A stretch of 64,000 nucleotides of DNA from Shewanella sp. CG12_big_fil_rev_8_21_14_0_65_47_15 (GTDB lineage Bacteria > Pseudomonadota > Gammaproteobacteria > Enterobacterales > Shewanellaceae): the NCBI RefSeq assembly GCF_002783505.1, contig NZ_PFGL01000001.1:62001-126000 (forward strand), in the 5' to 3' direction. The notes under the pieces are model-generated. The model ran no database searches and was not told the origin of the DNA. It saw nothing but the letters and a program-made list of their open reading frames with translations. The position numbers and the translations under genes were made by a program. Every line of letters begins with the position of its first letter. The first letter of the stretch is position 1. Below, one piece after another: positions 1 to 64,000 of this stretch.

Positions 1-477
1 CATAGTGACTTCTTCATCGCTAAACCAACCTAAGCGTGTTTTCGCTTTACGGATATTAAAGAACAACTTACGTTGTGCTTTAGTGGTTGCGACTTTCACT
101 ATGCGCCAGTTTTTTAGCACATATTCATGAATTTCGGCTTTAATCCAGTGCACCGCAAAGGATACTAGACGTACGCCAACATCGGGATCGAAGCGTTTTA
201 CTGCCTTCATCAGACCAATGTTGCCTTCTTGGATCAAATCCGCCTGTGGCAGACCGTAACCTGAGTAGCCCTTGGCAACGTGCACGACAAAGCGTAAGTG
301 CGACATAATCAGTTGCTTCGCTGCTTGCAGATCACCCGTTTCCTGCAAACGCTTGGCTAACTCATACTCAGCCTCAGCGTCCAGCATGCTAATGCTAGTC
401 ACTGAATGGATATAAGCTTCTAGACTACTACTGCCCTGTGGGACTGTCAGTGCCATTGATTGCGTTTGAAAGGTCAT
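1..477 (-). CDS. rpoH: RNA polymerase heat-shock sigma factor RpoH (sigma-32), N-terminal part
   Basis: Heat-shock sigma factor that directs RNA polymerase to chaperone and protease promoters. The 159 visible codons run from an ATG at 477 to the window edge, so the C-terminal -35-recognition region is missing because the window ends, not because the gene is broken. Sigma region 2 is plain ([20 protein letters not shown], then [13 protein letters not shown] at about residues 81-93, and [14 protein letters not shown]). The RpoH box typical of sigma-32 (QRKLFFNIR, about residues 135-143) separates it from other group 3 sigmas. It is followed on the same strand by the ftsYEX cluster, the usual gammaproteobacterial order ftsY-ftsE-ftsX-rpoH. 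Confidence 0.97.
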
Positions 478-709
478 TCGCGCTCCTACTTTCTTACTAA
501 TTACTTATCAAATATAAGTCGATTACATTCCCTGATGATACAAAACCACCACAGGAATGAGCTGACGAACTATCGGCTAATTGACAGAGTATGTCAACCT
601 TCACCCGTCTAGAGGTTACATTTAACCCCGATGAATAGACATTGCAAGTGAACAAAAGTTCATCGGCTACGTATTTCATCTCTTTATTTTTAGCTTAACA
701 ACCTGATAC
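478..709. other. Intergenic region between ftsX and rpoH
   Basis: About 230 AT-rich bases that should hold the rpoH promoters, read leftward. I could not pick out a convincing single promoter. A 60-codon reading frame on the minus strand here has no recognisable protein features and I do not call it. Confidence 0.5.
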
Positions 710-1675
710 TTAAGAGGGTTCTATCGCCCTTAGATGTTGCCTTACGGATAGATAAGAACCCAGCCAGCCCAAGAAAGAGGCTAGGCCGACTAATTGTAGC
801 AGTTCCATAAAAGTCAGTGACTTCATTTCCAACTGACTACCGTATAGTCCCAATAGCTCTGCCAGGGCAGAATCGAGATACCAAACGAGCAAGTTAATGA
901 TAATCCAAGCCAATATGCCGCCTATCACCCCATACCAAATCCCAGTATAAAGAAAGGGACGCTGGATAAAAGATTCTGTTGCGCCCACTAATTTCATCAC
1001 CTCTATCTCGGTGCGGCGGTTCATAATCGCGAGTCGAATGGTGTTGCCAATCACCAACACCACAGCCAATACCAATAACGCAGCAATGGCCATCACAGTC
1101 CGTTCCAGTAAGCGCACCACGGCCTGCAAACGCTCAAGCCATTCAATATCCAAACGACCAAAACTGATCTCGGGCTCACGCTCTAATTTAGACAGTAGTT
1201 CGCGGGCACCTACGGGCGTGGAGTATCTTGGTGTCGGTGTCACTGTGATCACTGCGGGCAGCGGATTTTTATCGAGGTAAGCTAAGGCTTCACCAAAGCC
1301 CGATAGGCGCTGAAACTCCTCTAGGGCCTGGTTACGGTCGATATACTGCACTTTATCCACTTCGGAATAGGTACGAATACGTGTCAGTAGGCTCTGGATG
1401 GTCTGATCGCTGCGGTTTTCATCGATAAATAATGAAATTTCAGCCGCACTGTTCCACGAACTGGTAATAGTCTCGGCATTTTTCACTAAGACTTGTAATG
1501 CTGCTGGCAAACTTAAACTGACGCCCAATACGGCCATGGTCATCACGGATGAAACGGGGTTACGCCATAGCTCACCCATACTCGCCATAGCCTGCTGCAC
1601 ATGGCGAATAAAGAACATCACGATTCGACCCGAGATAGGTAATTTACTGCGGGTTAGCTTAGCATTGTCACTCAT
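710..1675 (-). CDS. ftsX: Cell division ABC transporter-like membrane subunit FtsX
   Basis: Membrane partner of FtsE in the divisome complex that activates periplasmic peptidoglycan hydrolases through EnvC. The 321-residue protein has a cytoplasmic N-terminus, a first membrane helix (about 42-63), a large periplasmic loop (about 65-190), and three more helices, the layout of the FtsX family. The loop holds the ECD sequence around AEISLFIDENRSD, and the helix pair after WLERLQAVVRLLERTV fits. The start ATG overlaps the ftsE stop by four bases (ATGA), so the two are translationally coupled. Length and neighbours leave little doubt. Confidence 0.96.
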   Translation of the reverse strand: MSDNAKLTRSKLPISGRIVMFFIRHVQQAMASMGELWRNPVSSVMTMAVLGVSLSLPAALQVLVKNAETITSSWNSAAEISLFIDENRSDQTIQSLLTRIRTYSEVDKVQYIDRNQALEEFQRLSGFGEALAYLDKNPLPAVITVTPTPRYSTPVGARELLSKLEREPEISFGRLDIEWLERLQAVVRLLERTVMAIAALLVLAVVLVIGNTIRLAIMNRRTEIEVMKLVGATESFIQRPFLYTGIWYGVIGGILAWIIINLLVWYLDSALAELLGLYGSQLEMKSLTFMELLQLVGLASFLGWLGSYLSVRQHLRAIEPS

Positions 1676-2382
1676 AGACCTTCCCTCGGTACTGCGGAAC
1701 TGGTGTGAATGCCTTGATGCAGCTCTTGGGCGCCTATCATACGGCCTTGTTTTAGGGTAAAAGTACGATACTTCATCCGCGCAATCAGCCCCAGATCGTG
1801 GGTCGCAATCAGTACACTCGTCCCCGCATCGTTAAAGGTTTCAAACAGGCGCAAAATATCCATCGACAATTTAGGATCTAAGTTACCCGTGGGTTCGTCG
1901 GCGAGCAGTAGGGGCGGCTTGTTTACAATCGCGCGGGCGATGCCCACACGCTGCTGTTCCCCTCCAGATAACATAATAGGGTTATGGCGCTCTTTACCAT
2001 ATAAACCCACCATATCGAGCGCACCCGCAACCCGTTTGCGGATCTCGCCGTGGGAAAAACCTTCAATCACTAATGGCAAGGCGACATTGTCGAATACACT
2101 GCGGTCCATCAATAAATGGTGGCTTTGGAAGATCATGCCAATATTGCGTCTTAGGTAGGGCACGTGCTTGGCACTGATTTTGGCAATATCATGGCCGTTA
2201 ATGGCAACCCGTCCCGTAGTTGCCCGTTCGATAACAGTGATCAATTTCAACAGCGTACTCTTACCCGCGCCAGAGTGGCCGGTTAAAAATGCCATTTCAC
2301 CTTGCTGCAGGTGAAAATTCACATCTTCCAGCGCCATTTGGCCGCCGGGATAAATCTTACTGACCTGTTGAAAATCAATCAT
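1672..2382 (-). CDS. ftsE: Cell division ATP-binding protein FtsE
   Basis: ABC-type ATPase that drives FtsX in regulating cell-wall hydrolysis at the septum. Visible motifs: Walker A GHSGAGKSTLLK near residue 35, Q-loop IFQSHH, ABC signature LSGGEQQRVGIARA, Walker B LLLADEPTGNLD, and the H-loop in ATHDLGL. At 236 residues it is about the usual FtsE length (about 222) with a short C-terminal tail (HQGIHTSSAVPREGL). It lies three bases downstream of ftsY and overlaps ftsX, forming one ftsY-ftsE-ftsX transcription unit read leftward. Confidence 0.97.
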   Translation of the reverse strand: MIDFQQVSKIYPGGQMALEDVNFHLQQGEMAFLTGHSGAGKSTLLKLITVIERATTGRVAINGHDIAKISAKHVPYLRRNIGMIFQSHHLLMDRSVFDNVALPLVIEGFSHGEIRKRVAGALDMVGLYGKERHNPIMLSGGEQQRVGIARAIVNKPPLLLADEPTGNLDPKLSMDILRLFETFNDAGTSVLIATHDLGLIARMKYRTFTLKQGRMIGAQELHQGIHTSSAVPREGL

Positions 2383-2385
2383 AAA

Positions 2386-3903
2386 TTAGCTATCCGCCTT
2401 TTCTTGAGTGAAGAGGGCATCGATAAATTCTTTCGAATTAAAGGTACGTAAGTCATCAATTTGCTCACCAACACCAATATAGCGGATCGGTATGTTAAAT
2501 TTGTCGGCAATCGCAAACACCACGCCGCCCTTAGCCGTGCCGTCTAACTTACTGATGGTAATACCCGTTACACCAACGGCTTCTTGGAATAATTGCGCTT
2601 GGCTAATGGCGTTTTGACCTGTGCTGGCATCCAGGGTCAACATCACTTCATGGGGCGCCTCTGGGTCGAGTTTCTTCATCACCCGCACGACTTTCTTTAA
2701 TTCTTCCATCAAGTGCGCTTTGTTTTGCAGGCGGCCCGCGGTATCGGCGATCAATACATCTATCTTACGCGCTTTAGCGGCTTGCAACGCATCGAAGAGT
2801 ACCGAGGCACTGTCGGCTCCCGTATGCTGGGCAACCACAGTAATATCGTTACGTTGACCCCAAACCTGTAATTGTTCAACCGCCGCAGCGCGGAAAGTAT
2901 CACCCGCCGCCAACATCACCGACTTGCCCAGGGCTTGATACTGTTTGGCCAACTTACCGATAGTGGTAGTTTTCCCCACACCGTTGACACCCACCATCAG
3001 GATCACAAAGGGGCCACTCGCATTTTCGGGCACTAGGGGAATAGCAACCGGATCGAGTGTTTTTTGCAATTCATCCCGCAACAACTCGTATAGTGCCTCG
3101 GCATCTTTAAGCTGTTTGCGTGACGCATGCTCGGTCAAGTTTTTGATCAAACGCGTAGTCGTTTCGACGCCAACATCGGCAATTAGCAACTGTTCTTCGA
3201 GTTCTTCAAATAGATCGTCATCGATTTTCTTGCCGCGAAATAGGCCGATAAAACCACTGCCGATATTTTCGCTGGTACGCATCAAACCACGTTTAAGGCG
3301 GGCAAATAAGCCTTCTTTTACTGGCCTTGCCTGCGGTTCCGGCTGAACCTCAGCGGTGGGAATATCTTGTTCAGCCTTAGCTTGTGCTTGCTCGGCTGCT
3401 AATTGTTCTGCAGCTAATTGTTCTGCCGCAAGACGCACCGCTTCGGCCTGTTGCTCGGCTAAACGCTGGGCTTCGATTTGTGCTTGTTCTTGGGCGAAGC
3501 GTTCGGCTTCAGCCTTAGCTTGAGCTTGCTCGGCTGCTAATTGTTCTGCCGCAAGACGCGCAGATTCGGCCTGTTGCTCGGCTAAACGCTGGGCCTCGAT
3601 TTGTGCTTGTTCCTGGGCAAGGCGTTCGGCTTCAGCCTTAGCTTGAGCTTGCTCGGCTGCTAATTGTTCTGCCGCAAGACGCGCAGATTCGACCTGTTGC
3701 TCGGCTAAACGCTGGGCATCGATTTGTGCTTGTTCCTGGGCAAGGCGTTCGGCTTCAGCCTTAGCTTGAGCTTGCTCAGTTGCTAATTGTTCTGCCGCTA
3801 GAGGCGCAGTGTCTTGTGTTGGAGTAACAACTGGAGTTTCAGCACCGACCTCATCCTGCGATTTATCTTTACGAAACCAAGAGAAAAAACCTTTCTTTGC
3901 CAT
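2386..3903 (-). CDS. ftsY: Signal recognition particle receptor FtsY
   Basis: SRP receptor GTPase that docks ribosome-SRP complexes at the inner membrane. After a basic amphipathic start (KKGFFSWFRKDK), residues about 37-181 are a Glu/Ala/Gln-rich region made of about three and a half 41-residue repeats. The NG domain follows, from about residue 205: GLFARLKRGLMRT, P-loop VNGVGKTTTIGKLA, DTFRAAAVEQL, DTAGRLQN, and SKLDGTAKGG. The acidic A domain of FtsY varies widely in the family, so the repeats do not argue against function. The start ATG at 3903 follows a plausible ribosome site; the next genes are ftsE and ftsX. Confidence 0.97.
   Translation of the reverse strand: MAKKGFFSWFRKDKSQDEVGAETPVVTPTQDTAPLAAEQLATEQAQAKAEAERLAQEQAQIDAQRLAEQQVESARLAAEQLAAEQAQAKAEAERLAQEQAQIEAQRLAEQQAESARLAAEQLAAEQAQAKAEAERFAQEQAQIEAQRLAEQQAEAVRLAAEQLAAEQLAAEQAQAKAEQDIPTAEVQPEPQARPVKEGLFARLKRGLMRTSENIGSGFIGLFRGKKIDDDLFEELEEQLLIADVGVETTTRLIKNLTEHASRKQLKDAEALYELLRDELQKTLDPVAIPLVPENASGPFVILMVGVNGVGKTTTIGKLAKQYQALGKSVMLAAGDTFRAAAVEQLQVWGQRNDITVVAQHTGADSASVLFDALQAAKARKIDVLIADTAGRLQNKAHLMEELKKVVRVMKKLDPEAPHEVMLTLDASTGQNAISQAQLFQEAVGVTGITISKLDGTAKGGVVFAIADKFNIPIRYIGVGEQIDDLRTFNSKEFIDALFTQEKADS
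3361..3795 (-). repeat. 123-bp tandem repeat inside ftsY
   Basis: Three near-identical 123-bp copies plus a partial fourth encode a 41-residue unit beginning AEQLAAEQAQAKAEAERL. Copies differ by a few bases (for example T/A at unit residue 6 and E/D at unit residue 26). The period is a multiple of three, so copy-number change keeps the reading frame. Confidence 0.9.
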
Positions 3904-4116
3904 GTGTGATCCCAGCGCTCTACTTCAGTGTTGAATGTAAAATAAGACCCTGACGTTATACCAGATTGCCTTAGCAATTACGTCCAAAAAGTCGGCAATT
4001 AACTAAGCTTGTTAAGCCATCTCACCTTTTAGTGGGACTTTGATATAAAATAGTGGCCTTTATTAAGGTGGCATAGTCTACCACTTTCTTTCTTCAGGCA
4101 AAATCACGGGGGAACT

Positions 4117-4800
4117 TTGATTAAGAACCGAGCGAGCAATCAGAGTGCGGCCAAACAACAGGCGAGCAAAAATCCAACGGCTAAAACCAAAATGGGGACT
4201 GGCCAAGTGCGGATTATCGCTGGGCAATGGCGTTCGCGTCGTTTACCTATTCAAGATCTCGAAGGTTTGCGCCCAACAACAGACAGAGTGCGCGAAACCC
4301 TGTTTAACTGGCTTGCCAATGACTTAGTTAATGCCCGAGTGCTCGATTGTTTCGGCGGCAGCGGCGCTCTAGCCCTCGAAGCCCTATCTCGCTATGCCAG
4401 TTTCGCCAAGATTATCGAATTGCAACGCTCTGCCGCCCTGCAATTGAAAGAAAATCTAAACACCCTAAAATGCGATAGGGCAGAGGTGATCAACGCCGAT
4501 ACCTTAGTCGTGCTGCAAAGGGGCTGCGAGCAAGGTTTCGACGTGGTGTTTATCGACCCGCCCTTTCGCAAGGGATTGGCAGAAAAGACGATTCAATTGC
4601 TAGACAGCCAAGGTTGGCTCAATGATGGCGCGCTGATCTATGTCGAAATAGAGTCTGAATTAACCACGCTGACTATTCCATCTAGCTGGAAAGCCTTAAA
4701 AGAAAAGAATGCCGGACAAGTGAGTTATCGCTTATATCAATATCAACCCGAAAACACCGCCGAGCCTATCGAAGATGAAAACCATGCCCTTGCTGATTAA
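4117..4800 (+). CDS. rsmD: 16S rRNA (guanine(966)-N(2))-methyltransferase RsmD
   Basis: SAM-dependent enzyme that methylates G966 of 16S rRNA during 30S assembly. The family core is clear: GQVRIIAGQWRSRRLP at the start of the domain, LRPTTDRVRETLFNWL, SAM-binding motif DCFGGSGALALEALSR, and the amino-methylase motif DPPF. The reading frame opens with a TTG at 4117 behind a strong GGGGGAA ribosome site. An ATG at 4192 would give a protein whose N-terminus matches the shorter enterobacterial form. The 25-residue Lys/Ala/Gln-rich extension may therefore be real or not. It diverges from ftsY, the usual arrangement. Confidence 0.93.
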   Translation: MIKNRASNQSAAKQQASKNPTAKTKMGTGQVRIIAGQWRSRRLPIQDLEGLRPTTDRVRETLFNWLANDLVNARVLDCFGGSGALALEALSRYASFAKIIELQRSAALQLKENLNTLKCDRAEVINADTLVVLQRGCEQGFDVVFIDPPFRKGLAEKTIQLLDSQGWLNDGALIYVEIESELTTLTIPSSWKALKEKNAGQVSYRLYQYQPENTAEPIEDENHALAD

Positions 4801-5059
4801 CTTAGGTAAAGCCATTACCCTGATCGCTTGGTTGATGATGGCCTACAACTTGGTCATGCCATTTGAAGGCAAGGTAGCGATTATTTTGAATATTTTGTTT
4901 GGTATTACCTGCATGATGCATTGCTTTCAAGTCGCCATCTTTCATATGCTGTTTAAAAGCTTGCTGCCATTAACTAAGCAGGATTATCTGCAAGTGTTTA
5001 TCTTCGGCATTTTCAGCCTGTTAGCTTATCGGCAACGGGTGATGACTACAGCGAGTTAA
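4775..5059 (+). CDS. DUF1145 family (YhhL-like) small inner-membrane protein
   Basis: A 94-residue hydrophobic protein of unknown function with two to three predicted membrane segments (about 8-27, 31-54 and 70-86) and a short cytoplasmic tail. Family and position after rsmD match YhhL/DUF1145 of enterobacteria. It begins 26 bases before the rsmD stop in another frame, so translation is probably coupled. Transcription likely ends at the hairpin just downstream. Confidence 0.85.
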   Translation: MKTMPLLINLGKAITLIAWLMMAYNLVMPFEGKVAIILNILFGITCMMHCFQVAIFHMLFKSLLPLTKQDYLQVFIFGIFSLLAYRQRVMTTAS

Positions 5060-5100
5060 GCTAACATTCAGACACCTTCAGGCACTCAGACACAGATAGC

Positions 5101-5126
5101 AAAAAGCCCTCAACAGAGGGCTTTTT
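5101..5126. terminator. Bidirectional rho-independent terminator
   Basis: Perfect inverted repeat AAAAAGCCCTC / GAGGGCTTTTT with a four-base loop, giving a U-tract in either direction. It separates the converging rsmD-DUF1145 unit and cymA. Confidence 0.9.
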
Positions 5127-5161
5127 AATGACTCACGATAACGCAAGTTAATCGCTAAACC

Positions 5162-5725
5162 TTATCCCTTTGGGTAAGGGTGAGCGATACCTTTATGACA
5201 GTCGATACAGGTTTTTCTGTCTTCTGGGGCTTTCTTGAAGTTATTGCTGTGCATTCTCACGGCCATTTTGCTCATATTTTCTGATTGGTTTTCATAAATA
5301 CGGTTATGGCAGTTTTGGCAGGTTGAAGAATCGATAGAACGTAAATAATCACGTGCTAATTCGGCTTGTTCTTTACGATTTTCATCTAACCATGCTTGAG
5401 TATTAAAGCCATCGATAGTTAAGAAGCCAATAACATCTTTAGAAACAATGATTTTTTTCTTCAGGTATTGGAATGGTTCCTGTGCAATATGACATTGCTG
5501 ACACTGAACCACGATACCGACACGGTTATTACCATGGGCTGATGCCATCACTTCATCTTTCAATGAATGCTGGCTGTGACAGCTCATACAGAATGCATCT
5601 TGGCTGGTTGCATGTAAGGTTGTTTGGGTTGCAAAGTAGCCCACAACACCGATAACAATACCGACGACCAGTAGCGCCAGGATTGAATATTTCGCGCTAG
5701 GTTTAAATAGTGCACGCCAGTTCAT
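5162..5725 (-). CDS. cymA: Tetraheme c-type cytochrome CymA (NapC/NirT family quinol dehydrogenase)
   Basis: Inner-membrane quinol oxidase that passes electrons from menaquinol to periplasmic reductases (fumarate, nitrate, and the Mtr metal-reduction chain); it is the hub of anaerobic respiration in Shewanella. From MNWRALFKPS the protein has 187 residues, the known CymA length, with one membrane anchor (about 13-33). Four haem motifs follow: CMSCH (46-50), CQQCH (75-79), CQNCH (136-140) and CIDCH (173-177). I place the start at 5725, which has GGAG at good spacing; an upstream ATG at 5749 adds eight residues not seen in CymA. The conserved end KTCIDCHKG..HPYPKG supports the name. The stretch between haems 2 and 3 looks divergent from what I remember of S. 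oneidensis CymA. Confidence 0.93.
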   Translation of the reverse strand: MNWRALFKPSAKYSILALLVVGIVIGVVGYFATQTTLHATSQDAFCMSCHSQHSLKDEVMASAHGNNRVGIVVQCQQCHIAQEPFQYLKKKIIVSKDVIGFLTIDGFNTQAWLDENRKEQAELARDYLRSIDSSTCQNCHNRIYENQSENMSKMAVRMHSNNFKKAPEDRKTCIDCHKGIAHPYPKG

Positions 5726-6162
5726 CACTCTATCTCCAAAAATTGCCAAAATTAGTTTTTATAAGACTAGTTTATGTTCTTTCATTTATTAGAAATTTGA
5801 TTTTAAGCCTAAATCTGCCGATTAAATTAACCTTAAAAGCGCAAAATGAGACTTAGCTCTAACTATGGGGATGACAATTAGCTAAAACCAACTACACAGA
5901 TCCATAAGGCACTTCAACTAAAGCTAATGCAATCATCACATAATCGCAAGTTATCGGTTATGGGATGGGATTTCCCCTTTGAGAATCAATAACTATTGAA
6001 ATCATTTCTAAAAAATAGAAATGTGATCTGATCGACGTTTTGTTTAATTATTGAAGGCGAACAGAAAATAAATCATTAAAAATTAAAAATTTGAACCTTA
6101 TATGAAACTTTATCGGGTTAACTAAGGTCTCTAAGGGTAAGCAATCATTTTTCCGAGTTATC
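5726..6162. promoter_or_regulatory. Divergent intergenic region between cymA and the copper block
   Basis: 437 AT-rich bases without a supportable gene. They should contain the cymA promoter and that of the rightward genes. A 7-bp inverted repeat ATTTCTA-N5-TAGAAAT lies at 6004-6022, followed directly by TGTGATCTGAT, which resembles only one half of a CRP site. No complete CRP or FNR box was seen. Confidence 0.4.
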
Positions 6163-6525
6163 ATGGCTAAATTTTGGATCACCATAGCAGTGCTATTTTC
6201 ACTAGTCGCCCAATCGGCGATGGTGAATGCTATGCCAACTTTAGCCAACACTGATAGCCACAGCAGTCAAACTATGCTGATGATGGACGCAGAAATGAAC
6301 TGCACCATGCCAGATTGTTCTATATCCGATTGTTTGCAACACTGCCAAGATAGCATGACAAGCCATTGCCAAACCCATTGCCTATCATCACTTTTCCTTG
6401 AGCCCGCAGCGCTAAAACTGGCCTTCGCCAACCCATCAAGCAAACCTATTGCCATCCAAGGTTGGGCGATTCAAACTACCAATCTTGGACTCACAACACC
6501 GCCACCAAACTCCTCTTTGCTGTAA
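6163..6525 (+). CDS. Hypothetical secreted Cys-rich protein
   Basis: 120 residues, not recognised. It has an N-terminal signal-like helix (AVLFSLVAQSAMVNA) and then a Met-rich stretch (MLMMDAEMNC). A cluster of eight cysteines between residues about 46 and 74 is spaced in pairs (CTMPDC, CLQHC, CQTHC) among histidines. This composition suggests a periplasmic metal-binding protein. The location at the head of a copper/silver resistance block supports that, but it is inference. The ribosome site is weak and no domain family could be named. Confidence 0.6.
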   Translation: MAKFWITIAVLFSLVAQSAMVNAMPTLANTDSHSSQTMLMMDAEMNCTMPDCSISDCLQHCQDSMTSHCQTHCLSSLFLEPAALKLAFANPSSKPIAIQGWAIQTTNLGLTTPPPNSSLL

Positions 6526-6621
6526 TCGATCTTTTATTAACGATTAAATCAATCCAATACCCAGCGAAGGTGCCACCACGATTGTGCACTCTCGCGCTAC
6601 AGCAAATTGTCGGAGTTTATT

Positions 6622-7077
6622 ATGAAAACCACTTTATTAAATAAAACCTTAGTTGGCATTACTTTAATCATGAGCGTTATGGTTATCAGCATGACTGCAA
6701 CAGCCGCCACCCTAAAAGGTACAGATACCCTCAGTGTCATCAGCCTTAATGGTAAAACGGTAAAGGCATTTAAACCTGTGCAGCTTCCTGAAGGTAAAGT
6801 GCTCGTTGAAGTAAAATATCAAGATATCTTTAATTACCGTGCAGATGACAGTGGCACTTGGGTGAAGTCTGAACCCTTATTCTTCTCCTTAGATGTTGCG
6901 CCGCAGGCGGACTACCAAATCACTAAGCCTAAGTTACCAAGCGAAGACGATGCCCGAGGTTTTATCAAAAACCCCACTATCCAACTGACCATTAATGGTA
7001 CCGATACACTAAAACTGCCATTGCAAAACCATAGTCAGTTAATGGCGGATATGCTGGAAAGCCATTCATCAAAGTAA
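6622..7077 (+). CDS. DUF2057 (YccT-like) periplasmic protein
   Basis: 151-residue exported protein of the DUF2057 family. A signal peptide ends near TMTATAA, then comes the family pattern LKGTDTLSVISLNGKTV and PEGKVLVEVKYQDIFN. I start it at the ATG at 6622 because CGGAG lies at ideal spacing; an upstream in-frame start has none. Enterobacterial YccT (CsgI) has been linked to curli control, but I would not carry that over. It sits between two metal-binding-like small genes, which may be chance. Confidence 0.8.
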   Translation: MKTTLLNKTLVGITLIMSVMVISMTATAATLKGTDTLSVISLNGKTVKAFKPVQLPEGKVLVEVKYQDIFNYRADDSGTWVKSEPLFFSLDVAPQADYQITKPKLPSEDDARGFIKNPTIQLTINGTDTLKLPLQNHSQLMADMLESHSSK

Positions 7078-7184
7078 TTAATCGGTAGGAGTTAAAAGCA
7101 GAGGCATTAGCCGAAATGTGAGTTAACGCATTGCAGCATAATGCCTCTATGCTAGAATCGAGCCGTTCATCATTTGGAATACTT

Positions 7185-7622
7185 ATGCATCACACACTCG
7201 GTCGTTACTTTTTAGTCATGTTCACTTTACTCGCACTCGTCGGGCAAAGTGTTGTGTCTAATGGTCACGCCATGGTGCCACACACTATGGATATGAGTGC
7301 GATGAATCATGAAGCTTCCTCCCAAATGCACCATGCTGCCATGATGCAGATGAACACTGAGAACCCTTCTGACTCACATTCAATGGCCAACGCGGATTGC
7401 TGTAACGATAAAATGCTTCCCGGCGCGAAACAGCATTGCTGTGATGGCACCACATCATGTTCGAATGATTGTGGTCATTGTTTGACGATTTCAGTCGCTG
7501 GCACTCTATTCAGCCCACACCTCTGGCCAAGTGTGAGCATGAGCGATACTGCAATGGCCACTCCTATGCCTCATTTCCACTCTATCTCGTTATCTTCGGC
7601 CCTCAAGCCTCCGATAGCCTAG
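7185..7622 (+). CDS. Hypothetical periplasmic Met/His/Cys-rich protein
   Basis: 145 residues with a signal peptide (RYFLVMFTLLALVGQSVVSNGHA). A Met/His-rich stretch of about 60 residues follows (HTMDMSAMNHEASS, MHHAAMMQMN), then a cysteine cluster (ADCCND, QHCCDG, CSNDCGHC). Such composition is typical of periplasmic copper or silver binders of the CopL type, but I cannot assign a family. The start at 7185 has GGAA at good spacing and puts the signal peptide at the N-terminus. A longer frame from a TTG at 7131 is possible. Confidence 0.68.
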   Translation: MHHTLGRYFLVMFTLLALVGQSVVSNGHAMVPHTMDMSAMNHEASSQMHHAAMMQMNTENPSDSHSMANADCCNDKMLPGAKQHCCDGTTSCSNDCGHCLTISVAGTLFSPHLWPSVSMSDTAMATPMPHFHSISLSSALKPPIA

Positions 7623-7835
7623 CCTCGCCGCCCTTTCAGGGCTAACCAAGCAAATTATTTATTTCGCCGTTTATTGTGGTGCACCAAACCTTAAGCACCC
7701 AGAGTTAAGCAAACACGTAGTACTGAGCCCGTATGCACTTGCTTGCATCGATTGCCCCTTCATGTTGAAAAACGAGGGATAAGCTCAGCACGTTATGCGC
7801 TCATATTCGGCCATTAATCCGATGGAGTGAACAAT

Positions 7836-8096
7836 ATGAAAACCTTAACTAATCTTGTCTTAGTGGTATTTTTAATGACCAGCACCAGTGTGTTTGCCAC
7901 GGCAACCCCCCATGAGCATCAGCACGACAATGCGAGCACACAGCAACAAGCTCAGACCTATGCTTGCCCTATGCATCCAGAGGTTACAGGCGCTAAAGGC
8001 GACACTTGCCCTAAATGTGGTATGGACTTAGAGCCAAAAGCGGCGGAAGCAAAAACAGCTGAAGGTACAGTGCACAAAGCGCACGAACACCACTAA
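7836..8096 (+). CDS. Small heavy-metal-binding domain protein
   Basis: 86-residue exported protein. After a signal peptide ending VFA comes a His-rich spacer and one heavy-metal-binding (YHS-like) motif: YACPMHPEV, then CPKCGMDLEPK. The pair of CxxH/CxxC-type ligands is the same module found at the N-terminus of some CusB proteins and copper ATPases. It probably buffers or hands Cu(I)/Ag(I) to the pump encoded next. GATGGAG eight bases upstream selects the ATG at 7836 over the overlapping GTG. Confidence 0.85.
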   Translation: MKTLTNLVLVVFLMTSTSVFATATPHEHQHDNASTQQQAQTYACPMHPEVTGAKGDTCPKCGMDLEPKAAEAKTAEGTVHKAHEHH

Positions 8097-8114
8097 GCTA
8101 GGCAGGAGATGGAG

Positions 8115-9665
8115 ATGAGGCATATGAACCAATTTAACCGAGTCAAAAAGCAGGCCCCTAAGGCCGTGCTGCTAAGCAGTCTAGTGATGGGAACACCTTG
8201 GCTGAGCCATGCTCAACTGGCGGACACGCAGCAACCCGTTGCGACCGAAATAGCGGCGCCGAGTCCTGCCAACAAGCCGAAAAATAATCCATTAAATCAA
8301 GTGAAAACTTACACTTGCCCTATGCATCCCGAAGTGATCAGCCATGAGCCGGGTCGCTGCCCTAAGTGTAATATGTTTTTAGTTGAGCAACAGGATGCCG
8401 AGAATCCTGCGGAGGAACATGCGGCGCACCAAGCCACAGATAATCCAATGACTGAGCCTAAGCAAACCTCGGCCGCCAAGGCGTCGAGTCAGGTATTCGA
8501 CACACCAATATCTAAGGTCGACAACTTAGTCAAAGCGCAAAACCAAGGGGCGACAATTAAATATGTCTGTCCTATGCATGCCCATATCATCAGCGATGTC
8601 CCTGGCACTTGCCCTATCTGCGGCATGAACTTAGAAAAAGTCGAAACGGGTGGCAATACCCAAGAAATCAACATCAATGTATCCGGCAGTATGCAGCAAG
8701 CGTTGGCACTCAAAGTCGCCAAGGTTGAACGCGACACACTGTGGAAGTTTGTCGAAACCGTAGGTCAAATCGACTACGACGAAAGTCAGATCAGCCATAT
8801 CCACGCCCGCGTCACCGGCTGGATTGAAAAGCTGGCGATCCAATCCGTCGGGGATCCCATCAAGAAAGACCAACTGCTGTATGAGATCTATTCCCCCGAT
8901 TTAATCAATGCCCAAGATGACTACCTGCTCGCCATGGACACCGCCAAGGCAAACGGTCAAGGCCGCTACAAAGATTTAGTTCGCAATGCGGGCTTGCGCT
9001 TATCCTTTCTCGGCCTTAACGATAGACAAATCAAACAATTAGCGGAATCACATCAAACCCAATATCGCGTCCCTTTCTACGCTAAGGAAGACGGCATAGT
9101 TAAAGCCCTCGACGTGCGTGATGGCATGTACATTCAGCCTTCGACCGAAGTGATGTCTGTGGTGGATCTCTCCAAAGTCTGGGTGATTGCCGACGTATTC
9201 GAGAACGAGCAAAGCTGGATTGCCAAAGGCCAAAAAGCCGAAGTCGCCGTCCCCGCCATGAATATCAGTGGCATCGAAGGTACTATCGACTATATCTACC
9301 CTGAATTGGACCCTGTGACCCGTAGCCTGCGGGTACGGGTGGTACTCGATAATTCCGACGTCGATTTAAGACCCAAAACCTTAGCTAAAGTCTCGCTATT
9401 CGGCGGCCCAAATAAAGATGTATTAGTGGTCCCACAGGAGGCCTTAATCCAAACGGGTAAAGAAAACCGCGTGATCGTCAAACAGGCCGACGACAGTTTT
9501 ACCGCTAAAGTCGTTAGGGTCGGCATGATGAGCCAAGGCAAGGCCGAGATAGTGTCGGGCCTCAGCGAAGGTGAACGGGTGGTGATTTCGGGGCAATTCT
9601 TACTCGACTCCGAGGCCAGCCTGAAGGGCAGTTTAATGCGTTTAAGCAGCGGTCATCAGCACTAG
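8115..9665 (+). CDS. cusB: Efflux RND transporter periplasmic adaptor subunit, CusB family
   Basis: Membrane-fusion protein of a Cu(I)/Ag(I) RND pump, linking the inner-membrane pump to an outer-membrane channel and delivering metal. Two heavy-metal-binding motifs come first (YTCPMHPEV..CPKCNM at about residues 70-95; YVCPMHAHI..CPICGM at about 150-175). The adaptor fold follows: VGQIDYDESQISHIHARVTGWIEKL, the helical hairpin YSPDLINAQDDYLLA, the beta-barrel, and the C-terminal GLSEGERVVISGQFLLDSEA. About 516 residues, longer than E. coli CusB because of the two metal modules. Starts at 8109, 8115 and 8124 are all possible; 8115 has AGGAG at six bases. It is nine bases upstream of cusA. Confidence 0.93.
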   Translation: MRHMNQFNRVKKQAPKAVLLSSLVMGTPWLSHAQLADTQQPVATEIAAPSPANKPKNNPLNQVKTYTCPMHPEVISHEPGRCPKCNMFLVEQQDAENPAEEHAAHQATDNPMTEPKQTSAAKASSQVFDTPISKVDNLVKAQNQGATIKYVCPMHAHIISDVPGTCPICGMNLEKVETGGNTQEININVSGSMQQALALKVAKVERDTLWKFVETVGQIDYDESQISHIHARVTGWIEKLAIQSVGDPIKKDQLLYEIYSPDLINAQDDYLLAMDTAKANGQGRYKDLVRNAGLRLSFLGLNDRQIKQLAESHQTQYRVPFYAKEDGIVKALDVRDGMYIQPSTEVMSVVDLSKVWVIADVFENEQSWIAKGQKAEVAVPAMNISGIEGTIDYIYPELDPVTRSLRVRVVLDNSDVDLRPKTLAKVSLFGGPNKDVLVVPQEALIQTGKENRVIVKQADDSFTAKVVRVGMMSQGKAEIVSGLSEGERVVISGQFLLDSEASLKGSLMRLSSGHQH

Positions 9666-9674
9666 GAGCGCGTT

Positions 9675-12600
9675 ATGTTGAAATATATTATCGAGGCGTC
9701 GATCAGGCAGCGATTTATGGTGTTGATTATCGCCGTCATGATCACCGTCTGGGGCGTACAAGAGCTGCGCAAGACGCCGCTGGATGCATTGCCGGATTTA
9801 TCCGATGTGCAAGTGATCATTAAAACTCCCTACCCCGGCCAAGCACCTAAATTGGTTGAGGAACAAGTGACTTACCCACTATCGACCGCCATGTTAGCCG
9901 TACCCGGCGCCAAAACCGTGCGGGGTTATTCCATGTTCGGCGACTCCTACGTGTATGTGATTTTTGAAGATGGCACCGACATCTACTGGGCGCGTTCACG
10001 GGTGTTGGAATACCTAAGTCAGATCAGCAGCCGTTTGCCACAAAATGTGCAACCTTCCCTCGGCCCAGATGCGTCTGGCGTCGGTTGGGTGTTTGAATAT
10101 GCGCTGGTCGATCGCTCGGGTAATTTGGACCTATCGCAGCTCAAGAGTCTGCAGGATTGGTATCTCAAGCTAGAGCTGCAAAGCGTCGCGGGGGTGTCTG
10201 AAGTCGCCACTGTCGGCGGCATGGAGCAAACCTATCAGATCGTACTCGAGCCCGATAAAATGGCGATCTATCAACTGGATATCGCCACCATTAAACAAGC
10301 CATAGATAAAGCCAACAGCGAAGCAGGTGGCTCAGTGGTTGAAATGGCCGAAGCCGAATATATGGTGCGCGCTAAGGGCTATCGCCAAACTCTGGAGGAT
10401 TTCCGTGAAATCCCCCTTGGGATCACCAGTCCTTCTGGCACAGGTTTATTGCTCAAAGATGTCGCTACTGTACGTAAAGGTCCAGCCTCACGCCGCGGCA
10501 TTGCCGAACTCGACGGCGAAGGTGAAGTCGTTGGCGGCATAGTCGTGATGCGTTACGGCGAAAACGCCCTAGCGACCATTGATGCGGTGAAGGCAAAACT
10601 CGAAGAACTCAAGGCTGGTCTACCCGATGGTGTGGAGATCATCCCAACCTATGACAGATCCCAACTGATCCTAAAATCCGTCGATAACTTGTTTAGCAAG
10701 GTCGTCGAAGAGATGTTGGTCGTCGGCTTAGTCTGTTTGCTGTTTTTACTGCATGCGCGCTCCACACTCGTGGCCGTGATCACCCTACCGCTATCTATCC
10801 TAATCGCCTTTATTGTGATGAATAAGATGGGTGTTAACGCCAATATCATGAGCCTTGGCGGTATCGCCATCGCCATCGGCGCCGTGGTGGATGGCGCGAT
10901 TGTGATGATCGAAAACCTGCACAAGCATTTAGAGCATTTTAAGGCGGAACATGAGCGCGAACCCAATACAAAAGAGCATTGGCGCATCGTCACCGCAGCG
11001 TCGATTGAAGTCGGCCCAGCGTTATTTTTCTCTTTGATTATTATCACCTTAAGCTTTGTGCCTGTGTTTGCACTCGAAGCACAGGAAGGTCGCTTATTCG
11101 CGCCATTGGCCTACACTAAAACCTTCGCCATGGCCGCGGCGGCCTTCCTGTCGATCACCTTAGTACCGATCCTGATGGGTTACTTTATTCGCGGCAAAAT
11201 CCCCAGCGAACGCAGCAATCCCATCAGCCGTTTCTTGATCGCGCTTTACCAACCTTCACTCAAACTGGTGCTTAAATTCCCTAAAATCACCCTGATGTTA
11301 GCCTTAGTCGCGCTGGCCAGCGCTTGGTATCCTATGACCCGCATGGGCAGCGAGTTTATGCCCGCACTCGAAGAAGGCGATTTGCTCTACATGCCAACGG
11401 CATTGCCAGGCATCAGTGCCAGCAAGGCCGCCGAAGTGCTGCAGCAAACCGACCGCTTAATCAAAACCGTGCCCGAAGTGGCCCGCGTGTTTGGCAAAGT
11501 AGGACGCGCCGAAACCGCGACCGACCCCGCGCCGCTGACCATGCTTGAAACCACTATCATGCTTAAACCCCATGACGAATGGCGTGAAGGCATAACGCTG
11601 GACGGCATTATTGCCCAACTACAGCAAACCGTAAAAGTACCAGGACTCACCAATGCTTGGGTACAACCCATCAAGACCCGTATCGATATGCTCTCGACCG
11701 GGATAAAAACCCCCGTCGGTATCAAAATCACCGGCGCCGATGTCAATGAGCTACAAAGCCTAGGCGCTAAGATTGAGGCTATCTTAAGTAAAGTGCCACA
11801 CACTAAGTCGGCCTATGCCGAGCGCAGTGGCGGCGGCCGTTATATCGATATCAGCCCAAAACTCGATGTGGCCGCACGTTACGGTATGACGTTGCAGGAT
11901 ATTCAGGATGTGGTGCGTTACGCCATCGGCGGCATGGATATCGGCGAGTCGGTGCAAGGTGCCGAGCGTTACCCTATCAACCTGCGCTACCCACGGGAGC
12001 TACGGGACAATATCGAGAAGCTGCGCGAGCTGCCCGTGATCACTAAATCGGGGAATTATCTACCGCTGCGTAACTTGGCCGATATCGAGATCAACGATGG
12101 CGCGCCTATGTTAAAAAGCGAGAATGGCCGCTTAATCTCTTGGGTATTTATCGATATTGAAGGTACATCTATTGGTGAGTATATCGCCAGCGCCAAAACC
12201 GCCTTAGATGCCGAACTCGTCGTCCCGCCCCGTTACAGCTACAGCTTTGCGGGCCAGTACGAATATATGCAGCGGGTCGATGCTAAGCTCAAACAAGTGA
12301 TCCCTATGGCGTTAGGGGTGATCTTCATCCTGCTGATGCTGACATTTGGTTCCACCATGCAGGCGAGTATGATCATGCTCAGCCTACCCTTCGCCTTGGT
12401 CGGCAGTACTTGGCTGCTATATCTGCTGGATTACAACATCTCAGTCGCCGTCGCCGTCGGTATGATTGCCTTAGCGGGTGTCGCAGCCGAGTTTGGGGTA
12501 GTGATGTTGGTGTATCTCAATAACGCCATCAAGCACAGGCAAGAGAAAGACACTTACCACAGCATAGAGGACTTAAAAGAAGCTTTAATCGAAGGTGCTG

Positions 12601-12824
12601 TGATGCGCATTCGCCCCAAGGCGATGACAGTGGCGACCATCTTCTTCGGCCTATTGCCCATTATGTGGGGCGCAGGTTCGGGTAACGATGTGATGCAGAA
12701 AATCGCCGCACCTATGGTCGGCGGTATGGTCACAGCGCCGATACTGTCGCTATTTGTCCTGCCCGCACTCTATCTACTGATTTACTCCCGTAGACTTAAA
12801 AATGAAGTTGAGCCCTCACATTAG
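9675..12824 (+). CDS. cusA: Cu(I)/Ag(I) efflux RND pump CusA
   Basis: Proton-driven inner-membrane RND transporter, 1,049 residues with the usual two sets of six helices and large periplasmic domains. The metal-path methionines that distinguish CusA (monovalent copper and silver) from CzcA are all in place: LLYMPTALPGIS, APLTMLETTI and RIDMLSTGIK, matching E. coli M573, M623 and M672. TM4 carries the acidic proton relay segment GAVVDGAIVMIENLHKHLE. No outer-membrane CusC gene follows, so the channel must be supplied from elsewhere. It ends before a good terminator and forms one operon with cusB and probably the small metal-binding genes. Confidence 0.96.
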   Translation: MLKYIIEASIRQRFMVLIIAVMITVWGVQELRKTPLDALPDLSDVQVIIKTPYPGQAPKLVEEQVTYPLSTAMLAVPGAKTVRGYSMFGDSYVYVIFEDGTDIYWARSRVLEYLSQISSRLPQNVQPSLGPDASGVGWVFEYALVDRSGNLDLSQLKSLQDWYLKLELQSVAGVSEVATVGGMEQTYQIVLEPDKMAIYQLDIATIKQAIDKANSEAGGSVVEMAEAEYMVRAKGYRQTLEDFREIPLGITSPSGTGLLLKDVATVRKGPASRRGIAELDGEGEVVGGIVVMRYGENALATIDAVKAKLEELKAGLPDGVEIIPTYDRSQLILKSVDNLFSKVVEEMLVVGLVCLLFLLHARSTLVAVITLPLSILIAFIVMNKMGVNANIMSLGGIAIAIGAVVDGAIVMIENLHKHLEHFKAEHEREPNTKEHWRIVTAASIEVGPALFFSLIIITLSFVPVFALEAQEGRLFAPLAYTKTFAMAAAAFLSITLVPILMGYFIRGKIPSERSNPISRFLIALYQPSLKLVLKFPKITLMLALVALASAWYPMTRMGSEFMPALEEGDLLYMPTALPGISASKAAEVLQQTDRLIKTVPEVARVFGKVGRAETATDPAPLTMLETTIMLKPHDEWREGITLDGIIAQLQQTVKVPGLTNAWVQPIKTRIDMLSTGIKTPVGIKITGADVNELQSLGAKIEAILSKVPHTKSAYAERSGGGRYIDISPKLDVAARYGMTLQDIQDVVRYAIGGMDIGESVQGAERYPINLRYPRELRDNIEKLRELPVITKSGNYLPLRNLADIEINDGAPMLKSENGRLISWVFIDIEGTSIGEYIASAKTALDAELVVPPRYSYSFAGQYEYMQRVDAKLKQVIPMALGVIFILLMLTFGSTMQASMIMLSLPFALVGSTWLLYLLDYNISVAVAVGMIALAGVAAEFGVVMLVYLNNAIKHRQEKDTYHSIEDLKEALIEGAVMRIRPKAMTVATIFFGLLPIMWGAGSGNDVMQKIAAPMVGGMVTAPILSLFVLPALYLLIYSRRLKNEVEPSH

Positions 12825-12863
12825 CCGGGTATAAGTCTCACTATCAATAATCCCACATCCACT

Positions 12864-12899
12864 ATCCCCTCAATATCAATAGGATTGAGGGGATTTTTA
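12864..12899 (+). terminator. Rho-independent terminator after cusA
   Basis: Perfect 11-bp stem ATCCCCTCAAT / ATTGAGGGGAT with a nine-base loop followed by TTTT. Confidence 0.9.
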
Positions 12900-12988
12900 T
12901 TATCAAATTGGCTCAAAAAAACCTAAAATCATCATTCAATATATGGCAGCCCAATAAATAGCTCTACTCTCAAGCAAGGATTCGCTCA

Positions 12989-14131
12989 ATGACCCCATTC
13001 TATAAAGCCATAGTCAAAAAGCCCCTAAGTCGCTTATTCATAATGCTATTATGTGTAGTTGGCGCATTAAGTGTTGACCCTTTTCCCGCCTTTGCCACCC
13101 CCGCGAGCGGTGAGTTCGTTGCCGATAAACGCTGTGAACTATTTCAATCGAAAAATAAGCAGACGAATCCAGACCAATGGCAGAGTAATATTGGTGAGCG
13201 CTATCCCGTGCTCGAAATCCTCGGCAATAGCACTAAACCTGACTGGCTGCGAGTACGGACCAATGCCGCAACCTCGCCATTACGCTGGATTAGCGGCGAT
13301 TGCGGTCAATATCTGTCTAATATTGCTGGCAGTAATTTATCGACACCTGCAACGGCGGTGGGATCCGTGCAAACCACTAGGGCATCGGAGAGTAAAGCAG
13401 ACAATAAAGATAGCCTTAACACACCTAGCACCACAGAGAAACGCCCAGCCAATCAATGCCAAATCGAGGGTAATTTTGATTCACACATATTGGCATTGAG
13501 TTGGCAAAGTACCTTTTGTGAACTCTATGGCCGCCGCAAAGCCGAATGCCGCGCCCTCAGCCAAACGCCTGAATCGAGCCAGTGGCAACACTTCAGCCTG
13601 CACGGACTGTGGCCGAATAAACAACAATGCGGCACGCGTTACGGTTATTGCAGCACAGTCAAACTGCAACCAAATGATTTCTGTACTTATCCTGAGTTTG
13701 AACTTAACCCATCGGTGCGCAAAAATTTAGAAGAAGTCATGCCAAGCGCTCACTATGGCACCTGTTTAGAACGTCACGAATGGTGGAAGCACGGAACTTG
13801 CCGCAGCCAAGACCCTAACGAGTACTTTTTGCTGGCAACCCAGCTGACCCAAGCCGTAAACGCCTCGGCATGGGTGCAAAAATTTATTCATGACAACATA
13901 GGTAAGAGTGTTAGTAAAAGTGAGTTAAACCAAAGCTTTGATACTAGTTTCGGTCAAGGCGCCCACACCAAAATCAGCCTAGAATGTGCGAAGGGATTAT
14001 TGAGTGAAATCCGCATTAACTTACCCGAAGTCATTAAAGCCTCAGATTCCCTACCTAGTCTACTCGCCAAAGCCAATCGGGCTAAAAAAGGTTCCTGCCT
14101 CGAGACTATCATGATTGATAATGCCAATTAA
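12989..14131 (+). CDS. Secreted RNase T2 family endoribonuclease
   Basis: Periplasmic or secreted RNase of the T2/RNase I family, cleaving RNA through 2',3'-cyclic phosphates. 380 residues: a signal peptide ends near PAFATPASG, and residues about 45-110 look like a small SH3-like extra domain (VADKRCELF..DWLRVR..WISGDCGQ). A low-complexity Thr/Ser linker follows, then the T2 domain from about 155. Both catalytic segments are intact: HFSLHGLWPN (CAS I) and ERHEWWKHGTC (CAS II). Cysteines flank them as in the family. AAGGA precedes the start. The N-terminal addition makes it longer than E. coli RNase I (268 residues). Confidence 0.92.
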   Translation: MTPFYKAIVKKPLSRLFIMLLCVVGALSVDPFPAFATPASGEFVADKRCELFQSKNKQTNPDQWQSNIGERYPVLEILGNSTKPDWLRVRTNAATSPLRWISGDCGQYLSNIAGSNLSTPATAVGSVQTTRASESKADNKDSLNTPSTTEKRPANQCQIEGNFDSHILALSWQSTFCELYGRRKAECRALSQTPESSQWQHFSLHGLWPNKQQCGTRYGYCSTVKLQPNDFCTYPEFELNPSVRKNLEEVMPSAHYGTCLERHEWWKHGTCRSQDPNEYFLLATQLTQAVNASAWVQKFIHDNIGKSVSKSELNQSFDTSFGQGAHTKISLECAKGLLSEIRINLPEVIKASDSLPSLLAKANRAKKGSCLETIMIDNAN

Positions 14132-14213
14132 ACAAATAGTTAGATGAACAAAAACGACGACTTAATGCCGCCATTTTTATTCTTAATGACACTAGCCGTC
14201 CTAAATATGGCAG

Positions 14214-14987
14214 TTATATCTGATTAAGCTTAATCACCGCAAATGTCGCACCTTGGGGATCGGTAATCACAGCAAATCGGCCAACCTCGGGAATATCACT
14301 CGGTGGAACACAAATTTGCCCTCCCAAACTCTGTGCTTTATTGGCAAACACATCGCAATCTGCCACCACAAAATACGGCATCCAATGGGCTGGAATATCT
14401 CCCCATTCGGGCATTATCGTCATCATGCCACCGATAGATTGGCCAGCGACCTGCCATTCAATATATTCAATATCAGGCACTTGGCTGGGTAGAGCTGTCC
14501 ATGGGAATACTTTACAATAGAAAGCCTCTTCAGTGCGGGGGGTTCGACAGGCTAATTCGACCCAACACAGGGTATTGACCTCTCCCTGACGACGGGCACC
14601 TATATGGTTTTTGGCCTGCCACAAAGCAAAGCGCGCGCCTTCAGGATCACTCACCTGCGCCATGATCCCCGCATCTCCCACAATATGCGGCCCCATGTGC
14701 ACTTGGCCGCCCGCCGCTTGAATATCTGCAATACAGGCATCAATATCTCGCACGGCAAAATAGATCCGCCAATGGCTAGGGATCTGTGCCTCTAAACTCG
14801 ATATTTGATACATGGCACCCAAGTCATCGCCATCTAGGTTGAACAGCGAGAAATGCCCCTCAGGAATAGGCATTTCAATCGCATTCCAACCAAACATTGC
14901 ATGGTAAAATACCTTAGCGCCTTCCCAGTCGTGGCTTGCGAGTTCAACCCAACATGCATGTCCTTGTGCGTACTGAGTAATCTTCAT
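14214..14987 (-). CDS. VOC (glyoxalase/bleomycin-resistance fold) protein with two tandem domains
   Basis: 257 residues, two VOC modules in tandem: about 5-125 (CWVELASHDWEGAKVFYHAMFGW) and about 135-255 (CWVELACRTPRTEEAFYCKVFPW). Each ends in the typical SDPEGARFALWQ or TDPQGATFAVI strand. Proteins like this are often annotated as glyoxalase-like or as hydroxylases by similarity, but the substrate is unknown. The start at 14987 has GGGAG at seven bases; an upstream start at 15011 adds eight residues without support. It stands alone between genes on other units. Confidence 0.88.
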   Translation of the reverse strand: MKITQYAQGHACWVELASHDWEGAKVFYHAMFGWNAIEMPIPEGHFSLFNLDGDDLGAMYQISSLEAQIPSHWRIYFAVRDIDACIADIQAAGGQVHMGPHIVGDAGIMAQVSDPEGARFALWQAKNHIGARRQGEVNTLCWVELACRTPRTEEAFYCKVFPWTALPSQVPDIEYIEWQVAGQSIGGMMTIMPEWGDIPAHWMPYFVVADCDVFANKAQSLGGQICVPPSDIPEVGRFAVITDPQGATFAVIKLNQI

Positions 14988-15092
14988 TATTGGCTCCCAT
15001 TTTTGTCTCAATCGTAGGAGTTAAGCTGGAGTTTTTCATTATGTCCAGTTTCCGAATTAAAAAGACAGGACTTAGGGGGTAGTACAAAACAA

Positions 15093-15114
15093 AAAGCCCT
15101 CAAATGAGGGCTTT
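15093..15114 (-). terminator. Rho-independent terminator of the plsB-permease unit
   Basis: AAAGCCCTC / GAGGGCTTT with a four-base loop, followed on the minus strand by a T-tract (TTTTTG). It lies 15 bases beyond the permease stop. Confidence 0.85.
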
Positions 15115-15128
15115 GGCGGCATAAACGA

Positions 15129-16385
15129 CTAGGAATATTGTGGCAGTAAATCCGCCATCGCCAGTAAATGGCAGGCACCCGTGACTATACCAAATAACAC
15201 CACGAGGATGATCAAGGGTGTACCGCCTATCACTCTAAAACCTGTGCTGTCCTGGAATAGTTGCCTAGATTTATAGGCCATCAGTGCTGGAACTATCACA
15301 GCCCATACGGTCGCCGCTAATGCCGCAAACCCGATCGCCACTAAAAAACCATCGGGAAACAGCAATCCCAAAATCGTCGGCGGCACAAAGGTCACTAACG
15401 CAGTTTTCATCCGACCTGAACGCGAGTCATCGAAGCCAAATAAGTCGGCTAGATAATCGAACAGACCTAAGGTCACCCCTAAGAAAGATGAAGCCACGGC
15501 TAGGTTGGCAAACAGGGTTAACATGCTGTTCAACCAGCTACTCGCCATTACCTTTGACAAGGCGCCCACCAAGACCCCCATATTGCCGCCTTGGGCGATA
15601 ATATCGCTAAACTGGCTGCGGGGAATATTGCCCATAGTCGCCACTAACCAACAGGTATAAATGACCAGTGCGATAAAAGTACCGATAACAATCGCTTTGA
15701 TAATAGTGGAAGAGTCCTTACCGTAATACTTTACTAAGCTAGGGACGTTGCCATGGTAACCAAAGCTGGCCAGACCAAAAGGCAGTGCCGCCCATAAATA
15801 GGGCGCAAAACGCTGGGTGCCATCGGGTTCGAGCAACTTAGTCACATCAATTTCAATCAACAAATTGCCGATAGCAAGGAAGAAGGTAATGATCATCCCA
15901 CCGAGCATAATGGTGGTAATACGATCCACGGCCTTAGTGCTGATCAATACGATACTTGCCAACACTAGGGCAAAAACGAGTCCAGCCACGCTTTGGGGTA
16001 ATACAATCCCCATGCCCTCTAGACTGTGATTCACAATCGATCCGCCACCGCTGATATAGGCATAGGTCAAAATATACAGCACGAAGGCAATAGAAACACC
16101 GTTCATAATCCGCCAAAACTGCCCTAGGGTTTGTTTGGTTAAGGTATCGAAGCTGGCGCCGGGTTCAAAATGCAAATTGGTTTCGAGCAAGAGTAAACCC
16201 GACATCAACATGCAAAACCAAATGCCGAGCAACATAAAAATCGAATAGCCGAACCACATACCGGCACCCACCACGGGCAGAGAGAACATCCCAGCACCTA
16301 CGGTCGTGCCAGCTATAATCATGGCACCACCGAGCAAAGACTTACCTGCAGGCTTATGTTTAGCCGCATCCATATAATTTGCCAT
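15129..16385 (-). CDS. Aromatic amino acid permease (Mtr/TnaB/TyrP family)
   Basis: Inner-membrane proton symporter of the hydroxy/aromatic amino acid permease family, importing tyrosine or tryptophan. 418 residues with about eleven membrane helices. The N-terminal substrate loop LLGGAMIIAGTTVGAGMFSLP is typical of the family, and the end MKTALVTFVPPTILGLLFPDGF resembles Mtr/TyrP. I cannot tell tyrosine from tryptophan specificity. The ATG overlaps the plsB stop (TAATG), so it is read as the second gene of a plsB operon. Confidence 0.9.
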   Translation of the reverse strand: MANYMDAAKHKPAGKSLLGGAMIIAGTTVGAGMFSLPVVGAGMWFGYSIFMLLGIWFCMLMSGLLLLETNLHFEPGASFDTLTKQTLGQFWRIMNGVSIAFVLYILTYAYISGGGSIVNHSLEGMGIVLPQSVAGLVFALVLASIVLISTKAVDRITTIMLGGMIITFFLAIGNLLIEIDVTKLLEPDGTQRFAPYLWAALPFGLASFGYHGNVPSLVKYYGKDSSTIIKAIVIGTFIALVIYTCWLVATMGNIPRSQFSDIIAQGGNMGVLVGALSKVMASSWLNSMLTLFANLAVASSFLGVTLGLFDYLADLFGFDDSRSGRMKTALVTFVPPTILGLLFPDGFLVAIGFAALAATVWAVIVPALMAYKSRQLFQDSTGFRVIGGTPLIILVVLFGIVTGACHLLAMADLLPQYS

Positions 16386-18808
16386 TAAGCAATGTGCTCC
16401 GCAGTGACACTCGCTACAATCGTCTGTCTCACTGAGGCTCTCAATAGGCCATTGGCTTGATCTCGAATGCGCTTAATATCAGATTTATCTTCTTTATCAG
16501 AAAGATAACCTAACTCTTTTAATTTAACACTTAAGGTACCGTAGAGTTTTTTATCGTAAAACTCCGGTGCAGTAATGCCGTGCAATGCCCCTAGACGTTG
16601 GGCAAGTAGATGGCTTTCGGACTCAAGTTCCGAGCGCTCCATCTTAGGTCTATGGGCTAACAAATTGAAAATAATTGCATAACGCTGCAAGGTTTCACTC
16701 ACAGAACCCGCCAGCAATAGCAACTGACTGGTGTGCACCGTCACGACCGATAAACCGTCTTGCTCAATCACAAAACCTTGCTCAACAAAGAGATCTAGCA
16801 CTTGATTCACATAGGCAGATAAATCTTTAATACCCATGAAAAGCTCGGCTTTTAACAGCGGATAAAAGTCATTCACTATTGCGAGGATCTGCTGCCGCTG
16901 AATTTGCTCATGGTTGGTCAAACAACTCGCAATCAATGAGGGAATAATAAATAAGTGAATAATGTTATTTCGATAGTAAGTCATAGAGATGGCTTGGCTT
17001 TCATCGATAGACACTATTTCACCTAAGGGATCGGCATTGATTGAAAATTTATTTAGCTCAAGGCCTTGCTGCACTAAATACTTACCATCGCCTTCGGCAA
17101 CCGAAGTGAAAGAAGTGTAAGGCACCCGCTTTAACAGAGTCAGATACAGGTCTAGCTGACGCTCAAGCAGGCAGCGCTCGAGGGCATTTTGCTCCGATGC
17201 CAATAACACTAAACTGGTGAGGGTGACAGAACTGGCCGCCGCGGCATCGTTAATGCGTGTCATCACCCGATTCGCTAGCACGTTGACCGCTGGCGTTAAC
17301 CAACTCGGTTTTTGTTCTGGATCATCGGCAAGCTCTGCCCGCCAATTAGGTGCCCGCTCATTTAAGAAATTTTGCAGCGTTATTGGCTCACCAAAGTTCA
17401 CATAACCTTGACCAAAATTACCTAATTTACGAATTGCCCCAAAGACTTGCCAAACAGACTCTTTCTGCTTTTTCTTACCGCTTAATTCTTTATGGTAAGT
17501 GGCCACTTCCATCACATGGTCATAGCCTAAGTACACAGGTACTAAAGTCACAGGACGCTCAATCCCGCGCAGCACACTGTTCATCGTCATCGCAATCATG
17601 CCAGTTTTGGGCGCCAACAGGCGACCCGTACGCGAACGGCCGCCTTCGGAGAAATATTCCACCGAATAGCCCTTAGCAAACAGTTGATCTAAATACTCAC
17701 GGAATACTGCGGTGTACAGTTTATTACCATTAAAACTGCGGCGAATGAAGAAGGCGCCACCACGGCGGAACAGTGGCCCAGCGGGCCAGAAATTGAGGTT
17801 AATGCCGGCGGCGATATGCGGCGGAACCATGCCTTGATAGTACAAAATATAGGATAACAACAGATAATCCATATGGCTGCGATGACAGGGCACATAAACA
17901 ATCTCGTGGCCATCGTGGTGCAACTGCCGAACTTGCTCGGCACCTTTAATGTTGATCCCGCTGTAAAGCTTGTTCCATAACCAAGTTAAGAAACGCTCGG
18001 CGATACGGACTAAACTGTCCGAGTAATTTGCCGCAATTTCATCTAAATATTCAATCGCAGTCTCACGGGCTTGGGTTTCAGAAATTTTCTTGCTGGACGC
18101 TTCTTCTTGAATGGCCTTACGCAGGGATTCTGACTTGAGTAACGAATGGAATAGCGCCTGACGATTGGGCAACACGGGCCCTGTCATTACCTTACGCTGA
18201 CGACGGAAATGCACCCGGGCAACACGCGCTAACTTATGGGCGATCCCCATATCTGTGCCATGTTCGTCGGCCATATAACGCAATGACACTGCATTCGAAA
18301 ATTGCACAAAATTATGCCGGCCTAAAAATAAAATCATCAAGCACTTGCGCAGCCAAGTCGGGTTTTCACGCTCCAGTACCGCCGCCTTCATAGTGTCGTC
18401 TTCTTTACCCGGCGTACGCCCCCAGTACAGGCTGACAGGCACCAATTGGATATCTAATTCAGGTCTTTCCTTATGTACAGCCAATAAGCGCATAAAGCAC
18501 TCTAGGAAAGGCGCATTACTGGCACGCTCACCAAACAATGGCTTGCGGCCTTCGAGGCAAACGACACGGGGAGCCACAACACCATTGACCACTAAGGGAT
18601 CGTAGGGACTGGGCAGCCCTAACTTTGCAGTGATTTCGCTCAATGCAGCAATATCACTGAGGGATTCTGTTTTCATCACATAAGCAAGGGGGCTGGAGGC
18701 ATCCAGATTCAGATCGGCAAAGGGATCCTGGGGCACCACAATAGTGTGCACTAAGTGTTTTTGGATCCAACGTAATGATTTCAACCAAAGAGAGTCTTGT
18801 TTAGGCAT
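16385..18808 (-). CDS. plsB: Glycerol-3-phosphate acyltransferase PlsB
   Basis: Inner-membrane enzyme making lysophosphatidic acid from glycerol-3-phosphate and acyl-ACP/CoA, the first step of phospholipid synthesis. Starting at MPKQDSLW it has 807 residues, the same length as E. coli PlsB. Acyltransferase blocks: HX4D in [37 protein letters not shown], and LVPVYLGYD. An upstream GTG at 18835 would add nine residues and has a poorer ribosome site. It is divergent from lexA, the same arrangement as plsB/lexA in E. coli. Confidence 0.96.
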
Positions 18809-18925
18809 TTTTCTTATGCAATTAAATACGTTCACTAGCCCAATAGAATACCAGACTCTGGGGAATATTCGCTAATACTCTCCGATATCGTTAAAAAGTG
18901 GTTAATACTTGCACTATCCATATTA

Positions 18926-18941
18926 CTGTATATACTAACAG
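18926..18941. promoter_or_regulatory. LexA-binding SOS box 1
   Basis: CTGT-N8-ACAG palindrome (CTGTATATACTAACAG), a full match to the gammaproteobacterial SOS consensus, 28 bases upstream of the lexA start. Confidence 0.93.
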
Positions 18942-18944
18942 TAA

Positions 18945-18960
18945 CTGTATAGAAAAACAG
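18945..18960. promoter_or_regulatory. LexA-binding SOS box 2
   Basis: Second CTGT-N8-ACAG palindrome, beginning three bases after the first and ending eight bases before the lexA ATG. Tandem boxes are the known pattern for lexA self-repression. Confidence 0.93.
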
Positions 18961-18968
18961 GAATCACC

Positions 18969-19589
18969 ATGAGACCCTTGACGCCACGCCAAGCTGAAAT
19001 TTTAGCGCTAATTAAACGAAATATTGCCGATACAGGCATGCCACCTACTCGCGCAGAGATCGCTGCCCGTCTAGGTTTTAAGAGCGCCAATGCGGCTGAA
19101 GAACATCTTAAAGCGTTAGCGAAAAAAGGCTGTATCGAGATCATGCCCGGTACGTCTCGTGGTATTCGTCTCCCCGCAGAGGAAGAAGAAGTCACTGAAT
19201 CGGGCCTCCCCCTTATCGGCCAAGTCGCCGCGGGTGAGCCTATACTCGCCCAGGAACATGTCGAGCAGTATTACCAAGTTGATCCCAGCATGTTTCACCC
19301 AGCAGCCGACTTTTTACTGCGAGTAAAAGGCGACAGCATGAAGAATATAGGTATTCTCGAGGGGGACCTGCTGGCCGTTCATAAAGTACAACAGGCAAGA
19401 AATGGCCAAGTGGTTGTCGCCAGAGTCGACGACGATGTCACGGTTAAACGCTTCGAAAAAAAAGGCAACTTAGTCTACCTACACGCCGAAAATGAAGATT
19501 ATTCACCAATTAAAGTCGATTTAAGTTTTCAAAGTTTAACAATTGAAGGACTCGCCGTCGGTGTGATCCGTAATGGAGATTGGCTATGA
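18969..19589 (+). CDS. lexA: SOS response repressor LexA
   Basis: Repressor and self-cleaving protease of the SOS regulon. 206 residues: winged-helix DNA-binding domain ([38 protein letters not shown]), then the S24 peptidase domain. The RecA-stimulated cleavage bond is Ala88-Gly89 (QVAAGEPI), nucleophile Ser123 in GDSMKN, general base Lys160 in [10 protein letters not shown]. Two SOS boxes cover its promoter. It is followed with overlap by sulA, so both are induced together by DNA damage. Confidence 0.98.
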
Positions 19590-20098
19590 ACAAACTACTC
19601 GGCAATGCCCCACGCCATCCAGGCTTGTGGTTAGATGAAGTACGAGATACAGATACCGACTGGCAACATACTCCCATTAGCTGTATGCCAACCCAAACCC
19701 AAGGACAGCACGAACTAGGGCAATTGAGCGCTCAGCTAGCCCAGCTCAGCCAACAGGGACGATGGGTTGTACTTATCAATCCTCCCAGCATCGGCTATAA
19801 GCAACTCCTCGCTAATGCTGGGGTACGTATGGATCGCATCCTGTTAGTTCACGCTAAAGATGAGGTTGAAACACTCTGGGCAATGGAAAAAGCCCTGACA
19901 AGTGGTACGTCCAGTGCGGTCATTACTTGGACCCAATCACTCGATGCCCGTGATAATCGCCGCCTACAAATCGTCGCTAAGAGTGCCCGCGCTATGGGGA
20001 TAGTGCTCGAAGAGGTGAATAGTCACTTACGCTGTGATACTAGGCTCGAGCAACAAACACACTTTAACCAGCAAGCTTTTTTCAACTCTATGCATTAA
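19586..20098 (+). CDS. sulA: SOS-induced cell division inhibitor SulA
   Basis: Inhibitor that binds FtsZ and blocks septation during the SOS response. 170 residues; the RecA-like SulA fold is seen in [44 protein letters not shown] and [21 protein letters not shown]. The ATG overlaps the lexA stop (ATGA), giving a lexA-sulA operon under the tandem SOS boxes, as in other Shewanella and Pseudomonas relatives. E. coli instead has sulA separately next to ompA. A terminator follows. Confidence 0.93.
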
Positions 20099-20124
20099 TT
20101 TTTTTACGCTATATTTGACCGCGA

Positions 20125-20159
20125 AAGCCGCCTCACCTATGAATGTGAGGCTTTTTTTT
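20125..20159 (+). terminator. Rho-independent terminator after sulA
   Basis: GCCTCAC / GTGAGGC stem with an eight-base loop followed by eight T residues. Confidence 0.92.
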
Positions 20160-20501
20160 GGCAATTTTTCAGGCAATTAGAAAAATAAGTGATCTTGATC
20201 AATATTTAAACTGCAAGTATGGTTGGTGAAGTCGGCGATGATATATCGCCGCCCGTGGCACAGACATCGAGCAGGAATCCTGTTAGCAATGCCACTAAAA
20301 ATAGAGAACAGATTTATTTCAGTCGTATGTGCCAGCGTGGCTAATACCAGCAGTAATAATACTTAATTAAAAGTAACAGCCGCCAACGCACGTTGAAGTC
20401 AAAAACGCTTTTTTGGGAACTGAAGAGTTTGCATAGAGTTGAGACTTACTGTGTTGCTCTTCTTTGTAGTTGCTATTCGCAATTGGCAGAGGAGAAGTCT
20501 T
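20160..20501 (+). promoter_or_regulatory. cox operon control region with an FNR/EtrA-like box
   Basis: About 340 bases before coxB. At 20189-20202 the sequence GTGATCTTGATCAA is an FNR/EtrA-like palindrome (TTGAT-N4-ATCAA with one mismatch). Oxygen-dependent control of an aerobic oxidase would fit, but site occupancy is inference. No other gene is seen here; an open frame running in from 20439 is only an extension of coxB. Confidence 0.6.
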
Positions 20502-22055
20502 GTGAAGCAATTGTTGTATTGTTTACTCGTGGTGTTATTCGCACCACCGTTGGCCGTCGCAGATACGCGGTTCAACATGACCCCCGGCGTGACCGAGATC
20601 AGTGGCAAGGTTTATCACTTGCACATGACCATCTTGTATATCTGCTGTGCGATCGGCCTAGTGGTCTTTGGAGCCATGGTTTACGCCATGATCAACTACA
20701 GAAAATCCAAAGGCGCTGTCGCGTCCCACTTTCACGAAAGCACTAAAGTTGAAATCGCTTGGACCATTCTGCCATTTATCATATTGATCTTAATGGCGAT
20801 TCCAGCGACAAAGACCTTAATTGCGATGGAAGATCCCAGCAATGCCGATCTCACCGTAAAAGTCACAGGTTCCCAATGGAAATGGCATTACAGCTATTTC
20901 GACCAGGACATTGATTTTTACAGCATACTCGCGACCCCCAGAGCGCAAATCGACGGCACCGAAACCAAGGGTGAACACTACCTATTGGAGGTCGATAAGC
21001 CGCTCGTTCTGCCGATAAATCGCAAAATTCGCTTCCTGATGACCTCAGAAGATGTGATCCATTCATGGTGGTTACCCGCCTTTGCGGTGAAAAAAGACGC
21101 CAACCCTGGATTTATCAATGAGGCCTGGACTCGCATAGACAAACCCGGCATTTACCGCGGTCAGTGCGCCGAACTCTGTGGTAAAGACCATGGTTTTATG
21201 CCGATCGTAGTGCAAGCCCTGCCCGAAGCCGAGTTTGATGCTTGGGTAACAGAACAAAAACAAGCCGCAGGTGCCGCGGCAGAAGCCGCCCAAGCCGCCT
21301 TATCACAAACCCTTAGCAAAGAAGAGCTGATGACCCAAGGTGAACAAGTTTACCTTGGGCACTGTGCAGCCTGCCATCAGCCCAATGGTGAGGGATTACA
21401 AGGGGTATTCCCACACCTCAAAGGCAGCCCAATAGCAACGGGACCGCTCGGTGGCCACCTTGAAATCGTGCTCAACGGTAAAACGGGGACGGCCATGCAA
21501 GCCTTTGGTAAGCAATTGACTGCACAAGAAATTGCCGCAGTGATTACCTATGAGCGTAATGCGTGGGGCAATAATACTGGCGATGCTGTGCAGGCCAAAG
21601 ATGTCAACGAGCATATGAACGGCAGTGCTGGCACACAGGCATCTGCTACCGCGCCGGCCAATACGACCCCAACACCCGCACCTGCAACTGACGCGCCCAC
21701 AACTGAGCCCACAGCGGTTGTCGATCCCGCGAGCCTCCCCACACTCAGCCATGACGCCCTGATGGCCGAAGGTGAAACTGTCTACGCCACCATTTGCGCG
21801 GCCTGTCATCAGTTGACGGGAGCAGGCGTACCACCCGCCTTCCCCGCACTCGCTGGCAGCGCTATCGCCACTGGACCCGTCGCTAATCACATCGATATTG
21901 TGATGCACGGCAAAACGGGCACGGCGATGCAGGCATTTGGCAAACAATTAAGCCCACAGCAACTCGCAGCAGTCATTACCTATGAGCGTAATGCTTGGGG
22001 TAACAATACCGGCGATACAGTGCAACCTGCTGATATCGCAAGCCATGGACAGTAG
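20502..22055 (+). CDS. coxB: Cytochrome c oxidase subunit II with two C-terminal cytochrome c domains
   Basis: Subunit II of an aa3-type oxidase, receiving electrons from cytochrome c. From the GTG at 20502 (AGAGGAG seven bases upstream) it has 517 residues: signal peptide, two membrane helices, then the CuA domain with VIHSWWLPAF and the binding loop CAELCGKDHGFM. Two class I cytochrome c domains follow (GHCAACHQ at about residue 290, TICAACHQ at about 430), joined by a Thr/Pro/Ala linker. The two haem domains are nearly identical at their ends (GKTGTAMQAFGKQL, AAVITYERNAWGNNTGD), pointing to a recent internal duplication. First gene of the cox operon. Confidence 0.95.
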   Translation: MKQLLYCLLVVLFAPPLAVADTRFNMTPGVTEISGKVYHLHMTILYICCAIGLVVFGAMVYAMINYRKSKGAVASHFHESTKVEIAWTILPFIILILMAIPATKTLIAMEDPSNADLTVKVTGSQWKWHYSYFDQDIDFYSILATPRAQIDGTETKGEHYLLEVDKPLVLPINRKIRFLMTSEDVIHSWWLPAFAVKKDANPGFINEAWTRIDKPGIYRGQCAELCGKDHGFMPIVVQALPEAEFDAWVTEQKQAAGAAAEAAQAALSQTLSKEELMTQGEQVYLGHCAACHQPNGEGLQGVFPHLKGSPIATGPLGGHLEIVLNGKTGTAMQAFGKQLTAQEIAAVITYERNAWGNNTGDAVQAKDVNEHMNGSAGTQASATAPANTTPTPAPATDAPTTEPTAVVDPASLPTLSHDALMAEGETVYATICAACHQLTGAGVPPAFPALAGSAIATGPVANHIDIVMHGKTGTAMQAFGKQLSPQQLAAVITYERNAWGNNTGDTVQPADIASHGQ

Positions 22056-22061
22056 GGGATT

Positions 22062-23657
22062 ATGATGAGCACAATGACTCAAGATCAAACCGCAGCCCAT
22101 GATGACCATCATCATGGTGCACCAAAGGGCATCATGCGTTGGGTACTAACCACCAACCATAAAGACATTGGTACTCTGTATTTATGGTTTAGCTTCGCTA
22201 TGTTTTTAACCGGTGGCGCAATGGCCATGGTGATCCGCGCCGAACTCTTTCAGCCAGGATTACAATTGGTCGAGCCCAACTTCTTCAACCAAATGACCAC
22301 AGTTCACGGCCTAGTCATGGTATTTGGCGCGGTCATGCCAGCCTTTACTGGACTCGCTAACTGGCTGATCCCGATGATGATTGGTGCGCCCGATATGGCG
22401 CTACCAAGGATGAATAACTGGAGTTTCTGGATCTTACCCTTTGCCTTTACCATTCTACTCAGCTCGCTGTTTATGGAGGGCGGCGGACCTAACTTTGGTT
22501 GGACCTTCTACGCGCCACTGTCGACCACTTATAGCCCTGACAGCACGGCTCTGTTCGTGTTCTCTATTCATATCATGGGGATAAGTTCAATCATGGGTGC
22601 AATCAACGTGATTGTCACCATAGTGAACTTACGCGCGCCTGGCATGACATGGATGAAGCTACCGCTGTTTGTGTGGACTTGGCTTATCACTGCATTCCTG
22701 CTGATCGCTGTGATGCCCGTACTCGCGGGTGCTGTGACTATGGTGCTGACCGATAAGTTTTTCGGCACTAGCTTCTTCGAAGCGGCGGGGGGCGGCGATC
22801 CTGTGATGTTCCAGCATATTTTCTGGTTCTTCGGTCACCCCGAAGTTTACATCATGATCTTGCCGTCCTTTGGCATCATCTCCGCCATAGTGCCCGCCTT
22901 CAGTCGTAAAAAACTCTTCGGCTATGCATCAATGGTTTATGCGACGGCGAGCATTGCCATTCTGTCGTTCCTCGTGTGGGCGCACCATATGTTCACCACA
23001 GGCATGCCAGTGTTTGCCGAGCTGTTCTTCATGTATTGCACTATGTTGATTGCGGTGCCAACTGGGGTGAAAGTGTTTAACTGGGTCGCAACTATGTGGC
23101 GCGGTTCACTCAGCTTCGAAACCCCTATGTTGTTCGCCGTGGCCTTTATCATACTCTTCACTATTGGCGGTTTTTCGGGGTTAATGCTCGCCATTACACC
23201 CGCCGACTTCCAATACCACGACACCTATTTTGTGGTGGCGCATTTCCATTATGTGCTCGTGACTGGAGCGATTTTCTCCATCATGGCGGCGGCCTATTAC
23301 TGGCTACCTAAGTGGACGGGGCACATGTATAACGAGCGATTGGGACAATGGCATTTCTGGTGTTCGGTGATTTCGGTCAACGTACTGTTTTTCCCGATGC
23401 ATTTCCTTGGGCTCGCGGGCATGCCAAGGCGTATCCCCGATTACTCGATTCAATTTGCCGATGTTAATCAAATCGTCTCGATTGGTGGGTTCGCCTTCGG
23501 CTTATCGCAATTGATTTTCTTAGTCTTAGTGATCAAGTGCATCCGTGGCGGCGAGAAGGCCCCCGCTAAACCCTGGGAAGGCAGCGAGGGTTTAGAGTGG
23601 ACATTGCCAAGCCCAGCGCCTTACCACTCCTTCACGACACCACCCGAGGTGAAATGA
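22062..23657 (+). CDS. coxA: Cytochrome c oxidase subunit I
   Basis: Catalytic subunit carrying haem a, haem a3 and CuB, reducing O2 and pumping protons. About 531 residues with twelve membrane helices. Haem ligands are in TVHGLVMVFGAVMP and HFHYVLVTG. CuB ligands appear in WFFGHPEVYIMILP, the His-Tyr pair, and VWAHHMFTTG. The K-channel region is also present. Two adjacent ATGs (22062, 22065) both follow AGGGG; the second has better spacing. Only six bases separate it from coxB. Confidence 0.97.
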   Translation: MMSTMTQDQTAAHDDHHHGAPKGIMRWVLTTNHKDIGTLYLWFSFAMFLTGGAMAMVIRAELFQPGLQLVEPNFFNQMTTVHGLVMVFGAVMPAFTGLANWLIPMMIGAPDMALPRMNNWSFWILPFAFTILLSSLFMEGGGPNFGWTFYAPLSTTYSPDSTALFVFSIHIMGISSIMGAINVIVTIVNLRAPGMTWMKLPLFVWTWLITAFLLIAVMPVLAGAVTMVLTDKFFGTSFFEAAGGGDPVMFQHIFWFFGHPEVYIMILPSFGIISAIVPAFSRKKLFGYASMVYATASIAILSFLVWAHHMFTTGMPVFAELFFMYCTMLIAVPTGVKVFNWVATMWRGSLSFETPMLFAVAFIILFTIGGFSGLMLAITPADFQYHDTYFVVAHFHYVLVTGAIFSIMAAAYYWLPKWTGHMYNERLGQWHFWCSVISVNVLFFPMHFLGLAGMPRRIPDYSIQFADVNQIVSIGGFAFGLSQLIFLVLVIKCIRGGEKAPAKPWEGSEGLEWTLPSPAPYHSFTTPPEVK

Positions 23658-23658
23658 A

Positions 23659-24240
23659 ATGACCAACCATCACCAGCCCAACAAACCTAAGTCAAATCGC
23701 AAACTCATCAGCCTGTTAGTCATGGGTTGTATCGGTATGTTTGGCTTTGGGTTCGCGCTGGTGCCGCTATACGATGTGCTGTGTGAAAAACTGGGGATTA
23801 ACGGTAAAACCACCAATACTGCCAGTCGTTATCAAGCGATAACCGTCGATACTAGCCGTGTTGTCACTGTGGAATTTATCTCCCAAGTGCAAACGGGTAT
23901 GCCGTGGAAATTTGAGCCGCAAACCAAGCGGCTCGAAGTTCACCCCGGCGAGCTGATACACACAGCATTTCTGGCACGTAATGTGTCAGACAGAGCCACC
24001 GTCGGTCAGGCGATACCATCGATATCACCCGGCCAAGGCGCAGCCTATTTTAATAAAACGGAATGTTTTTGCTTTAATCAACAGCACTTAGCGGCTTCGA
24101 CAAGCGCCGAGTTGCCGCTCATTTTCTTTGTGGATCCTCAGTTACCTGAATCCATCCACACTCTGACCCTCTCTTACACCCTCTACGACATTACCGACAA
24201 GCAGTTAGCGTCTGCCATAGAGCAAGGAGCTGCAAAATGA
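23659..24240 (+). CDS. ctaG: Cytochrome c oxidase assembly protein CtaG (Cox11)
   Basis: Membrane-anchored copper chaperone that inserts CuB into subunit I. 193 residues: one membrane helix (about 17-36, LLVMGCIGMFGFGFALVPLYDVLCE), then a periplasmic immunoglobulin-like domain with the conserved copper motif CFCFNQQ and the end PLIFFVDPQLPE. Starts one base after the coxA stop and overlaps coxC by four bases. Confidence 0.95.
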   Translation: MTNHHQPNKPKSNRKLISLLVMGCIGMFGFGFALVPLYDVLCEKLGINGKTTNTASRYQAITVDTSRVVTVEFISQVQTGMPWKFEPQTKRLEVHPGELIHTAFLARNVSDRATVGQAIPSISPGQGAAYFNKTECFCFNQQHLAASTSAELPLIFFVDPQLPESIHTLTLSYTLYDITDKQLASAIEQGAAK

Positions 24241-25112
24241 CCACAAAACATGAAAATTACTATGTTCCCGCCCAAAGTGCTTGGCCCATCATTGGTGCTA
24301 TAGGATTGTTTTTAATCGCCTTTGGTGCTGGGCACTTTGTCCATCAACTAAAATCGGGCGCATCGGGTGGCGGTTATATCCTACTCGCGGGTATCGCCGT
24401 GATCCTCTTTATGCTGGTTGGCTGGTTTAGAACCGTGATCAACGAATCTATGACTGGGCTCTATTCCCATCAAATGGATAGATCCTTTCGCCAAGGCATG
24501 AGCTGGTTTATTTTTTCGGAAGTGATGTTCTTCGGCGCATTTTTTGGGGCGTTGTTTTATGCCCGCATGGTCGCAGTGCCTTGGCTCGGTGGCGCTTCTA
24601 ATAATGCCATGACCCATGAAGTACTCTGGCCACAATTCGAAGCCGTTTGGCCGCTACTCACTACGCCAGATGGCACCAAAACCGAGGCAATGCCGTGGAA
24701 TGGCCTGCCATTAATCAACACTATCGTGCTGCTCACCTCCTCAGTCACCTTACATTTTGCCCATGTCAGCCTAGAGAAAGGCAAGCGCTCGGCCATCACG
24801 CTATGGCTCGGGATCACCATACTCTTAGGTATGGGTTTCCTTGCCTTGCAGGCCGAAGAATATATGCACGCCTACCATGAAATGGGGCTCACCCTGGCCT
24901 CTGGGGTTTATGGCAACACCTTCTTCCTCTTAACTGGCTTTCACGGCATGCATGTCACGCTCGGCACGCTGTTTTTATTAGTGTTGTTTTTCAGAGTGTT
25001 AAAGGGTCACTTTAGCGCAGATAAGCATTTTGCTTTCCAAGCGGGAAGTTGGTATTGGCACTTTGTCGATGTGGTCTGGCTGTGTTTGTTTATTTTCGTC
25101 TACGTACTCTAA
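24237..25112 (+). CDS. coxC: Cytochrome c oxidase subunit III
   Basis: Non-catalytic membrane subunit that stabilises the oxidase and supports proton uptake. 291 residues, seven helices; family signatures FIFSEVMFFGAFFGALFYAR, LLTGFHGMHVTLGT and the end WYWHFVDVVWLCLFI. The ATG overlaps the ctaG stop (ATGA). It ends four bases before the convergent DUF2909 gene. Confidence 0.96.
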   Translation: MTTKHENYYVPAQSAWPIIGAIGLFLIAFGAGHFVHQLKSGASGGGYILLAGIAVILFMLVGWFRTVINESMTGLYSHQMDRSFRQGMSWFIFSEVMFFGAFFGALFYARMVAVPWLGGASNNAMTHEVLWPQFEAVWPLLTTPDGTKTEAMPWNGLPLINTIVLLTSSVTLHFAHVSLEKGKRSAITLWLGITILLGMGFLALQAEEYMHAYHEMGLTLASGVYGNTFFLLTGFHGMHVTLGTLFLLVLFFRVLKGHFSADKHFAFQAGSWYWHFVDVVWLCLFIFVYVL

Positions 25113-25116
25113 GGCT

Positions 25117-25335
25117 TTAGTAAGGCGTGGGATTGGGGCTGATTAATCCGGTCCCTAATGCCACCAGCAGCAACAGAATAACCAGTACAGAGAAAATCAC
25201 CCGGCGGCCAAGATAACGGCTCATAGGCACTTTGTCGTCACCTTTCACCATAATAAACAAGGCTCTACCTAGATTAAAAATGATAAACAGCAACAGCAGA
25301 ACTAAGACCAACTTAAAAATAAACAGGGTATTCAT
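25117..25335 (-). CDS. DUF2909 twin-transmembrane protein
   Basis: 72-residue protein of two membrane helices (about 4-29 and 44-66) with a short basic loop (KGDDKVPMSRYLGRR), matching DUF2909, a small family seen beside cytochrome oxidase assembly genes. Function unknown; a role in oxidase assembly is guilt by association. It is read against the operon. AAGGA lies six bases before its ATG. That ATG (complement of 25333-25335) overlaps by two bases the ATG of the divergent SURF1 gene. Confidence 0.82.
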   Translation of the reverse strand: MNTLFIFKLVLVLLLLFIIFNLGRALFIMVKGDDKVPMSRYLGRRVIFSVLVILLLLVALGTGLISPNPTPY

Positions 25336-26098
25336 GCAATATCCTTATGTGCTGCTGAATAAATTAACGGTTTTTTTACTGATACTGACTGTGGCTGTAT
25401 TCATGATTCTGGTCAAGTTGGGTCTATGGCAATTAGCCCGCGGCGAAGAAAAAACTAGGCTATTAGCCCAAATGGAGGCAAGACAATCCTTGCTGCCATT
25501 AAGTTTTGAGCAGCTCCAACTCAAAATCGATAAAGAAGGGGTGACAGGTTATCGACTGCAAGTGCATGCCACAGCCGCCAGCTCGCCAATATGGCTGCTG
25601 GATAATCAAATCTATCGGGGCCAAGTGGGCTATTTGGCCTTTCAGCCCCTGCAAGTGGCGGCGGGTCAACCTTGGTTACTGGTCGAATTAGGTTTTGTCG
25701 CCGCCGGTTCCCACCGTGGTGAGTTGCCCCACATCAGCCCACTTAGCGGTGAATTGAATATCGAAGGTCGGCTTTATCAAAAGCAAATCAATCCCCTGAG
25801 TCAGGCTTTAATGGCAGAAACGGGGACAAGTATTCGCTTTCAAAACCTCAACATTCCCGAGATGGCGCAGCTGTTAGGCCACCCTTTACTAGATGCCGTG
25901 CTACAACCGGATGAGCTACCCGCCCTCGCCTTGCCACATCCTTGGCAGCCTTTTCCGTTGCCTGCGCAAAAACATTGGGGTTATGCACTGCAGTGGTTTT
26001 CGATGGCGGCCGTGTTTGCAGGGCTTATGCTGTGGCAAGGGGTTAAGTATGTAAAACGCCATAGTGCCGAAGCAATCGCAAACTCAAGCAGCGAATAG
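25334..26098 (+). CDS. SURF1 family cytochrome oxidase biogenesis protein
   Basis: Inner-membrane protein helping haem a insertion into subunit I. 254 residues, two membrane helices at the ends with a periplasmic domain between. SURF1 features: LVKLGLWQLARGEEKTRLL, VHATAASSPIWLLDNQ, VGYLAFQPLQ, LVELGFV, and the end HWGYALQWFSMAAVFAGL. I start it at 25334 (AGGGT upstream, protein begins MQYPYVLLNK). The frame is open further upstream, but that part is antisense to DUF2909. Confidence 0.9.
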   Translation: MQYPYVLLNKLTVFLLILTVAVFMILVKLGLWQLARGEEKTRLLAQMEARQSLLPLSFEQLQLKIDKEGVTGYRLQVHATAASSPIWLLDNQIYRGQVGYLAFQPLQVAAGQPWLLVELGFVAAGSHRGELPHISPLSGELNIEGRLYQKQINPLSQALMAETGTSIRFQNLNIPEMAQLLGHPLLDAVLQPDELPALALPHPWQPFPLPAQKHWGYALQWFSMAAVFAGLMLWQGVKYVKRHSAEAIANSSSE

Positions 26099-26189
26099 GG
26101 AAATTCGACCCATACTTAGCAAGACACAAATAAAAACTAAATAAAGATAAAACAATAAATTAGGGATAATTTGAATGAGAGGAGCAAGC

Positions 26190-26735
26190 ATGAACTCCCA
26201 GAATAAATCTAAACACAGGGCATTGGGCTTATTGTTGCTGGCGTTTATCGCGCCCGTAGTAATAGCCAAGCTAGTGCTAAGCTTAAATTTATACCACGGC
26301 GGCGCCACCAACCATGGTGAGCTGATCAGCCCTGAGACCAGTTATGCCAGCCTTGGGGTTGAAAATCCCAATCCCAAAGAATGGCAGCTGCTATATTTAT
26401 TACCCGCCCAATGCGACGATGCCTGCCGCGAACGCCTGTATATTTTACGCCAAAGCCACACTGCGCTGGGGCCAGATCAGGCACGAGTCGAACCGCTGAT
26501 CCTCACCCATCCCGACAGCGATCTTAATGCCTTAAGCAGTTTTAACTTCAACACTCGTCCCGCCAATGCTGGCTTAAGCCACTGGCTAGATGAACAGCAG
26601 TTGATCATAGTCGATCCCTTAGGCAGCTTAGTGCTGCGCTATCCCCAAGTGCAGGGTAGAGAAGCCCATTTAGCTCAAGGCAAGGCCTTGATTGCGGATC
26701 TGCGTAAGTTGTTAAAACTGTCGAGGGTAGATTGA
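26190..26735 (+). CDS. Hypothetical membrane-anchored protein of the cox cluster
   Basis: 181 residues with one N-terminal membrane helix (LGLLLLAFIAPVVIAKLVLSL). The periplasmic part resembles a degenerate thioredoxin-like fold: WQLLYLLPAQCDDACRERLYILRQ (Cys-x3-Cys), then VDPLGSLVLRYP. Similar proteins of unknown function sit between SURF1 and ctaA in many gammaproteobacteria. AGGAG supports the ATG at 26190 rather than 26175. Its stop overlaps the ctaA start. A role in copper or redox handling during oxidase assembly is only inferred. Confidence 0.78.
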   Translation: MNSQNKSKHRALGLLLLAFIAPVVIAKLVLSLNLYHGGATNHGELISPETSYASLGVENPNPKEWQLLYLLPAQCDDACRERLYILRQSHTALGPDQARVEPLILTHPDSDLNALSSFNFNTRPANAGLSHWLDEQQLIIVDPLGSLVLRYPQVQGREAHLAQGKALIADLRKLLKLSRVD

Positions 26736-27712
26736 TGCAGCTAACTTGGGTCCTACGCTTAACCTTAGTCTTCACCCTGATGGTGATCTTAATGGGCGCT
26801 TACACCCGCCTATCGGACGCGGGTCTAGGCTGCCCCGATTGGCCGGGTTGCTACGGCCATATCAAGGTGCCCACCCAAGACCATGAAGTCGCCCATGCCC
26901 AAACCATCTTCCCCGATCACGATATCCACCCAGAGAAAGCGTGGCTGGAGATGATCCACAGATATATCGCCGGCGGACTTGGCTTACTAGTATTGTTCAT
27001 CTTAGTGCTGTGTTTGAAAACGCCGGAAGCGCCGAAAAAATTGCCACTTATCATAGTGCTGCTGATCCTCTTTCAAGCCGCACTCGGCATGTGGACAGTG
27101 ACGATGAAACTCATGCCCATAGTGGTGATGTCGCATCTTATTGGTGGCTTCAGTTTAATTTCACTGCTGTTACTCCTCTATCTTCGCACCCGGCCGCGGC
27201 GGATCTTTAATAGCGAAACCCATGCCCGCAATCTGGCACCGCTGGCGCTAGTGAGCCTATTCGTGCTTGTGGGTCAGATTATGCTGGGCGCTTGGACATC
27301 ATCTAATTATGCGGCGCTCGCCTGCACCGCTTTACCCATTTGCGAAGGTAACTGGGTGGATAACTTGGCAATAGCGGAGGCCTTTTCACCGTTCCAGGGC
27401 CAACATCCTAGTTTCGAATTTGGGGTGCTCGATTATCCTGCCCGTATGACTATCCACATCGCCCACCGAATTGGCGCTATAGTCACCGCGAGTTTATTAC
27501 TCGTGCTCGCCTATCGATTATTTGTTGGCGCGGCTGGGCTGAGGGCCTTAAGCCTCTTACTAGTGGGACTCGTGATCCTACAAGTCAGCTTAGGTATTTC
27601 TAACGTAGTAATGCATTTACCACTGGGTATTGCCGTGTCTCACAACGGCGGGGCGGCACTACTGCTGCTGACCTTAGTCGCAATCAACTATTTCTTATGG
27701 CGCAAAGCATAA
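26735..27712 (+). CDS. ctaA: Haem A synthase CtaA (COX15 family)
   Basis: Membrane enzyme oxidising the C8 methyl of haem O to make haem A. 325 residues, eight helices in two four-helix halves. Signatures: [55 protein letters not shown], and [11 protein letters not shown]; the histidines in these are the haem ligands. Overlaps the previous stop (TGATG). Works with CtaB, encoded next. Confidence 0.95.
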
Positions 27713-27726
27713 GCGAGGGCTCCAAG

Positions 27727-28632
27727 ATGGCAAAACCACTCTCAATCACCCGTAGCCTACCCACGTTCAGCGTGACATGGCGGGCCTATTTTGAAATGAC
27801 CAAGCCAAAAGTGGTCGCACTAATGCTGCTCACTGTCCTAGTCGGCATGTGTCTGGCCGTGCCCAATGCTGTGCCCGTTCAACCTTTGCTCGCGGGTATG
27901 CTGGGCATTGCCATGATGGCGGGCTCGGCGGCGGCGCTGAACCATCTGATCGATCGCCGTATCGATGGCTTAATGGCGCGCACCTACAATCGCCCATTGC
28001 CTAAGGGACGCATTTCGGCCACCCGTGCCTTAATTTTCGCTGCCAGCTTAGGTAGCCTTGGCTTTATCGTCTTATATTCCTTAGTGAATCCACTCACTGC
28101 TTGGCTCACCTTTGCCAGCCTGATTGGTTATGCCTTGGTTTATACTGCCTATTTGAAACGCGCGACCTCGCAAAACATTGTGATCGGCGGCCTTGCGGGA
28201 GCCATGCCGCCGCTACTGGGATGGATGGCAGTAACGAACGAATTTCACGGCCATGCGCTGTTGTTAGTGATCATCATTTTTACGTGGACGCCGCCACATT
28301 TTTGGGCTCTGGCCATTCACAGACGCGCCGAATATGCCAAAGTAGATATTCCTATGCTGCCCGTTACCCACGGTGTCGAATTTACTAAAACCTGCATCTT
28401 GCTCTACACAGTATTGCTGGCGATTGCTTGCCTGTTACCTGTGCTGGTTGGCATGTGTGGGCCAGTGTATTTCGTCAGCTCGAGTTTACTCAGTACGGGA
28501 TTTATCTATAAAGCATGGCAACTTAAATATCGGGATCACGATGGCTTAGCGATGCAAGTGTTCCGCTTCTCTATCTACCATTTAATGTTGTTATTTATGG
28601 CATTACTACTAGACCACTATCTGTGGAGCTAG
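27727..28632 (+). CDS. ctaB: Protohaem IX farnesyltransferase CtaB (haem O synthase)
   Basis: UbiA-family membrane prenyltransferase making haem O from haem B and farnesyl diphosphate. 301 residues from the ATG at 27727, which has GAGGG at suitable spacing; an ATG at 27697 inside ctaA is less likely. Motifs: [19 protein letters not shown], the first aspartate-rich-like site [21 protein letters not shown], and the second [21 protein letters not shown]. Also called cyoE. Confidence 0.95.
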
Positions 28633-28666
28633 TTTGGCGCGCTAACCTATATTGATGGAGCGAATA

Positions 28667-29299
28667 ATGAAGAAAAGAATTTTAGTCGTCGCCATTTTAT
28701 TAGTCGGCCTTGGTGGCCTCTTTACGGTAAAATTGGATCCCCCCAAACCCGTCGAGCTAGAGAACGGATTTCTATATCCACAGGCCTATGACTTAGCGCC
28801 CTTTGAATTGGTCGATCAGCATAAGCAGGCCTTTACTAACACCAGTTTGCAGGGAAAGTGGAGCTTATTCTTTATCGGTTTTACCTTTTGCCCCGATGTT
28901 TGCCCTACGACCTTAAATAAACTCGCGGCGGCCTATCCTGAGCTTAATAAAATCGCACCATTGCAGGTGGTATTTTTATCCGTCGACCCCAAACGGGATA
29001 CACCGGATAAACTCCTGACCTATGTGAATTTTTTCAATCCAGAATTTAAAGCCGTCACGGGCGAGCAGACACAAATCTTCCCGCTCACCCGCAGCTTAGG
29101 ACTGACCTATGCCATGGTCGGTGAAGGGGAAAACTACCAAGTCGACCATAGTGCGGGTTATGTGTTGGTGTCACCGCAGGGTACGCGCGTTGCAGTGTTC
29201 AAACCTACGGCTGCGCTAGGCAAGCCGCCGCAGGTGTTAAATGAGCAATTGATTAACGATTTTAGAAAAATAGTGGCGCAATACAAACCTAGCCGCTGA
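28667..29299 (+). CDS. SCO1/SenC family copper chaperone
   Basis: Membrane-tethered thioredoxin-fold protein that loads copper into the CuA site of subunit II. 210 residues: one membrane helix, then GFTFCPDVCPTTL (copper CxxxC) and the distal ligand His in QVDHSAGYVLVSP. GGAG seven bases upstream supports the start at 28667. Last gene of the cox operon. Its stop abuts the stop of the convergent deacetylase gene with no spare base. Confidence 0.94.
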   Translation: MKKRILVVAILLVGLGGLFTVKLDPPKPVELENGFLYPQAYDLAPFELVDQHKQAFTNTSLQGKWSLFFIGFTFCPDVCPTTLNKLAAAYPELNKIAPLQVVFLSVDPKRDTPDKLLTYVNFFNPEFKAVTGEQTQIFPLTRSLGLTYAMVGEGENYQVDHSAGYVLVSPQGTRVAVFKPTAALGKPPQVLNEQLINDFRKIVAQYKPSR

Positions 29300-30346
29300 T
29301 CACTCTTTGACCCAAGCGCCATCGTCCTTTGGCCTTACCCAAGGCTGAGAAAACCAATAGTAGCCATTGCGCGCCTTACTCGGCGCGGTGCAGTTGTAAC
29401 GCGAACGCCCCGCAGGTAAGGCTAAATCCGCTTGAATACTAAACTCGGTTTCACTGAGCCAAGTCGGCTGTTTTGAACCTTGGCCTTGGATATAACACAT
29501 CACTTGCTTAGCTGAGATATCGCTCATATCTAGGGTGACTTTAAGCTCTGGGCGCCAGTGGCCGCCCTTTAACTCAGGATCGCTTGGACTCTGTGTAATT
29601 ACAGGCATGTTTAAACTGTATAGTTTGGCCTTAAGGCTTTTTAAATCGGCATATTGTCCTGCAACGGGGAAACGCGGCAGTGCCGTTAACGGCGAGTAGG
29701 GCCCGGCGGCTCCCGATTGTTGCCCCAGGGCGACAAAGCCGTTGTCGGTTAGCATATCTTGCAGGGCTTGATTGTACTCACCGTAGGGATAAGCCAGCAT
29801 TTTGAAATTGTGCCCAGTGGCATCCGCAATCGCTTTTTCTGTGTCTAAGATATTGGCCTTTACCCGCGCTAGCCACTGCGCCTGTGATTCATTTTCTAGG
29901 GCGCGGATCAGATGTTCGTGGGCCCAACTGTGGTTAGCGATGTCGGCGCCTTCCTTGGATAGCGTTATCAGCTCATCCCAGGTCATCATCTCGGTAAACT
30001 TTTGTTTAATCGGCTCAATTGCCACAAACAAGGTGTAGGGAAAGCCAAATTCCTTTAGGATAGGATGCGCCGTCGTGGCTATGCTGCGATAACCATCGTC
30101 GAAGGTAATTGCGACTGTTTTGGCCGGTAAATCTTGTTTTTGCTTTATCGCTTCAACCACCTGAGAAAGCGGGATCACCTTAAAGCCATCATCGGCGAGA
30201 AACTGCATTTGCTCACGAAATTGCGCGGGCGTCACGCTAGTTGCCGCCGGAGTGGTTTCTGACACATGGTGATATTGCAGAATGACCACGGCATGGGCCG
30301 AAAACGTCATTAGCCCTATGAGTGCCAACAGCACACGTTTAACCAT
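29300..30346 (-). CDS. Polysaccharide deacetylase family protein
   Basis: Secreted NodB-homology (CE4) hydrolase, probably acting on an N-acetylated sugar polymer; substrate unknown. From the ATG at 30346 it has 348 residues: signal peptide (RVLLALIGLMTFSAHA), then VILQYHHVSETTPAATSVTP as in PgaB-like enzymes. NodB motif 1 is AITFDDGYRSI (catalytic and metal Asp), motif 2 is ANHSWAHEHL. A C-terminal part of about 90 residues with two cysteines (CYIQGQG, YNCTAPS) is of unknown fold. AGAGGTG supports this start over the upstream ATG at 30403. Confidence 0.9.
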   Translation of the reverse strand: MVKRVLLALIGLMTFSAHAVVILQYHHVSETTPAATSVTPAQFREQMQFLADDGFKVIPLSQVVEAIKQKQDLPAKTVAITFDDGYRSIATTAHPILKEFGFPYTLFVAIEPIKQKFTEMMTWDELITLSKEGADIANHSWAHEHLIRALENESQAQWLARVKANILDTEKAIADATGHNFKMLAYPYGEYNQALQDMLTDNGFVALGQQSGAAGPYSPLTALPRFPVAGQYADLKSLKAKLYSLNMPVITQSPSDPELKGGHWRPELKVTLDMSDISAKQVMCYIQGQGSKQPTWLSETEFSIQADLALPAGRSRYNCTAPSKARNGYYWFSQPWVRPKDDGAWVKE

Positions 30347-30368
30347 AATGTGAACACCTCTGAAATTA

Positions 30369-31736
30369 ATGAATACTGCTAAATCAACTTGGCTCGACCT
30401 CATGCTTAACAGCGCGAAAAATCGTCAATTACTGGCGCTTGCCCTGCCGATGATACTCTCCAATATCACTATCCCACTGCTGGGCTTAGTCGATACGGCG
30501 GTCATAGGTCATCTGAGTGACGCCTATTATTTAGGGGGAGTCGCCGTCGGGTCAACGATTATCACCTTAATCATTTGGTTATTGGGATTTTTACGGATGG
30601 CGACCACAGGTTTAGTCGCGCAGGCCTTTGGTGCAAATGATCTTCACGCCCAGCACAAACTCTTAGTCCAAGGCGCTATGCTAGCGATGTTATTAGGCGC
30701 AGGCGTTATCGCGTTGCAAGTCCCGATATTGAATTTAGCGTTAGGATTATCCGAAGCGAGTAGCGAGGTCGAACGTTATTGCCGCGAGTATTTTCAGGTA
30801 CGGATTTGGTCAACGCCCTTCGCCCTGCTCAATTTAGTGATGTTAGGTTGGCTCTTAGGGCGACAACAACCTAAAGCCGCCATGTGGCAGCTGATTTTAG
30901 CCAACCTTGCCAATATTGTGCTCGATGTGGTGTTTGTCCTCGGCTTGGGCTGGGGCGTTAAAGGCGCTGCCCTCGCCTCAGTCTTTGCCGATATCACCGC
31001 TTTCTCAGTCGCACTCACTATGGTGTTACAACAACTCAAGCGCGCCTCAGGCTTTCAACTATCCGAGCTATTTCCCCATGTCACCCTGACGGGTTATGGC
31101 AAATTACTGAGGCTCAACACAGATATTTTTGTCCGTAGCCTCTGCCTGCAGGCAGCTTTTGCCTTTATGACATTCCATGGTGCGGGTCTGGGTGATAATA
31201 CCGTTGCTGCCAATGCCGTGTTACTGAATTTACTGCTGTTAATCTCCTATGCACTGGATGGCATTGCCTATTATGCCGAGGCAGAAGTCGGCCGAGCCTA
31301 TGGGCAAAAGCAGGCGCGGCAATTACGGGAGGCGGTGATTTTAGCCTGGAGCTGGTCGGCACTGACTGCGCTAGGGTTCTGCGTTATATTTAGTCTTTTT
31401 GGCAACAATATTATCGCGTTGTTGACCAGTATTAATGAGGTCAGAGCCACAGCACAAACCTATCTCATCTGGCTGATATTTATGCCTTTATGGTCGTTTA
31501 GTTCCTATTTATTCGACGGAGTCTACATAGGTGCCGCTAAAGGCAAAGTGATGCGCAATAGCATGATACTCGCCACCTTCGGCGCATTTTTCCCAACATG
31601 GTATGTACTGCAGCAACTATTATTGCCAGAGCAAGGTAACCACGCTCTCTGGGCCGCCATGAGTGCCTTTATGATCGCCAGAAGCCTGACGCTTGCCGGG
31701 CACTATTATTTCAGTAACACCTTTTTGAATAAATAA
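30369..31736 (+). CDS. MATE family efflux transporter, DinF-like
   Basis: Multidrug and toxin extrusion transporter, 455 residues, twelve helices in two halves. Characteristic DinF-type sequences: LPMILSNITIPLLGLVDTAVIGHL, GFLRMATTGLVAQAFGAND, and ALDGIAYYAEAEVGRAYGQK. Substrate unknown. E. coli dinF lies beside lexA and is SOS-induced, but no SOS box was seen here. Divergent from the deacetylase, with only 22 bases between starts. The ribosome site is weak, so an ATG at 30402 is possible. Confidence 0.9.
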   Translation: MNTAKSTWLDLMLNSAKNRQLLALALPMILSNITIPLLGLVDTAVIGHLSDAYYLGGVAVGSTIITLIIWLLGFLRMATTGLVAQAFGANDLHAQHKLLVQGAMLAMLLGAGVIALQVPILNLALGLSEASSEVERYCREYFQVRIWSTPFALLNLVMLGWLLGRQQPKAAMWQLILANLANIVLDVVFVLGLGWGVKGAALASVFADITAFSVALTMVLQQLKRASGFQLSELFPHVTLTGYGKLLRLNTDIFVRSLCLQAAFAFMTFHGAGLGDNTVAANAVLLNLLLLISYALDGIAYYAEAEVGRAYGQKQARQLREAVILAWSWSALTALGFCVIFSLFGNNIIALLTSINEVRATAQTYLIWLIFMPLWSFSSYLFDGVYIGAAKGKVMRNSMILATFGAFFPTWYVLQQLLLPEQGNHALWAAMSAFMIARSLTLAGHYYFSNTFLNK

Positions 31737-31816
31737 ATCTGTAAAGGCAGTAGTTTACTCATACCAAAATCATTATCATGCGCCCCTTACAATTGTAACT
31801 AAGATGTAGCTCAATC

Positions 31817-33754
31817 ATGAAAAGGATTTTTCCTCTGTTCTTCCTGTGGCTCTGCAACCCTGCTTTTGCCGACACTGCACCCCAATTACCCATCGAAGCC
31901 TTTGCCAGCATCCCAGATGTGAGCTCTGTACAACTCTCCCCTAATGGCAAAAAACTCGCCTCGGTTGTTCGTGTCGAACTCCCTAAACTCAAGGGAACGG
32001 TTGTCAGTATTCTCGATTTAGATACGGGAGAAAAAAACTATGCCATTCATACAGACAACCAGAAGTTTGTCATCCAGTCGCTACTGTGGGCAAATGATAA
32101 TACTTTATTAGTCAAAGCTAAGTTTCCAGCTAACCGTTACGGCACACCCACCACCGAAACCCGCCTTGTAAAGTATGATTTGACCACGAAAAAGACCTCA
32201 AATGTGCTTGCTAACAGTATCTTAGAGCGCCTCAGTTGGATCCCACAGCATCAGGGGCAAATTATCGATCTTATGGCCGATGATCCCGATAATATTTTGC
32301 TCTCTCTAGATGGTATGGGAGAAAACGTAGGCCAAGATAGTGTGCTCAAAGTCAATCTGGCACAGGGAAAATCCACATATATTCAAAATGCTAAAAATCA
32401 TGTCATAGGTTGGATTACCGACAGGCAGCACAAGGTCCGCATTTCTATCTATAACGATGAGACTGAGTACCGCATTTATGAACAGCCAGAACAGAAGAGT
32501 GATTCACGCTTGCTCTGGACCTTTAAAGCCTTTTCTGAGGACAGTGTCTGGCCCTTAGGTTTCGACGCTGACCCCAATATTCTTTACGTTCGTGCCTATC
32601 ACCAAGGTTTCGAAGCCATTTTTAAAGTCAATCTGACCGATCCTAAGCTCACAAAAGAATTGGTCTACGCCAATGAAGAGACCGACGTCGAAGGCGAATT
32701 ACTTTATTCCGGTCTAAAACAAAGAGTGATAGGGATCAGCGAGGGTGACGGTGAAGAGTACACCTTTTGGGACAAGGAATATGCAGGCCTGCAGAATGGC
32801 CTTAAAGCCGTGCTGCCCGACGCCCGCAACTATATTACCCAGTTCAGCGCCGATGAGCGCCGCTACTTAGTGTATTCCACTAGCTCGACCGAGCCCGGCA
32901 CTTATTATTTTGGCGATAGAGACGAAAAAACGCTTTATCCCATAGCTAACCGATACGGCAGGCTCAAGAGTGAACTCCTCGCCAATACCCAATATTTAAC
33001 TTATGAGGCAAGGGATAAGCTCAAAATCGATGCTTACCTAACCGTGCCAAAGGGGCTCGAAGCCAAGCAACTGCCGACGATTATTTTCCCCCATGGCGGC
33101 CCCATCAGTTACGACAGTAACGACTTCGATTACTGGGCACAGTTCTTCGCTAATCGTGGTTATGCGGTATTTCGGATGAACTTCAGGGGCTCGGCGGGTT
33201 ACGGCTATGAGTTTATGAAAGCCGGCCTGAAAAGCTGGGGACTCGAGATGCAAAACGACGTCGAAGACGGGACTCGTTACCTAATAGATCAAGGCATTAG
33301 CGATCCTAAACGCATCTGTATTGTTGGGGCTAGCTATGGGGGTTACGCGGCCTTAATGGGGGCGGCCATGACCCCCGATCTCTACCGCTGCGCCGTGAGC
33401 GTTGCGGGCGTTACCGATGTGGCCTACCTAGTCAAATCCAGCCGCAGACATACCAACTATGAAGTGGTTAAAGAGCAAATAGGCAGTGATCTCGACGCCC
33501 TCTATGAACGCTCACCGATTAGCAAAGCCGATAAAATTAATATCCCAGTATTGTTGCTACATGGCGATAAGGACAGGGTCGTTAAGGTTCAACATAGCCG
33601 AGAAATGTATGACGAACTCAAATCGCTGAAAAAACCCGTGGAGTATATTGAGCTGGAAAATGGCGATCATTATCTGAGCAATAATGATCACCGCCTTGCC
33701 ACCTTTAAGGCACTAGATAAGTTCCTCGCCGATAATCTCAAAAACCAGCTATAA
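31817..33754 (+). CDS. Secreted S9 family prolyl oligopeptidase-like peptidase
   Basis: Exported serine peptidase of the acylaminoacyl/dipeptidyl peptidase group, 645 residues. Signal peptide (IFPLFFLWLCNPAFA), an N-terminal beta-propeller (about 25-380, opening SVQLSPNGKKLASVVRVE), then an alpha/beta-hydrolase domain. The triad is visible: nucleophile Ser in GASYGGYAAL, Asp in HGDKDRVV, His in NGDHYLS. Probably releases peptides in the periplasm. Stands alone and ends at a terminator shared with nfuA. Confidence 0.92.
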   Translation: MKRIFPLFFLWLCNPAFADTAPQLPIEAFASIPDVSSVQLSPNGKKLASVVRVELPKLKGTVVSILDLDTGEKNYAIHTDNQKFVIQSLLWANDNTLLVKAKFPANRYGTPTTETRLVKYDLTTKKTSNVLANSILERLSWIPQHQGQIIDLMADDPDNILLSLDGMGENVGQDSVLKVNLAQGKSTYIQNAKNHVIGWITDRQHKVRISIYNDETEYRIYEQPEQKSDSRLLWTFKAFSEDSVWPLGFDADPNILYVRAYHQGFEAIFKVNLTDPKLTKELVYANEETDVEGELLYSGLKQRVIGISEGDGEEYTFWDKEYAGLQNGLKAVLPDARNYITQFSADERRYLVYSTSSTEPGTYYFGDRDEKTLYPIANRYGRLKSELLANTQYLTYEARDKLKIDAYLTVPKGLEAKQLPTIIFPHGGPISYDSNDFDYWAQFFANRGYAVFRMNFRGSAGYGYEFMKAGLKSWGLEMQNDVEDGTRYLIDQGISDPKRICIVGASYGGYAALMGAAMTPDLYRCAVSVAGVTDVAYLVKSSRRHTNYEVVKEQIGSDLDALYERSPISKADKINIPVLLLHGDKDRVVKVQHSREMYDELKSLKKPVEYIELENGDHYLSNNDHRLATFKALDKFLADNLKNQL

Positions 33755-33801
33755 CTTAACGCTCGAACGCTTAAAAGACAGTAAAGTGAAAAGCTAGGCA
33801 T

Positions 33802-33831
33802 AAAAAAACGCGACTCAAGGTCGCGTTTTTT
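33802..33831. terminator. Bidirectional rho-independent terminator
   Basis: AAAAAACGCGAC and GTCGCGTTTTTT separated by a five-base loop, between the converging S9 peptidase and nfuA. Confidence 0.9.
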
Positions 33832-33852
33832 ATTGATAACTAATCAGCTAGA

Positions 33853-34431
33853 TTAAGCGTAAGAATGCTCACCGTGTTGATGATCTGTCACGTCACGCAC
33901 GCCACTCAATTCACCGGGGAACATGTCTAACAGTTGTTTTTCGATACCATCCTTCAGGGTGATATCCACTTGAGAACAACCGTTACAGCCACCGCCAAAT
34001 TGCAGTACGGCAACGCCTTCTTTGGTGATCTCCACCAGCATAATATTACCGCCGTGGCTAGCAAGCTGAGGATTGATTTCAGATTGAATCACATACTCGA
34101 TACGCTCGACTAAGGGCGCATCACCAGACACTTTACGCATTTTCGCATTAGGCGCTTTAAGCGTGAGCTGTGAGCCGAGTTGGTCGGTTACAAAGTCAAT
34201 GGTCGCTTCTTCAAGGAAAGGCGCACTCTTCTCATCGACCATAGCGTTAAAACCATTGAACTCGAGTTCAATATCATCACTTTCAACCGCATCCGGTGGA
34301 CAATAGGACACACCACACTCAGCTTGAGCGGTGCCAGGGCTTATCACAAACACACGAATATGAGTGCCTTCAGGTTGATCTGCTAACAACTTAACAAAAT
34401 GGGCTTGGGCCGCATCGGAAATAGTAATCAT
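33853..34431 (-). CDS. nfuA: Fe-S biogenesis protein NfuA
   Basis: Carrier that delivers [4Fe-4S] clusters to target enzymes, important under oxidative stress and iron limitation. 192 residues from [12 protein letters not shown], one longer than E. coli NfuA. A degenerate A-type domain comes first ([14 protein letters not shown]), then the Nfu domain with [10 protein letters not shown] and the cluster-binding CxxC in [19 protein letters not shown]. The frame is open 38 codons further upstream, but that part matches nothing. Downstream of comF on the same strand. Confidence 0.96.
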
Positions 34432-34649
34432 GAAAACCTGCTCCGTCAGGGGATACCTGAGTGTTTTAGTAAGAATTAGCCGTATGATACTCCGACTCAC
34501 CTTGGCTTTGTAGTCCCTTAGGCGGCAACTTCTAGAATTTTGCAAAATCCGTCACGCTTTTGAGGGATGGTTTCAGTGTGGCAAGAGAGATCTAAAGGAC
34601 CTCAAGCTGCGAGTTTCAGATCGCCCTAAGTGCAGCGTAAGTGTATAGA

Positions 34650-35450
34650 TTAAAAAGCATCTTCACTATCCATATCCTCGAGTAGTCCTGGGGCTTCCGC
34701 CCTTGCTAAACACCATACTTGAACATGCACATAGCGGGCCTCGAATAAGCGGGCAATTTCAGCGACCGTAGTCCCAGTCGTCACTACATCATCCACCAAT
34801 GCAATACGCTGAAACTCAATATTATCCGCGAGGATGAAGGCATCCTGTAAATTGCGTCGTCGCTGCGCCCCCGACAATCCCGCCTGCGGGCGCGTGTCTT
34901 GCCGACGTGTTAATCCCCCGTCCACTAAGGGCAGTTGCAGGAGTTGCGATAACTCATGGGCAATCAACCAAGCTTGGTTAAATCCCCTCTGCCGCAAACG
35001 TTTCGGATGCAGTGGTACAGGCACAAGCGCCTGCGGCAGTGTTAATAAACCTTGCTGTTCGAGTCGATATATTCTCGCCACTAAAGCGCGGCACAACACG
35101 GGTAAGGCGGCGAGTTGCCCTTGATACTTAATCGCCCCAATCCAAGTGCCCAGCCCCTGGTGATAGCTACAGGGGGCCACCACTTTACGCGGCTGACGCT
35201 TCAGGCATTCACCGCAGTAATCCACTTGTAACTGCATTGACTTACCACAGCCAAGGCAAATGGGGCCGTGGTACAGACAGGTTTGCAGGCAAGTAGCACA
35301 AATCCCCGAATCGGGCGCTTGTATGGATTGGTGGCACAGCAGACAACGGTTAGGTAAACTGCCCGCCAACCAAGTTGCAACTAAGCGATACACTAAACGC
35401 AGCAATCGAGTTCCATCCTGCGACCAAATCCCTTTGTTATCGCGCGGCAT
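34650..35450 (-). CDS. ComF/GntX family phosphoribosyltransferase-like protein
   Basis: 266 residues. An N-terminal zinc-ribbon-like region has CxxC pairs (CLLCHQ, CATC, CLGCGKS, CGECLKR), then a phosphoribosyltransferase fold ends in ALVDDVVTTGTTVAEIARL, the PRPP loop. ComF proteins are needed for DNA uptake in competent bacteria; GntX of E. coli is linked to gluconate or DNA utilisation. The biochemical role is unknown. Divergent from bioH with 32 bases between starts, as in many gammaproteobacteria. Confidence 0.9.
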   Translation of the reverse strand: MPRDNKGIWSQDGTRLLRLVYRLVATWLAGSLPNRCLLCHQSIQAPDSGICATCLQTCLYHGPICLGCGKSMQLQVDYCGECLKRQPRKVVAPCSYHQGLGTWIGAIKYQGQLAALPVLCRALVARIYRLEQQGLLTLPQALVPVPLHPKRLRQRGFNQAWLIAHELSQLLQLPLVDGGLTRRQDTRPQAGLSGAQRRRNLQDAFILADNIEFQRIALVDDVVTTGTTVAEIARLFEARYVHVQVWCLARAEAPGLLEDMDSEDAF

Positions 35451-35482
35451 AAATTTATCCTAATTGATTTTAGAGGCATAAA

Positions 35483-36271
35483 GTGAACCAAGTGACCCAC
35501 ATACCCTATGTGCATATTGACACCAGAGGCCAAGGACCTGATGTGGTGATGCTCCACGGTTGGGGCGTTAACAGTGCCGTGTTTACGCCGTTGCAGGAGT
35601 CGCTCTCTGAGTATAGGGTGCACTACGTCGATCTGCCGGGCTTTGGACTAAGCCAACCCATTGCAGGCGAACTATCAGACTGGATCGAGGCTTTAGTACA
35701 GGCACTGCCCCCACAGGCAATTTGGGCGGGTTGGTCATTGGGAGGGTTAGTGGCAACTCAGGTGGCACTCAGTCATCCCTCACATATAAAAGCTCTGGTG
35801 ACTATAGCCTCATCCCCTTGCTTTATGGCGAGGGAAGCTGAAGCCTGGCCGGGGATCCCATCCGAAGTGCTTAACCAATTTGGCGAACAACTCGAACAAA
35901 ACCTGCCTCGCACCATAGAACGCTTCTTAGCCATCCAAGCTATGGGGAGTGAAACCGCCAAAGAGGACATAAAACAACTGCGGGATCTCGTCCTCGCGCG
36001 CCCCTTGCCCCATGCCACAGCTTTAACTCAAGGTCTTGAAATGCTTGCAGGAATAGACTTAAGAACCCAAATACCAACCATAGAACAACCTTGGCTGCGG
36101 ATCTGGGGGCGGCTCGATGGACTCGTACCTAGACGGGTACAACCTAAGATGCCAACGGCGACTCAAATAGAGGATGTGATATTAGCCAAAGCCTCCCACG
36201 CCCCCTTTATTTCCCATAGAGATGAATTTTTACAGGCATTTTTGCCTTGGTTAGCCCGGCAGACACGCTAG
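35483..36271 (+). CDS. bioH: Pimeloyl-ACP methyl ester carboxylesterase BioH
   Basis: Esterase that releases pimeloyl-ACP from its methyl ester in biotin synthesis. 262 residues, alpha/beta hydrolase: oxyanion region MLHGWGVNSAVF, nucleophile elbow WAGWSLGGLVATQVAL (Ser in GWSLGG), Asp in WGRLDGLVP, His in ASHAPFISH. Start is a GTG behind AGAGG. The comF neighbour is typical of bioH. Confidence 0.95.
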   Translation: MNQVTHIPYVHIDTRGQGPDVVMLHGWGVNSAVFTPLQESLSEYRVHYVDLPGFGLSQPIAGELSDWIEALVQALPPQAIWAGWSLGGLVATQVALSHPSHIKALVTIASSPCFMAREAEAWPGIPSEVLNQFGEQLEQNLPRTIERFLAIQAMGSETAKEDIKQLRDLVLARPLPHATALTQGLEMLAGIDLRTQIPTIEQPWLRIWGRLDGLVPRRVQPKMPTATQIEDVILAKASHAPFISHRDEFLQAFLPWLARQTR

Positions 36272-36332
36272 CGCTTTATCTTTGAGCAATTAATGGCTAG
36301 TATTTAACCATTAGTGTTCCAAGGAGTTTTCC

Positions 36333-36887
36333 ATGTTAGTTGTCAGTAACTACCCCCAAGTCCCGCTAGCGACCACTAATGTCGCCACGGACACGGCTCG
36401 GGTCGACAACCAACTCAAGCCTGTGGTCATTCCTCCCCAAGCCGCCACTAAGGGCCACGAAGAACGCGCCTTCAATCCACAGAATGAACGCACAGCGGAA
36501 CAGGCCCAGCAACAGGCACGCTTACTCGAGCACAGCCAACAACAGATCCAAGAAAAACAGCAGCAACAGCAATCCTCACAACAGCAGGGCCAGCAACAGC
36601 AGGAAAAAAAGGCCGTTATCGCCGTTGCTGAACGAGTGCAACCTAAAACCTTGAAATTAGCGGCTCGCGGCCAAGCAGCACTACAGCGCAAAGATATCCG
36701 CTTAAAGGTGGGCCAAGGCGCGATAAATTACGCCAGCACCAATAACCAAGCAAGCAATAGCCTCACTCGCCAATCCATCCAAGGCGAGTCCCCCCAGTTT
36801 TATCAGCAGCTCGGGCAGCGTATCGGCCAGTTTTACCAACAACAGACCCAGCCAGAACAAGAACCCGCCATGTCAGCGTGGATTTAA
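36333..36887 (+). CDS. Hypothetical Gln-rich protein
   Basis: 184 residues, not recognised. No signal peptide or membrane segment. The middle (about 52-95) is almost all Gln, Glu, Ala and Ser with runs of Q, probably coiled-coil or disordered; the ends are more ordered (ARGQAALQRKDIRLKVGQG and FYQQLGQRIGQFYQQQ). A strong AAGGAG ribosome site nine bases before the ATG shows it is a real gene. It is the last backbone gene before the CRISPR-Cas island. Confidence 0.7.
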   Translation: MLVVSNYPQVPLATTNVATDTARVDNQLKPVVIPPQAATKGHEERAFNPQNERTAEQAQQQARLLEHSQQQIQEKQQQQQSSQQQGQQQQEKKAVIAVAERVQPKTLKLAARGQAALQRKDIRLKVGQGAINYASTNNQASNSLTRQSIQGESPQFYQQLGQRIGQFYQQQTQPEQEPAMSAWI

Positions 36888-37053
36888 CTTACCCATTGCA
36901 AGGTTCTGTCACTGTATAAACAACAGATGATCGGACTACACGCTGGCAGTCAAAAAGTGTGATCCTCCTCCCGATTGCCCTCTTAGCTCAGTGACCACTT
37001 AAGTTGGCAGCAATAAACCACTTGTTGTCTTTGTATCTGTTACGTTAAGGTAA

Positions 37054-37938
37054 ATGCTTCTTTACAATGCGCATCTGGCTAAACTTCAAGGACATGAAGT
37101 GCTTAGTATTAATCAGGACAAAAGATTATGGTTTATCGAACTGATTACCTGGTGGGAAGGCCGCATCAGCGCCAGTCACTTAATTCGGCAGTTTGGTATC
37201 AGCCGTACTCAGGCACAAAAAGACATTCTTTATTACCAACAGCTATTACCCGGCAATCTGCTTTATAACGCCAGTCATAAAGGGTTTCTGCCACAAACTG
37301 AATTTCAGCAAGGCTATATCTCCGGTGACGTAGTGGAATACCTGAATTGGGTCAGCCATCAGGACGCCATTGCAGACATAAGCACTGCTTTGCCATACAC
37401 CACCCTAGCTTTACCAAAACGCCAGGTAAACGCCGAAATTATTCGGGTATTGGTAACGGCTATCCGCCAACAACGCCGGGTAGAGGTAGATTATGTGTCT
37501 GTCAGCAACCCCGACCGCCAGGGCCGCATTATAGTGCCACATCATTTTGTCAGCGCTGGCTTACGCTGGCACCTTAGAGCCTTTTGCGAAAAATCAAATG
37601 GCTTTCGCGACTTTGTATTAAGTCGCTTTCGTGGTGTACCTGACTTGCTGAATAAAACCAATATCGGCGCCGGACAAGACCCCGGCTGGATCACTGAACT
37701 TTGTTTAGCATTCCAGCCCGACCCACGTTTAACACCAGCCCAACAAGAGGTGCTGGCCCACGACTATCAAATGCAAAATGGCAAACTCCACATCCACAGC
37801 CGCGCCTGCTTAGCCCAATACGTGCTACAGGAAATGCAGGTTAACATCCGCGATATCGACATCAGCCCCGAAGCCCAGCAACTGGTTTTAGTGAACCACA
37901 GCGATATAAAGCCTTGGCTATTTGACGAAAAATCATAA
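37054..37938 (+). CDS. WYL-domain transcriptional regulator (CapW/BrxR-like)
   Basis: 294 residues. Residues about 24-80 form a winged-helix domain (RLWFIELITWWEGRISASHLIRQFGISRTQAQKDILYYQ in pattern). A WYL domain spans about 140-210 (RRVEVDYVSVSN, IIVPHHFVSAGLRWHLRAFCEKSNGFRDFVLSRF), and a WCX-like C-terminus follows. This order and the wHTH pattern match dimeric repressors that guard CBASS and BREX islands (CapW, BrxR). WYL domains are thought to sense nucleic acid or nucleotides. It precedes cas3 on the same strand and is a likely regulator of the island. The first 20 residues may be extra; an alternative start near residue 20 is possible. Confidence 0.88.
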   Translation: MLLYNAHLAKLQGHEVLSINQDKRLWFIELITWWEGRISASHLIRQFGISRTQAQKDILYYQQLLPGNLLYNASHKGFLPQTEFQQGYISGDVVEYLNWVSHQDAIADISTALPYTTLALPKRQVNAEIIRVLVTAIRQQRRVEVDYVSVSNPDRQGRIIVPHHFVSAGLRWHLRAFCEKSNGFRDFVLSRFRGVPDLLNKTNIGAGQDPGWITELCLAFQPDPRLTPAQQEVLAHDYQMQNGKLHIHSRACLAQYVLQEMQVNIRDIDISPEAQQLVLVNHSDIKPWLFDEKS

Positions 37939-38001
37939 GCTTACAAGTAACCTGCACACTTAGTTTACAGGTGTTTTTGTACAGTGTTGTCAGTTCAGGG
38001 A

Positions 38002-38041
38002 TTGAAGGTAGAGTGGTGATTAAGTATTTGTACAACTACCT
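38002..38041 (+). promoter_or_regulatory. Candidate cas3 promoter inside an inverted repeat
   Basis: TTGAAG (38002-38007), 17 bases, TATTTG (38025-38030): a moderate sigma70 promoter. It is framed by AGGTAG (38006-38011) and CTACCT (38036-38041), with the palindrome TTGTACAA at 38028-38035 over the -10. A candidate operator for the upstream WYL regulator; weak evidence. Confidence 0.4.
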
Positions 38042-38164
38042 GCAACTAACTAAGGCGCATTCGCCACAATTGGAAAGTTGTTTCAAGCTTGTAGCAAAAG
38101 GTGTTGATGCGAATGAACGAGCAGAAGATAGGCAATGATCGTTTGAACACAAGGAACAACAGCA

Positions 38165-40873
38165 ATGACTGAAACACTCGCAGCTGGCTATTTTGGTTAT
38201 TGGGGCAAAGCCAAGAAAGACCCTGACCAAGCCGGGCCGGATTATCATTTACTGGTTTATCATAGTTTGGATGTGGCGGCTGTGGGGTGGAGTTTGTTGA
38301 ACCCTAACAATAAGTTGTGCCAAGAGTTGGCAGAATTTATTCAACTTAGCCCCAAACAGCTGCAGCGCTTATTTACCTTTGCCTTGGTACTGCATGACTT
38401 GGGCAAGTTTAGTGGCGCTTTTCAGGCGTTAAAGCTGTTTGATACACCAGCTTTACACCAATTTAAGGTGCGCAGGCCTTATGATGGCGCCAAAGCCCGG
38501 CATGATATGTTGGGCTTGGTGTTGTGGCAAATAGCGTTGGAAGAAGGTTTAGACCTGCCGCAATTAACAAAGCAATCGCTGTCGCAAGATGAGTTAGATG
38601 ACGTGCTTTGTACGCTGTTGGATACCACTTGGGGCCATCATGGTAAGCCCATTAGACCCGGTCGTTTAGGGGAGTTGGAAGATCACTTAGCTGACGCCAA
38701 TATTCTTCATGCCAAGAGCTTTATTGAAGATGCAGCAAACTTACTGCAGCCAGAGTGGCCTGCAGCTTTTTTTACAGCTGAAGTACAGCAATGTTTTCGC
38801 CAAATCAGCTGGCACCTGGCGGGTGTAGCGATACTCGCCGATTGGTTGGGCTCAGATACCCGCCACTTTCCTTATCAGGCTGAAGTAATCAGCCTTGCAT
38901 CATACTGGCCTAAAGCTTTAGCAAAAGCAGAAGGAGCTGTGGCCGCAACAGATTTATTTAAGCCATTTAATGTGCAGCCATTTAGTAATTTTCAGCAGCA
39001 GTTTGGTTTTACACCTACGCCATTACAACAATGGGCGGCGACAGTGCCGCTTGCAGCGGGGCCACAGCTGTTTATTCTGGAAGACGTTACTGGCTCAGGT
39101 AAAACAGAAGCAGCACTTACATTAACGCAGCGCATTATGGCAGCTGATCAAGCCGATGGTTTTTACTTTGGCTTGCCCTCTATGGCGACATCGAATGCCA
39201 TGTTTAAACGCGTCACGTCACACTATCAGCACATGTATCAGGGCGGTGCGCCAAGCATAGTGCTGGCGCATGGTGGCAGAGACATGGAGCAAGCGTTTAG
39301 AGACTTACTGTTGCCCAGTAGTGCAGGTGATGCCAACTATCAATCTGACGAGCAAACCGCTACAGCGGTGTGTAATGAATGGTTTGCTGATTCGCGTAAA
39401 AAAGCCTTATTAGCGCCGGTTGGGGTGGGCACCTTAGATCAGGCGTTGTTGGCGGTGTTACCCCGGCGGCATCAGGCCCTGCGCATGATTGGCTTGCACC
39501 GTAAGGTGCTTATTTTTGATGAAGTACATGCCGCTGATGAATACATGCTGGTGCTATTGCAAGACTTACTGCAATTACATGCCAGGCAAGGTGGCAGCGT
39601 AATTTTGCTCACGGCAACACTGGCGCAGCAGCAGCGGCAGCAATTGGTCAGGCGCTGGCTTGATGTGTTGGGGCAGCCTGAGCTAATCGATTGTAGCGAT
39701 GATTTTCCGTTAGCGACTCAAGTCAGTATGGTCGGAATGCAACAAGCCGCTTTGGCCTCTCGACCTGATGTATGCCGTACTCTGAAAGTTGCTTTTTTGC
39801 ATAGTGTCGAAAACTGTGTTGCCACCATCGTCGAGGCTGTGGCAAGAGGCCAATCGGTGGTATGGATTTGTAACTCTGTAGGGGATGCTTTGGCTGCATA
39901 TAATGAGGTGTCGGCAGCGTTACCAGAACCAGCGCAATGCCTGATATTCCATAGCCGCTTTGCCTTAATAGACCGGCAAAGAATTGAGCGACAGGTACTA
40001 AGCACCTTAGGTAAGCAATCCACAGCAATTGAACGCAAAGGCAAGGTAGTAATCTCAACTCAGGTGTTTCAGGAGAGCCTGGACGCAGACGCAGATTTAA
40101 TGATTTCTGATCTGTGCCCAATTGATGATTTAATTCAACGTGCAGGCCGTCTGCATCGGCATACCCGCGATGCTAATGGCAGTTATCAGGCTGGGATAGC
40201 AGATCAACGGCCGGCACCGGTGCTATATGTACATAGCCCGGAGTTTACTAACTCACCTAATGCAGATTGGCTATCGGCGCAATTTCGCAATACGCAGTTG
40301 GTGTATCGCTCGCCGGGTAAACTATGGCTGGGGCTACGCGTGTTAACTGAACAGCACGCTATCCGGATGCCGGAGGATGCCAGATTGCTGATTGAAGCCG
40401 TGTACGGAGAGCACGCCAGCAAAGAAATCCCCGAGACTTTGTGGCAAGACGAACTTATGCATCATGGTGAAATTCAGCGAAAAACCAACAAAGCCATGCA
40501 GCAAGTCATTGATTGGTATCAAGGTTATTGCGCAGACAGTGCCGTAAAGTGGTATGAAGATGAAACGGATATCAGTACCCGCTACAGCGATATGGAAACT
40601 ATCGAAGTTGTGTTGTTAAAACGTGGCGACGCCGGACAAATCAGGTTATGGGCAGATGGCCAGGCTTATGCATTGGCTCTAAGTAAATTAAAACTGCCAA
40701 AACACCATGCCGATAAGTTAGCGGATTTTTCCGCTCAGTACCCTGAGCAAGCAGAGCAATTTAAACAACAATATCGGCAGGCAAAATATACCCGCTTTTG
40801 GCTGGCCGAGGATGATCCTAATTTCAGTTACTCAGCACTGATTGGTTTCAACCCAAAAGAAAACCCCGCCTAA
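38165..40873 (+). CDS. cas3: CRISPR-associated nuclease/helicase Cas3 (type I-E)
   Basis: Effector recruited by Cascade to nick and degrade target DNA. 902 residues: HD nuclease domain first (LDVAAVGW, VLHDLGKFSGAF with His77-Asp78, RHDMLGLVLW, TWGHHGKP). The SF2 helicase follows, with Walker A VTGSGKTEAAL, SMATSNAMFKR, DEVH in LIFDEVHAADEY, LLTATLAQQQR, and motif VI QRAGRLHRH. AAGGA precedes the ATG. The stop codon lies in the loop of a CCCCGC/GCGGGG hairpin that also forms part of the mini-CRISPR unit read from the other strand. Separated from the Cascade genes by about 500 bases with its own promoter. Confidence 0.97.
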   Translation: MTETLAAGYFGYWGKAKKDPDQAGPDYHLLVYHSLDVAAVGWSLLNPNNKLCQELAEFIQLSPKQLQRLFTFALVLHDLGKFSGAFQALKLFDTPALHQFKVRRPYDGAKARHDMLGLVLWQIALEEGLDLPQLTKQSLSQDELDDVLCTLLDTTWGHHGKPIRPGRLGELEDHLADANILHAKSFIEDAANLLQPEWPAAFFTAEVQQCFRQISWHLAGVAILADWLGSDTRHFPYQAEVISLASYWPKALAKAEGAVAATDLFKPFNVQPFSNFQQQFGFTPTPLQQWAATVPLAAGPQLFILEDVTGSGKTEAALTLTQRIMAADQADGFYFGLPSMATSNAMFKRVTSHYQHMYQGGAPSIVLAHGGRDMEQAFRDLLLPSSAGDANYQSDEQTATAVCNEWFADSRKKALLAPVGVGTLDQALLAVLPRRHQALRMIGLHRKVLIFDEVHAADEYMLVLLQDLLQLHARQGGSVILLTATLAQQQRQQLVRRWLDVLGQPELIDCSDDFPLATQVSMVGMQQAALASRPDVCRTLKVAFLHSVENCVATIVEAVARGQSVVWICNSVGDALAAYNEVSAALPEPAQCLIFHSRFALIDRQRIERQVLSTLGKQSTAIERKGKVVISTQVFQESLDADADLMISDLCPIDDLIQRAGRLHRHTRDANGSYQAGIADQRPAPVLYVHSPEFTNSPNADWLSAQFRNTQLVYRSPGKLWLGLRVLTEQHAIRMPEDARLLIEAVYGEHASKEIPETLWQDELMHHGEIQRKTNKAMQQVIDWYQGYCADSAVKWYEDETDISTRYSDMETIEVVLLKRGDAGQIRLWADGQAYALALSKLKLPKHHADKLADFSAQYPEQAEQFKQQYRQAKYTRFWLAEDDPNFSYSALIGFNPKENPA

Positions 40874-40945
40874 GCGGGGAACGTCTTGCTGTTTTACGTG
40901 ATGCATTGCATCAATGCGGTTTATCTCTGCGAAGCGGAGAAGTAA
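40856..40945 (-). ncRNA. Degenerate one-spacer mini-CRISPR (crRNA-like RNA, CreA/CreR-like)
   Basis: Read leftward: repeat-like element 1 (40917-40945) ends in GATAAACCG, identical to the last nine bases of the array repeat, with a degenerate stem. Then come exactly 32 bases (40885-40916), the spacer length of this array. Repeat-like element 2 (40856-40884) keeps CGTTCCCCG and CGGGG at exact array spacing but loses the handle; its CCCCGC/GCGGGG hairpin is followed by TTTTCTTTT, so it can terminate transcription. A TTGAAA-17 bp-TATTCT promoter ends just before element 1. What is seen is repeat identity and spacing. Function as a Cascade guide is inference. The stem of element 1 contains one C-A mismatch, so Cas6e cleavage is uncertain. 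Confidence 0.72.
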
Positions 40946-40947
40946 CA

Positions 40948-40976
40948 AGAATACGCTGACGCCTGTATACTTTCAA
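40948..40976 (-). promoter_or_regulatory. sigma70-like promoter of the mini-CRISPR
   Basis: Minus strand TTGAAA (complement of 40971-40976), 17-base spacer, TATTCT (complement of 40948-40953). A transcript would start near 40940-40943, at the edge of repeat-like element 1. Confidence 0.6.
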
Positions 40977-40979
40977 TGT

Positions 40980-41014
40980 TGCTTTGATAATTTTGATGCA
41001 TTGCATCAATGCTT
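40980..41014 (-). promoter_or_regulatory. Protospacer-like target of the mini-CRISPR with AAG PAM
   Basis: Positions 40994-41011 on the minus strand are identical to the first 18 bases of the mini-CRISPR spacer (CATTGATGCAATGCATCA). They are preceded 5' by AAG (complement of 41012-41014), the canonical type I-E PAM. Beyond base 18 the match is lost. Partial, seed-side pairing with a good PAM is what allows Cascade binding without destruction. The site lies between two divergent promoters. Confidence 0.68.
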
Positions 41015-41023
41015 AATCAATTA

Positions 41024-41052
41024 TTGATTTGTTCATTTTGCGAGCGTATAGT
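41024..41052 (+). promoter_or_regulatory. Promoter of the cas8e operon
   Basis: TTGATT (41024-41029), 17 bases, TATAGT (41047-41052), with an AT-rich upstream stretch. Expected start near 41059. Its -35 is ten bases from the PAM of the mini-CRISPR target. Confidence 0.65.
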
Positions 41053-41053
41053 C

Positions 41054-41198
41054 GTTCTTGTACCTGAGAAGTGGAGCGTAAATGAGGCAGCTTCACCCCA
41101 AGAACGCTCACGAGTGGAACCGTTGATACTACTTGGTTTAGGTATGGCTTGCAACATGGCCTAGTCAGAGTCCTCTATCACCTTTTGAGGACAATAAA
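41054..41198 (+). ncRNA. Structured 5' leader of the cas8e operon with a 14-codon uORF
   Basis: GTTCTTG (41054-41060) pairs with CAAGAAC (41099-41105), enclosing GTGGAGC (41071-41077) with GCTTCAC (41090-41096). TAGG (41139-41142) can pair with CCTA (41160-41163), and GTCCTC (41170-41175) pairs perfectly with GAGGAC (41187-41192). A 14-codon frame, MRQLHPKNAHEWNR, spans 41082-41126 with GGAG upstream. The last hairpin buries the ribosome site of the next gene. Pairing is seen; folding in the cell and any named RNA class are not established. Confidence 0.5.
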
Positions 41199-41327
41199 AT
41201 GCTGAAATCAAATGATGATTACATTGTTATTTTTAGGCGCTACAAGAAAGACAAGTCTGGTCAGTTGTTAGACGCTAGAAAATATGGATTAAAGGCCTGG
41301 CCGATAAAAATCCGTAAGTCTGCTTAA
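41199..41327 (+). CDS. Conserved-looking 42-residue basic protein at the head of the Cascade operon
   Basis: ATG at 41199 eight bases after GAGG, stop at 41327. 42 residues, rich in Lys and Arg (MLKSNDDYIVIFRRYKKD, then RKYGLKAWPIKIRKSA). It has no membrane segment and no cysteine. The pattern strand-KDKSGQLLDA-YGLKAWPI recalls very small proteins found on mobile elements whose function is unknown; that comparison is from memory. It is co-directional with cas8e, 51 bases upstream, under the same promoter. Possible roles (regulator, small toxin guarded by the crRNA-like unit, anti-phage accessory) are speculation. Confidence 0.6.
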   Translation: MLKSNDDYIVIFRRYKKDKSGQLLDARKYGLKAWPIKIRKSA

Positions 41328-41378
41328 CGAATAAAAGGTGTGGCGCTAAACCCGCCACTCCTTTCATCAGGAGGATGG

Positions 41379-43001
41379 ATGAACTTACTTTTTGACTCAT
41401 GGTTACCAGTGCGTTTGCATAGTGGCGAGCAACGCACTGTCTGCTTTAACCAACTAATCGATTCCAATATTGCTGACTTTGCTTTTCCGCGAGCTGATTT
41501 TCAGGGGGCTGCGTATCAGTTTTCTATCGGTGTGCTACAAACCTTATTTGCACCAGATAATGAAACGCAATGGTTGCTTAGCTATCAGCAAACTCCGAGG
41601 CTGCAAGAATTAACTGCAGCACTGGAAAAGGGGCGTCATGCTTTCGAGTTAATCGCAGAATCTGCGAAAGCCACCCGTTTTATGCAGGATTATGATCCGC
41701 TTGAGCAAGCGGAAGCAGGGCCTATATCCGGGCTATTAATTGAAGCGCCGGGAGCTAATGCGTTAAAGCTTAATACCGATCATTTTATTAAGCGTGGGTT
41801 ATGCAATCAGATTTCTTTGCCTATGGCAGCCATTGCCTTATTTACACTGCAAATTAATGCGCCATCCGGTGGTCAGGGCCATCGCACTGGCTTGCGCGGC
41901 GGCGGGCCGCTGACGACTTTAGTGTTGCCGCACACTGTCAATGCTAGCTTATGGCAAAAGCTTTGGTTAAATGTGCTAAGCCGGGAAAAATTCAAATATG
42001 ACGAGCCGGATTTACACAGTTCAGTGGTATTCCCCTGGCTTAGCCCAACCAAAGAGAGCAAGCAAAAAGGCACTGAAGTGTACGAAAAAGATGTACATCC
42101 GCTGCATATGTACTGGGCTATGCCACGTCGTATCAGGCTGGAAGTACAACAAGGCAGCGCCATTTGTGATTTAGACGGCACTGAGTGCCAGCAGTTTGTT
42201 ACTGGCTACCGCACACAAAACTACGGCTACAACTACAGCGGCAGTTGGTGGCATCCTTTAACTCATTACCGTATTAACCCGAAAAAGCCGGATGAAGATA
42301 ATTTGTCGACTAAAGGCCAGCCAGGCGGTATCAGCTATAAATACTGGCAAGCCCTGACTTTACTCGATGAGGAAGAGGGCAGCATTCCGGCAAAAGTTGT
42401 CAGCGTTTATAACCCCGATAGAGCAAAGTTACTTGGTGCTGGGCGTAGAGGCGAATATCAGCGGCTTTGGGCTTTTGGTTACGATATGGACAATATGAAA
42501 GCCCGTGGTTGGTATTCAACTGAGTTGCCATTATTTAACTTAACCTCGAGTCAGCGCGAAACCCTGCTCAAGCATGTAAAAGTTGTGCAGCAACTGGCAG
42601 CAGAAGCCTTGTGGCAGTGTCGCACCCAAATCAAATCTGCCTGGTTTAGCCATCCTGGTGATGTAAAAGGCGATACCTCCTTTATTGATCTGCAGTTTTG
42701 GCAACGTACAGAGCAGGCCTTTTATCACACCATTGCCACTATGCTGGCGGATGAAAACAGTGCTGAGCCGTTAACTCCTGAAGCCGCATTAAGCTGGTTG
42801 TTAGCACTTAAACGCACCGCCACAGATTTATTCGATGAACTGGTGTTGTCGGGCAGTGACAGTCATAAGCATATGGCACGTTTTATTCAATCCCGCCGTG
42901 CCCTTACCGGGTGGCTGGCTAAAGGTAAAGCGATACAGAGTTATAAGCAGTTCTATCAAATTCTCAATTCAGATGAACACAAGCAGGAGGCTAAAGCATG
43001 A
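41379..43001 (+). CDS. casA: Cascade large subunit Cas8e (Cse1/CasA)
   Basis: Large subunit of type I-E Cascade that reads the PAM and recruits Cas3. 540 residues from MNLLFDSWLPVRLHSGEQ, the usual Cse1 opening; AGGAGG five bases upstream fixes the start (a GTG at 41340 is upstream in frame). Family sequences include HRTGLRGGGPLTTLV (L1-loop area), YWAMPRRIRLE, and SWWHPLTHYRINPKKPDE. The C-terminal four-helix bundle is about 400-540. Overlaps casB by four bases (ATGA). Confidence 0.95.
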   Translation: MNLLFDSWLPVRLHSGEQRTVCFNQLIDSNIADFAFPRADFQGAAYQFSIGVLQTLFAPDNETQWLLSYQQTPRLQELTAALEKGRHAFELIAESAKATRFMQDYDPLEQAEAGPISGLLIEAPGANALKLNTDHFIKRGLCNQISLPMAAIALFTLQINAPSGGQGHRTGLRGGGPLTTLVLPHTVNASLWQKLWLNVLSREKFKYDEPDLHSSVVFPWLSPTKESKQKGTEVYEKDVHPLHMYWAMPRRIRLEVQQGSAICDLDGTECQQFVTGYRTQNYGYNYSGSWWHPLTHYRINPKKPDEDNLSTKGQPGGISYKYWQALTLLDEEEGSIPAKVVSVYNPDRAKLLGAGRRGEYQRLWAFGYDMDNMKARGWYSTELPLFNLTSSQRETLLKHVKVVQQLAAEALWQCRTQIKSAWFSHPGDVKGDTSFIDLQFWQRTEQAFYHTIATMLADENSAEPLTPEAALSWLLALKRTATDLFDELVLSGSDSHKHMARFIQSRRALTGWLAKGKAIQSYKQFYQILNSDEHKQEAKA

Positions 43002-43570
43002 GTGAGCAACAACGTGAACAAACGCGGCAAGCATTGCAGCAAGCCGAATATTGGTGGCAGCAAATGCACCTGCCGGCTAGCGAGGTAAAAGGTATTAAAG
43101 CACCGAGTCGTTACCGGGCAGAGCTTCGCCGCTGTAACACGGCCGATGCAGCCATGCTGACAGAGGGTTTTAGAACTTTGTGGTTGGCATTGCCTGAAAG
43201 TGTAAGGCTACAGCGGCCATACAGCATTGAAGCCTGGGCAACGGTGGCGGCGGTATTAGCGCATATTACCGATGCACAAAGTTGTAGTTTTGGCGCCAGC
43301 CTGGGGCAGTGGGACAGTAAAACAGACAAAGCGGTAGTGAGTGAACTTCGCCTGCAACAGCTGCAAGGCGCCCGTAGTAGCCAGGATTTTTTCCGCCGCT
43401 TGCATCGGCTGGTTAAACAGCTCGGTGGTAAAGCTAACCCCAAGGTGCTGACTCAAGACATTCTGGATTGGTTCGACGAACACTATTCGCAACAACCGCG
43501 CCGGGCAGATAAAAGAGTGGCGGTGCGCTGGGCGCTGGATTACTTCAGCCTGCAACCGAAAAAAGCTTAA
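42998..43570 (+). CDS. casB: Cascade small subunit Cas11e (Cse2/CasB)
   Basis: Small helical subunit, two copies of which line the Cascade belly and hold the displaced strand. 190 residues, all alpha. The family pattern is visible in YWWQQMHLPA, APSRYRAELRRCNTADAAMLTEGFRTL, and the C-terminal RVAVRWALDYFS. Start overlaps the cas8e stop. Operon order casA-casB-casC-casD-casE is canonical for I-E. Confidence 0.93.
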   Translation: MSEQQREQTRQALQQAEYWWQQMHLPASEVKGIKAPSRYRAELRRCNTADAAMLTEGFRTLWLALPESVRLQRPYSIEAWATVAAVLAHITDAQSCSFGASLGQWDSKTDKAVVSELRLQQLQGARSSQDFFRRLHRLVKQLGGKANPKVLTQDILDWFDEHYSQQPRRADKRVAVRWALDYFSLQPKKA

Positions 43571-43604
43571 AACACAAATCTGATAACGAATTAAGGAAAA
43601 TACC

Positions 43605-44639
43605 ATGAGCAAATTTATTCAACTGCATTTATTAACGTCTTATGCGCCGTCTAACTTAAATCGCGATGATTTGGGGCGTCCGAAAACAGCGCGTATGGGC
43701 GGGTCTGAACGGCTACGGGTTAGCTCACAAAGTTTAAAGCGCAACTGGCGTTGTTCAGACTTATTTGAGCAAGCTTTATCTGGCCATATTGGCACCCGCA
43801 GTAAACGTTTTGGTGAGCAATTACGCCAACAGTTAACCACTAAAGGTGTAAATGACAAAAAAGCCACTGAGTGGGCTGCTGCAATTGCCGGGCAATTTGG
43901 CAAGCTGAAAAAGGATTCGGTGGAGATAGAGCAACTGGCGCACCTTAGCCCAGCAGAGCAACAAGCTGCCTTTGCCTTACTGGATACTCTGGTTGCAGAA
44001 GATCGGGCTCCAACCACAGATGAATTAGCGTTGTTAACCAGTAGCACTACGGCTGTCGATATTGCTATGTTTGGTCGTATGCTGGCGTCGAGCCCGGAAT
44101 TTAATATAGAAGCTGCATGTCAGGTTGCGCATGCTGTTAGTGTCCACAGCGTAGCGGTGGAAGATGATTATTTTACTGCGGTGGATGATTTAAATGATGG
44201 TCTGGACGATCGCGGTGCTTCACACATTGGCGAGTCTGGTTTTGCAGCCGCATTGTTTTACAGTTACATCTGTATAGATAAAGAACTGCTGGTCGAGAAT
44301 CTTGCTGGCGACCTTGACCTGGCAAATAAAGCCATTGCCGCCTTAGTGGAAGCAGCGGTAAAAGTATCACCTAAAGGCAAACAAAACTCTTTTGCGTCAC
44401 GTGCTTATGCCAGCTATGTGATGGCTGAAAAAGGCGATCAACAGCCACGCTCGTTGTCAGTCGCGTTTTTAAAGCCAGTATTTGGTGATGACCTGGCCGC
44501 CGAAGCGATAAGCAAACTGCAGCAGCAAGCTGTTAATTTTGATCGCGTGTATGGCCCTTGTGCTGATAGCCGAGCTGAGATAAACGCCATTACTGGTGAA
44601 GGTAACTTTAATGAGTTAGTCGCGTTTATTGCCGATTAA
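43605..44639 (+). CDS. casC: Cascade backbone subunit Cas7e (Cse4/CasC)
   Basis: Backbone protein, six copies of which coat the crRNA spacer. 344 residues: N-terminal FIQLHLLTSYAPSNLNRDDLGRPKTARMGG followed by RLRVSSQSLKRNWR, both hallmarks of Cas7e. It also has the DDRGASHIGESGFAAALFYSYICIDKELL block. GGAAA precedes the ATG. Ends 13 bases before casD. Confidence 0.96.
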   Translation: MSKFIQLHLLTSYAPSNLNRDDLGRPKTARMGGSERLRVSSQSLKRNWRCSDLFEQALSGHIGTRSKRFGEQLRQQLTTKGVNDKKATEWAAAIAGQFGKLKKDSVEIEQLAHLSPAEQQAAFALLDTLVAEDRAPTTDELALLTSSTTAVDIAMFGRMLASSPEFNIEAACQVAHAVSVHSVAVEDDYFTAVDDLNDGLDDRGASHIGESGFAAALFYSYICIDKELLVENLAGDLDLANKAIAALVEAAVKVSPKGKQNSFASRAYASYVMAEKGDQQPRSLSVAFLKPVFGDDLAAEAISKLQQQAVNFDRVYGPCADSRAEINAITGEGNFNELVAFIAD

Positions 44640-44652
44640 TACAGGAGGCGTT

Positions 44653-45396
44653 ATGCAATATCTGGTTTTTCGGTTGTATGGCCCTATGGCAAGTTGGGGC
44701 GAAGCTGCCGTGGGCGGCGATCGCCCCTCGGCAAGCCATCCCGGCCGTTCTGCAGTGTTGGGCTTATTAGCCGCAGCCCTTGGCATTAAACGGTCGGAGC
44801 AAGCACAGCTTAGTACTTTGTATCAGTCGGTGCAGTTTGCAGTAAAAGAGTATAGCGCTGGCGTCTTGGTTCGCGATTATCACACCGCCCAGGTGCCTTC
44901 GACCGATAAAAAACGGTTGCACAGGCATCGTAAAAGTGAGCTTTCGGCTCCGGGTTACAAGCTAAACACAGTGTTATCAAGCCGCGATTACCGCTCTGAT
45001 GGCGTATGGGTAGTGGCAATTTGGTTAACTGACAAAGCCGTAGTTACTTTGGCCGAATTGGCAGAAGCACTACTGAAGCCGCGCTTTACTCTTTACTTGG
45101 GCCGTAAATCTTGCCCTTTGGCAGCACCATTAAGTCCGAAAATTGTGGAAGCTGAAAGTTTGCAGCAAGCACTAGATAGCGATTTTTCACCTTTGCTGAA
45201 TTCTGCGGAGCAAGACAGTAGTTGGTTACGCTACCCCAAACAGAGCATTTACTACTGGCAAGGAGCTGTTGACCTAATGCAGGTTCCTGCTGCTGTTATA
45301 CAAAGCAGACAATTATGGGATGAACCCGGCGACAGGCTTAAATGGCAATTTTCCAGCCGTATTGAACATCAGCTAACGGTGAACAGGGAGCGTTAA
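44653..45396 (+). CDS. casD: Cascade subunit Cas5e (CasD)
   Basis: Subunit that caps the 5' handle of the crRNA. 247 residues; opening MQYLVFRLYGPMASWGEAAVG and the pocket RPSASHPGRSAVLGLLAAALGI are typical, as is SSRDYRSDGVW followed by YLGRKSCPLAAPL. AGGAGG six bases before the ATG at 44653 selects this start over an upstream one within casC. Confidence 0.95.
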   Translation: MQYLVFRLYGPMASWGEAAVGGDRPSASHPGRSAVLGLLAAALGIKRSEQAQLSTLYQSVQFAVKEYSAGVLVRDYHTAQVPSTDKKRLHRHRKSELSAPGYKLNTVLSSRDYRSDGVWVVAIWLTDKAVVTLAELAEALLKPRFTLYLGRKSCPLAAPLSPKIVEAESLQQALDSDFSPLLNSAEQDSSWLRYPKQSIYYWQGAVDLMQVPAAVIQSRQLWDEPGDRLKWQFSSRIEHQLTVNRER

Positions 45397-45398
45397 CT

Positions 45399-46100
45399 AT
45401 GTATCTTTCCAGAGTTCGTTTTCTACCGGGCCATACAGCCCACTCAGCGCTGCTGAGTATTCAACGTAAAGGCAGCTATGCAAGCCATCAGTTATTGTGG
45501 CAATTGTTCACTGAGCAACAGCAACGAAACTTTCTGTTTCGGGAAGAGCAGTCAAATGGCTTAACCAGCCAAAGAGGTATGCCGGAGTATTTGGTATTGT
45601 CGCAAACCGCACCCGAGCTTAATTCGGAATTGTTTCATATTGAAACAAAGCTGTTTGCGCCCAAGTTAAACGAAGGCGACCAATTGGCTTTTCGGTTACG
45701 TGCTAACCCTACGGTATCGAGTAAGGCAGGGGATGCTACTGGTAAACGCGGGCAACGGCATGATGTGATGATGCATGCCAAAAAGTCTGCACAGGCAGAG
45801 GGAATTACTGATCCGATTGTATTAAAGCAACAAATGGAACAAGCCGCGCTGGACTGGTTAGTTAAAGATGAACGAGCCGCAGCATTAGGGGCCCGTTTTG
45901 ATGCTCAGCCCGCTGTTATGGCATACAGTCAGCATCAAACCAGTAAACAAGCCCAGCAACCGGTAATAAGCTACAGCGCAGTTGATTATGAAGGTGTGTT
46001 AACTGTAATCGAACCAGAGTTGCTATTGAACCAGATTGCCACTGGGATAGGCAGGGCAAAAGCCTTTGGCTGCGGCCTGATGTTGCTGCGGCGAGTGTAA
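45399..46100 (+). CDS. casE: crRNA endoribonuclease Cas6e (CasE)
   Basis: Cleaves the repeat hairpin to make crRNAs with an eight-base 5' handle (AUAAACCG here). 233 residues: MYLSRVRFLPGH at the start, the catalytic histidine expected in YASHQLLWQLF (His30, aligning with His20 of the E. coli enzyme), FRLRANPTV, and the C-terminal RNA-binding GIGRAKAFGCGLMLL. Two bases separate it from casD. Confidence 0.94.
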   Translation: MYLSRVRFLPGHTAHSALLSIQRKGSYASHQLLWQLFTEQQQRNFLFREEQSNGLTSQRGMPEYLVLSQTAPELNSELFHIETKLFAPKLNEGDQLAFRLRANPTVSSKAGDATGKRGQRHDVMMHAKKSAQAEGITDPIVLKQQMEQAALDWLVKDERAAALGARFDAQPAVMAYSQHQTSKQAQQPVISYSAVDYEGVLTVIEPELLLNQIATGIGRAKAFGCGLMLLRRV

Positions 46101-46125
46101 AAACGCTAATCACGGAGGATAACCA

Positions 46126-46575
46126 ATGGCAGCAAAACTGGAAGTTCTGGAGCAGCAAATAGCTACTGATGCCAGAGATGGCATTGAGTACATTTGTATT
46201 ACCGACATTGCTCGCTATAAAAACAGCGAACATACCGATGATTTAATCCGTAACTGGTTGCGTAATCGCAATACCATTGAGTTTTTAGGCATCTGGGAGC
46301 AACTAAACAACCCAGATTTTAAACCCGTCGAATTTGACGGGTTTAAAAAACAAGCCGGATTAAACAGTTTTACCTTAACGCCAAAACAGTGGATTGAGAA
46401 AACTGGTGCTATAGGGCTGATCTCCAAAGCTGGCCGTTATGGTGGCACCTATGCACAAAAAGACATTGCCTTTGAATTTGCCAGTTGGATCTCGGTGGAG
46501 TTTAAGCTGGATATTTCACAAATGACTCTTTTAACCAAACAGCCAGCTGCACTGTCGGCAAAAGGTGGTCACTAG
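46126..46575 (+). CDS. KilA-N domain protein embedded in the cas operon
   Basis: 149 residues. Nearly the whole protein is a KilA-N DNA-binding domain (ICITDIARYKNSEHTDDLIRNWLRNRNT, FKKQAGLNSFTLTPKQWIEKTGAIGL, GRYGGTYAQKDIAFEFASWI). The usual chromosomal homologues, as I remember them, go on for another hundred or so residues. Here the family stops after EFKLDIS and is replaced by a 19-residue tail. GGAGG precedes the ATG; it lies 25 bases after casE and two bases before cas1, so it is co-transcribed. KilA-N genes are common in phages. It could be a captured phage gene, a repressor of the operon, or an adaptation accessory; none is shown. Confidence 0.88.
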   Translation: MAAKLEVLEQQIATDARDGIEYICITDIARYKNSEHTDDLIRNWLRNRNTIEFLGIWEQLNNPDFKPVEFDGFKKQAGLNSFTLTPKQWIEKTGAIGLISKAGRYGGTYAQKDIAFEFASWISVEFKLDISQMTLLTKQPAALSAKGGH

Positions 46576-46577
46576 TT

Positions 46578-47794
<1,217 letters not shown>

Positions 47795-47881
47795 CTACCA
47801 GTAGCTCTTTAACAACTCGGAAAATTTGGTAGAAAAAAGTAACTGCTTTTTTCTATTTAAAATCAGTTATATACTTTTAGG
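47795..47881 (+). promoter_or_regulatory. CRISPR leader
   Basis: 87-base AT-rich sequence between cas2 and repeat 1. It contains a perfect 9-bp inverted repeat AGAAAAAAG / CTTTTTTCT (47831-47854) and a -10-like TATACT (47870-47875) whose -35 is poor. No IHF site could be recognised with confidence. Position next to intact repeats and opposite the degenerate terminal repeat marks this as the acquisition end. Confidence 0.8.
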
Positions 47882-50800
47882 CCGTTCCCCGTAAGCACGG
47901 GGATAAACCGCTGCCTTTCATCTTTACCGCTTTAGCGTGAATCCGTTCCCCGTAAGCACGGGGATAAACCGCATGGCTTGGTGTGCATACAGGATTGAAT
48001 CACCCGTTCCCCGTAAGCACGGGGATAAACCGCTTGTCTGCGTAGGCGGCTAACGACAAATTAGCCGTTCCCCGTAAGCACGGGGATAAACCGGCGATCG
48101 AGTGTATGGATTATCGGATATTAAACCGTTCCCCGTAAGCACGGGGATAAACCGGTACGTGACGTTTTTGGCATGAGTGCCGACGGCCGTTCCCCGTAAG
48201 CACGGGGATAAACCGTACTCAACATGGACCCTGCAGACTTAGTGCAGCCGTTCCCCGTAAGCACGGGGATAAACCGCAACTCGCGGACAAGTTTTTAAAT
48301 TCTATGGCCCGTTCCCCGTAAGCACGGGGATAAACCGCGAGAAGTTCGCGCCAGTAAACGGACAAGTAACCGTTCCCCGTAAGCACGGGGATAAACCGCT
48401 AAACCAGAAAACCAAGGTAAAGTATTCAAACCGTTCCCCGTAAGCACGGGGATAAACCGGTATCTATTCATTTAGTTACGAAAAAACAGACCCGTTCCCC
48501 GTAAGCACGGGGATAAACCGCAGCTAGAGCATTAGCCCTAGCGAAAAAAGAACCGTTCCCCGTAAGCACGGGGATAAACCGTAGGTAAAACCTTTAAACA
48601 CGATGGTCCAGTTCCGTTCCCCGTAAGCACGGGGATAAACCGTTACTTGCAGCAAATGGTTTTGAAATTCCGGACCGTTCCCCGTAAGCACGGGGATAAA
48701 CCGCGTTTGGGGCGTTACGCGGGTTAGTTATCTGTCCGTTCCCCGTAAGCACGGGGATAAACCGTATTTGCCTATCGTGAAATGCACTTGGTTGCGCCGT
48801 TCCCCGTAAGCACGGGGATAAACCGCACTGCATCAGCCAGGCGTTAATAACGTCAACCCGTTCCCCGTAAGCACGGGGATAAACCGTCGCTATTGAGCTC
48901 GCTGCCATTGCCAAAAAACCGTTCCCCGTAAGCACGGGGATAAACCGTTCAGCTCTTTAAGGGTGTAACCATAGGGAACCCGTTCCCCGTAAGCACGGGG
49001 ATAAACCGCCGCTGGTGCTGGTGAGCTATCTAATGTATTGCCGTTCCCCGTAAGCACGGGGATAAACCGCGCATAGACCAACTTTTGTCGAACATGACGG
49101 CCCGTTCCCCGTAAGCACGGGGATAAACCGTTTGACGTGCTTAACAAGCTGGCCTCGGCAATCCGTTCCCCGTAAGCACGGGGATAAACCGCAATTTATA
49201 GGTGATCTGCCAATAGTGGCTTACCGTTCCCCGTAAGCACGGGGATAAACCGTAACATTAAAAAATCAAATAACCTCACATTAACCGTTCCCCGTAAGCA
49301 CGGGGATAAACCGTTTTGGATAAAAATGTTTTCAATCATGACTTGCCGTTCCCCGTAAGCACGGGGATAAACCGCTTATACAGCCATATTGACCATGTTG
49401 AATAAGCCGTTCCCCGTAAGCACGGGGATAAACCGCCTAGATTGATTATCTGAGCCAGACACAGAGCCCGTTCCCCGTAAGCACGGGGATAAACCGCACA
49501 ATGAACCGAGCTGTCCGTTCATTATTCGCCGTTCCCCGTAAGCACGGGGATAAACCGTCGTATTCAGTGCAATTTTTTTCTTTATCTAACCGTTCCCCGT
49601 AAGCACGGGGATAAACCGTTATCTAGAACCCACCATAGAAAATCTTTGCACCGTTCCCCGTAAGCACGGGGATAAACCGTGTCTAGATACTCTAATATCT
49701 GCTTTACTCATCCGTTCCCCGTAAGCACGGGGATAAACCGTGTGGATGAATCACCCCTTTCATCGCGGCGAACCGTTCCCCGTAAGCACGGGGATAAACC
49801 GCGTACTGGATAAAGGCTTGCTGGTTTATATTGCCGTTCCCCGTAAGCACGGGGATAAACCGTTACAGTATCATTTTTACCTTGTGGAGCTACGCCGTTC
49901 CCCGTAAGCACGGGGATAAACCGCAATACGGGCCCAGAATAATGAGCAATTTGCACCGTTCCCCGTAAGCACGGGGATAAACCGCAGATCACTTTAGATC
50001 GTGCGGCCACCATTGCCCGTTCCCCGTAAGCACGGGGATAAACCGTCATCGTTAACTTTAACGTGAGGCGGATTGTGCCGTTCCCCGTAAGCACGGGGAT
50101 AAACCGCAAGTTCCGTCACTCAGAATGACGACTAAAAACCGTTCCCCGTAAGCACGGGGATAAACCGTTGAGACTATCCTTATCCATCGTCCGGAAGTGC
50201 CGTTCCCCGTAAGCACGGGGATAAACCGCTTGTATTTCTGCGTATTCACGCAGCAGCGAACCGTTCCCCGTAAGCACGGGGATAAACCGTATGGCGGGTG
50301 ACATTACCGTGCCCGAGCCTACCGTTCCCCGTAAGCACGGGGATAAACCGCTGGAATAGCCATATTAATCCTTACCAAGGCCCCGTTCCCCGTAAGCACG
50401 GGGATAAACCGCAAACTTAACGGATATTCAAAAGGCTGAGGACCCGTTCCCCGTAAGCACGGGGATAAACCGCATATTTTATGTCGTGCGGATATCCGAT
50501 TTAACCGTTCCCCGTAAGCACGGGGATAAACCGATGGCACAGCACTCCCGCCATATTAAGTACTGCCGTTCCCCGTAAGCACGGGGATAAACCGCATACT
50601 CAACAACATGACGCAGTTCGGCACAGCCGTTCCCCGTAAGCACGGGGATAAACCGTCATCACCCAAGGCGGGCGCTAATTTTTCCCACCGTTCCCCGTAA
50701 GCACGGGGATAAACCGTCACCCACGACGGCGCCAACACTTACGGCGAACCGTTCCCCGTAAGCACGGGGATAAACCGCTAAAATCTAGGAAGAAGTAGTG

Positions 50801-53800
50801 CGACCTTGACCGTTCCCCGTAAGCACGGGGATAAACCGTCAAATGCCAGCAATAACGGCACGGTGGGCGACCGTTCCCCGTAAGCACGGGGATAAACCGC
50901 CTGGTACAGCGAAGACGTGAACGACGTCAGTCCGTTCCCCGTAAGCACGGGGATAAACCGCAATCGCCGTGCTTAGAGATATGCTCGTCCAACCGTTCCC
51001 CGTAAGCACGGGGATAAACCGTCGGAAACCTTATAAACGCCGTGAATAAACGGCCGTTCCCCGTAAGCACGGGGATAAACCGCCCTTCTCACAGCCAAAT
51101 ACACCCGTATTGCGCCGTTCCCCGTAAGCACGGGGATAAACCGTACAAGAGGCCGCAGCGCAAAAAGACGAGTCCCCGTTCCCCGTAAGCACGGGGATAA
51201 ACCGATCAGTATTTTGCTGACAGAGAAGCTATTTACCCGTTCCCCGTAAGCACGGGGATAAACCGCACTTTTTCCGCTAATTGCTTTGCTTCAATTGCCG
51301 TTCCCCGTAAGCACGGGGATAAACCGATTCTAGCCGCGCTCGCATACTGTGAGCAGTCCCGTTCCCCGTAAGCACGGGGATAAACCGCTACCCAACAGGG
51401 ATATATATTGATGAAAAAACCGTTCCCCGTAAGCACGGGGATAAACCGCAAGGACGGCGCTAGTGACCTTAATAATGATGCCGTTCCCCGTAAGCACGGG
51501 GATAAACCGGAATTTAACCCGATGAAAACCAGTACCCGCAACCGTTCCCCGTAAGCACGGGGATAAACCGTTGTGCGCTTATGACTGATTTGCATTATTA
51601 GACCGTTCCCCGTAAGCACGGGGATAAACCGCACCTCAACCTATTCGGTGATGGTCAAAACTGCCGTTCCCCGTAAGCACGGGGATAAACCGCCCGCATT
51701 GCCGCAGCGGAACTCTGTATACCGCCGTTCCCCGTAAGCACGGGGATAAACCGGATCCGTTATGACGTTATATGAGTACGATAACCCGTTCCCCGTAAGC
51801 ACGGGGATAAACCGTCGCGGGCCGATAACCCGGTCATGATGTCAAGCCGTTCCCCGTAAGCACGGGGATAAACCGTGTACGTGGTCACGCCGTTGGCACC
51901 GGCAACACCGTTCCCCGTAAGCACGGGGATAAACCGGTTTAGCCCCTGATACCCAATATTGGTTTTGGCCGTTCCCCGTAAGCACGGGGATAAACCGTGC
52001 TGTCCTTTGGCGATTTGATTAACGTCAACCCGTTCCCCGTAAGCACGGGGATAAACCGTTAATTGCCTGAAATACCGTTCCACCGGTTTCCCGTTCCCCG
52101 TAAGCACGGGGATAAACCGCAAATCGATGTGGAGGACGTTTGGGGTATTGGCCGTTCCCCGTAAGCACGGGGATAAACCGCCCTATATTTGTTCGCGTCC
52201 AAGTGCTTACCACCGTTCCCCGTAAGCACGGGGATAAACCGGACTCTTATGAGTCCTCTTCGCAAGGTGCGCACCGTTCCCCGTAAGCACGGGGATAAAC
52301 CGTTGCGCAGCGCGGGGTACAGGCTGGTCTATGACCGTTCCCCGTAAGCACGGGGATAAACCGTTTATACGGGCGATAAAAAGACCCTTGAAGCCCCGTT
52401 CCCCGTAAGCACGGGGATAAACCGCTATTAAGGAGCTTTGTTATGCTGCAAAGCAACCGTTCCCCGTAAGCACGGGGATAAACCGTCATGTTAATACTGG
52501 TTACTTATCGGGTTTGCCCGTTCCCCGTAAGCACGGGGATAAACCGCGACTTGAGATTGATTTGCTGGCTGTGGAGATCCGTTCCCCGTAAGCACGGGGA
52601 TAAACCGTCATTCACAGCATTGTAAAATGACGATTTGCCCCGTTCCCCGTAAGCACGGGGATAAACCGCCAAAAATAGGTTTGCTCCCTCATGCACGATA
52701 CCGTTCCCCGTAAGCACGGGGATAAACCGCCCCATTGGGAATGACGTTGTTTAAATTTTTGCCGTTCCCCGTAAGCACGGGGATAAACCGCCCGGACGCA
52801 ATTTATATTGGCAAGTTGGCTACCGTTCCCCGTAAGCACGGGGATAAACCGCCACCTTCTGCCTTGACTCGTTGTAGTCCTTCCCGTTCCCCGTAAGCAC
52901 GGGGATAAACCGTCAGGTACTTCCGTGTCATCAGCATGACGATGCCGTTCCCCGTAAGCACGGGGATAAACCGGGAAAGAAACAGGGATAGTTACGCAGA
53001 AAGAACCGTTCCCCGTAAGCACGGGGATAAACCGCCTATCCAGTGCTCACACCGGTACAGCATGAACCGTTCCCCGTAAGCACGGGGATAAACCGCGGTT
53101 AAACTGCTTATCAAAAAACACCATCAACCGTTCCCCGTAAGCACGGGGATAAACCGTGCGCCGAGTAGTACAACCCATCCGAATGTAACCGTTCCCCGTA
53201 AGCACGGGGATAAACCGCCTCAATGGACAATTCAAAAAGCCTGGCAACCCCGTTCCCCGTAAGCACGGGGATAAACCGGTAAGAATTTCTGTTCAGTATC
53301 ATAAGCACGACCGTTCCCCGTAAGCACGGGGATAAACCGCTGTCGGTCGAGAATATGTCGAGGAAGTCGAGCCGTTCCCCGTAAGCACGGGGATAAACCG
53401 GTCACACCGTAAAATATCATGATGCCCGTGGTCCGTTCCCCGTAAGCACGGGGATAAACCGCATTATGAGAAATTTGAACTCGATACCAGTATCCGTTCC
53501 CCGTAAGCACGGGGATAAACCGGTTAGCAATCAAAAGCGGGTTAACCCTGATGACCGTTCCCCGTAAGCACGGGGATAAACCGTGGTAGCCAATGCCGTA
53601 CCGCTTCAAATAGGGCCGTTCCCCGTAAGCACGGGGATAAACCGGGGCCGAATCACTCGCCAAGTTTTTCAATTGGCCGTTCCCCGTAAGCACGGGGATA
53701 AACCGTCGAGCGTGACACGGTCAGCCTGTGGGACTCGCCGTTCCCCGTAAGCACGGGGATAAACCGCCAACTGGCATAAACACGCTGCCTATTTTGATCC

Positions 53801-56632
53801 GTTCCCCGTAAGCACGGGGATAAACCGAATGCCATTTGCTCTCTTGTCCATCTGATGCGCCGTTCCCCGTAAGCACGGGGATAAACCGGCACTGCTGGCT
53901 GCACAGTCTTTACTCGGTGTCCGTTCCCCGTAAGCACGGGGATAAACCGCATGGCGGCAAATTATCTGCCCCTGAATATTACCGTTCCCCGTAAGCACGG
54001 GGATAAACCGCCTGCTTACCTTTGTGTACTACGCCCAAATCACCGTTCCCCGTAAGCACGGGGATAAACCGATTACAGTTTCTCAGGTGCCTACAATCAT
54101 TGGCCGTTCCCCGTAAGCACGGGGATAAACCGGTAATGAGGTTGATGAGTTCGGTGGTTTTACGCCGTTCCCCGTAAGCACGGGGATAAACCGCTGCAGT
54201 AAGACTGCATAGCTCTCAAGCTCAGCCGTTCCCCGTAAGCACGGGGATAAACCGCATCCGAGCAATAAAATTGTTATCAATCTCATCCGTTCCCCGTAAG
54301 CACGGGGATAAACCGCTGCTCTAGCACTAATCTATCCGATGCAGCACCCGTTCCCCGTAAGCACGGGGATAAACCGGCCGAGGCGCAGCGATTGAAAGCT
54401 GTTTCAGACCGTTCCCCGTAAGCACGGGGATAAACCGTCACTCTGCACCAATGGCTAGACTTGTTTGAGCCGTTCCCCGTAAGCACGGGGATAAACCGCC
54501 CTTTAGAACGTTGTTTTAACTCATACTTTTCCGTTCCCCGTAAGCACGGGGATAAACCGGAGTTGAATACCAAGGCGTAGGCTGCAAGCTACCGTTCCCC
54601 GTAAGCACGGGGATAAACCGAAAATTGTTGCGTGTAGTCCTACTGTTGACGGCCGTTCCCCGTAAGCACGGGGATAAACCGGTTATTGAATTGGCCACAG
54701 CTTATGTTGCTGGCCGTTCCCCGTAAGCACGGGGATAAACCGTATTACGAACTTATGAAATGTGTTTAGCTCATCCGTTCCCCGTAAGCACGGGGATAAA
54801 CCGTCGGACTGATATTGAATGGAAGGGTGCTGCACCGTTCCCCGTAAGCACGGGGATAAACCTGATTACGTCTTCCAAACTTTAGCGGCGCAGGCCCGTT
54901 CCCCGTAAGCACGGGGATAAACCGCACCAAGACCTTCAACATTGATTTGGCTTGAGCCGTTCCCCGTAAGCACGGGGATAAACCGCGCACCCCCGTTAAG
55001 GCGCGGCCTATGATTGGCCGTTCCCCGTAAGCACGGGGATAAACCGCAGCCGTGGCGCTCGGAATATTTTGGACTCGGCCGTTCCCCGTAAGCACGGGGA
55101 TAAACCGACCCTGATGCGTTGGGCTCATATCTGCGTGAACCGTTCCCCGTAAGCACGGGGATAAACCGCCCACTACCTCGCCATCGACTACCGCAACAAA
55201 CCGTTCCCCGTAAGCACGGGGATAAACCGCTGGTAGGCTTCGCGAGCTTCGTGGTTGTCGACCGTTCCCCGTAAGCACGGGGATAAACCGTCCAGCCCCT
55301 TCAGTGCGGTAAAACTCAATTACCGTTCCCCGTAAGCACGGGGATAAACCGGAAATGGCCAATATCAATGCTGGCCGACCTAACCGTTCCCCGTAAGCAC
55401 GGGGATAAACCGGAACTCTGCGGCCTCTTGCTTAGCAGAAATAACCGTTCCCCGTAAGCACGGGGATAAACCGGTCTGCGCTGTTATTCATGGCGCTGCC
55501 CGCTACCGTTCCCCGTAAGCACGGGGATAAACCGGTTCGAGTGCTAATGCCAACATTTTCAGATAACCGTTCCCCGTAAGCACGGGGATAAACCGCCAAC
55601 ATACTGTTTTTTTAAACAGTAAAGGGTCCGTTCCCCGTAAGCACGGGGATAAACCGGATGGTATTGATGGTATTGACGGCATTAATGGCCGTTCCCCGTA
55701 AGCACGGGGATAAACCGGTTTCTGTTCAACCTGATGGTCAAACTGATTGCCGTTCCCCGTAAGCACGGGGATAAACCGGACGGCGGCCAATCCATCGATA
55801 TTTATAACACCCGTTCCCCGTAAGCACGGGGATAAACCGATGCCATGGCGTTGTAACCTGTATCGCTTACACCGTTCCCCGTAAGCACGGGGATAAACCG
55901 GTCGGAGTAACTGCAGACGGTAAATACTATGGCCGTTCCCCGCAAGCACGGGGATAAACCGCTGCCGCGAACGCAGCTCAACAAGGCGTTACGCCGTTCC
56001 CCGTAAGCACGGGGATAAACCGCCCATTACTGAGCCAGTTGCGACGCGCATCGGCCGTTCCCCGTAAGCACGGGGATAAACCGCGTCTTGCTCTGACTTA
56101 GTTAGTTTTGGCATACCGTTCCCCGTAAGCACGGGGATAAACCGCATTGGCCGCGATTGCGCCCATTGATATTGGGCCGTTCCCCGTAAGCACGGGGATA
56201 AACCGCAACTCAGCATTGTTAGCTTTAGCTTCTTTTACCGTTCCCCGTAAGCACGGGGATAAACCGCAATAAAATCATTACCGGACATAATGATCACACC
56301 GTTCCCCGTAAGCACGGGGATAAACCGCCAAACACGGAGACGCATTGCTGATGAGAAATCCGTTCCCCGTAAGCACGGGGATAAACCGCGTTCGGGCTGA
56401 TTGTAGCCCTTTTTATTTCACCGTTCCCCGTAAGCACGGGGATAAACCGCTTTCCGGCTTTGCGGTTGATGGTGTGGAGGGCCGTTCCCCGTAAGCACGG
56501 GGATAAACCGTGTGGGGCTTTGTCGAGTGGAATGCCGAAGGCCCGTTCCCCGTAAGCACGGGGATAAACCGCAGCAAATATTTTCAACCCGTAGCGTTGG
56601 CGACCGTTCCCCGTAAGCACGGGGATAAATAG
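47882..56632 (+). CRISPR. Type I-E CRISPR array, 144 repeats and 143 spacers
   Basis: 29-base repeat opening CCGTTCCCCGTAAGCACGGG and ending GATAAACCG, with period 61. By hand count there are 144 repeats; all spacers are 32 bases except spacer 114 (31), which accounts exactly for the 8,751-bp length. The stem is CCCCG/CGGGG. Orientation is that of the crRNA, rightward, leader at the left. Variants: repeat 115 (starts 54835) ends in T instead of G; repeat 133 (starts 55933) has C for T at position 11; the last repeat (56604) ends TAG instead of CCG, the usual degenerate leader-distal repeat. Near-uniform repeats and an intact cas set suggest a live system. Confidence 0.99.
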
Positions 56633-56797
56633 GTTCGGAGTTCTAGCTCCTAAAGCCTAGGGCCTATCTCCTAGGGCCTATCTCCTAAAACCTAGCCCCG
56701 ACCCATTACACTAAAGATCCAAGAAACAGTATTTTTCACTGATAGTAAGCTGTCATATCAAGATATAACCATCTTTAACATTGGTAGTTAGAGGACC
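56633..56797. repeat. Array trailer with short tandem repeat
   Basis: Non-coding sequence after the last repeat. Two tandem copies of a 14-base unit, CTAGGGCCTATCTC (56657-56684), with a third degenerate copy. Nothing else recognisable. Confidence 0.6.
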
Positions 56798-56837
56798 AAA
56801 AACAATAATGCCGCTATTTAGCGGCATTATTGTTTTT
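56798..56837. terminator. Bidirectional terminator between the array and the sulfatase gene
   Basis: Perfect 19-bp inverted repeat (arms 56798-56816 and 56819-56837, core AATGCCGCTA) with A- and T-runs at its ends. It can stop array transcripts and those of the convergent gene. Confidence 0.88.
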
Positions 56838-56843
56838 ACGCAA

Positions 56844-58808
56844 TTAGTTAGCTAGGCGATACAGTTCTTGCTGGTAGGCTAAACTGCCCCACAATGCCCA
56901 GCTTAGGGCCTTTGCCTCAAGGGCGTGGGCGGCAGGAACGTGAGGGGTTAGCTGCTCAGTTTTCTCGTCATATCGGAAACCTTGTGCCGCTTTTTCGGGT
57001 TGCAACACAACCACATCTTTGCCTTCCATCAGGGCGAAGTTTTTATCGTATTGCATTAACGCGCGCCCCGGCCAATCGTCGCTCACCTGGGTCAAATCGC
57101 GGCCAAGCATAGGGTAAGAATCTGAAATACCGATTAAAGATAGCAAAGTGGGTGGTAAATCAATTTGACTCACAATGCGATGGTCGCGCTTAGGTTGAAT
57201 CGCATCCCCGAGGATCAGCCCCGGAATACGAAAGCGTGATACGGGTACGAGATCCGCGCCACCCACTCGGCTGTCATGGTCGGCAACCACAATAAAGATC
57301 GTGTCCTTCCAGTAGTCGGCATTTTTAGCGAGTTTGAAAAACTCACCGATCGCATAGTCGGCGTACTTAGCCGCATTATTACGGGTTTGCTTAGGTTGTT
57401 CGTAGAGGTCGATGCGATCATCGGGGAATTCGAACGGATCGTGGTTACTCGAGCTAAACACTAAACTAAAGAATGGCTTACCTTCACTGTGTAGGCGTTC
57501 AAACTCGCTATTCGCCTTACGCATTAAGTCTTCGTCAGAGGCGCCCCAGGAGCCCACAAAGGCGGGAGACTGATAATCTTTTTGGTCTATGATATCGCTA
57601 AAGCCATTGCCCAAGAAGAAGCTGCGCATATTGTCAAAATGGCTTTCGCCACCATAGATAAACTGGGTGGTATAACCATGATTTTTAAGAAGTTCTGCTA
57701 TGGTAAAAAAGCCAGTTTGACTCTTACCCAGTTTTACCACGGCACGTGCGGGTGTGGGGGTAAAGCCCGTTGTTACCGCTTCGATGCCGCGAACGGAGCG
57801 AGTGCCCGTTGCGTATAAATTATCGAAATACCAGCCTTCCTTCGATAGGGCATCGATATTCGGTGTCAGGGGTAATCCACCTAAGCTCCCGACAAAACGG
57901 GCGCCTAAACTTTCTTGCAGTAGGATCACTAAGTTCTTTGGCTTACCGGTGAAACTCGCTTGATTAAAACTCAGTGAGGGTACATCCGTCGAAGTAAAGG
58001 CATTTTCGGGACGACCACTTTCCTGCCTGATAGTGGCGATAATCTCGGCATTATCGAGTTTGCCATACACTTTTGATGCATCGGCCTCACTGCCCATCTG
58101 TTTGATGGCAAACACTAATGAATAGGCCGAGTTAATCACTAACGAGTTCACTAATGGATCGTCGGCAAAGGCGACCATAGCGGGGTTAATCGGTCTATGG
58201 CCTAAGGTCGAACGGGCCCCCAATAATGTCACGGCAATAACAAGTACCGCCAGCACAGGGCGTAAGTACCAGCGCGGGAAACGTAGATTTTTCGTGAGCT
58301 TACCGCTTAACCACCAGCCGCCACAGAGTGTACCTATCGTTAATAGCACGGAGAAAATCAGTTCGAGTTTGCGCCCCGCCCATAACATGGAAATCACTTC
58401 TTTCGGGTAAATCAGGTATTCCACATATAAACGGTTAGGACGAATACCGTATTCTTCGATAAAGGCGGGGGTCGATGCCTCTAAAAAGAGCATGATCCAC
58501 AGGCCAAGCGTCAACCACAGCCTTAGGATCGGCTGCCAAAGGCGGCCAATGAGATGCTCACCCGAAAACAAGGCAGTCCCTAGGGCGGCAATCCCCCACA
58601 ACCAACACAGTGTCGCTATATCGACGCGTAAACCTTGGATTAACAGGTGTGACCAACCGTCGACCGCGCTCACCCGTTCGGCTTGCCATAGGCCTAAACC
58701 GATACGACTTGCACTCGCAATCAACAGAACTAATAGGCAAAAAATGAAAATGGCGCGAAAAGGCCCGTGGGCGCCCTGGCGTCCGCGAGCAGATAAACCT
58801 GACAGCAT
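56844..58808 (-). CDS. LTA synthase family sulfatase-fold membrane protein
   Basis: Inner-membrane protein of the LtaS/MdoB (phosphoglycerol or phosphoethanolamine transferase) family, 654 residues. Five N-terminal membrane helices (to about residue 210), then a periplasmic alkaline-phosphatase-like domain. It has VILLQESLGARFVG (metal site), the nucleophile Thr in YATGTRSVRGIEAVTTGF, GGESHFDNMRSFFLGNGF, and VADHDSRVGG. Product unknown: it may modify periplasmic glucans or lipopolysaccharide. GGGG at seven bases supports the start. First backbone gene right of the CRISPR island. Confidence 0.9.
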   Translation of the reverse strand: MLSGLSARGRQGAHGPFRAIFIFCLLVLLIASASRIGLGLWQAERVSAVDGWSHLLIQGLRVDIATLCWLWGIAALGTALFSGEHLIGRLWQPILRLWLTLGLWIMLFLEASTPAFIEEYGIRPNRLYVEYLIYPKEVISMLWAGRKLELIFSVLLTIGTLCGGWWLSGKLTKNLRFPRWYLRPVLAVLVIAVTLLGARSTLGHRPINPAMVAFADDPLVNSLVINSAYSLVFAIKQMGSEADASKVYGKLDNAEIIATIRQESGRPENAFTSTDVPSLSFNQASFTGKPKNLVILLQESLGARFVGSLGGLPLTPNIDALSKEGWYFDNLYATGTRSVRGIEAVTTGFTPTPARAVVKLGKSQTGFFTIAELLKNHGYTTQFIYGGESHFDNMRSFFLGNGFSDIIDQKDYQSPAFVGSWGASDEDLMRKANSEFERLHSEGKPFFSLVFSSSNHDPFEFPDDRIDLYEQPKQTRNNAAKYADYAIGEFFKLAKNADYWKDTIFIVVADHDSRVGGADLVPVSRFRIPGLILGDAIQPKRDHRIVSQIDLPPTLLSLIGISDSYPMLGRDLTQVSDDWPGRALMQYDKNFALMEGKDVVVLQPEKAAQGFRYDEKTEQLTPHVPAAHALEAKALSWALWGSLAYQQELYRLAN

Positions 58809-58985
58809 GTATTACCCCAAAACAATCAATTTCCACTCAGCTTTGGAGTGTCGATTTGAAAAAACCTAGGAAGAAGTCGTCCTATGACAACCTATTTGGC
58901 TTAAGGTTGTATTAAATTGCCGCCTTTATAGTCTCGATGGCAGCAAAAATGCAACAATTTTATGACTAGCTTGGGTATAAATGTC

Positions 58986-59011
58986 GACTCGGACACAGGC
59001 CTGTCCGAGTC
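58986..59011 (-). terminator. Probable terminator of tex
   Basis: Perfect 10-bp stem GACTCGGACA / TGTCCGAGTC with a six-base loop, 13 bases beyond the tex stop. The following T-tract on the minus strand is short, so strength is uncertain. Confidence 0.65.
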
Positions 59012-59023
59012 TGACATCATGGC

Positions 59024-61399
59024 TTACTTTTTCAGCTTAGCGAAGGCATCGGCAAAGGCGTTACCCATGGCCGCATTGGCTGGCGCTTTAGGCGCGGGCT
59101 TTTGGGCGGGACGCGCAGCGGGTTTTGCCGCTTGCGGGGCTTTACCATTATGCGTCTTTGCTGGGTTATGGGGTCTTGGCTGCGACTTGCTCTGATCTAT
59201 CGCTTCATCCAGACGCATACTCAGGCCGATACGGCGGCGCTCGACATCCACCTCCATCACTTTCACTTTTACTACATCACCGGCTTTCACCACGGTATGT
59301 GGGTCGCTGATAAATTTGTCGGTCAGTGAAGAGATATGCACCAGTCCATCCTGATGCACGCCGATATCGACAAAGGCGCCAAAGTTAGTCACGTTAGTGA
59401 CCACGCCTTCTAAGATCATCTCGGGTTTTAGATCCTTAAGCTCCTCAACCCCGTCCTTAAATTTAGCGGTTTTAAACTCACCACGGGGGTCGCGCCCAGG
59501 CTTATCCAGCTCGGCTAAAATGTCCGTTACGGTCGGCAAACCAAACTCGGGGGTAATAAACTCCTTGGCGTTAATGTTTCGCAGCAGATCCGAGTTGCCG
59601 ATAAGACTCGCCAGCTCTACTTGCTTAGTCTTAGCGATAGTTTCGACGAGTGAATAAGCCTCTGGATGAACCGAAGAGGCATCGAGTGGATTGTTACCAT
59701 CACGGATACGCAAAAAGCCCGCCGCTTGCTCATAGGCCTTAGGCCCTAAACGCGGCACTTTAAGCAGTTCTTTACGGTTGGTAAATTGGCCATTGGCATC
59801 GCGATAATCGACCACATTTTTCGCTAATGTCTTGTTTAAACCCGCCACTTGCGCCAATAAGGGCACAGAGGCCATATTGAGATCCACACCCACACCGTTT
59901 ACACAGTCTTCCACCACGGCTTCGAGTGAACTGGATAACTGACTCTGGCTGACATCGTGCTGATACTGCCCAACGCCGATAGATTTAGGCTCGATTTTCA
60001 CTAACTCGGCCAGTGGGTCCTGTAGACGACGGGCAATAGACACGGCGCCGCGAATAGAGACATCGAGATCAGGAAACTCCAGCGCCGCAAGCTCTGATGC
60101 CGAATACACAGAAGCGCCCGCTTCACTGACCATGACTTTAGTCAACTGTGGCTGCGACTCTTTAACGCTGGCAATCAATTCGGCGGCCAGCTTGTCGGTT
60201 TCCCGCGAAGCCGTACCGTTACCAATCGCAATCAACTCCACCTTATGCATCTGCACTAAGTTGGCTAGGGTTCGAATGGATTTGTCCCATAAATTTTGTG
60301 GCGCATGGGGGAAGATAGTGGTGTGAGCCACTAGTTTACCGGTGTTATCGACCACGGCCACTTTAACGCCGGTACGTAAACCAGGATCGAGTCCCATAGT
60401 CGCTTTGGCACCCGCGGGAGCGGCCATCAATAAATCCCCTAAATTACGGGCGAACACTTTAATCGCTTCGGCTTCGGCGCGTTCACGCATTTGCGAGATA
60501 AACTCAGTTTCCATTTGCAGGGCGATCTTAATCCGCCAGGTGGCGGTCACCACGGTTTTAAGCCATTGGTCGACGCTGCTGTCACCCAGTTTTAGCTGCA
60601 AATGCTCACTAATAATCACTTCACAGTAACCGCCCTGACCCGCTTCCACGCCGGGATCGGCATTCATAGATAAAGCTAAGAAACCCTCATTTCGACCACG
60701 CAACATGGCCAAGGCGCGATGTGAAGGCACCTTTGCCAAGGGCTCAGTGTGCTCAAAATAATCACGGAATTTTGCACCTTCTTTCTCTTTACCCGCGATA
60801 ACACGGCTTTCTAACACACTGTTTTGGCTGAGATGCCCACGCACTTTGCGCAATAGCTCGGCATCTTCGGCATAGCGTTCCATCAAAATATAACGGGCGC
60901 CTTCGAGCACGGCTTTGATATCGCCAAGGCCCGCATCCACATTCAAATAACCCGTCGCCATCGCCTCGATATCGGCATTGCGATCCCTAAGCAGCGCATC
61001 GGCTAATGGCTCAAGGCCCGCCTCTATGGCAATTTGGCCCTTAGTGCGGCGCTTAGGCTTGAAGGGTAAATAGAGATCTTCGAGGCGCGTTTTACTGTCG
61101 GCGTTATCGATATCCTGTTGTAACTGTGCGGTTAATTTCCCCTGCGCCTGAATGCTAGACAAAATCACTTGGCGGCGATCATTCAGTTCCCGCAGGTAAC
61201 CTAAACGCGTGTACAAGGTACGCAGTTGCGTATCGTCTAAACCACCCGTGGCTTCTTTACGGTAACGGGCAATAAAGGGAACCGTTGCGCCATCGTCGAG
61301 TAGGCTAATGGTCGCGCTAACTTGCTGCTCACGAACATTCAGTTCTTGGGCAATGGTGTGAGCGATGTTATGGACAGGGTTATGGGCATTAGTTTGCAT
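59024..61399 (-). CDS. tex: RNA-binding transcription accessory protein Tex
   Basis: Conserved S1-domain protein, related to yeast Spt6, linked to transcription and RNA turnover. 791 residues: N-terminal helical region ([21 protein letters not shown]), YqgF/RNase H-like domain ([16 protein letters not shown]), helix-hairpin-helix motifs ([20 protein letters not shown]), and the S1 RNA-binding domain near 650-725 ([22 protein letters not shown]). An Ala/Pro/Lys-rich tail ends the protein. Followed divergently by nothing else on its unit; greB lies upstream on the same strand. Confidence 0.95.
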
Positions 61400-61563
61400 A
61401 AATAAAGTGTCGCGCCTAACGGGTTGTGTGGGTCATGATTGCGCCCAAGATACCACAGGCGCAGGATCAATTTCATGTTAAAGCCAGTGTCAAATCACAG
61501 AGTTTGATCTTCCGCGCTATGATTTTCGAACGACTGAGCCCTCTTACGCCGGCAATCATAGGC

Positions 61564-62067
61564 TTAATCCGTTTCGCCGACGAGGGGAGTTTCGAAGGCT
61601 GTGTAACGGATCTCGTTGATATACCATTCTTTTGGACCTGAAGGGGTTTGCACCACCACCTCATCATCCACTTGTTTACCGATTAGCGCCCGCGCCATGG
61701 GGGAATCGATAGTGATATAGCCGAGTTTAGTGTCGAGTTCATCTTTACCGACAATCCGATAACGTACCCGCTCACCGGCTTCGTTTTCGAGTTCAAACCA
61801 AGCACCAAAATAAATCTTACCTTCCTGCTGGGGCGAGTAATCGACAATCTTCAGCTCTTCGAGGCGCTTGACCAAGTAACGAACACGACTATCTATTTGA
61901 CGTAAAAGCCTTTTATTATAAGTGTAATCCGCGTTCTCACTTCGGTCTCCCTGCGCGGCCGCCTCCTGCACTTTGAGGGTGATCTGCGGCCGATATTCCT
62001 TCCACAGGTATTTTAATTCTTTATCTAAGGTCATCCAGCCTTGGCGGGTGATCAAATGCGCTTTCAT
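61564..62067 (-). CDS. greB: Transcription elongation factor GreB
   Basis: Rescues arrested RNA polymerase by stimulating transcript cleavage. 167 residues from MKAHLITRQGW, about the E. coli length (158). The N-terminal coiled coil carries the acidic tip DRSENADYTYNKRLLRQID, and the C-terminal FKBP-like domain has IVDYSPQQEGKIYFGAW and IDSPMARALIGK. The KIVDYSP region separates GreB from GreA. The frame is open 16 codons further upstream, but those residues are not part of the family. Confidence 0.95.
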   Translation of the reverse strand: MKAHLITRQGWMTLDKELKYLWKEYRPQITLKVQEAAAQGDRSENADYTYNKRLLRQIDSRVRYLVKRLEELKIVDYSPQQEGKIYFGAWFELENEAGERVRYRIVGKDELDTKLGYITIDSPMARALIGKQVDDEVVVQTPSGPKEWYINEIRYTAFETPLVGETD

Positions 62068-62444
62068 GTTATGACTCAATCGTTGAATAAAATTGCCGCC
62101 ATTAAAACGGGCCAATATTGACTGATAATACTCAGACTCACAGCCAAAGTTAACAAGCTATCGAGCAGCATTCCAACTCTCCCCAAGCTAAAATGCCAAT
62201 TTAGTTACAATTTCATGTGCATAGTGAATAAATACAATGATTCCCATGCAATTTCATTTGCTTAGTATTAACATTGAACGGAAATAATCAGCATTAAGCG
62301 CATACTCGCTGAGATGATCAGCTAGTCGCTTAGGCTGAATGCGGCTATATTAGGCGGATTCGTTTTCAATTTCAGCTAGTTAATCTTAACTGCATTAGGG
62401 CAACACCTATAAAAGCAGTAATCCGAGCAATTAAAGGACATCCC
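62068..62444. promoter_or_regulatory. Divergent greB/ompR control region
   Basis: 377 AT-rich bases without a gene. An imperfect direct repeat, CAATTTCATGTGCATAGTGA (62208-62227) and CAATTTCATTTGCTTAGTAT (62249-62268), lies 41 bases apart, about four helical turns. It is a candidate regulator-binding pair, possibly for OmpR itself. Promoters were not assigned. Confidence 0.4.
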
Positions 62445-63170
62445 ATGGGACAAGAAACCTCGAAAATCCTCGTCGTCGATGATGATATGCGCCTCAGAGC
62501 GTTACTCGAGCGTTACCTGATGGAGCAAGGCTATCAGGTACGCAGTGCGGCCAATGCCGAGCAGATGGACAGGCTATTGGAACGTGAAAACTTCCATCTT
62601 TTGGTGCTCGATCTTATGTTGCCCGGCGAAGATGGCTTATCCATCTGCCGTCGTTTACGCCAACAGGGAAACCCAATTCCTATCGTGATGCTGACCGCCA
62701 AAGGCGATGAGGTTGATCGCATTATTGGCCTAGAGCTAGGTGCCGACGATTATCTACCTAAGCCTTTTAATCCAAGGGAATTACTGGCGCGAATTAAGGC
62801 CGTGATGCGCCGCCAAACCCCAGATGTCCCCGGCGCGCCGGCGCAGCAGGAAGCCGAGATCAGTTTTGGTGAGTTTTCCCTCGATTTAGCCACCCGCGAG
62901 ATGTACCACGGCGACGAAGCTATCGCGCTGACCAGCGGTGAATTTGCGGTGCTCAAGGTATTAGTCACCCATCCACGGGAACCTTTATCACGGGATAAAT
63001 TGATGAATCTTGCCCGTGGCCGCGATTATTCGGCATTGGAACGTTCGATTGATGTGCAGGTCTCTCGCCTGCGGCGTTTGATTGAAAAAGATCCGGCAAA
63101 CCCAAGGTATATTCAAACCGTGTGGGGCTTAGGTTATGTGTTTGTACCCGATGGTGCGGCGCGTCGATGA
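62445..63170 (+). CDS. ompR: Two-component response regulator OmpR
   Basis: DNA-binding response regulator of osmolarity and envelope signals, controlling porins. 241 residues: receiver domain with phospho-acceptor Asp in LLVLDLMLPGEDG (about residue 58), VDDD acidic pocket, conserved Thr in VMLTAKGDEVDRI and Lys in DYLPKPFNPRELLARI. A winged-helix effector domain follows (LTSGEFAVLKVLV, SRDKLMNLARGRDYSALERS, VWGLGYVFVPDG). AAAGGA precedes the ATG. envZ follows 42 bases downstream. Confidence 0.97.
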   Translation: MGQETSKILVVDDDMRLRALLERYLMEQGYQVRSAANAEQMDRLLERENFHLLVLDLMLPGEDGLSICRRLRQQGNPIPIVMLTAKGDEVDRIIGLELGADDYLPKPFNPRELLARIKAVMRRQTPDVPGAPAQQEAEISFGEFSLDLATREMYHGDEAIALTSGEFAVLKVLVTHPREPLSRDKLMNLARGRDYSALERSIDVQVSRLRRLIEKDPANPRYIQTVWGLGYVFVPDGAARR

Positions 63171-63212
63171 GCCGCATTGCCATCTTAATTCCCTGCGGTG
63201 ATTGAGCCCACG

Positions 63213-64000
63213 ATGAAACTCAAGTGGTGGCAACGATTAATCCCCCGCAGTGCATTTAGCCAAACCGTGATGCTGATTGGTTGCCTATTACTGATCAATC
63301 AGTTGGTGTCTTACCTCACGGTTGCCGTGTATGTGCTTAAGCCAAGCTATCAGCAAATCAACCAGCTCATCGCCCGCCAAGTGAAGCTGTTGTTTGTCGA
63401 CGGTATCGACATTGGCCGCGAGCACTTGACCATAGTCGATGCCCTCAATGCCAAAGTCCGTGACGATGGGATGAAGATCTACAATCAGCAACAGGCCAGA
63501 GAGGCGGGGATAGAACAGGCGACCTATTACGGTTTTTGGTCATCACAAATGTCGGAGTACCTCGGCGGTGAAGCCGAAGTGCGCGTCACCCACGGCAGCG
63601 TATTACAGATTTGGATCCGCCCTCCCCAAGCGCCTTCGGTGTGGATAAAAGTGCCGCTTATCGGCCAGAATGTCTCCGATCTCTCGCCGCTTACTCTCTA
63701 TTTAATGGTGATCGGCGCACTCAGCGTCGCCGGCGGTTGGTGGTTTGCCCGCCAGCAAAACCGTCCACTCAGAAGGCTACAAAAGGCTGCGATTTCGGTC
63801 TCCCGCGGCGAATTTCCCGAACCTTTACCCCTTAAAGGTTCCAGCGAACTGGTCGAAGTAACCAATGCCTTCAACCAGATGGCCCGCAGTATGAAACAAC
63901 TAGAGCAGGATAGAGCACTGTTGATGGCAGGGATTTCCCATGATTTACGCACGCCACTGACGCGCATTCGCCTCGCCTCTGAGATGATGGTGGTGGAAGA
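63213..64000 (+). CDS. envZ: Osmosensor histidine kinase EnvZ, N-terminal part
   Basis: Sensor kinase and phosphatase for OmpR. 262 codons visible from the ATG at 63213 to the window edge. First membrane helix about 16-40, periplasmic sensor domain to about 155, second helix about 158-178, HAMP domain ([21 protein letters not shown]), and the dimerisation domain with phosphorylated His in [14 protein letters not shown]. The catalytic ATP-binding domain lies outside the window. Confidence 0.95.

Follow-up and report, generated by a model that had tools for sequence, protein, structure and literature searches.

Organization of the cas3–cas8e intergenic region

In the 64,000-nucleotide stretch of Shewanella DNA analyzed here (the window), the region between cas3 and cas8e holds a minus-strand mini-CRISPR, a PAM-flanked match to its spacer, two predicted promoters and a small cargo unit (Table 1). 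The original prediction of a handle-bearing repeat, a 32-base spacer and a second repeat on the minus strand was borne out at 40945-40856. The first repeat, psiR1, is identical to the array repeat at 15 of 29 bases and at 8 of 8 at its end, while psiR2, which extends over the final codons and the stop codon of cas3, forms the hairpin CCCCGC-TTAG-GCGGGG followed by a T-run and was called as a terminator by a consensus scan. Exact copies of the handle number 144 in the window, with 142 in the array at 47902-56571, one in psiR1 and one at 16749. With one spacer, degenerate repeats, a position outside the array and a retained handle, the element has the anatomy of a CreA/CreR-type guide.

Table 1 Features of the cas3–cas8e region, with positions in the window
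Feature	Position	Strand	Remarks
cas3	38165-40873	plus	
psiR2, repeat-derived hairpin	40884-40856	minus	ACGTTCCCCGCTTAGGCGGGG, then T-run
psiS, spacer	40916-40885	minus	exactly 32 nt; nt 1-18 match the target
psiR1, degenerate type I-E repeat	40945-40917	minus	TTACTTCTCCGCTTCGCAGAGATAAACCG; 5′ handle GATAAACCG intact
Predicted guide promoter, TTGAAA-17-TATTCT	40948-40976	minus	consensus scan
Protospacer	40980-41014	minus	matched part 40994-41011; AAG PAM 41012-41014
Predicted promoter, TTGATT-17-TATAGT	41024-41052	plus	cargo unit; cas8e by read-through
Structured RNA, three-way junction	41058-41168	plus	common to 6 loci, covarying
Hairpin GTCCTC/GAGGAC	41170-41192	plus	covers likely ribosome-binding site of small ORF (read and fold)
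FRRY, 42-aa protein (name coined here)	41199-41327	plus	
Hairpin between cargo and cas8e, weak T-run	41340-41358	plus	fold of −15.6 kcal/mol for the stretch
cas8e, first Cascade gene	41380-43001	plus	

The first 18 spacer bases were found again at 41011-40994, with 5′-AAG at 41014-41012, confirming the predicted match. An equal match was reached by none of 5000 shuffled seeds and by one of 1154 mock spacers, a set in which every gap position was tried and the true spacer was included. With up to one mismatch allowed, the 15-bp core TGATGCAWTGCATCA occurs at just two sites in the 4.7-Mb genome, the spacer and the target. The site had been described as lying 10 bases from the −35 on the cas8e side and 4 from that of the guide; it does adjoin both, at measured distances of 9 bases (TTGATT at 41024) and, counted from the far end of the 32-nt protospacer, 3 bases, and 17 bases separate the guide −35 (TTGAAA, 40976-40971) from the end of the matched part. 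Both promoters were predicted by consensus matching, which gave three hits in 700 bases compared with 1.3 expected in shuffles. The predicted plus-strand promoter faces cas8e, with the cargo and a hairpin standing between them. This combination of a partial seed match, a PAM-flanked site and a nearby predicted promoter is that of CreA/CreR-type systems.

Distribution and seed-target covariation among type I-E loci

A total of 75 type I-E loci were compared, with 6 of 80 relatives, which had no cas3 or cas7 on their stretch, left out; cas8e starts were re-called, and the original start was used in 10 of the 75, including L073 and L076. The cas3–cas8e gap is at least 100 bp in 26 of the 75 loci, and 24 of these 26 carry a guide together with a seed-matched AAG site in their own gap, the seeds being mostly different and the PAM being AAG in all 24. 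These loci comprise the window, 19 relatives found by an automated detector, L036, L078 and L080 from a separate scan and L053 by eye, the last four having been missed by the detector. With psiR2 placed at its best spacing, the spacer is 33 nt long in L011 and L076 and 32 nt in the other detector-found loci, and the target is on the other strand in L078 and L080. The guide was not found in two gap loci, L066 and L074, and there is no gap in L012, the closest relative as judged by Cas7e, indicating that loci can do without the unit. The PAM or protospacer edge lies −11 to +10 bp from a predicted −35 in 18 of 21 loci scored; under the scan rule the promoter was 19-21 bp away in L023, L028 and L036, and none was given in L022, L062 and L075.

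Pairing between guide and target was tabulated for 23 non-redundant loci, L015 being omitted because it is a near-copy of L013. All 23 pair at each of positions 1-5, 7, 8, 10 and 11, with 21 pairing at position 9 and 22 at position 13, whereas only 9 pair at position 6 and 7 at position 12, and the picking of sites had ignored position 6 and positions 12 onward. Pairing at positions 14-18 declines through 19, 18, 16, 12 and 10 of 23 and is at background beyond. Cascade flips out the bases at positions 6 and 12; the window itself pairs at both, so that this mark is a property of the 23 loci as a group. Of 4800 trials with shuffled seeds, 17 reached pairing at 9 of 10 positions, and when seeds were set against the gaps of other loci, 9 was reached in 12 of 552 cases, all inside six reciprocal pairs of like loci.

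The original prediction had looked to related I-E loci for co-variation, and there seed and target do change together. Over positions 1-5 and 7-11 of eight sister pairs, six differences were compensated on both sides and two were one-sided, both at position 9; between the window and L011, compensated changes are present at positions 1 and 3. These comparisons make it highly likely that, across the group, selection for recognition by Cascade acts on the guide, the target, the PAM and the pairing pattern, and they support the earlier reading of the element as a CreA/CreR-like guide for Cascade.

Candidate cargo upstream of cas8e

The codons of FRRY, compared with those of L011 at 38 positions, are the same at 17, synonymous at 18 and non-synonymous at 3. 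FRRY had no match in Pfam or NCBIfam and was not found in plasmid and phage collections, and a fold search of the PDB with its predicted model (mean pLDDT 81.7, pTM 0.43) gave no match at E ≤ 0.001. Relatives of FRRY outside CRISPR adjoin genes of toxin-antitoxin type, namely XRE/ImmA-IrrE, HigB or HipBA genes, in five of seven loci. The terminator scan made no call for the 41340-41358 hairpin on the plus strand. The cas3–cas8e slot is occupied by other cargo, or by none, in other loci. In our estimation, a guarded toxin and a harmless leader are about equally likely identities for the FRRY/RNA cargo.

Several other candidates were discarded. An Rfam match to FsrA at 41284 was rejected, scoring 23.6 bits where the gathering score is 80, and the match to the RNA model in G963 was taken as chance, since it falls within a polA-like gene of the opposite strand. 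A 14-codon ORF starting ATG AGG at 41082, considered as a possible rare-codon CreT like that of haloarchaea, was dropped because three relatives read by eye (L011, L014 and L028) do not have it.

Proposed mechanism and alternative explanations

As inferred from its anatomy, the element would be transcribed from the minus-strand promoter into a short RNA ending in psiR2, which Cas6e would trim at the handle. Cascade would load this guide like a crRNA and bind at the AAG site, 9 bp ahead of the plus-strand −35, barring RNA polymerase from the plus promoter; because pairing stops near position 18, cleavage by Cas3 should not be licensed. Transcription from the plus promoter would pass in order through the structured RNA and FRRY, the hairpin, perhaps a leaky terminator, and then cas8e and the rest of Cascade. 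A drop in free Cascade, through many crRNAs, anti-CRISPR proteins or a broken cas gene, would open the promoter, so that more Cascade would be made and the cargo expressed. We consider it likely that the element encodes a CreA/CreR-type guide acting in this way, and quite likely that the plus promoter is repressed by guide-loaded Cascade. Since the cargo unit lies between promoter and cas8e, readings as cas8e repression, self-repression and a guarded toxin are not exclusive. CRISPR may thus switch itself, and perhaps also a guarded toxin, on and off, and a comparative rule of same place, AAG, gaps at 6 and 12 and an adjacent promoter would find Cascade-run switches in I-E loci.

Cascade would sit upstream of the plus −35, not on it. 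This placement, the 14 PAM-distal positions in the window that fall outside the matched run, and the little room for cargo in some loci were counted against the proposal. According to the portions of PMC5904413 consulted, no effect of short-seed off-target Cascade binding on transcription was seen in E. coli, and work cited there found promoter repression to fall sharply with as few as 6 PAM-distal mismatches.

It is quite possible, at somewhat less than even chances, that the guide is purely a CreR that autorepresses the cas8e operon, with the RNA and FRRY an untoxic leader or unrelated passenger. CreRs are reported for type I-E in the excerpted text of PMC13131331, and there are guide-bearing loci with almost no cargo, the target edge being 36 bp from cas8e in L053, 52 in L030, 103 in L064 and 104 in L065. 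In L023, compared by eye with its sister L028, guide, target and promoter remain but most of the RNA, FRRY and the hairpin are gone; such loss, however, is also the decay route of an addiction module. The mostly synonymous changes in FRRY and the recurrence of cargo in the slot argue against a pure CreR, as does the hairpin before cas8e in eight folded stretches (chosen by the author), as expected of a separate gene unit. That the guide mainly represses its own promoter seems unlikely: its −35 is close to the protospacer in the window and L036 has a second seed match nearer the guide, but the target sits against the plus promoter in most of the loci scored, and in L013 the guide promoter is, by eye, far from the target.

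Two further readings deny the element a guide function. A decaying orphan array with a functionless self-targeting spacer, which the degenerate repeats and the unbroken 18-nt match of the window could suggest, is very improbable, since the element recurs in the same place in 24 loci, with seeds that covary. We rejected, as scarcely credible, the idea that TTGATGCATTGCATCAA, the sequence common to spacer and target, is a palindromic operator for a protein such as the WYL regulator at 37054-37938, its CRISPR likeness being incidental. Within the window this sequence comes close to a perfect palindrome and a WYL-domain gene does lie upstream of cas3, but unrelated seeds in other loci share the geometry, the AAG and the dips at 6 and 12, and these dips together with the joint change of seed and target make an operator unlikely. 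WYL homologues are moreover present in guide-less loci (L012, L018, L019, L020, L041, L045 and L068), and a search at E ≤ 1e-4 gave none in several loci that have a guide, L073, L078 and L089 among them. The genome search gave no further copy of the core, although a purely local regulator would need none.

Comparison with known systems

Elements of this kind are already known, and the comparisons below draw on excerpts of the cited papers and on reviews. The same layout was shown experimentally to be a Cascade-repressed toxin in the type I-E CreTA of C. rodentium (PMC12055562, Nat Microbiol 2025), which likewise has a cas3–casA intergenic region (495 bp there), a guide on the opposite strand, a PAM-adjacent partial match, there at a promoter UP element, and a small ORF between promoter and casA. 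The PAM there is ATG, in contrast to AAG here. No homology to annotated sequence was reported for the 96-bp ORF of that system, which we set beside FRRY by description; the cargo here differs in combining a structured RNA with FRRY, which has relatives outside CRISPR loci. In Acinetobacter, this layout is experimentally a CRISPR-repressed toxin of type I-F (PMC10097628), with a gap (cas3–csy1) in some species only and a guide divergent from a mini-ORF with the target between them, but with a 33-bp ORF and a CC PAM. Haloarchaeal I-B CreTA (PMC8501985) shares two degenerate repeats, the second of which may be replaced by a terminator, and a seed match at 1-5 and 7-11, whereas its guide and toxin lie elsewhere in the locus and the toxin sequesters rare tRNAs. 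The CreRs of types I-B, I-E and V-A (Liu et al. 2023, via reviews) are similarly crRNA-like RNAs partly matching a cas promoter, with autorepression dependent on the effector. CrePA, a KilA-N toxin under its own CreA-targeted promoter, was also considered and rejected; a KilA-N ORF (PF04383) at 46126 starts 25 bp after cas6e, and no match to the 15-bp seed core with up to three mismatches was found there.

E. coli K-12 carries a like element in the same arrangement, in which the promoter placed beside the target was not called by the consensus scan. Reviews place the anti-Pcas transcript at the site of this element, and its role is called unknown in a 2023 review (PMC10011333, in part). We tentatively suggest, as a joint reading that we hold at rather under even odds, that the I-E cas3–cas8e gap is a general slot in which a divergent crRNA-like guide holds Cascade on a cargo promoter, that the K-12 anti-Pcas RNA is the guide of this slot, with Cascade controlling Pcas, and that FRRY represents a new type of guarded toxin, one that XRE-ImmA/IrrE modules also have. 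The cargo of such a slot would range from structured RNA plus FRRY to a short hydrophobic peptide, HicBA or the cas operon alone, and the E. coli anti-Pcas RNA would gain a testable role. Relative to the known systems, what appears to be new is the E. coli K-12 element, the varied or absent cargo in the slot, and the RNA and FRRY cargo, which adds two candidates: the structured RNA itself and the 42-aa family.

A probable one-spacer guide between cas3 and cas8e

A one-spacer mini-CRISPR lies on the minus strand of the window, inside the gap between cas3 and cas8e (casA) of the type I-E locus. A first degenerate repeat with an intact handle (psiR1) is followed by a 32-nt spacer and a second repeat (psiR2), which overlaps the final codons of cas3 and forms a hairpin resembling a terminator. 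All parts of the degenerate CRISPR described in the original prediction are present. The recurrence of the first 18 spacer bases, also described there, was located in the same gap, with AAG adjoining this second copy. The main array, downstream of cas2, contains 142 intact handles.

Coordinates of features in the window and related loci (L-numbers), and compensated seed–target changes
Feature	Locus	Position	Remark
cas3	window	38165-40873	type I-E locus
Three-way-junction RNA	window	41058-41168	
cas8e	window	41380-43001	type I-E locus
KilA-N domain ORF (PF04383)	window	46126-46575	between cas6e and cas1
Main array	window	47902-56571	
72-aa small protein	L013	7398-7616	
Short hydrophobic peptide	L078 and relatives	7271-7381 (L078)	
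Guide, spacer, target	L114 (E. coli K-12)	8140-8553	cas3-casA gap
One-spacer mini-CRISPRs upstream of cas3	L024; L025; L039; L071	~3615; ~3756; ~3851; ~4763	Xenorhabdus and Desulfuromonadaceae bin; seed-matched AAG site nearby
Compensated changes	window/L011; L022/L030; L062/L075; L073/L076	seed positions 1, 3; 10; 7, 10; 5	

Conservation of the guide and its target

At least 548 stretches in the genome collection encode Cas7e, and the best 80 of them were taken as relatives, which samples the nearest loci. The closest Cas7e among the matches listed was that of a metagenome bin (L012, 93%), followed by that of Rheinheimera sp. SA_1 (L011, 86%). The cas3-to-cas8e layout was possible for 74 of the 80, giving 75 loci with the window, and the gap was below 100 bp in 49 and at least 126 bp in 26. 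In 24 of these 26 loci the gap contains both a guide and an AAG site matched by its seed, the exceptions being L066 and L074. None was detected in the 49 short-gap loci, whose gaps leave little or no room. A similar detector produced 6 matches over 2.5 million strand-bases of other DNA of these loci; judged by eye, two are chance-like (L023, L052) and four look like real mini-CRISPRs (see table).

In 23 non-redundant loci, spacer and target matched in all 23 at positions 1–5, 7, 8, 10 and 11 and in 21 at position 9, counts that are biased because sites were selected on positions 1–5 and 7–11. Positions 6 and 12–18 played no part in selection and are free of that bias; here the match was 9/23 at position 6, 7/23 at 12 and 22/23 at 13, declining over 14–18 and reaching background beyond 18. 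Every sixth base of a Cascade guide is flipped out, according to the available text of PMC5904413, and dips at 6 and 12 would be expected of reading by Cascade, not of a protein operator. Among eight sister pairs scored at positions 1–5 and 7–11, six differences were compensated on both sides and two, both at position 9 (L023/L028 and L064/L065), were one-sided, bearing out the seed–target covariation anticipated for related I-E loci.

A sigma-70-like promoter facing cas8e was predicted by scan in 21 of the 24 guide loci. In 18 of the 21, the predicted -35 begins at most 11 bp inside or 10 bp past the PAM/protospacer edge (in the window, 9 bp separate it from the PAM); in the other three it is 19–21 bp away. 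At the level of sequence, the original interpretation of the element as a guide through which Cascade would control a promoter is supported.

Cargo of the target promoter

The predicted promoter of the window leads into a three-way-junction RNA common to six loci. Double changes occurred at 12 of its 25 pairs (5.2 ± 1.5 in shuffles), and pairing cells reached 85.3%, compared with 74.7 ± 1.9 in shuffles and at most 49.3% in slid versions; a weaker statistic, further pair types, was equalled by 44 of 500 shuffles. Run against 58 sources covering part of the loci, the six-locus model recovered those six only, and at E ≤ 0.01 its matches among 394 genomes of the order were three: the genome that contains the window, G1081 (taken as the genome of L028) and one with a chance-like match. 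By eye, most cargo is gone from L023 compared with its sister L028, which retains it; the guide and target of L023 are still there.

The 42-aa ORF 3′ of this RNA, of a family that we call FRRY, differs from that of L011 mainly by synonymous changes and has 11 database relatives. FRRY or a remnant occurs in the gaps of the window, L011, L013, L014, L015, L028, L062 and L075. A 72-aa small protein (NGDHEVH...CHTS) occupies the place of the FRRY front in the same slot of L013 and L015. Genome searches gave FRRY-like ORFs in 2/369 (class), 5/398 (phylum) and 6/394 (order), each count including the window's own genome and some genomes being common to several searches. Seven FRRY-like loci outside CRISPR were examined. 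XRE and ImmA/IrrE genes adjoin the ORF in L093, L102 and L112 (Pfam M78 in each; the HTH by Pfam in L093 and L112 and by eye in L102), HigB accompanies it in L098 together with an HTH protein whose M78 match is sub-threshold, and HipBA is convergent with it in L100. No such toxin–antitoxin-type neighbors were found in L099 or L101, the latter being the weakest match (E 8.7e-4) and perhaps not a relative.

In seven gap loci (L055, L060, L073, L076, L078, L080, L089) similar short hydrophobic peptides take the place of the RNA and FRRY, the other six having 33–86% identity to that of L078; the L036 peptide, also hydrophobic, is of doubtful kinship at 27%. The L078 peptide had neither an NCBIfam match nor a Pfam match above cut-off, and the seven resemble small membrane toxins. 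The gap also contains HicB/HicA genes in L078 and L080 and HicB in L073 (Pfam), and HicBA, judged by eye, in L074. Homologues of the window's KilA-N ORF occur, with or without a guide, in L011, L012, L014, L029, L031, L037, L045 and L061; a review names KilA-N as the domain that CreP toxins usually have.

A similar element in E. coli

The 414-bp cas3-casA gap of E. coli K-12 MG1655 has a layout similar to that of the window. A repeat-like element with an intact handle (19/29 against the repeat) is followed after 32 nt by a second element bearing CATTCCCG. At the AAG site, 14 of the first 16 positions match, with mismatches at 6 and 9, a result equalled by 1 of 5000 shuffled seeds and, among 968 mock spacers that include the true one, by 1. 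Of five further E. coli records (L115–L119), L116, L117 and L118 mismatch at 6, 9 and 12 and match elsewhere to position 17; L115, in which the casA annotation contains an internal stop (pseudogene), has additional mismatches at 14 and from 16 on; and L119 has an IS1 element in place of most of the gap and casA. The K-12 gap was matched in 1126 of 5426 E. coli genomes.

The available text of two reviews (PMC10011333, PMC7074321) describes anti-Pcas as an H-NS-repressed divergent promoter directly downstream of cas3, with an RNA of 150–200 nt whose role it gives as unknown. The K-12 guide, spacer and target lie roughly where this transcript is placed, and we infer that the anti-Pcas RNA would be the K-12 guide. 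Against this identification, the promoter beside the K-12 target (TTGCAG-17-TATTGT) is visible by eye but absent from the scan results, in which 1 promoter-like site in the region compares with 3.1 expected; a terminator scan of the gap region called none. The open-licence literature searched for anti-Pcas yielded no guide role for it.

Comparison with known guides

CreRs, crRNA-like guides that repress through the effector complex, are known from types I-B, I-E and V-A (PMC13131331, in the text available). A Cascade-repressed toxin in the same gap was experimentally shown in C. rodentium (accessible part of PMC12055562), and the available portion of PMC10097628 describes a comparable system in Acinetobacter I-F; the guide of the window is therefore a further case of an already known kind. 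Its cargo lies, like the C. rodentium CreTA toxin, in the cas3-casA gap, and cas autoregulation and a guarded toxin may both operate at once in this locus. It is the cargo that sets the window's system apart from known guides and makes it a variant of them.
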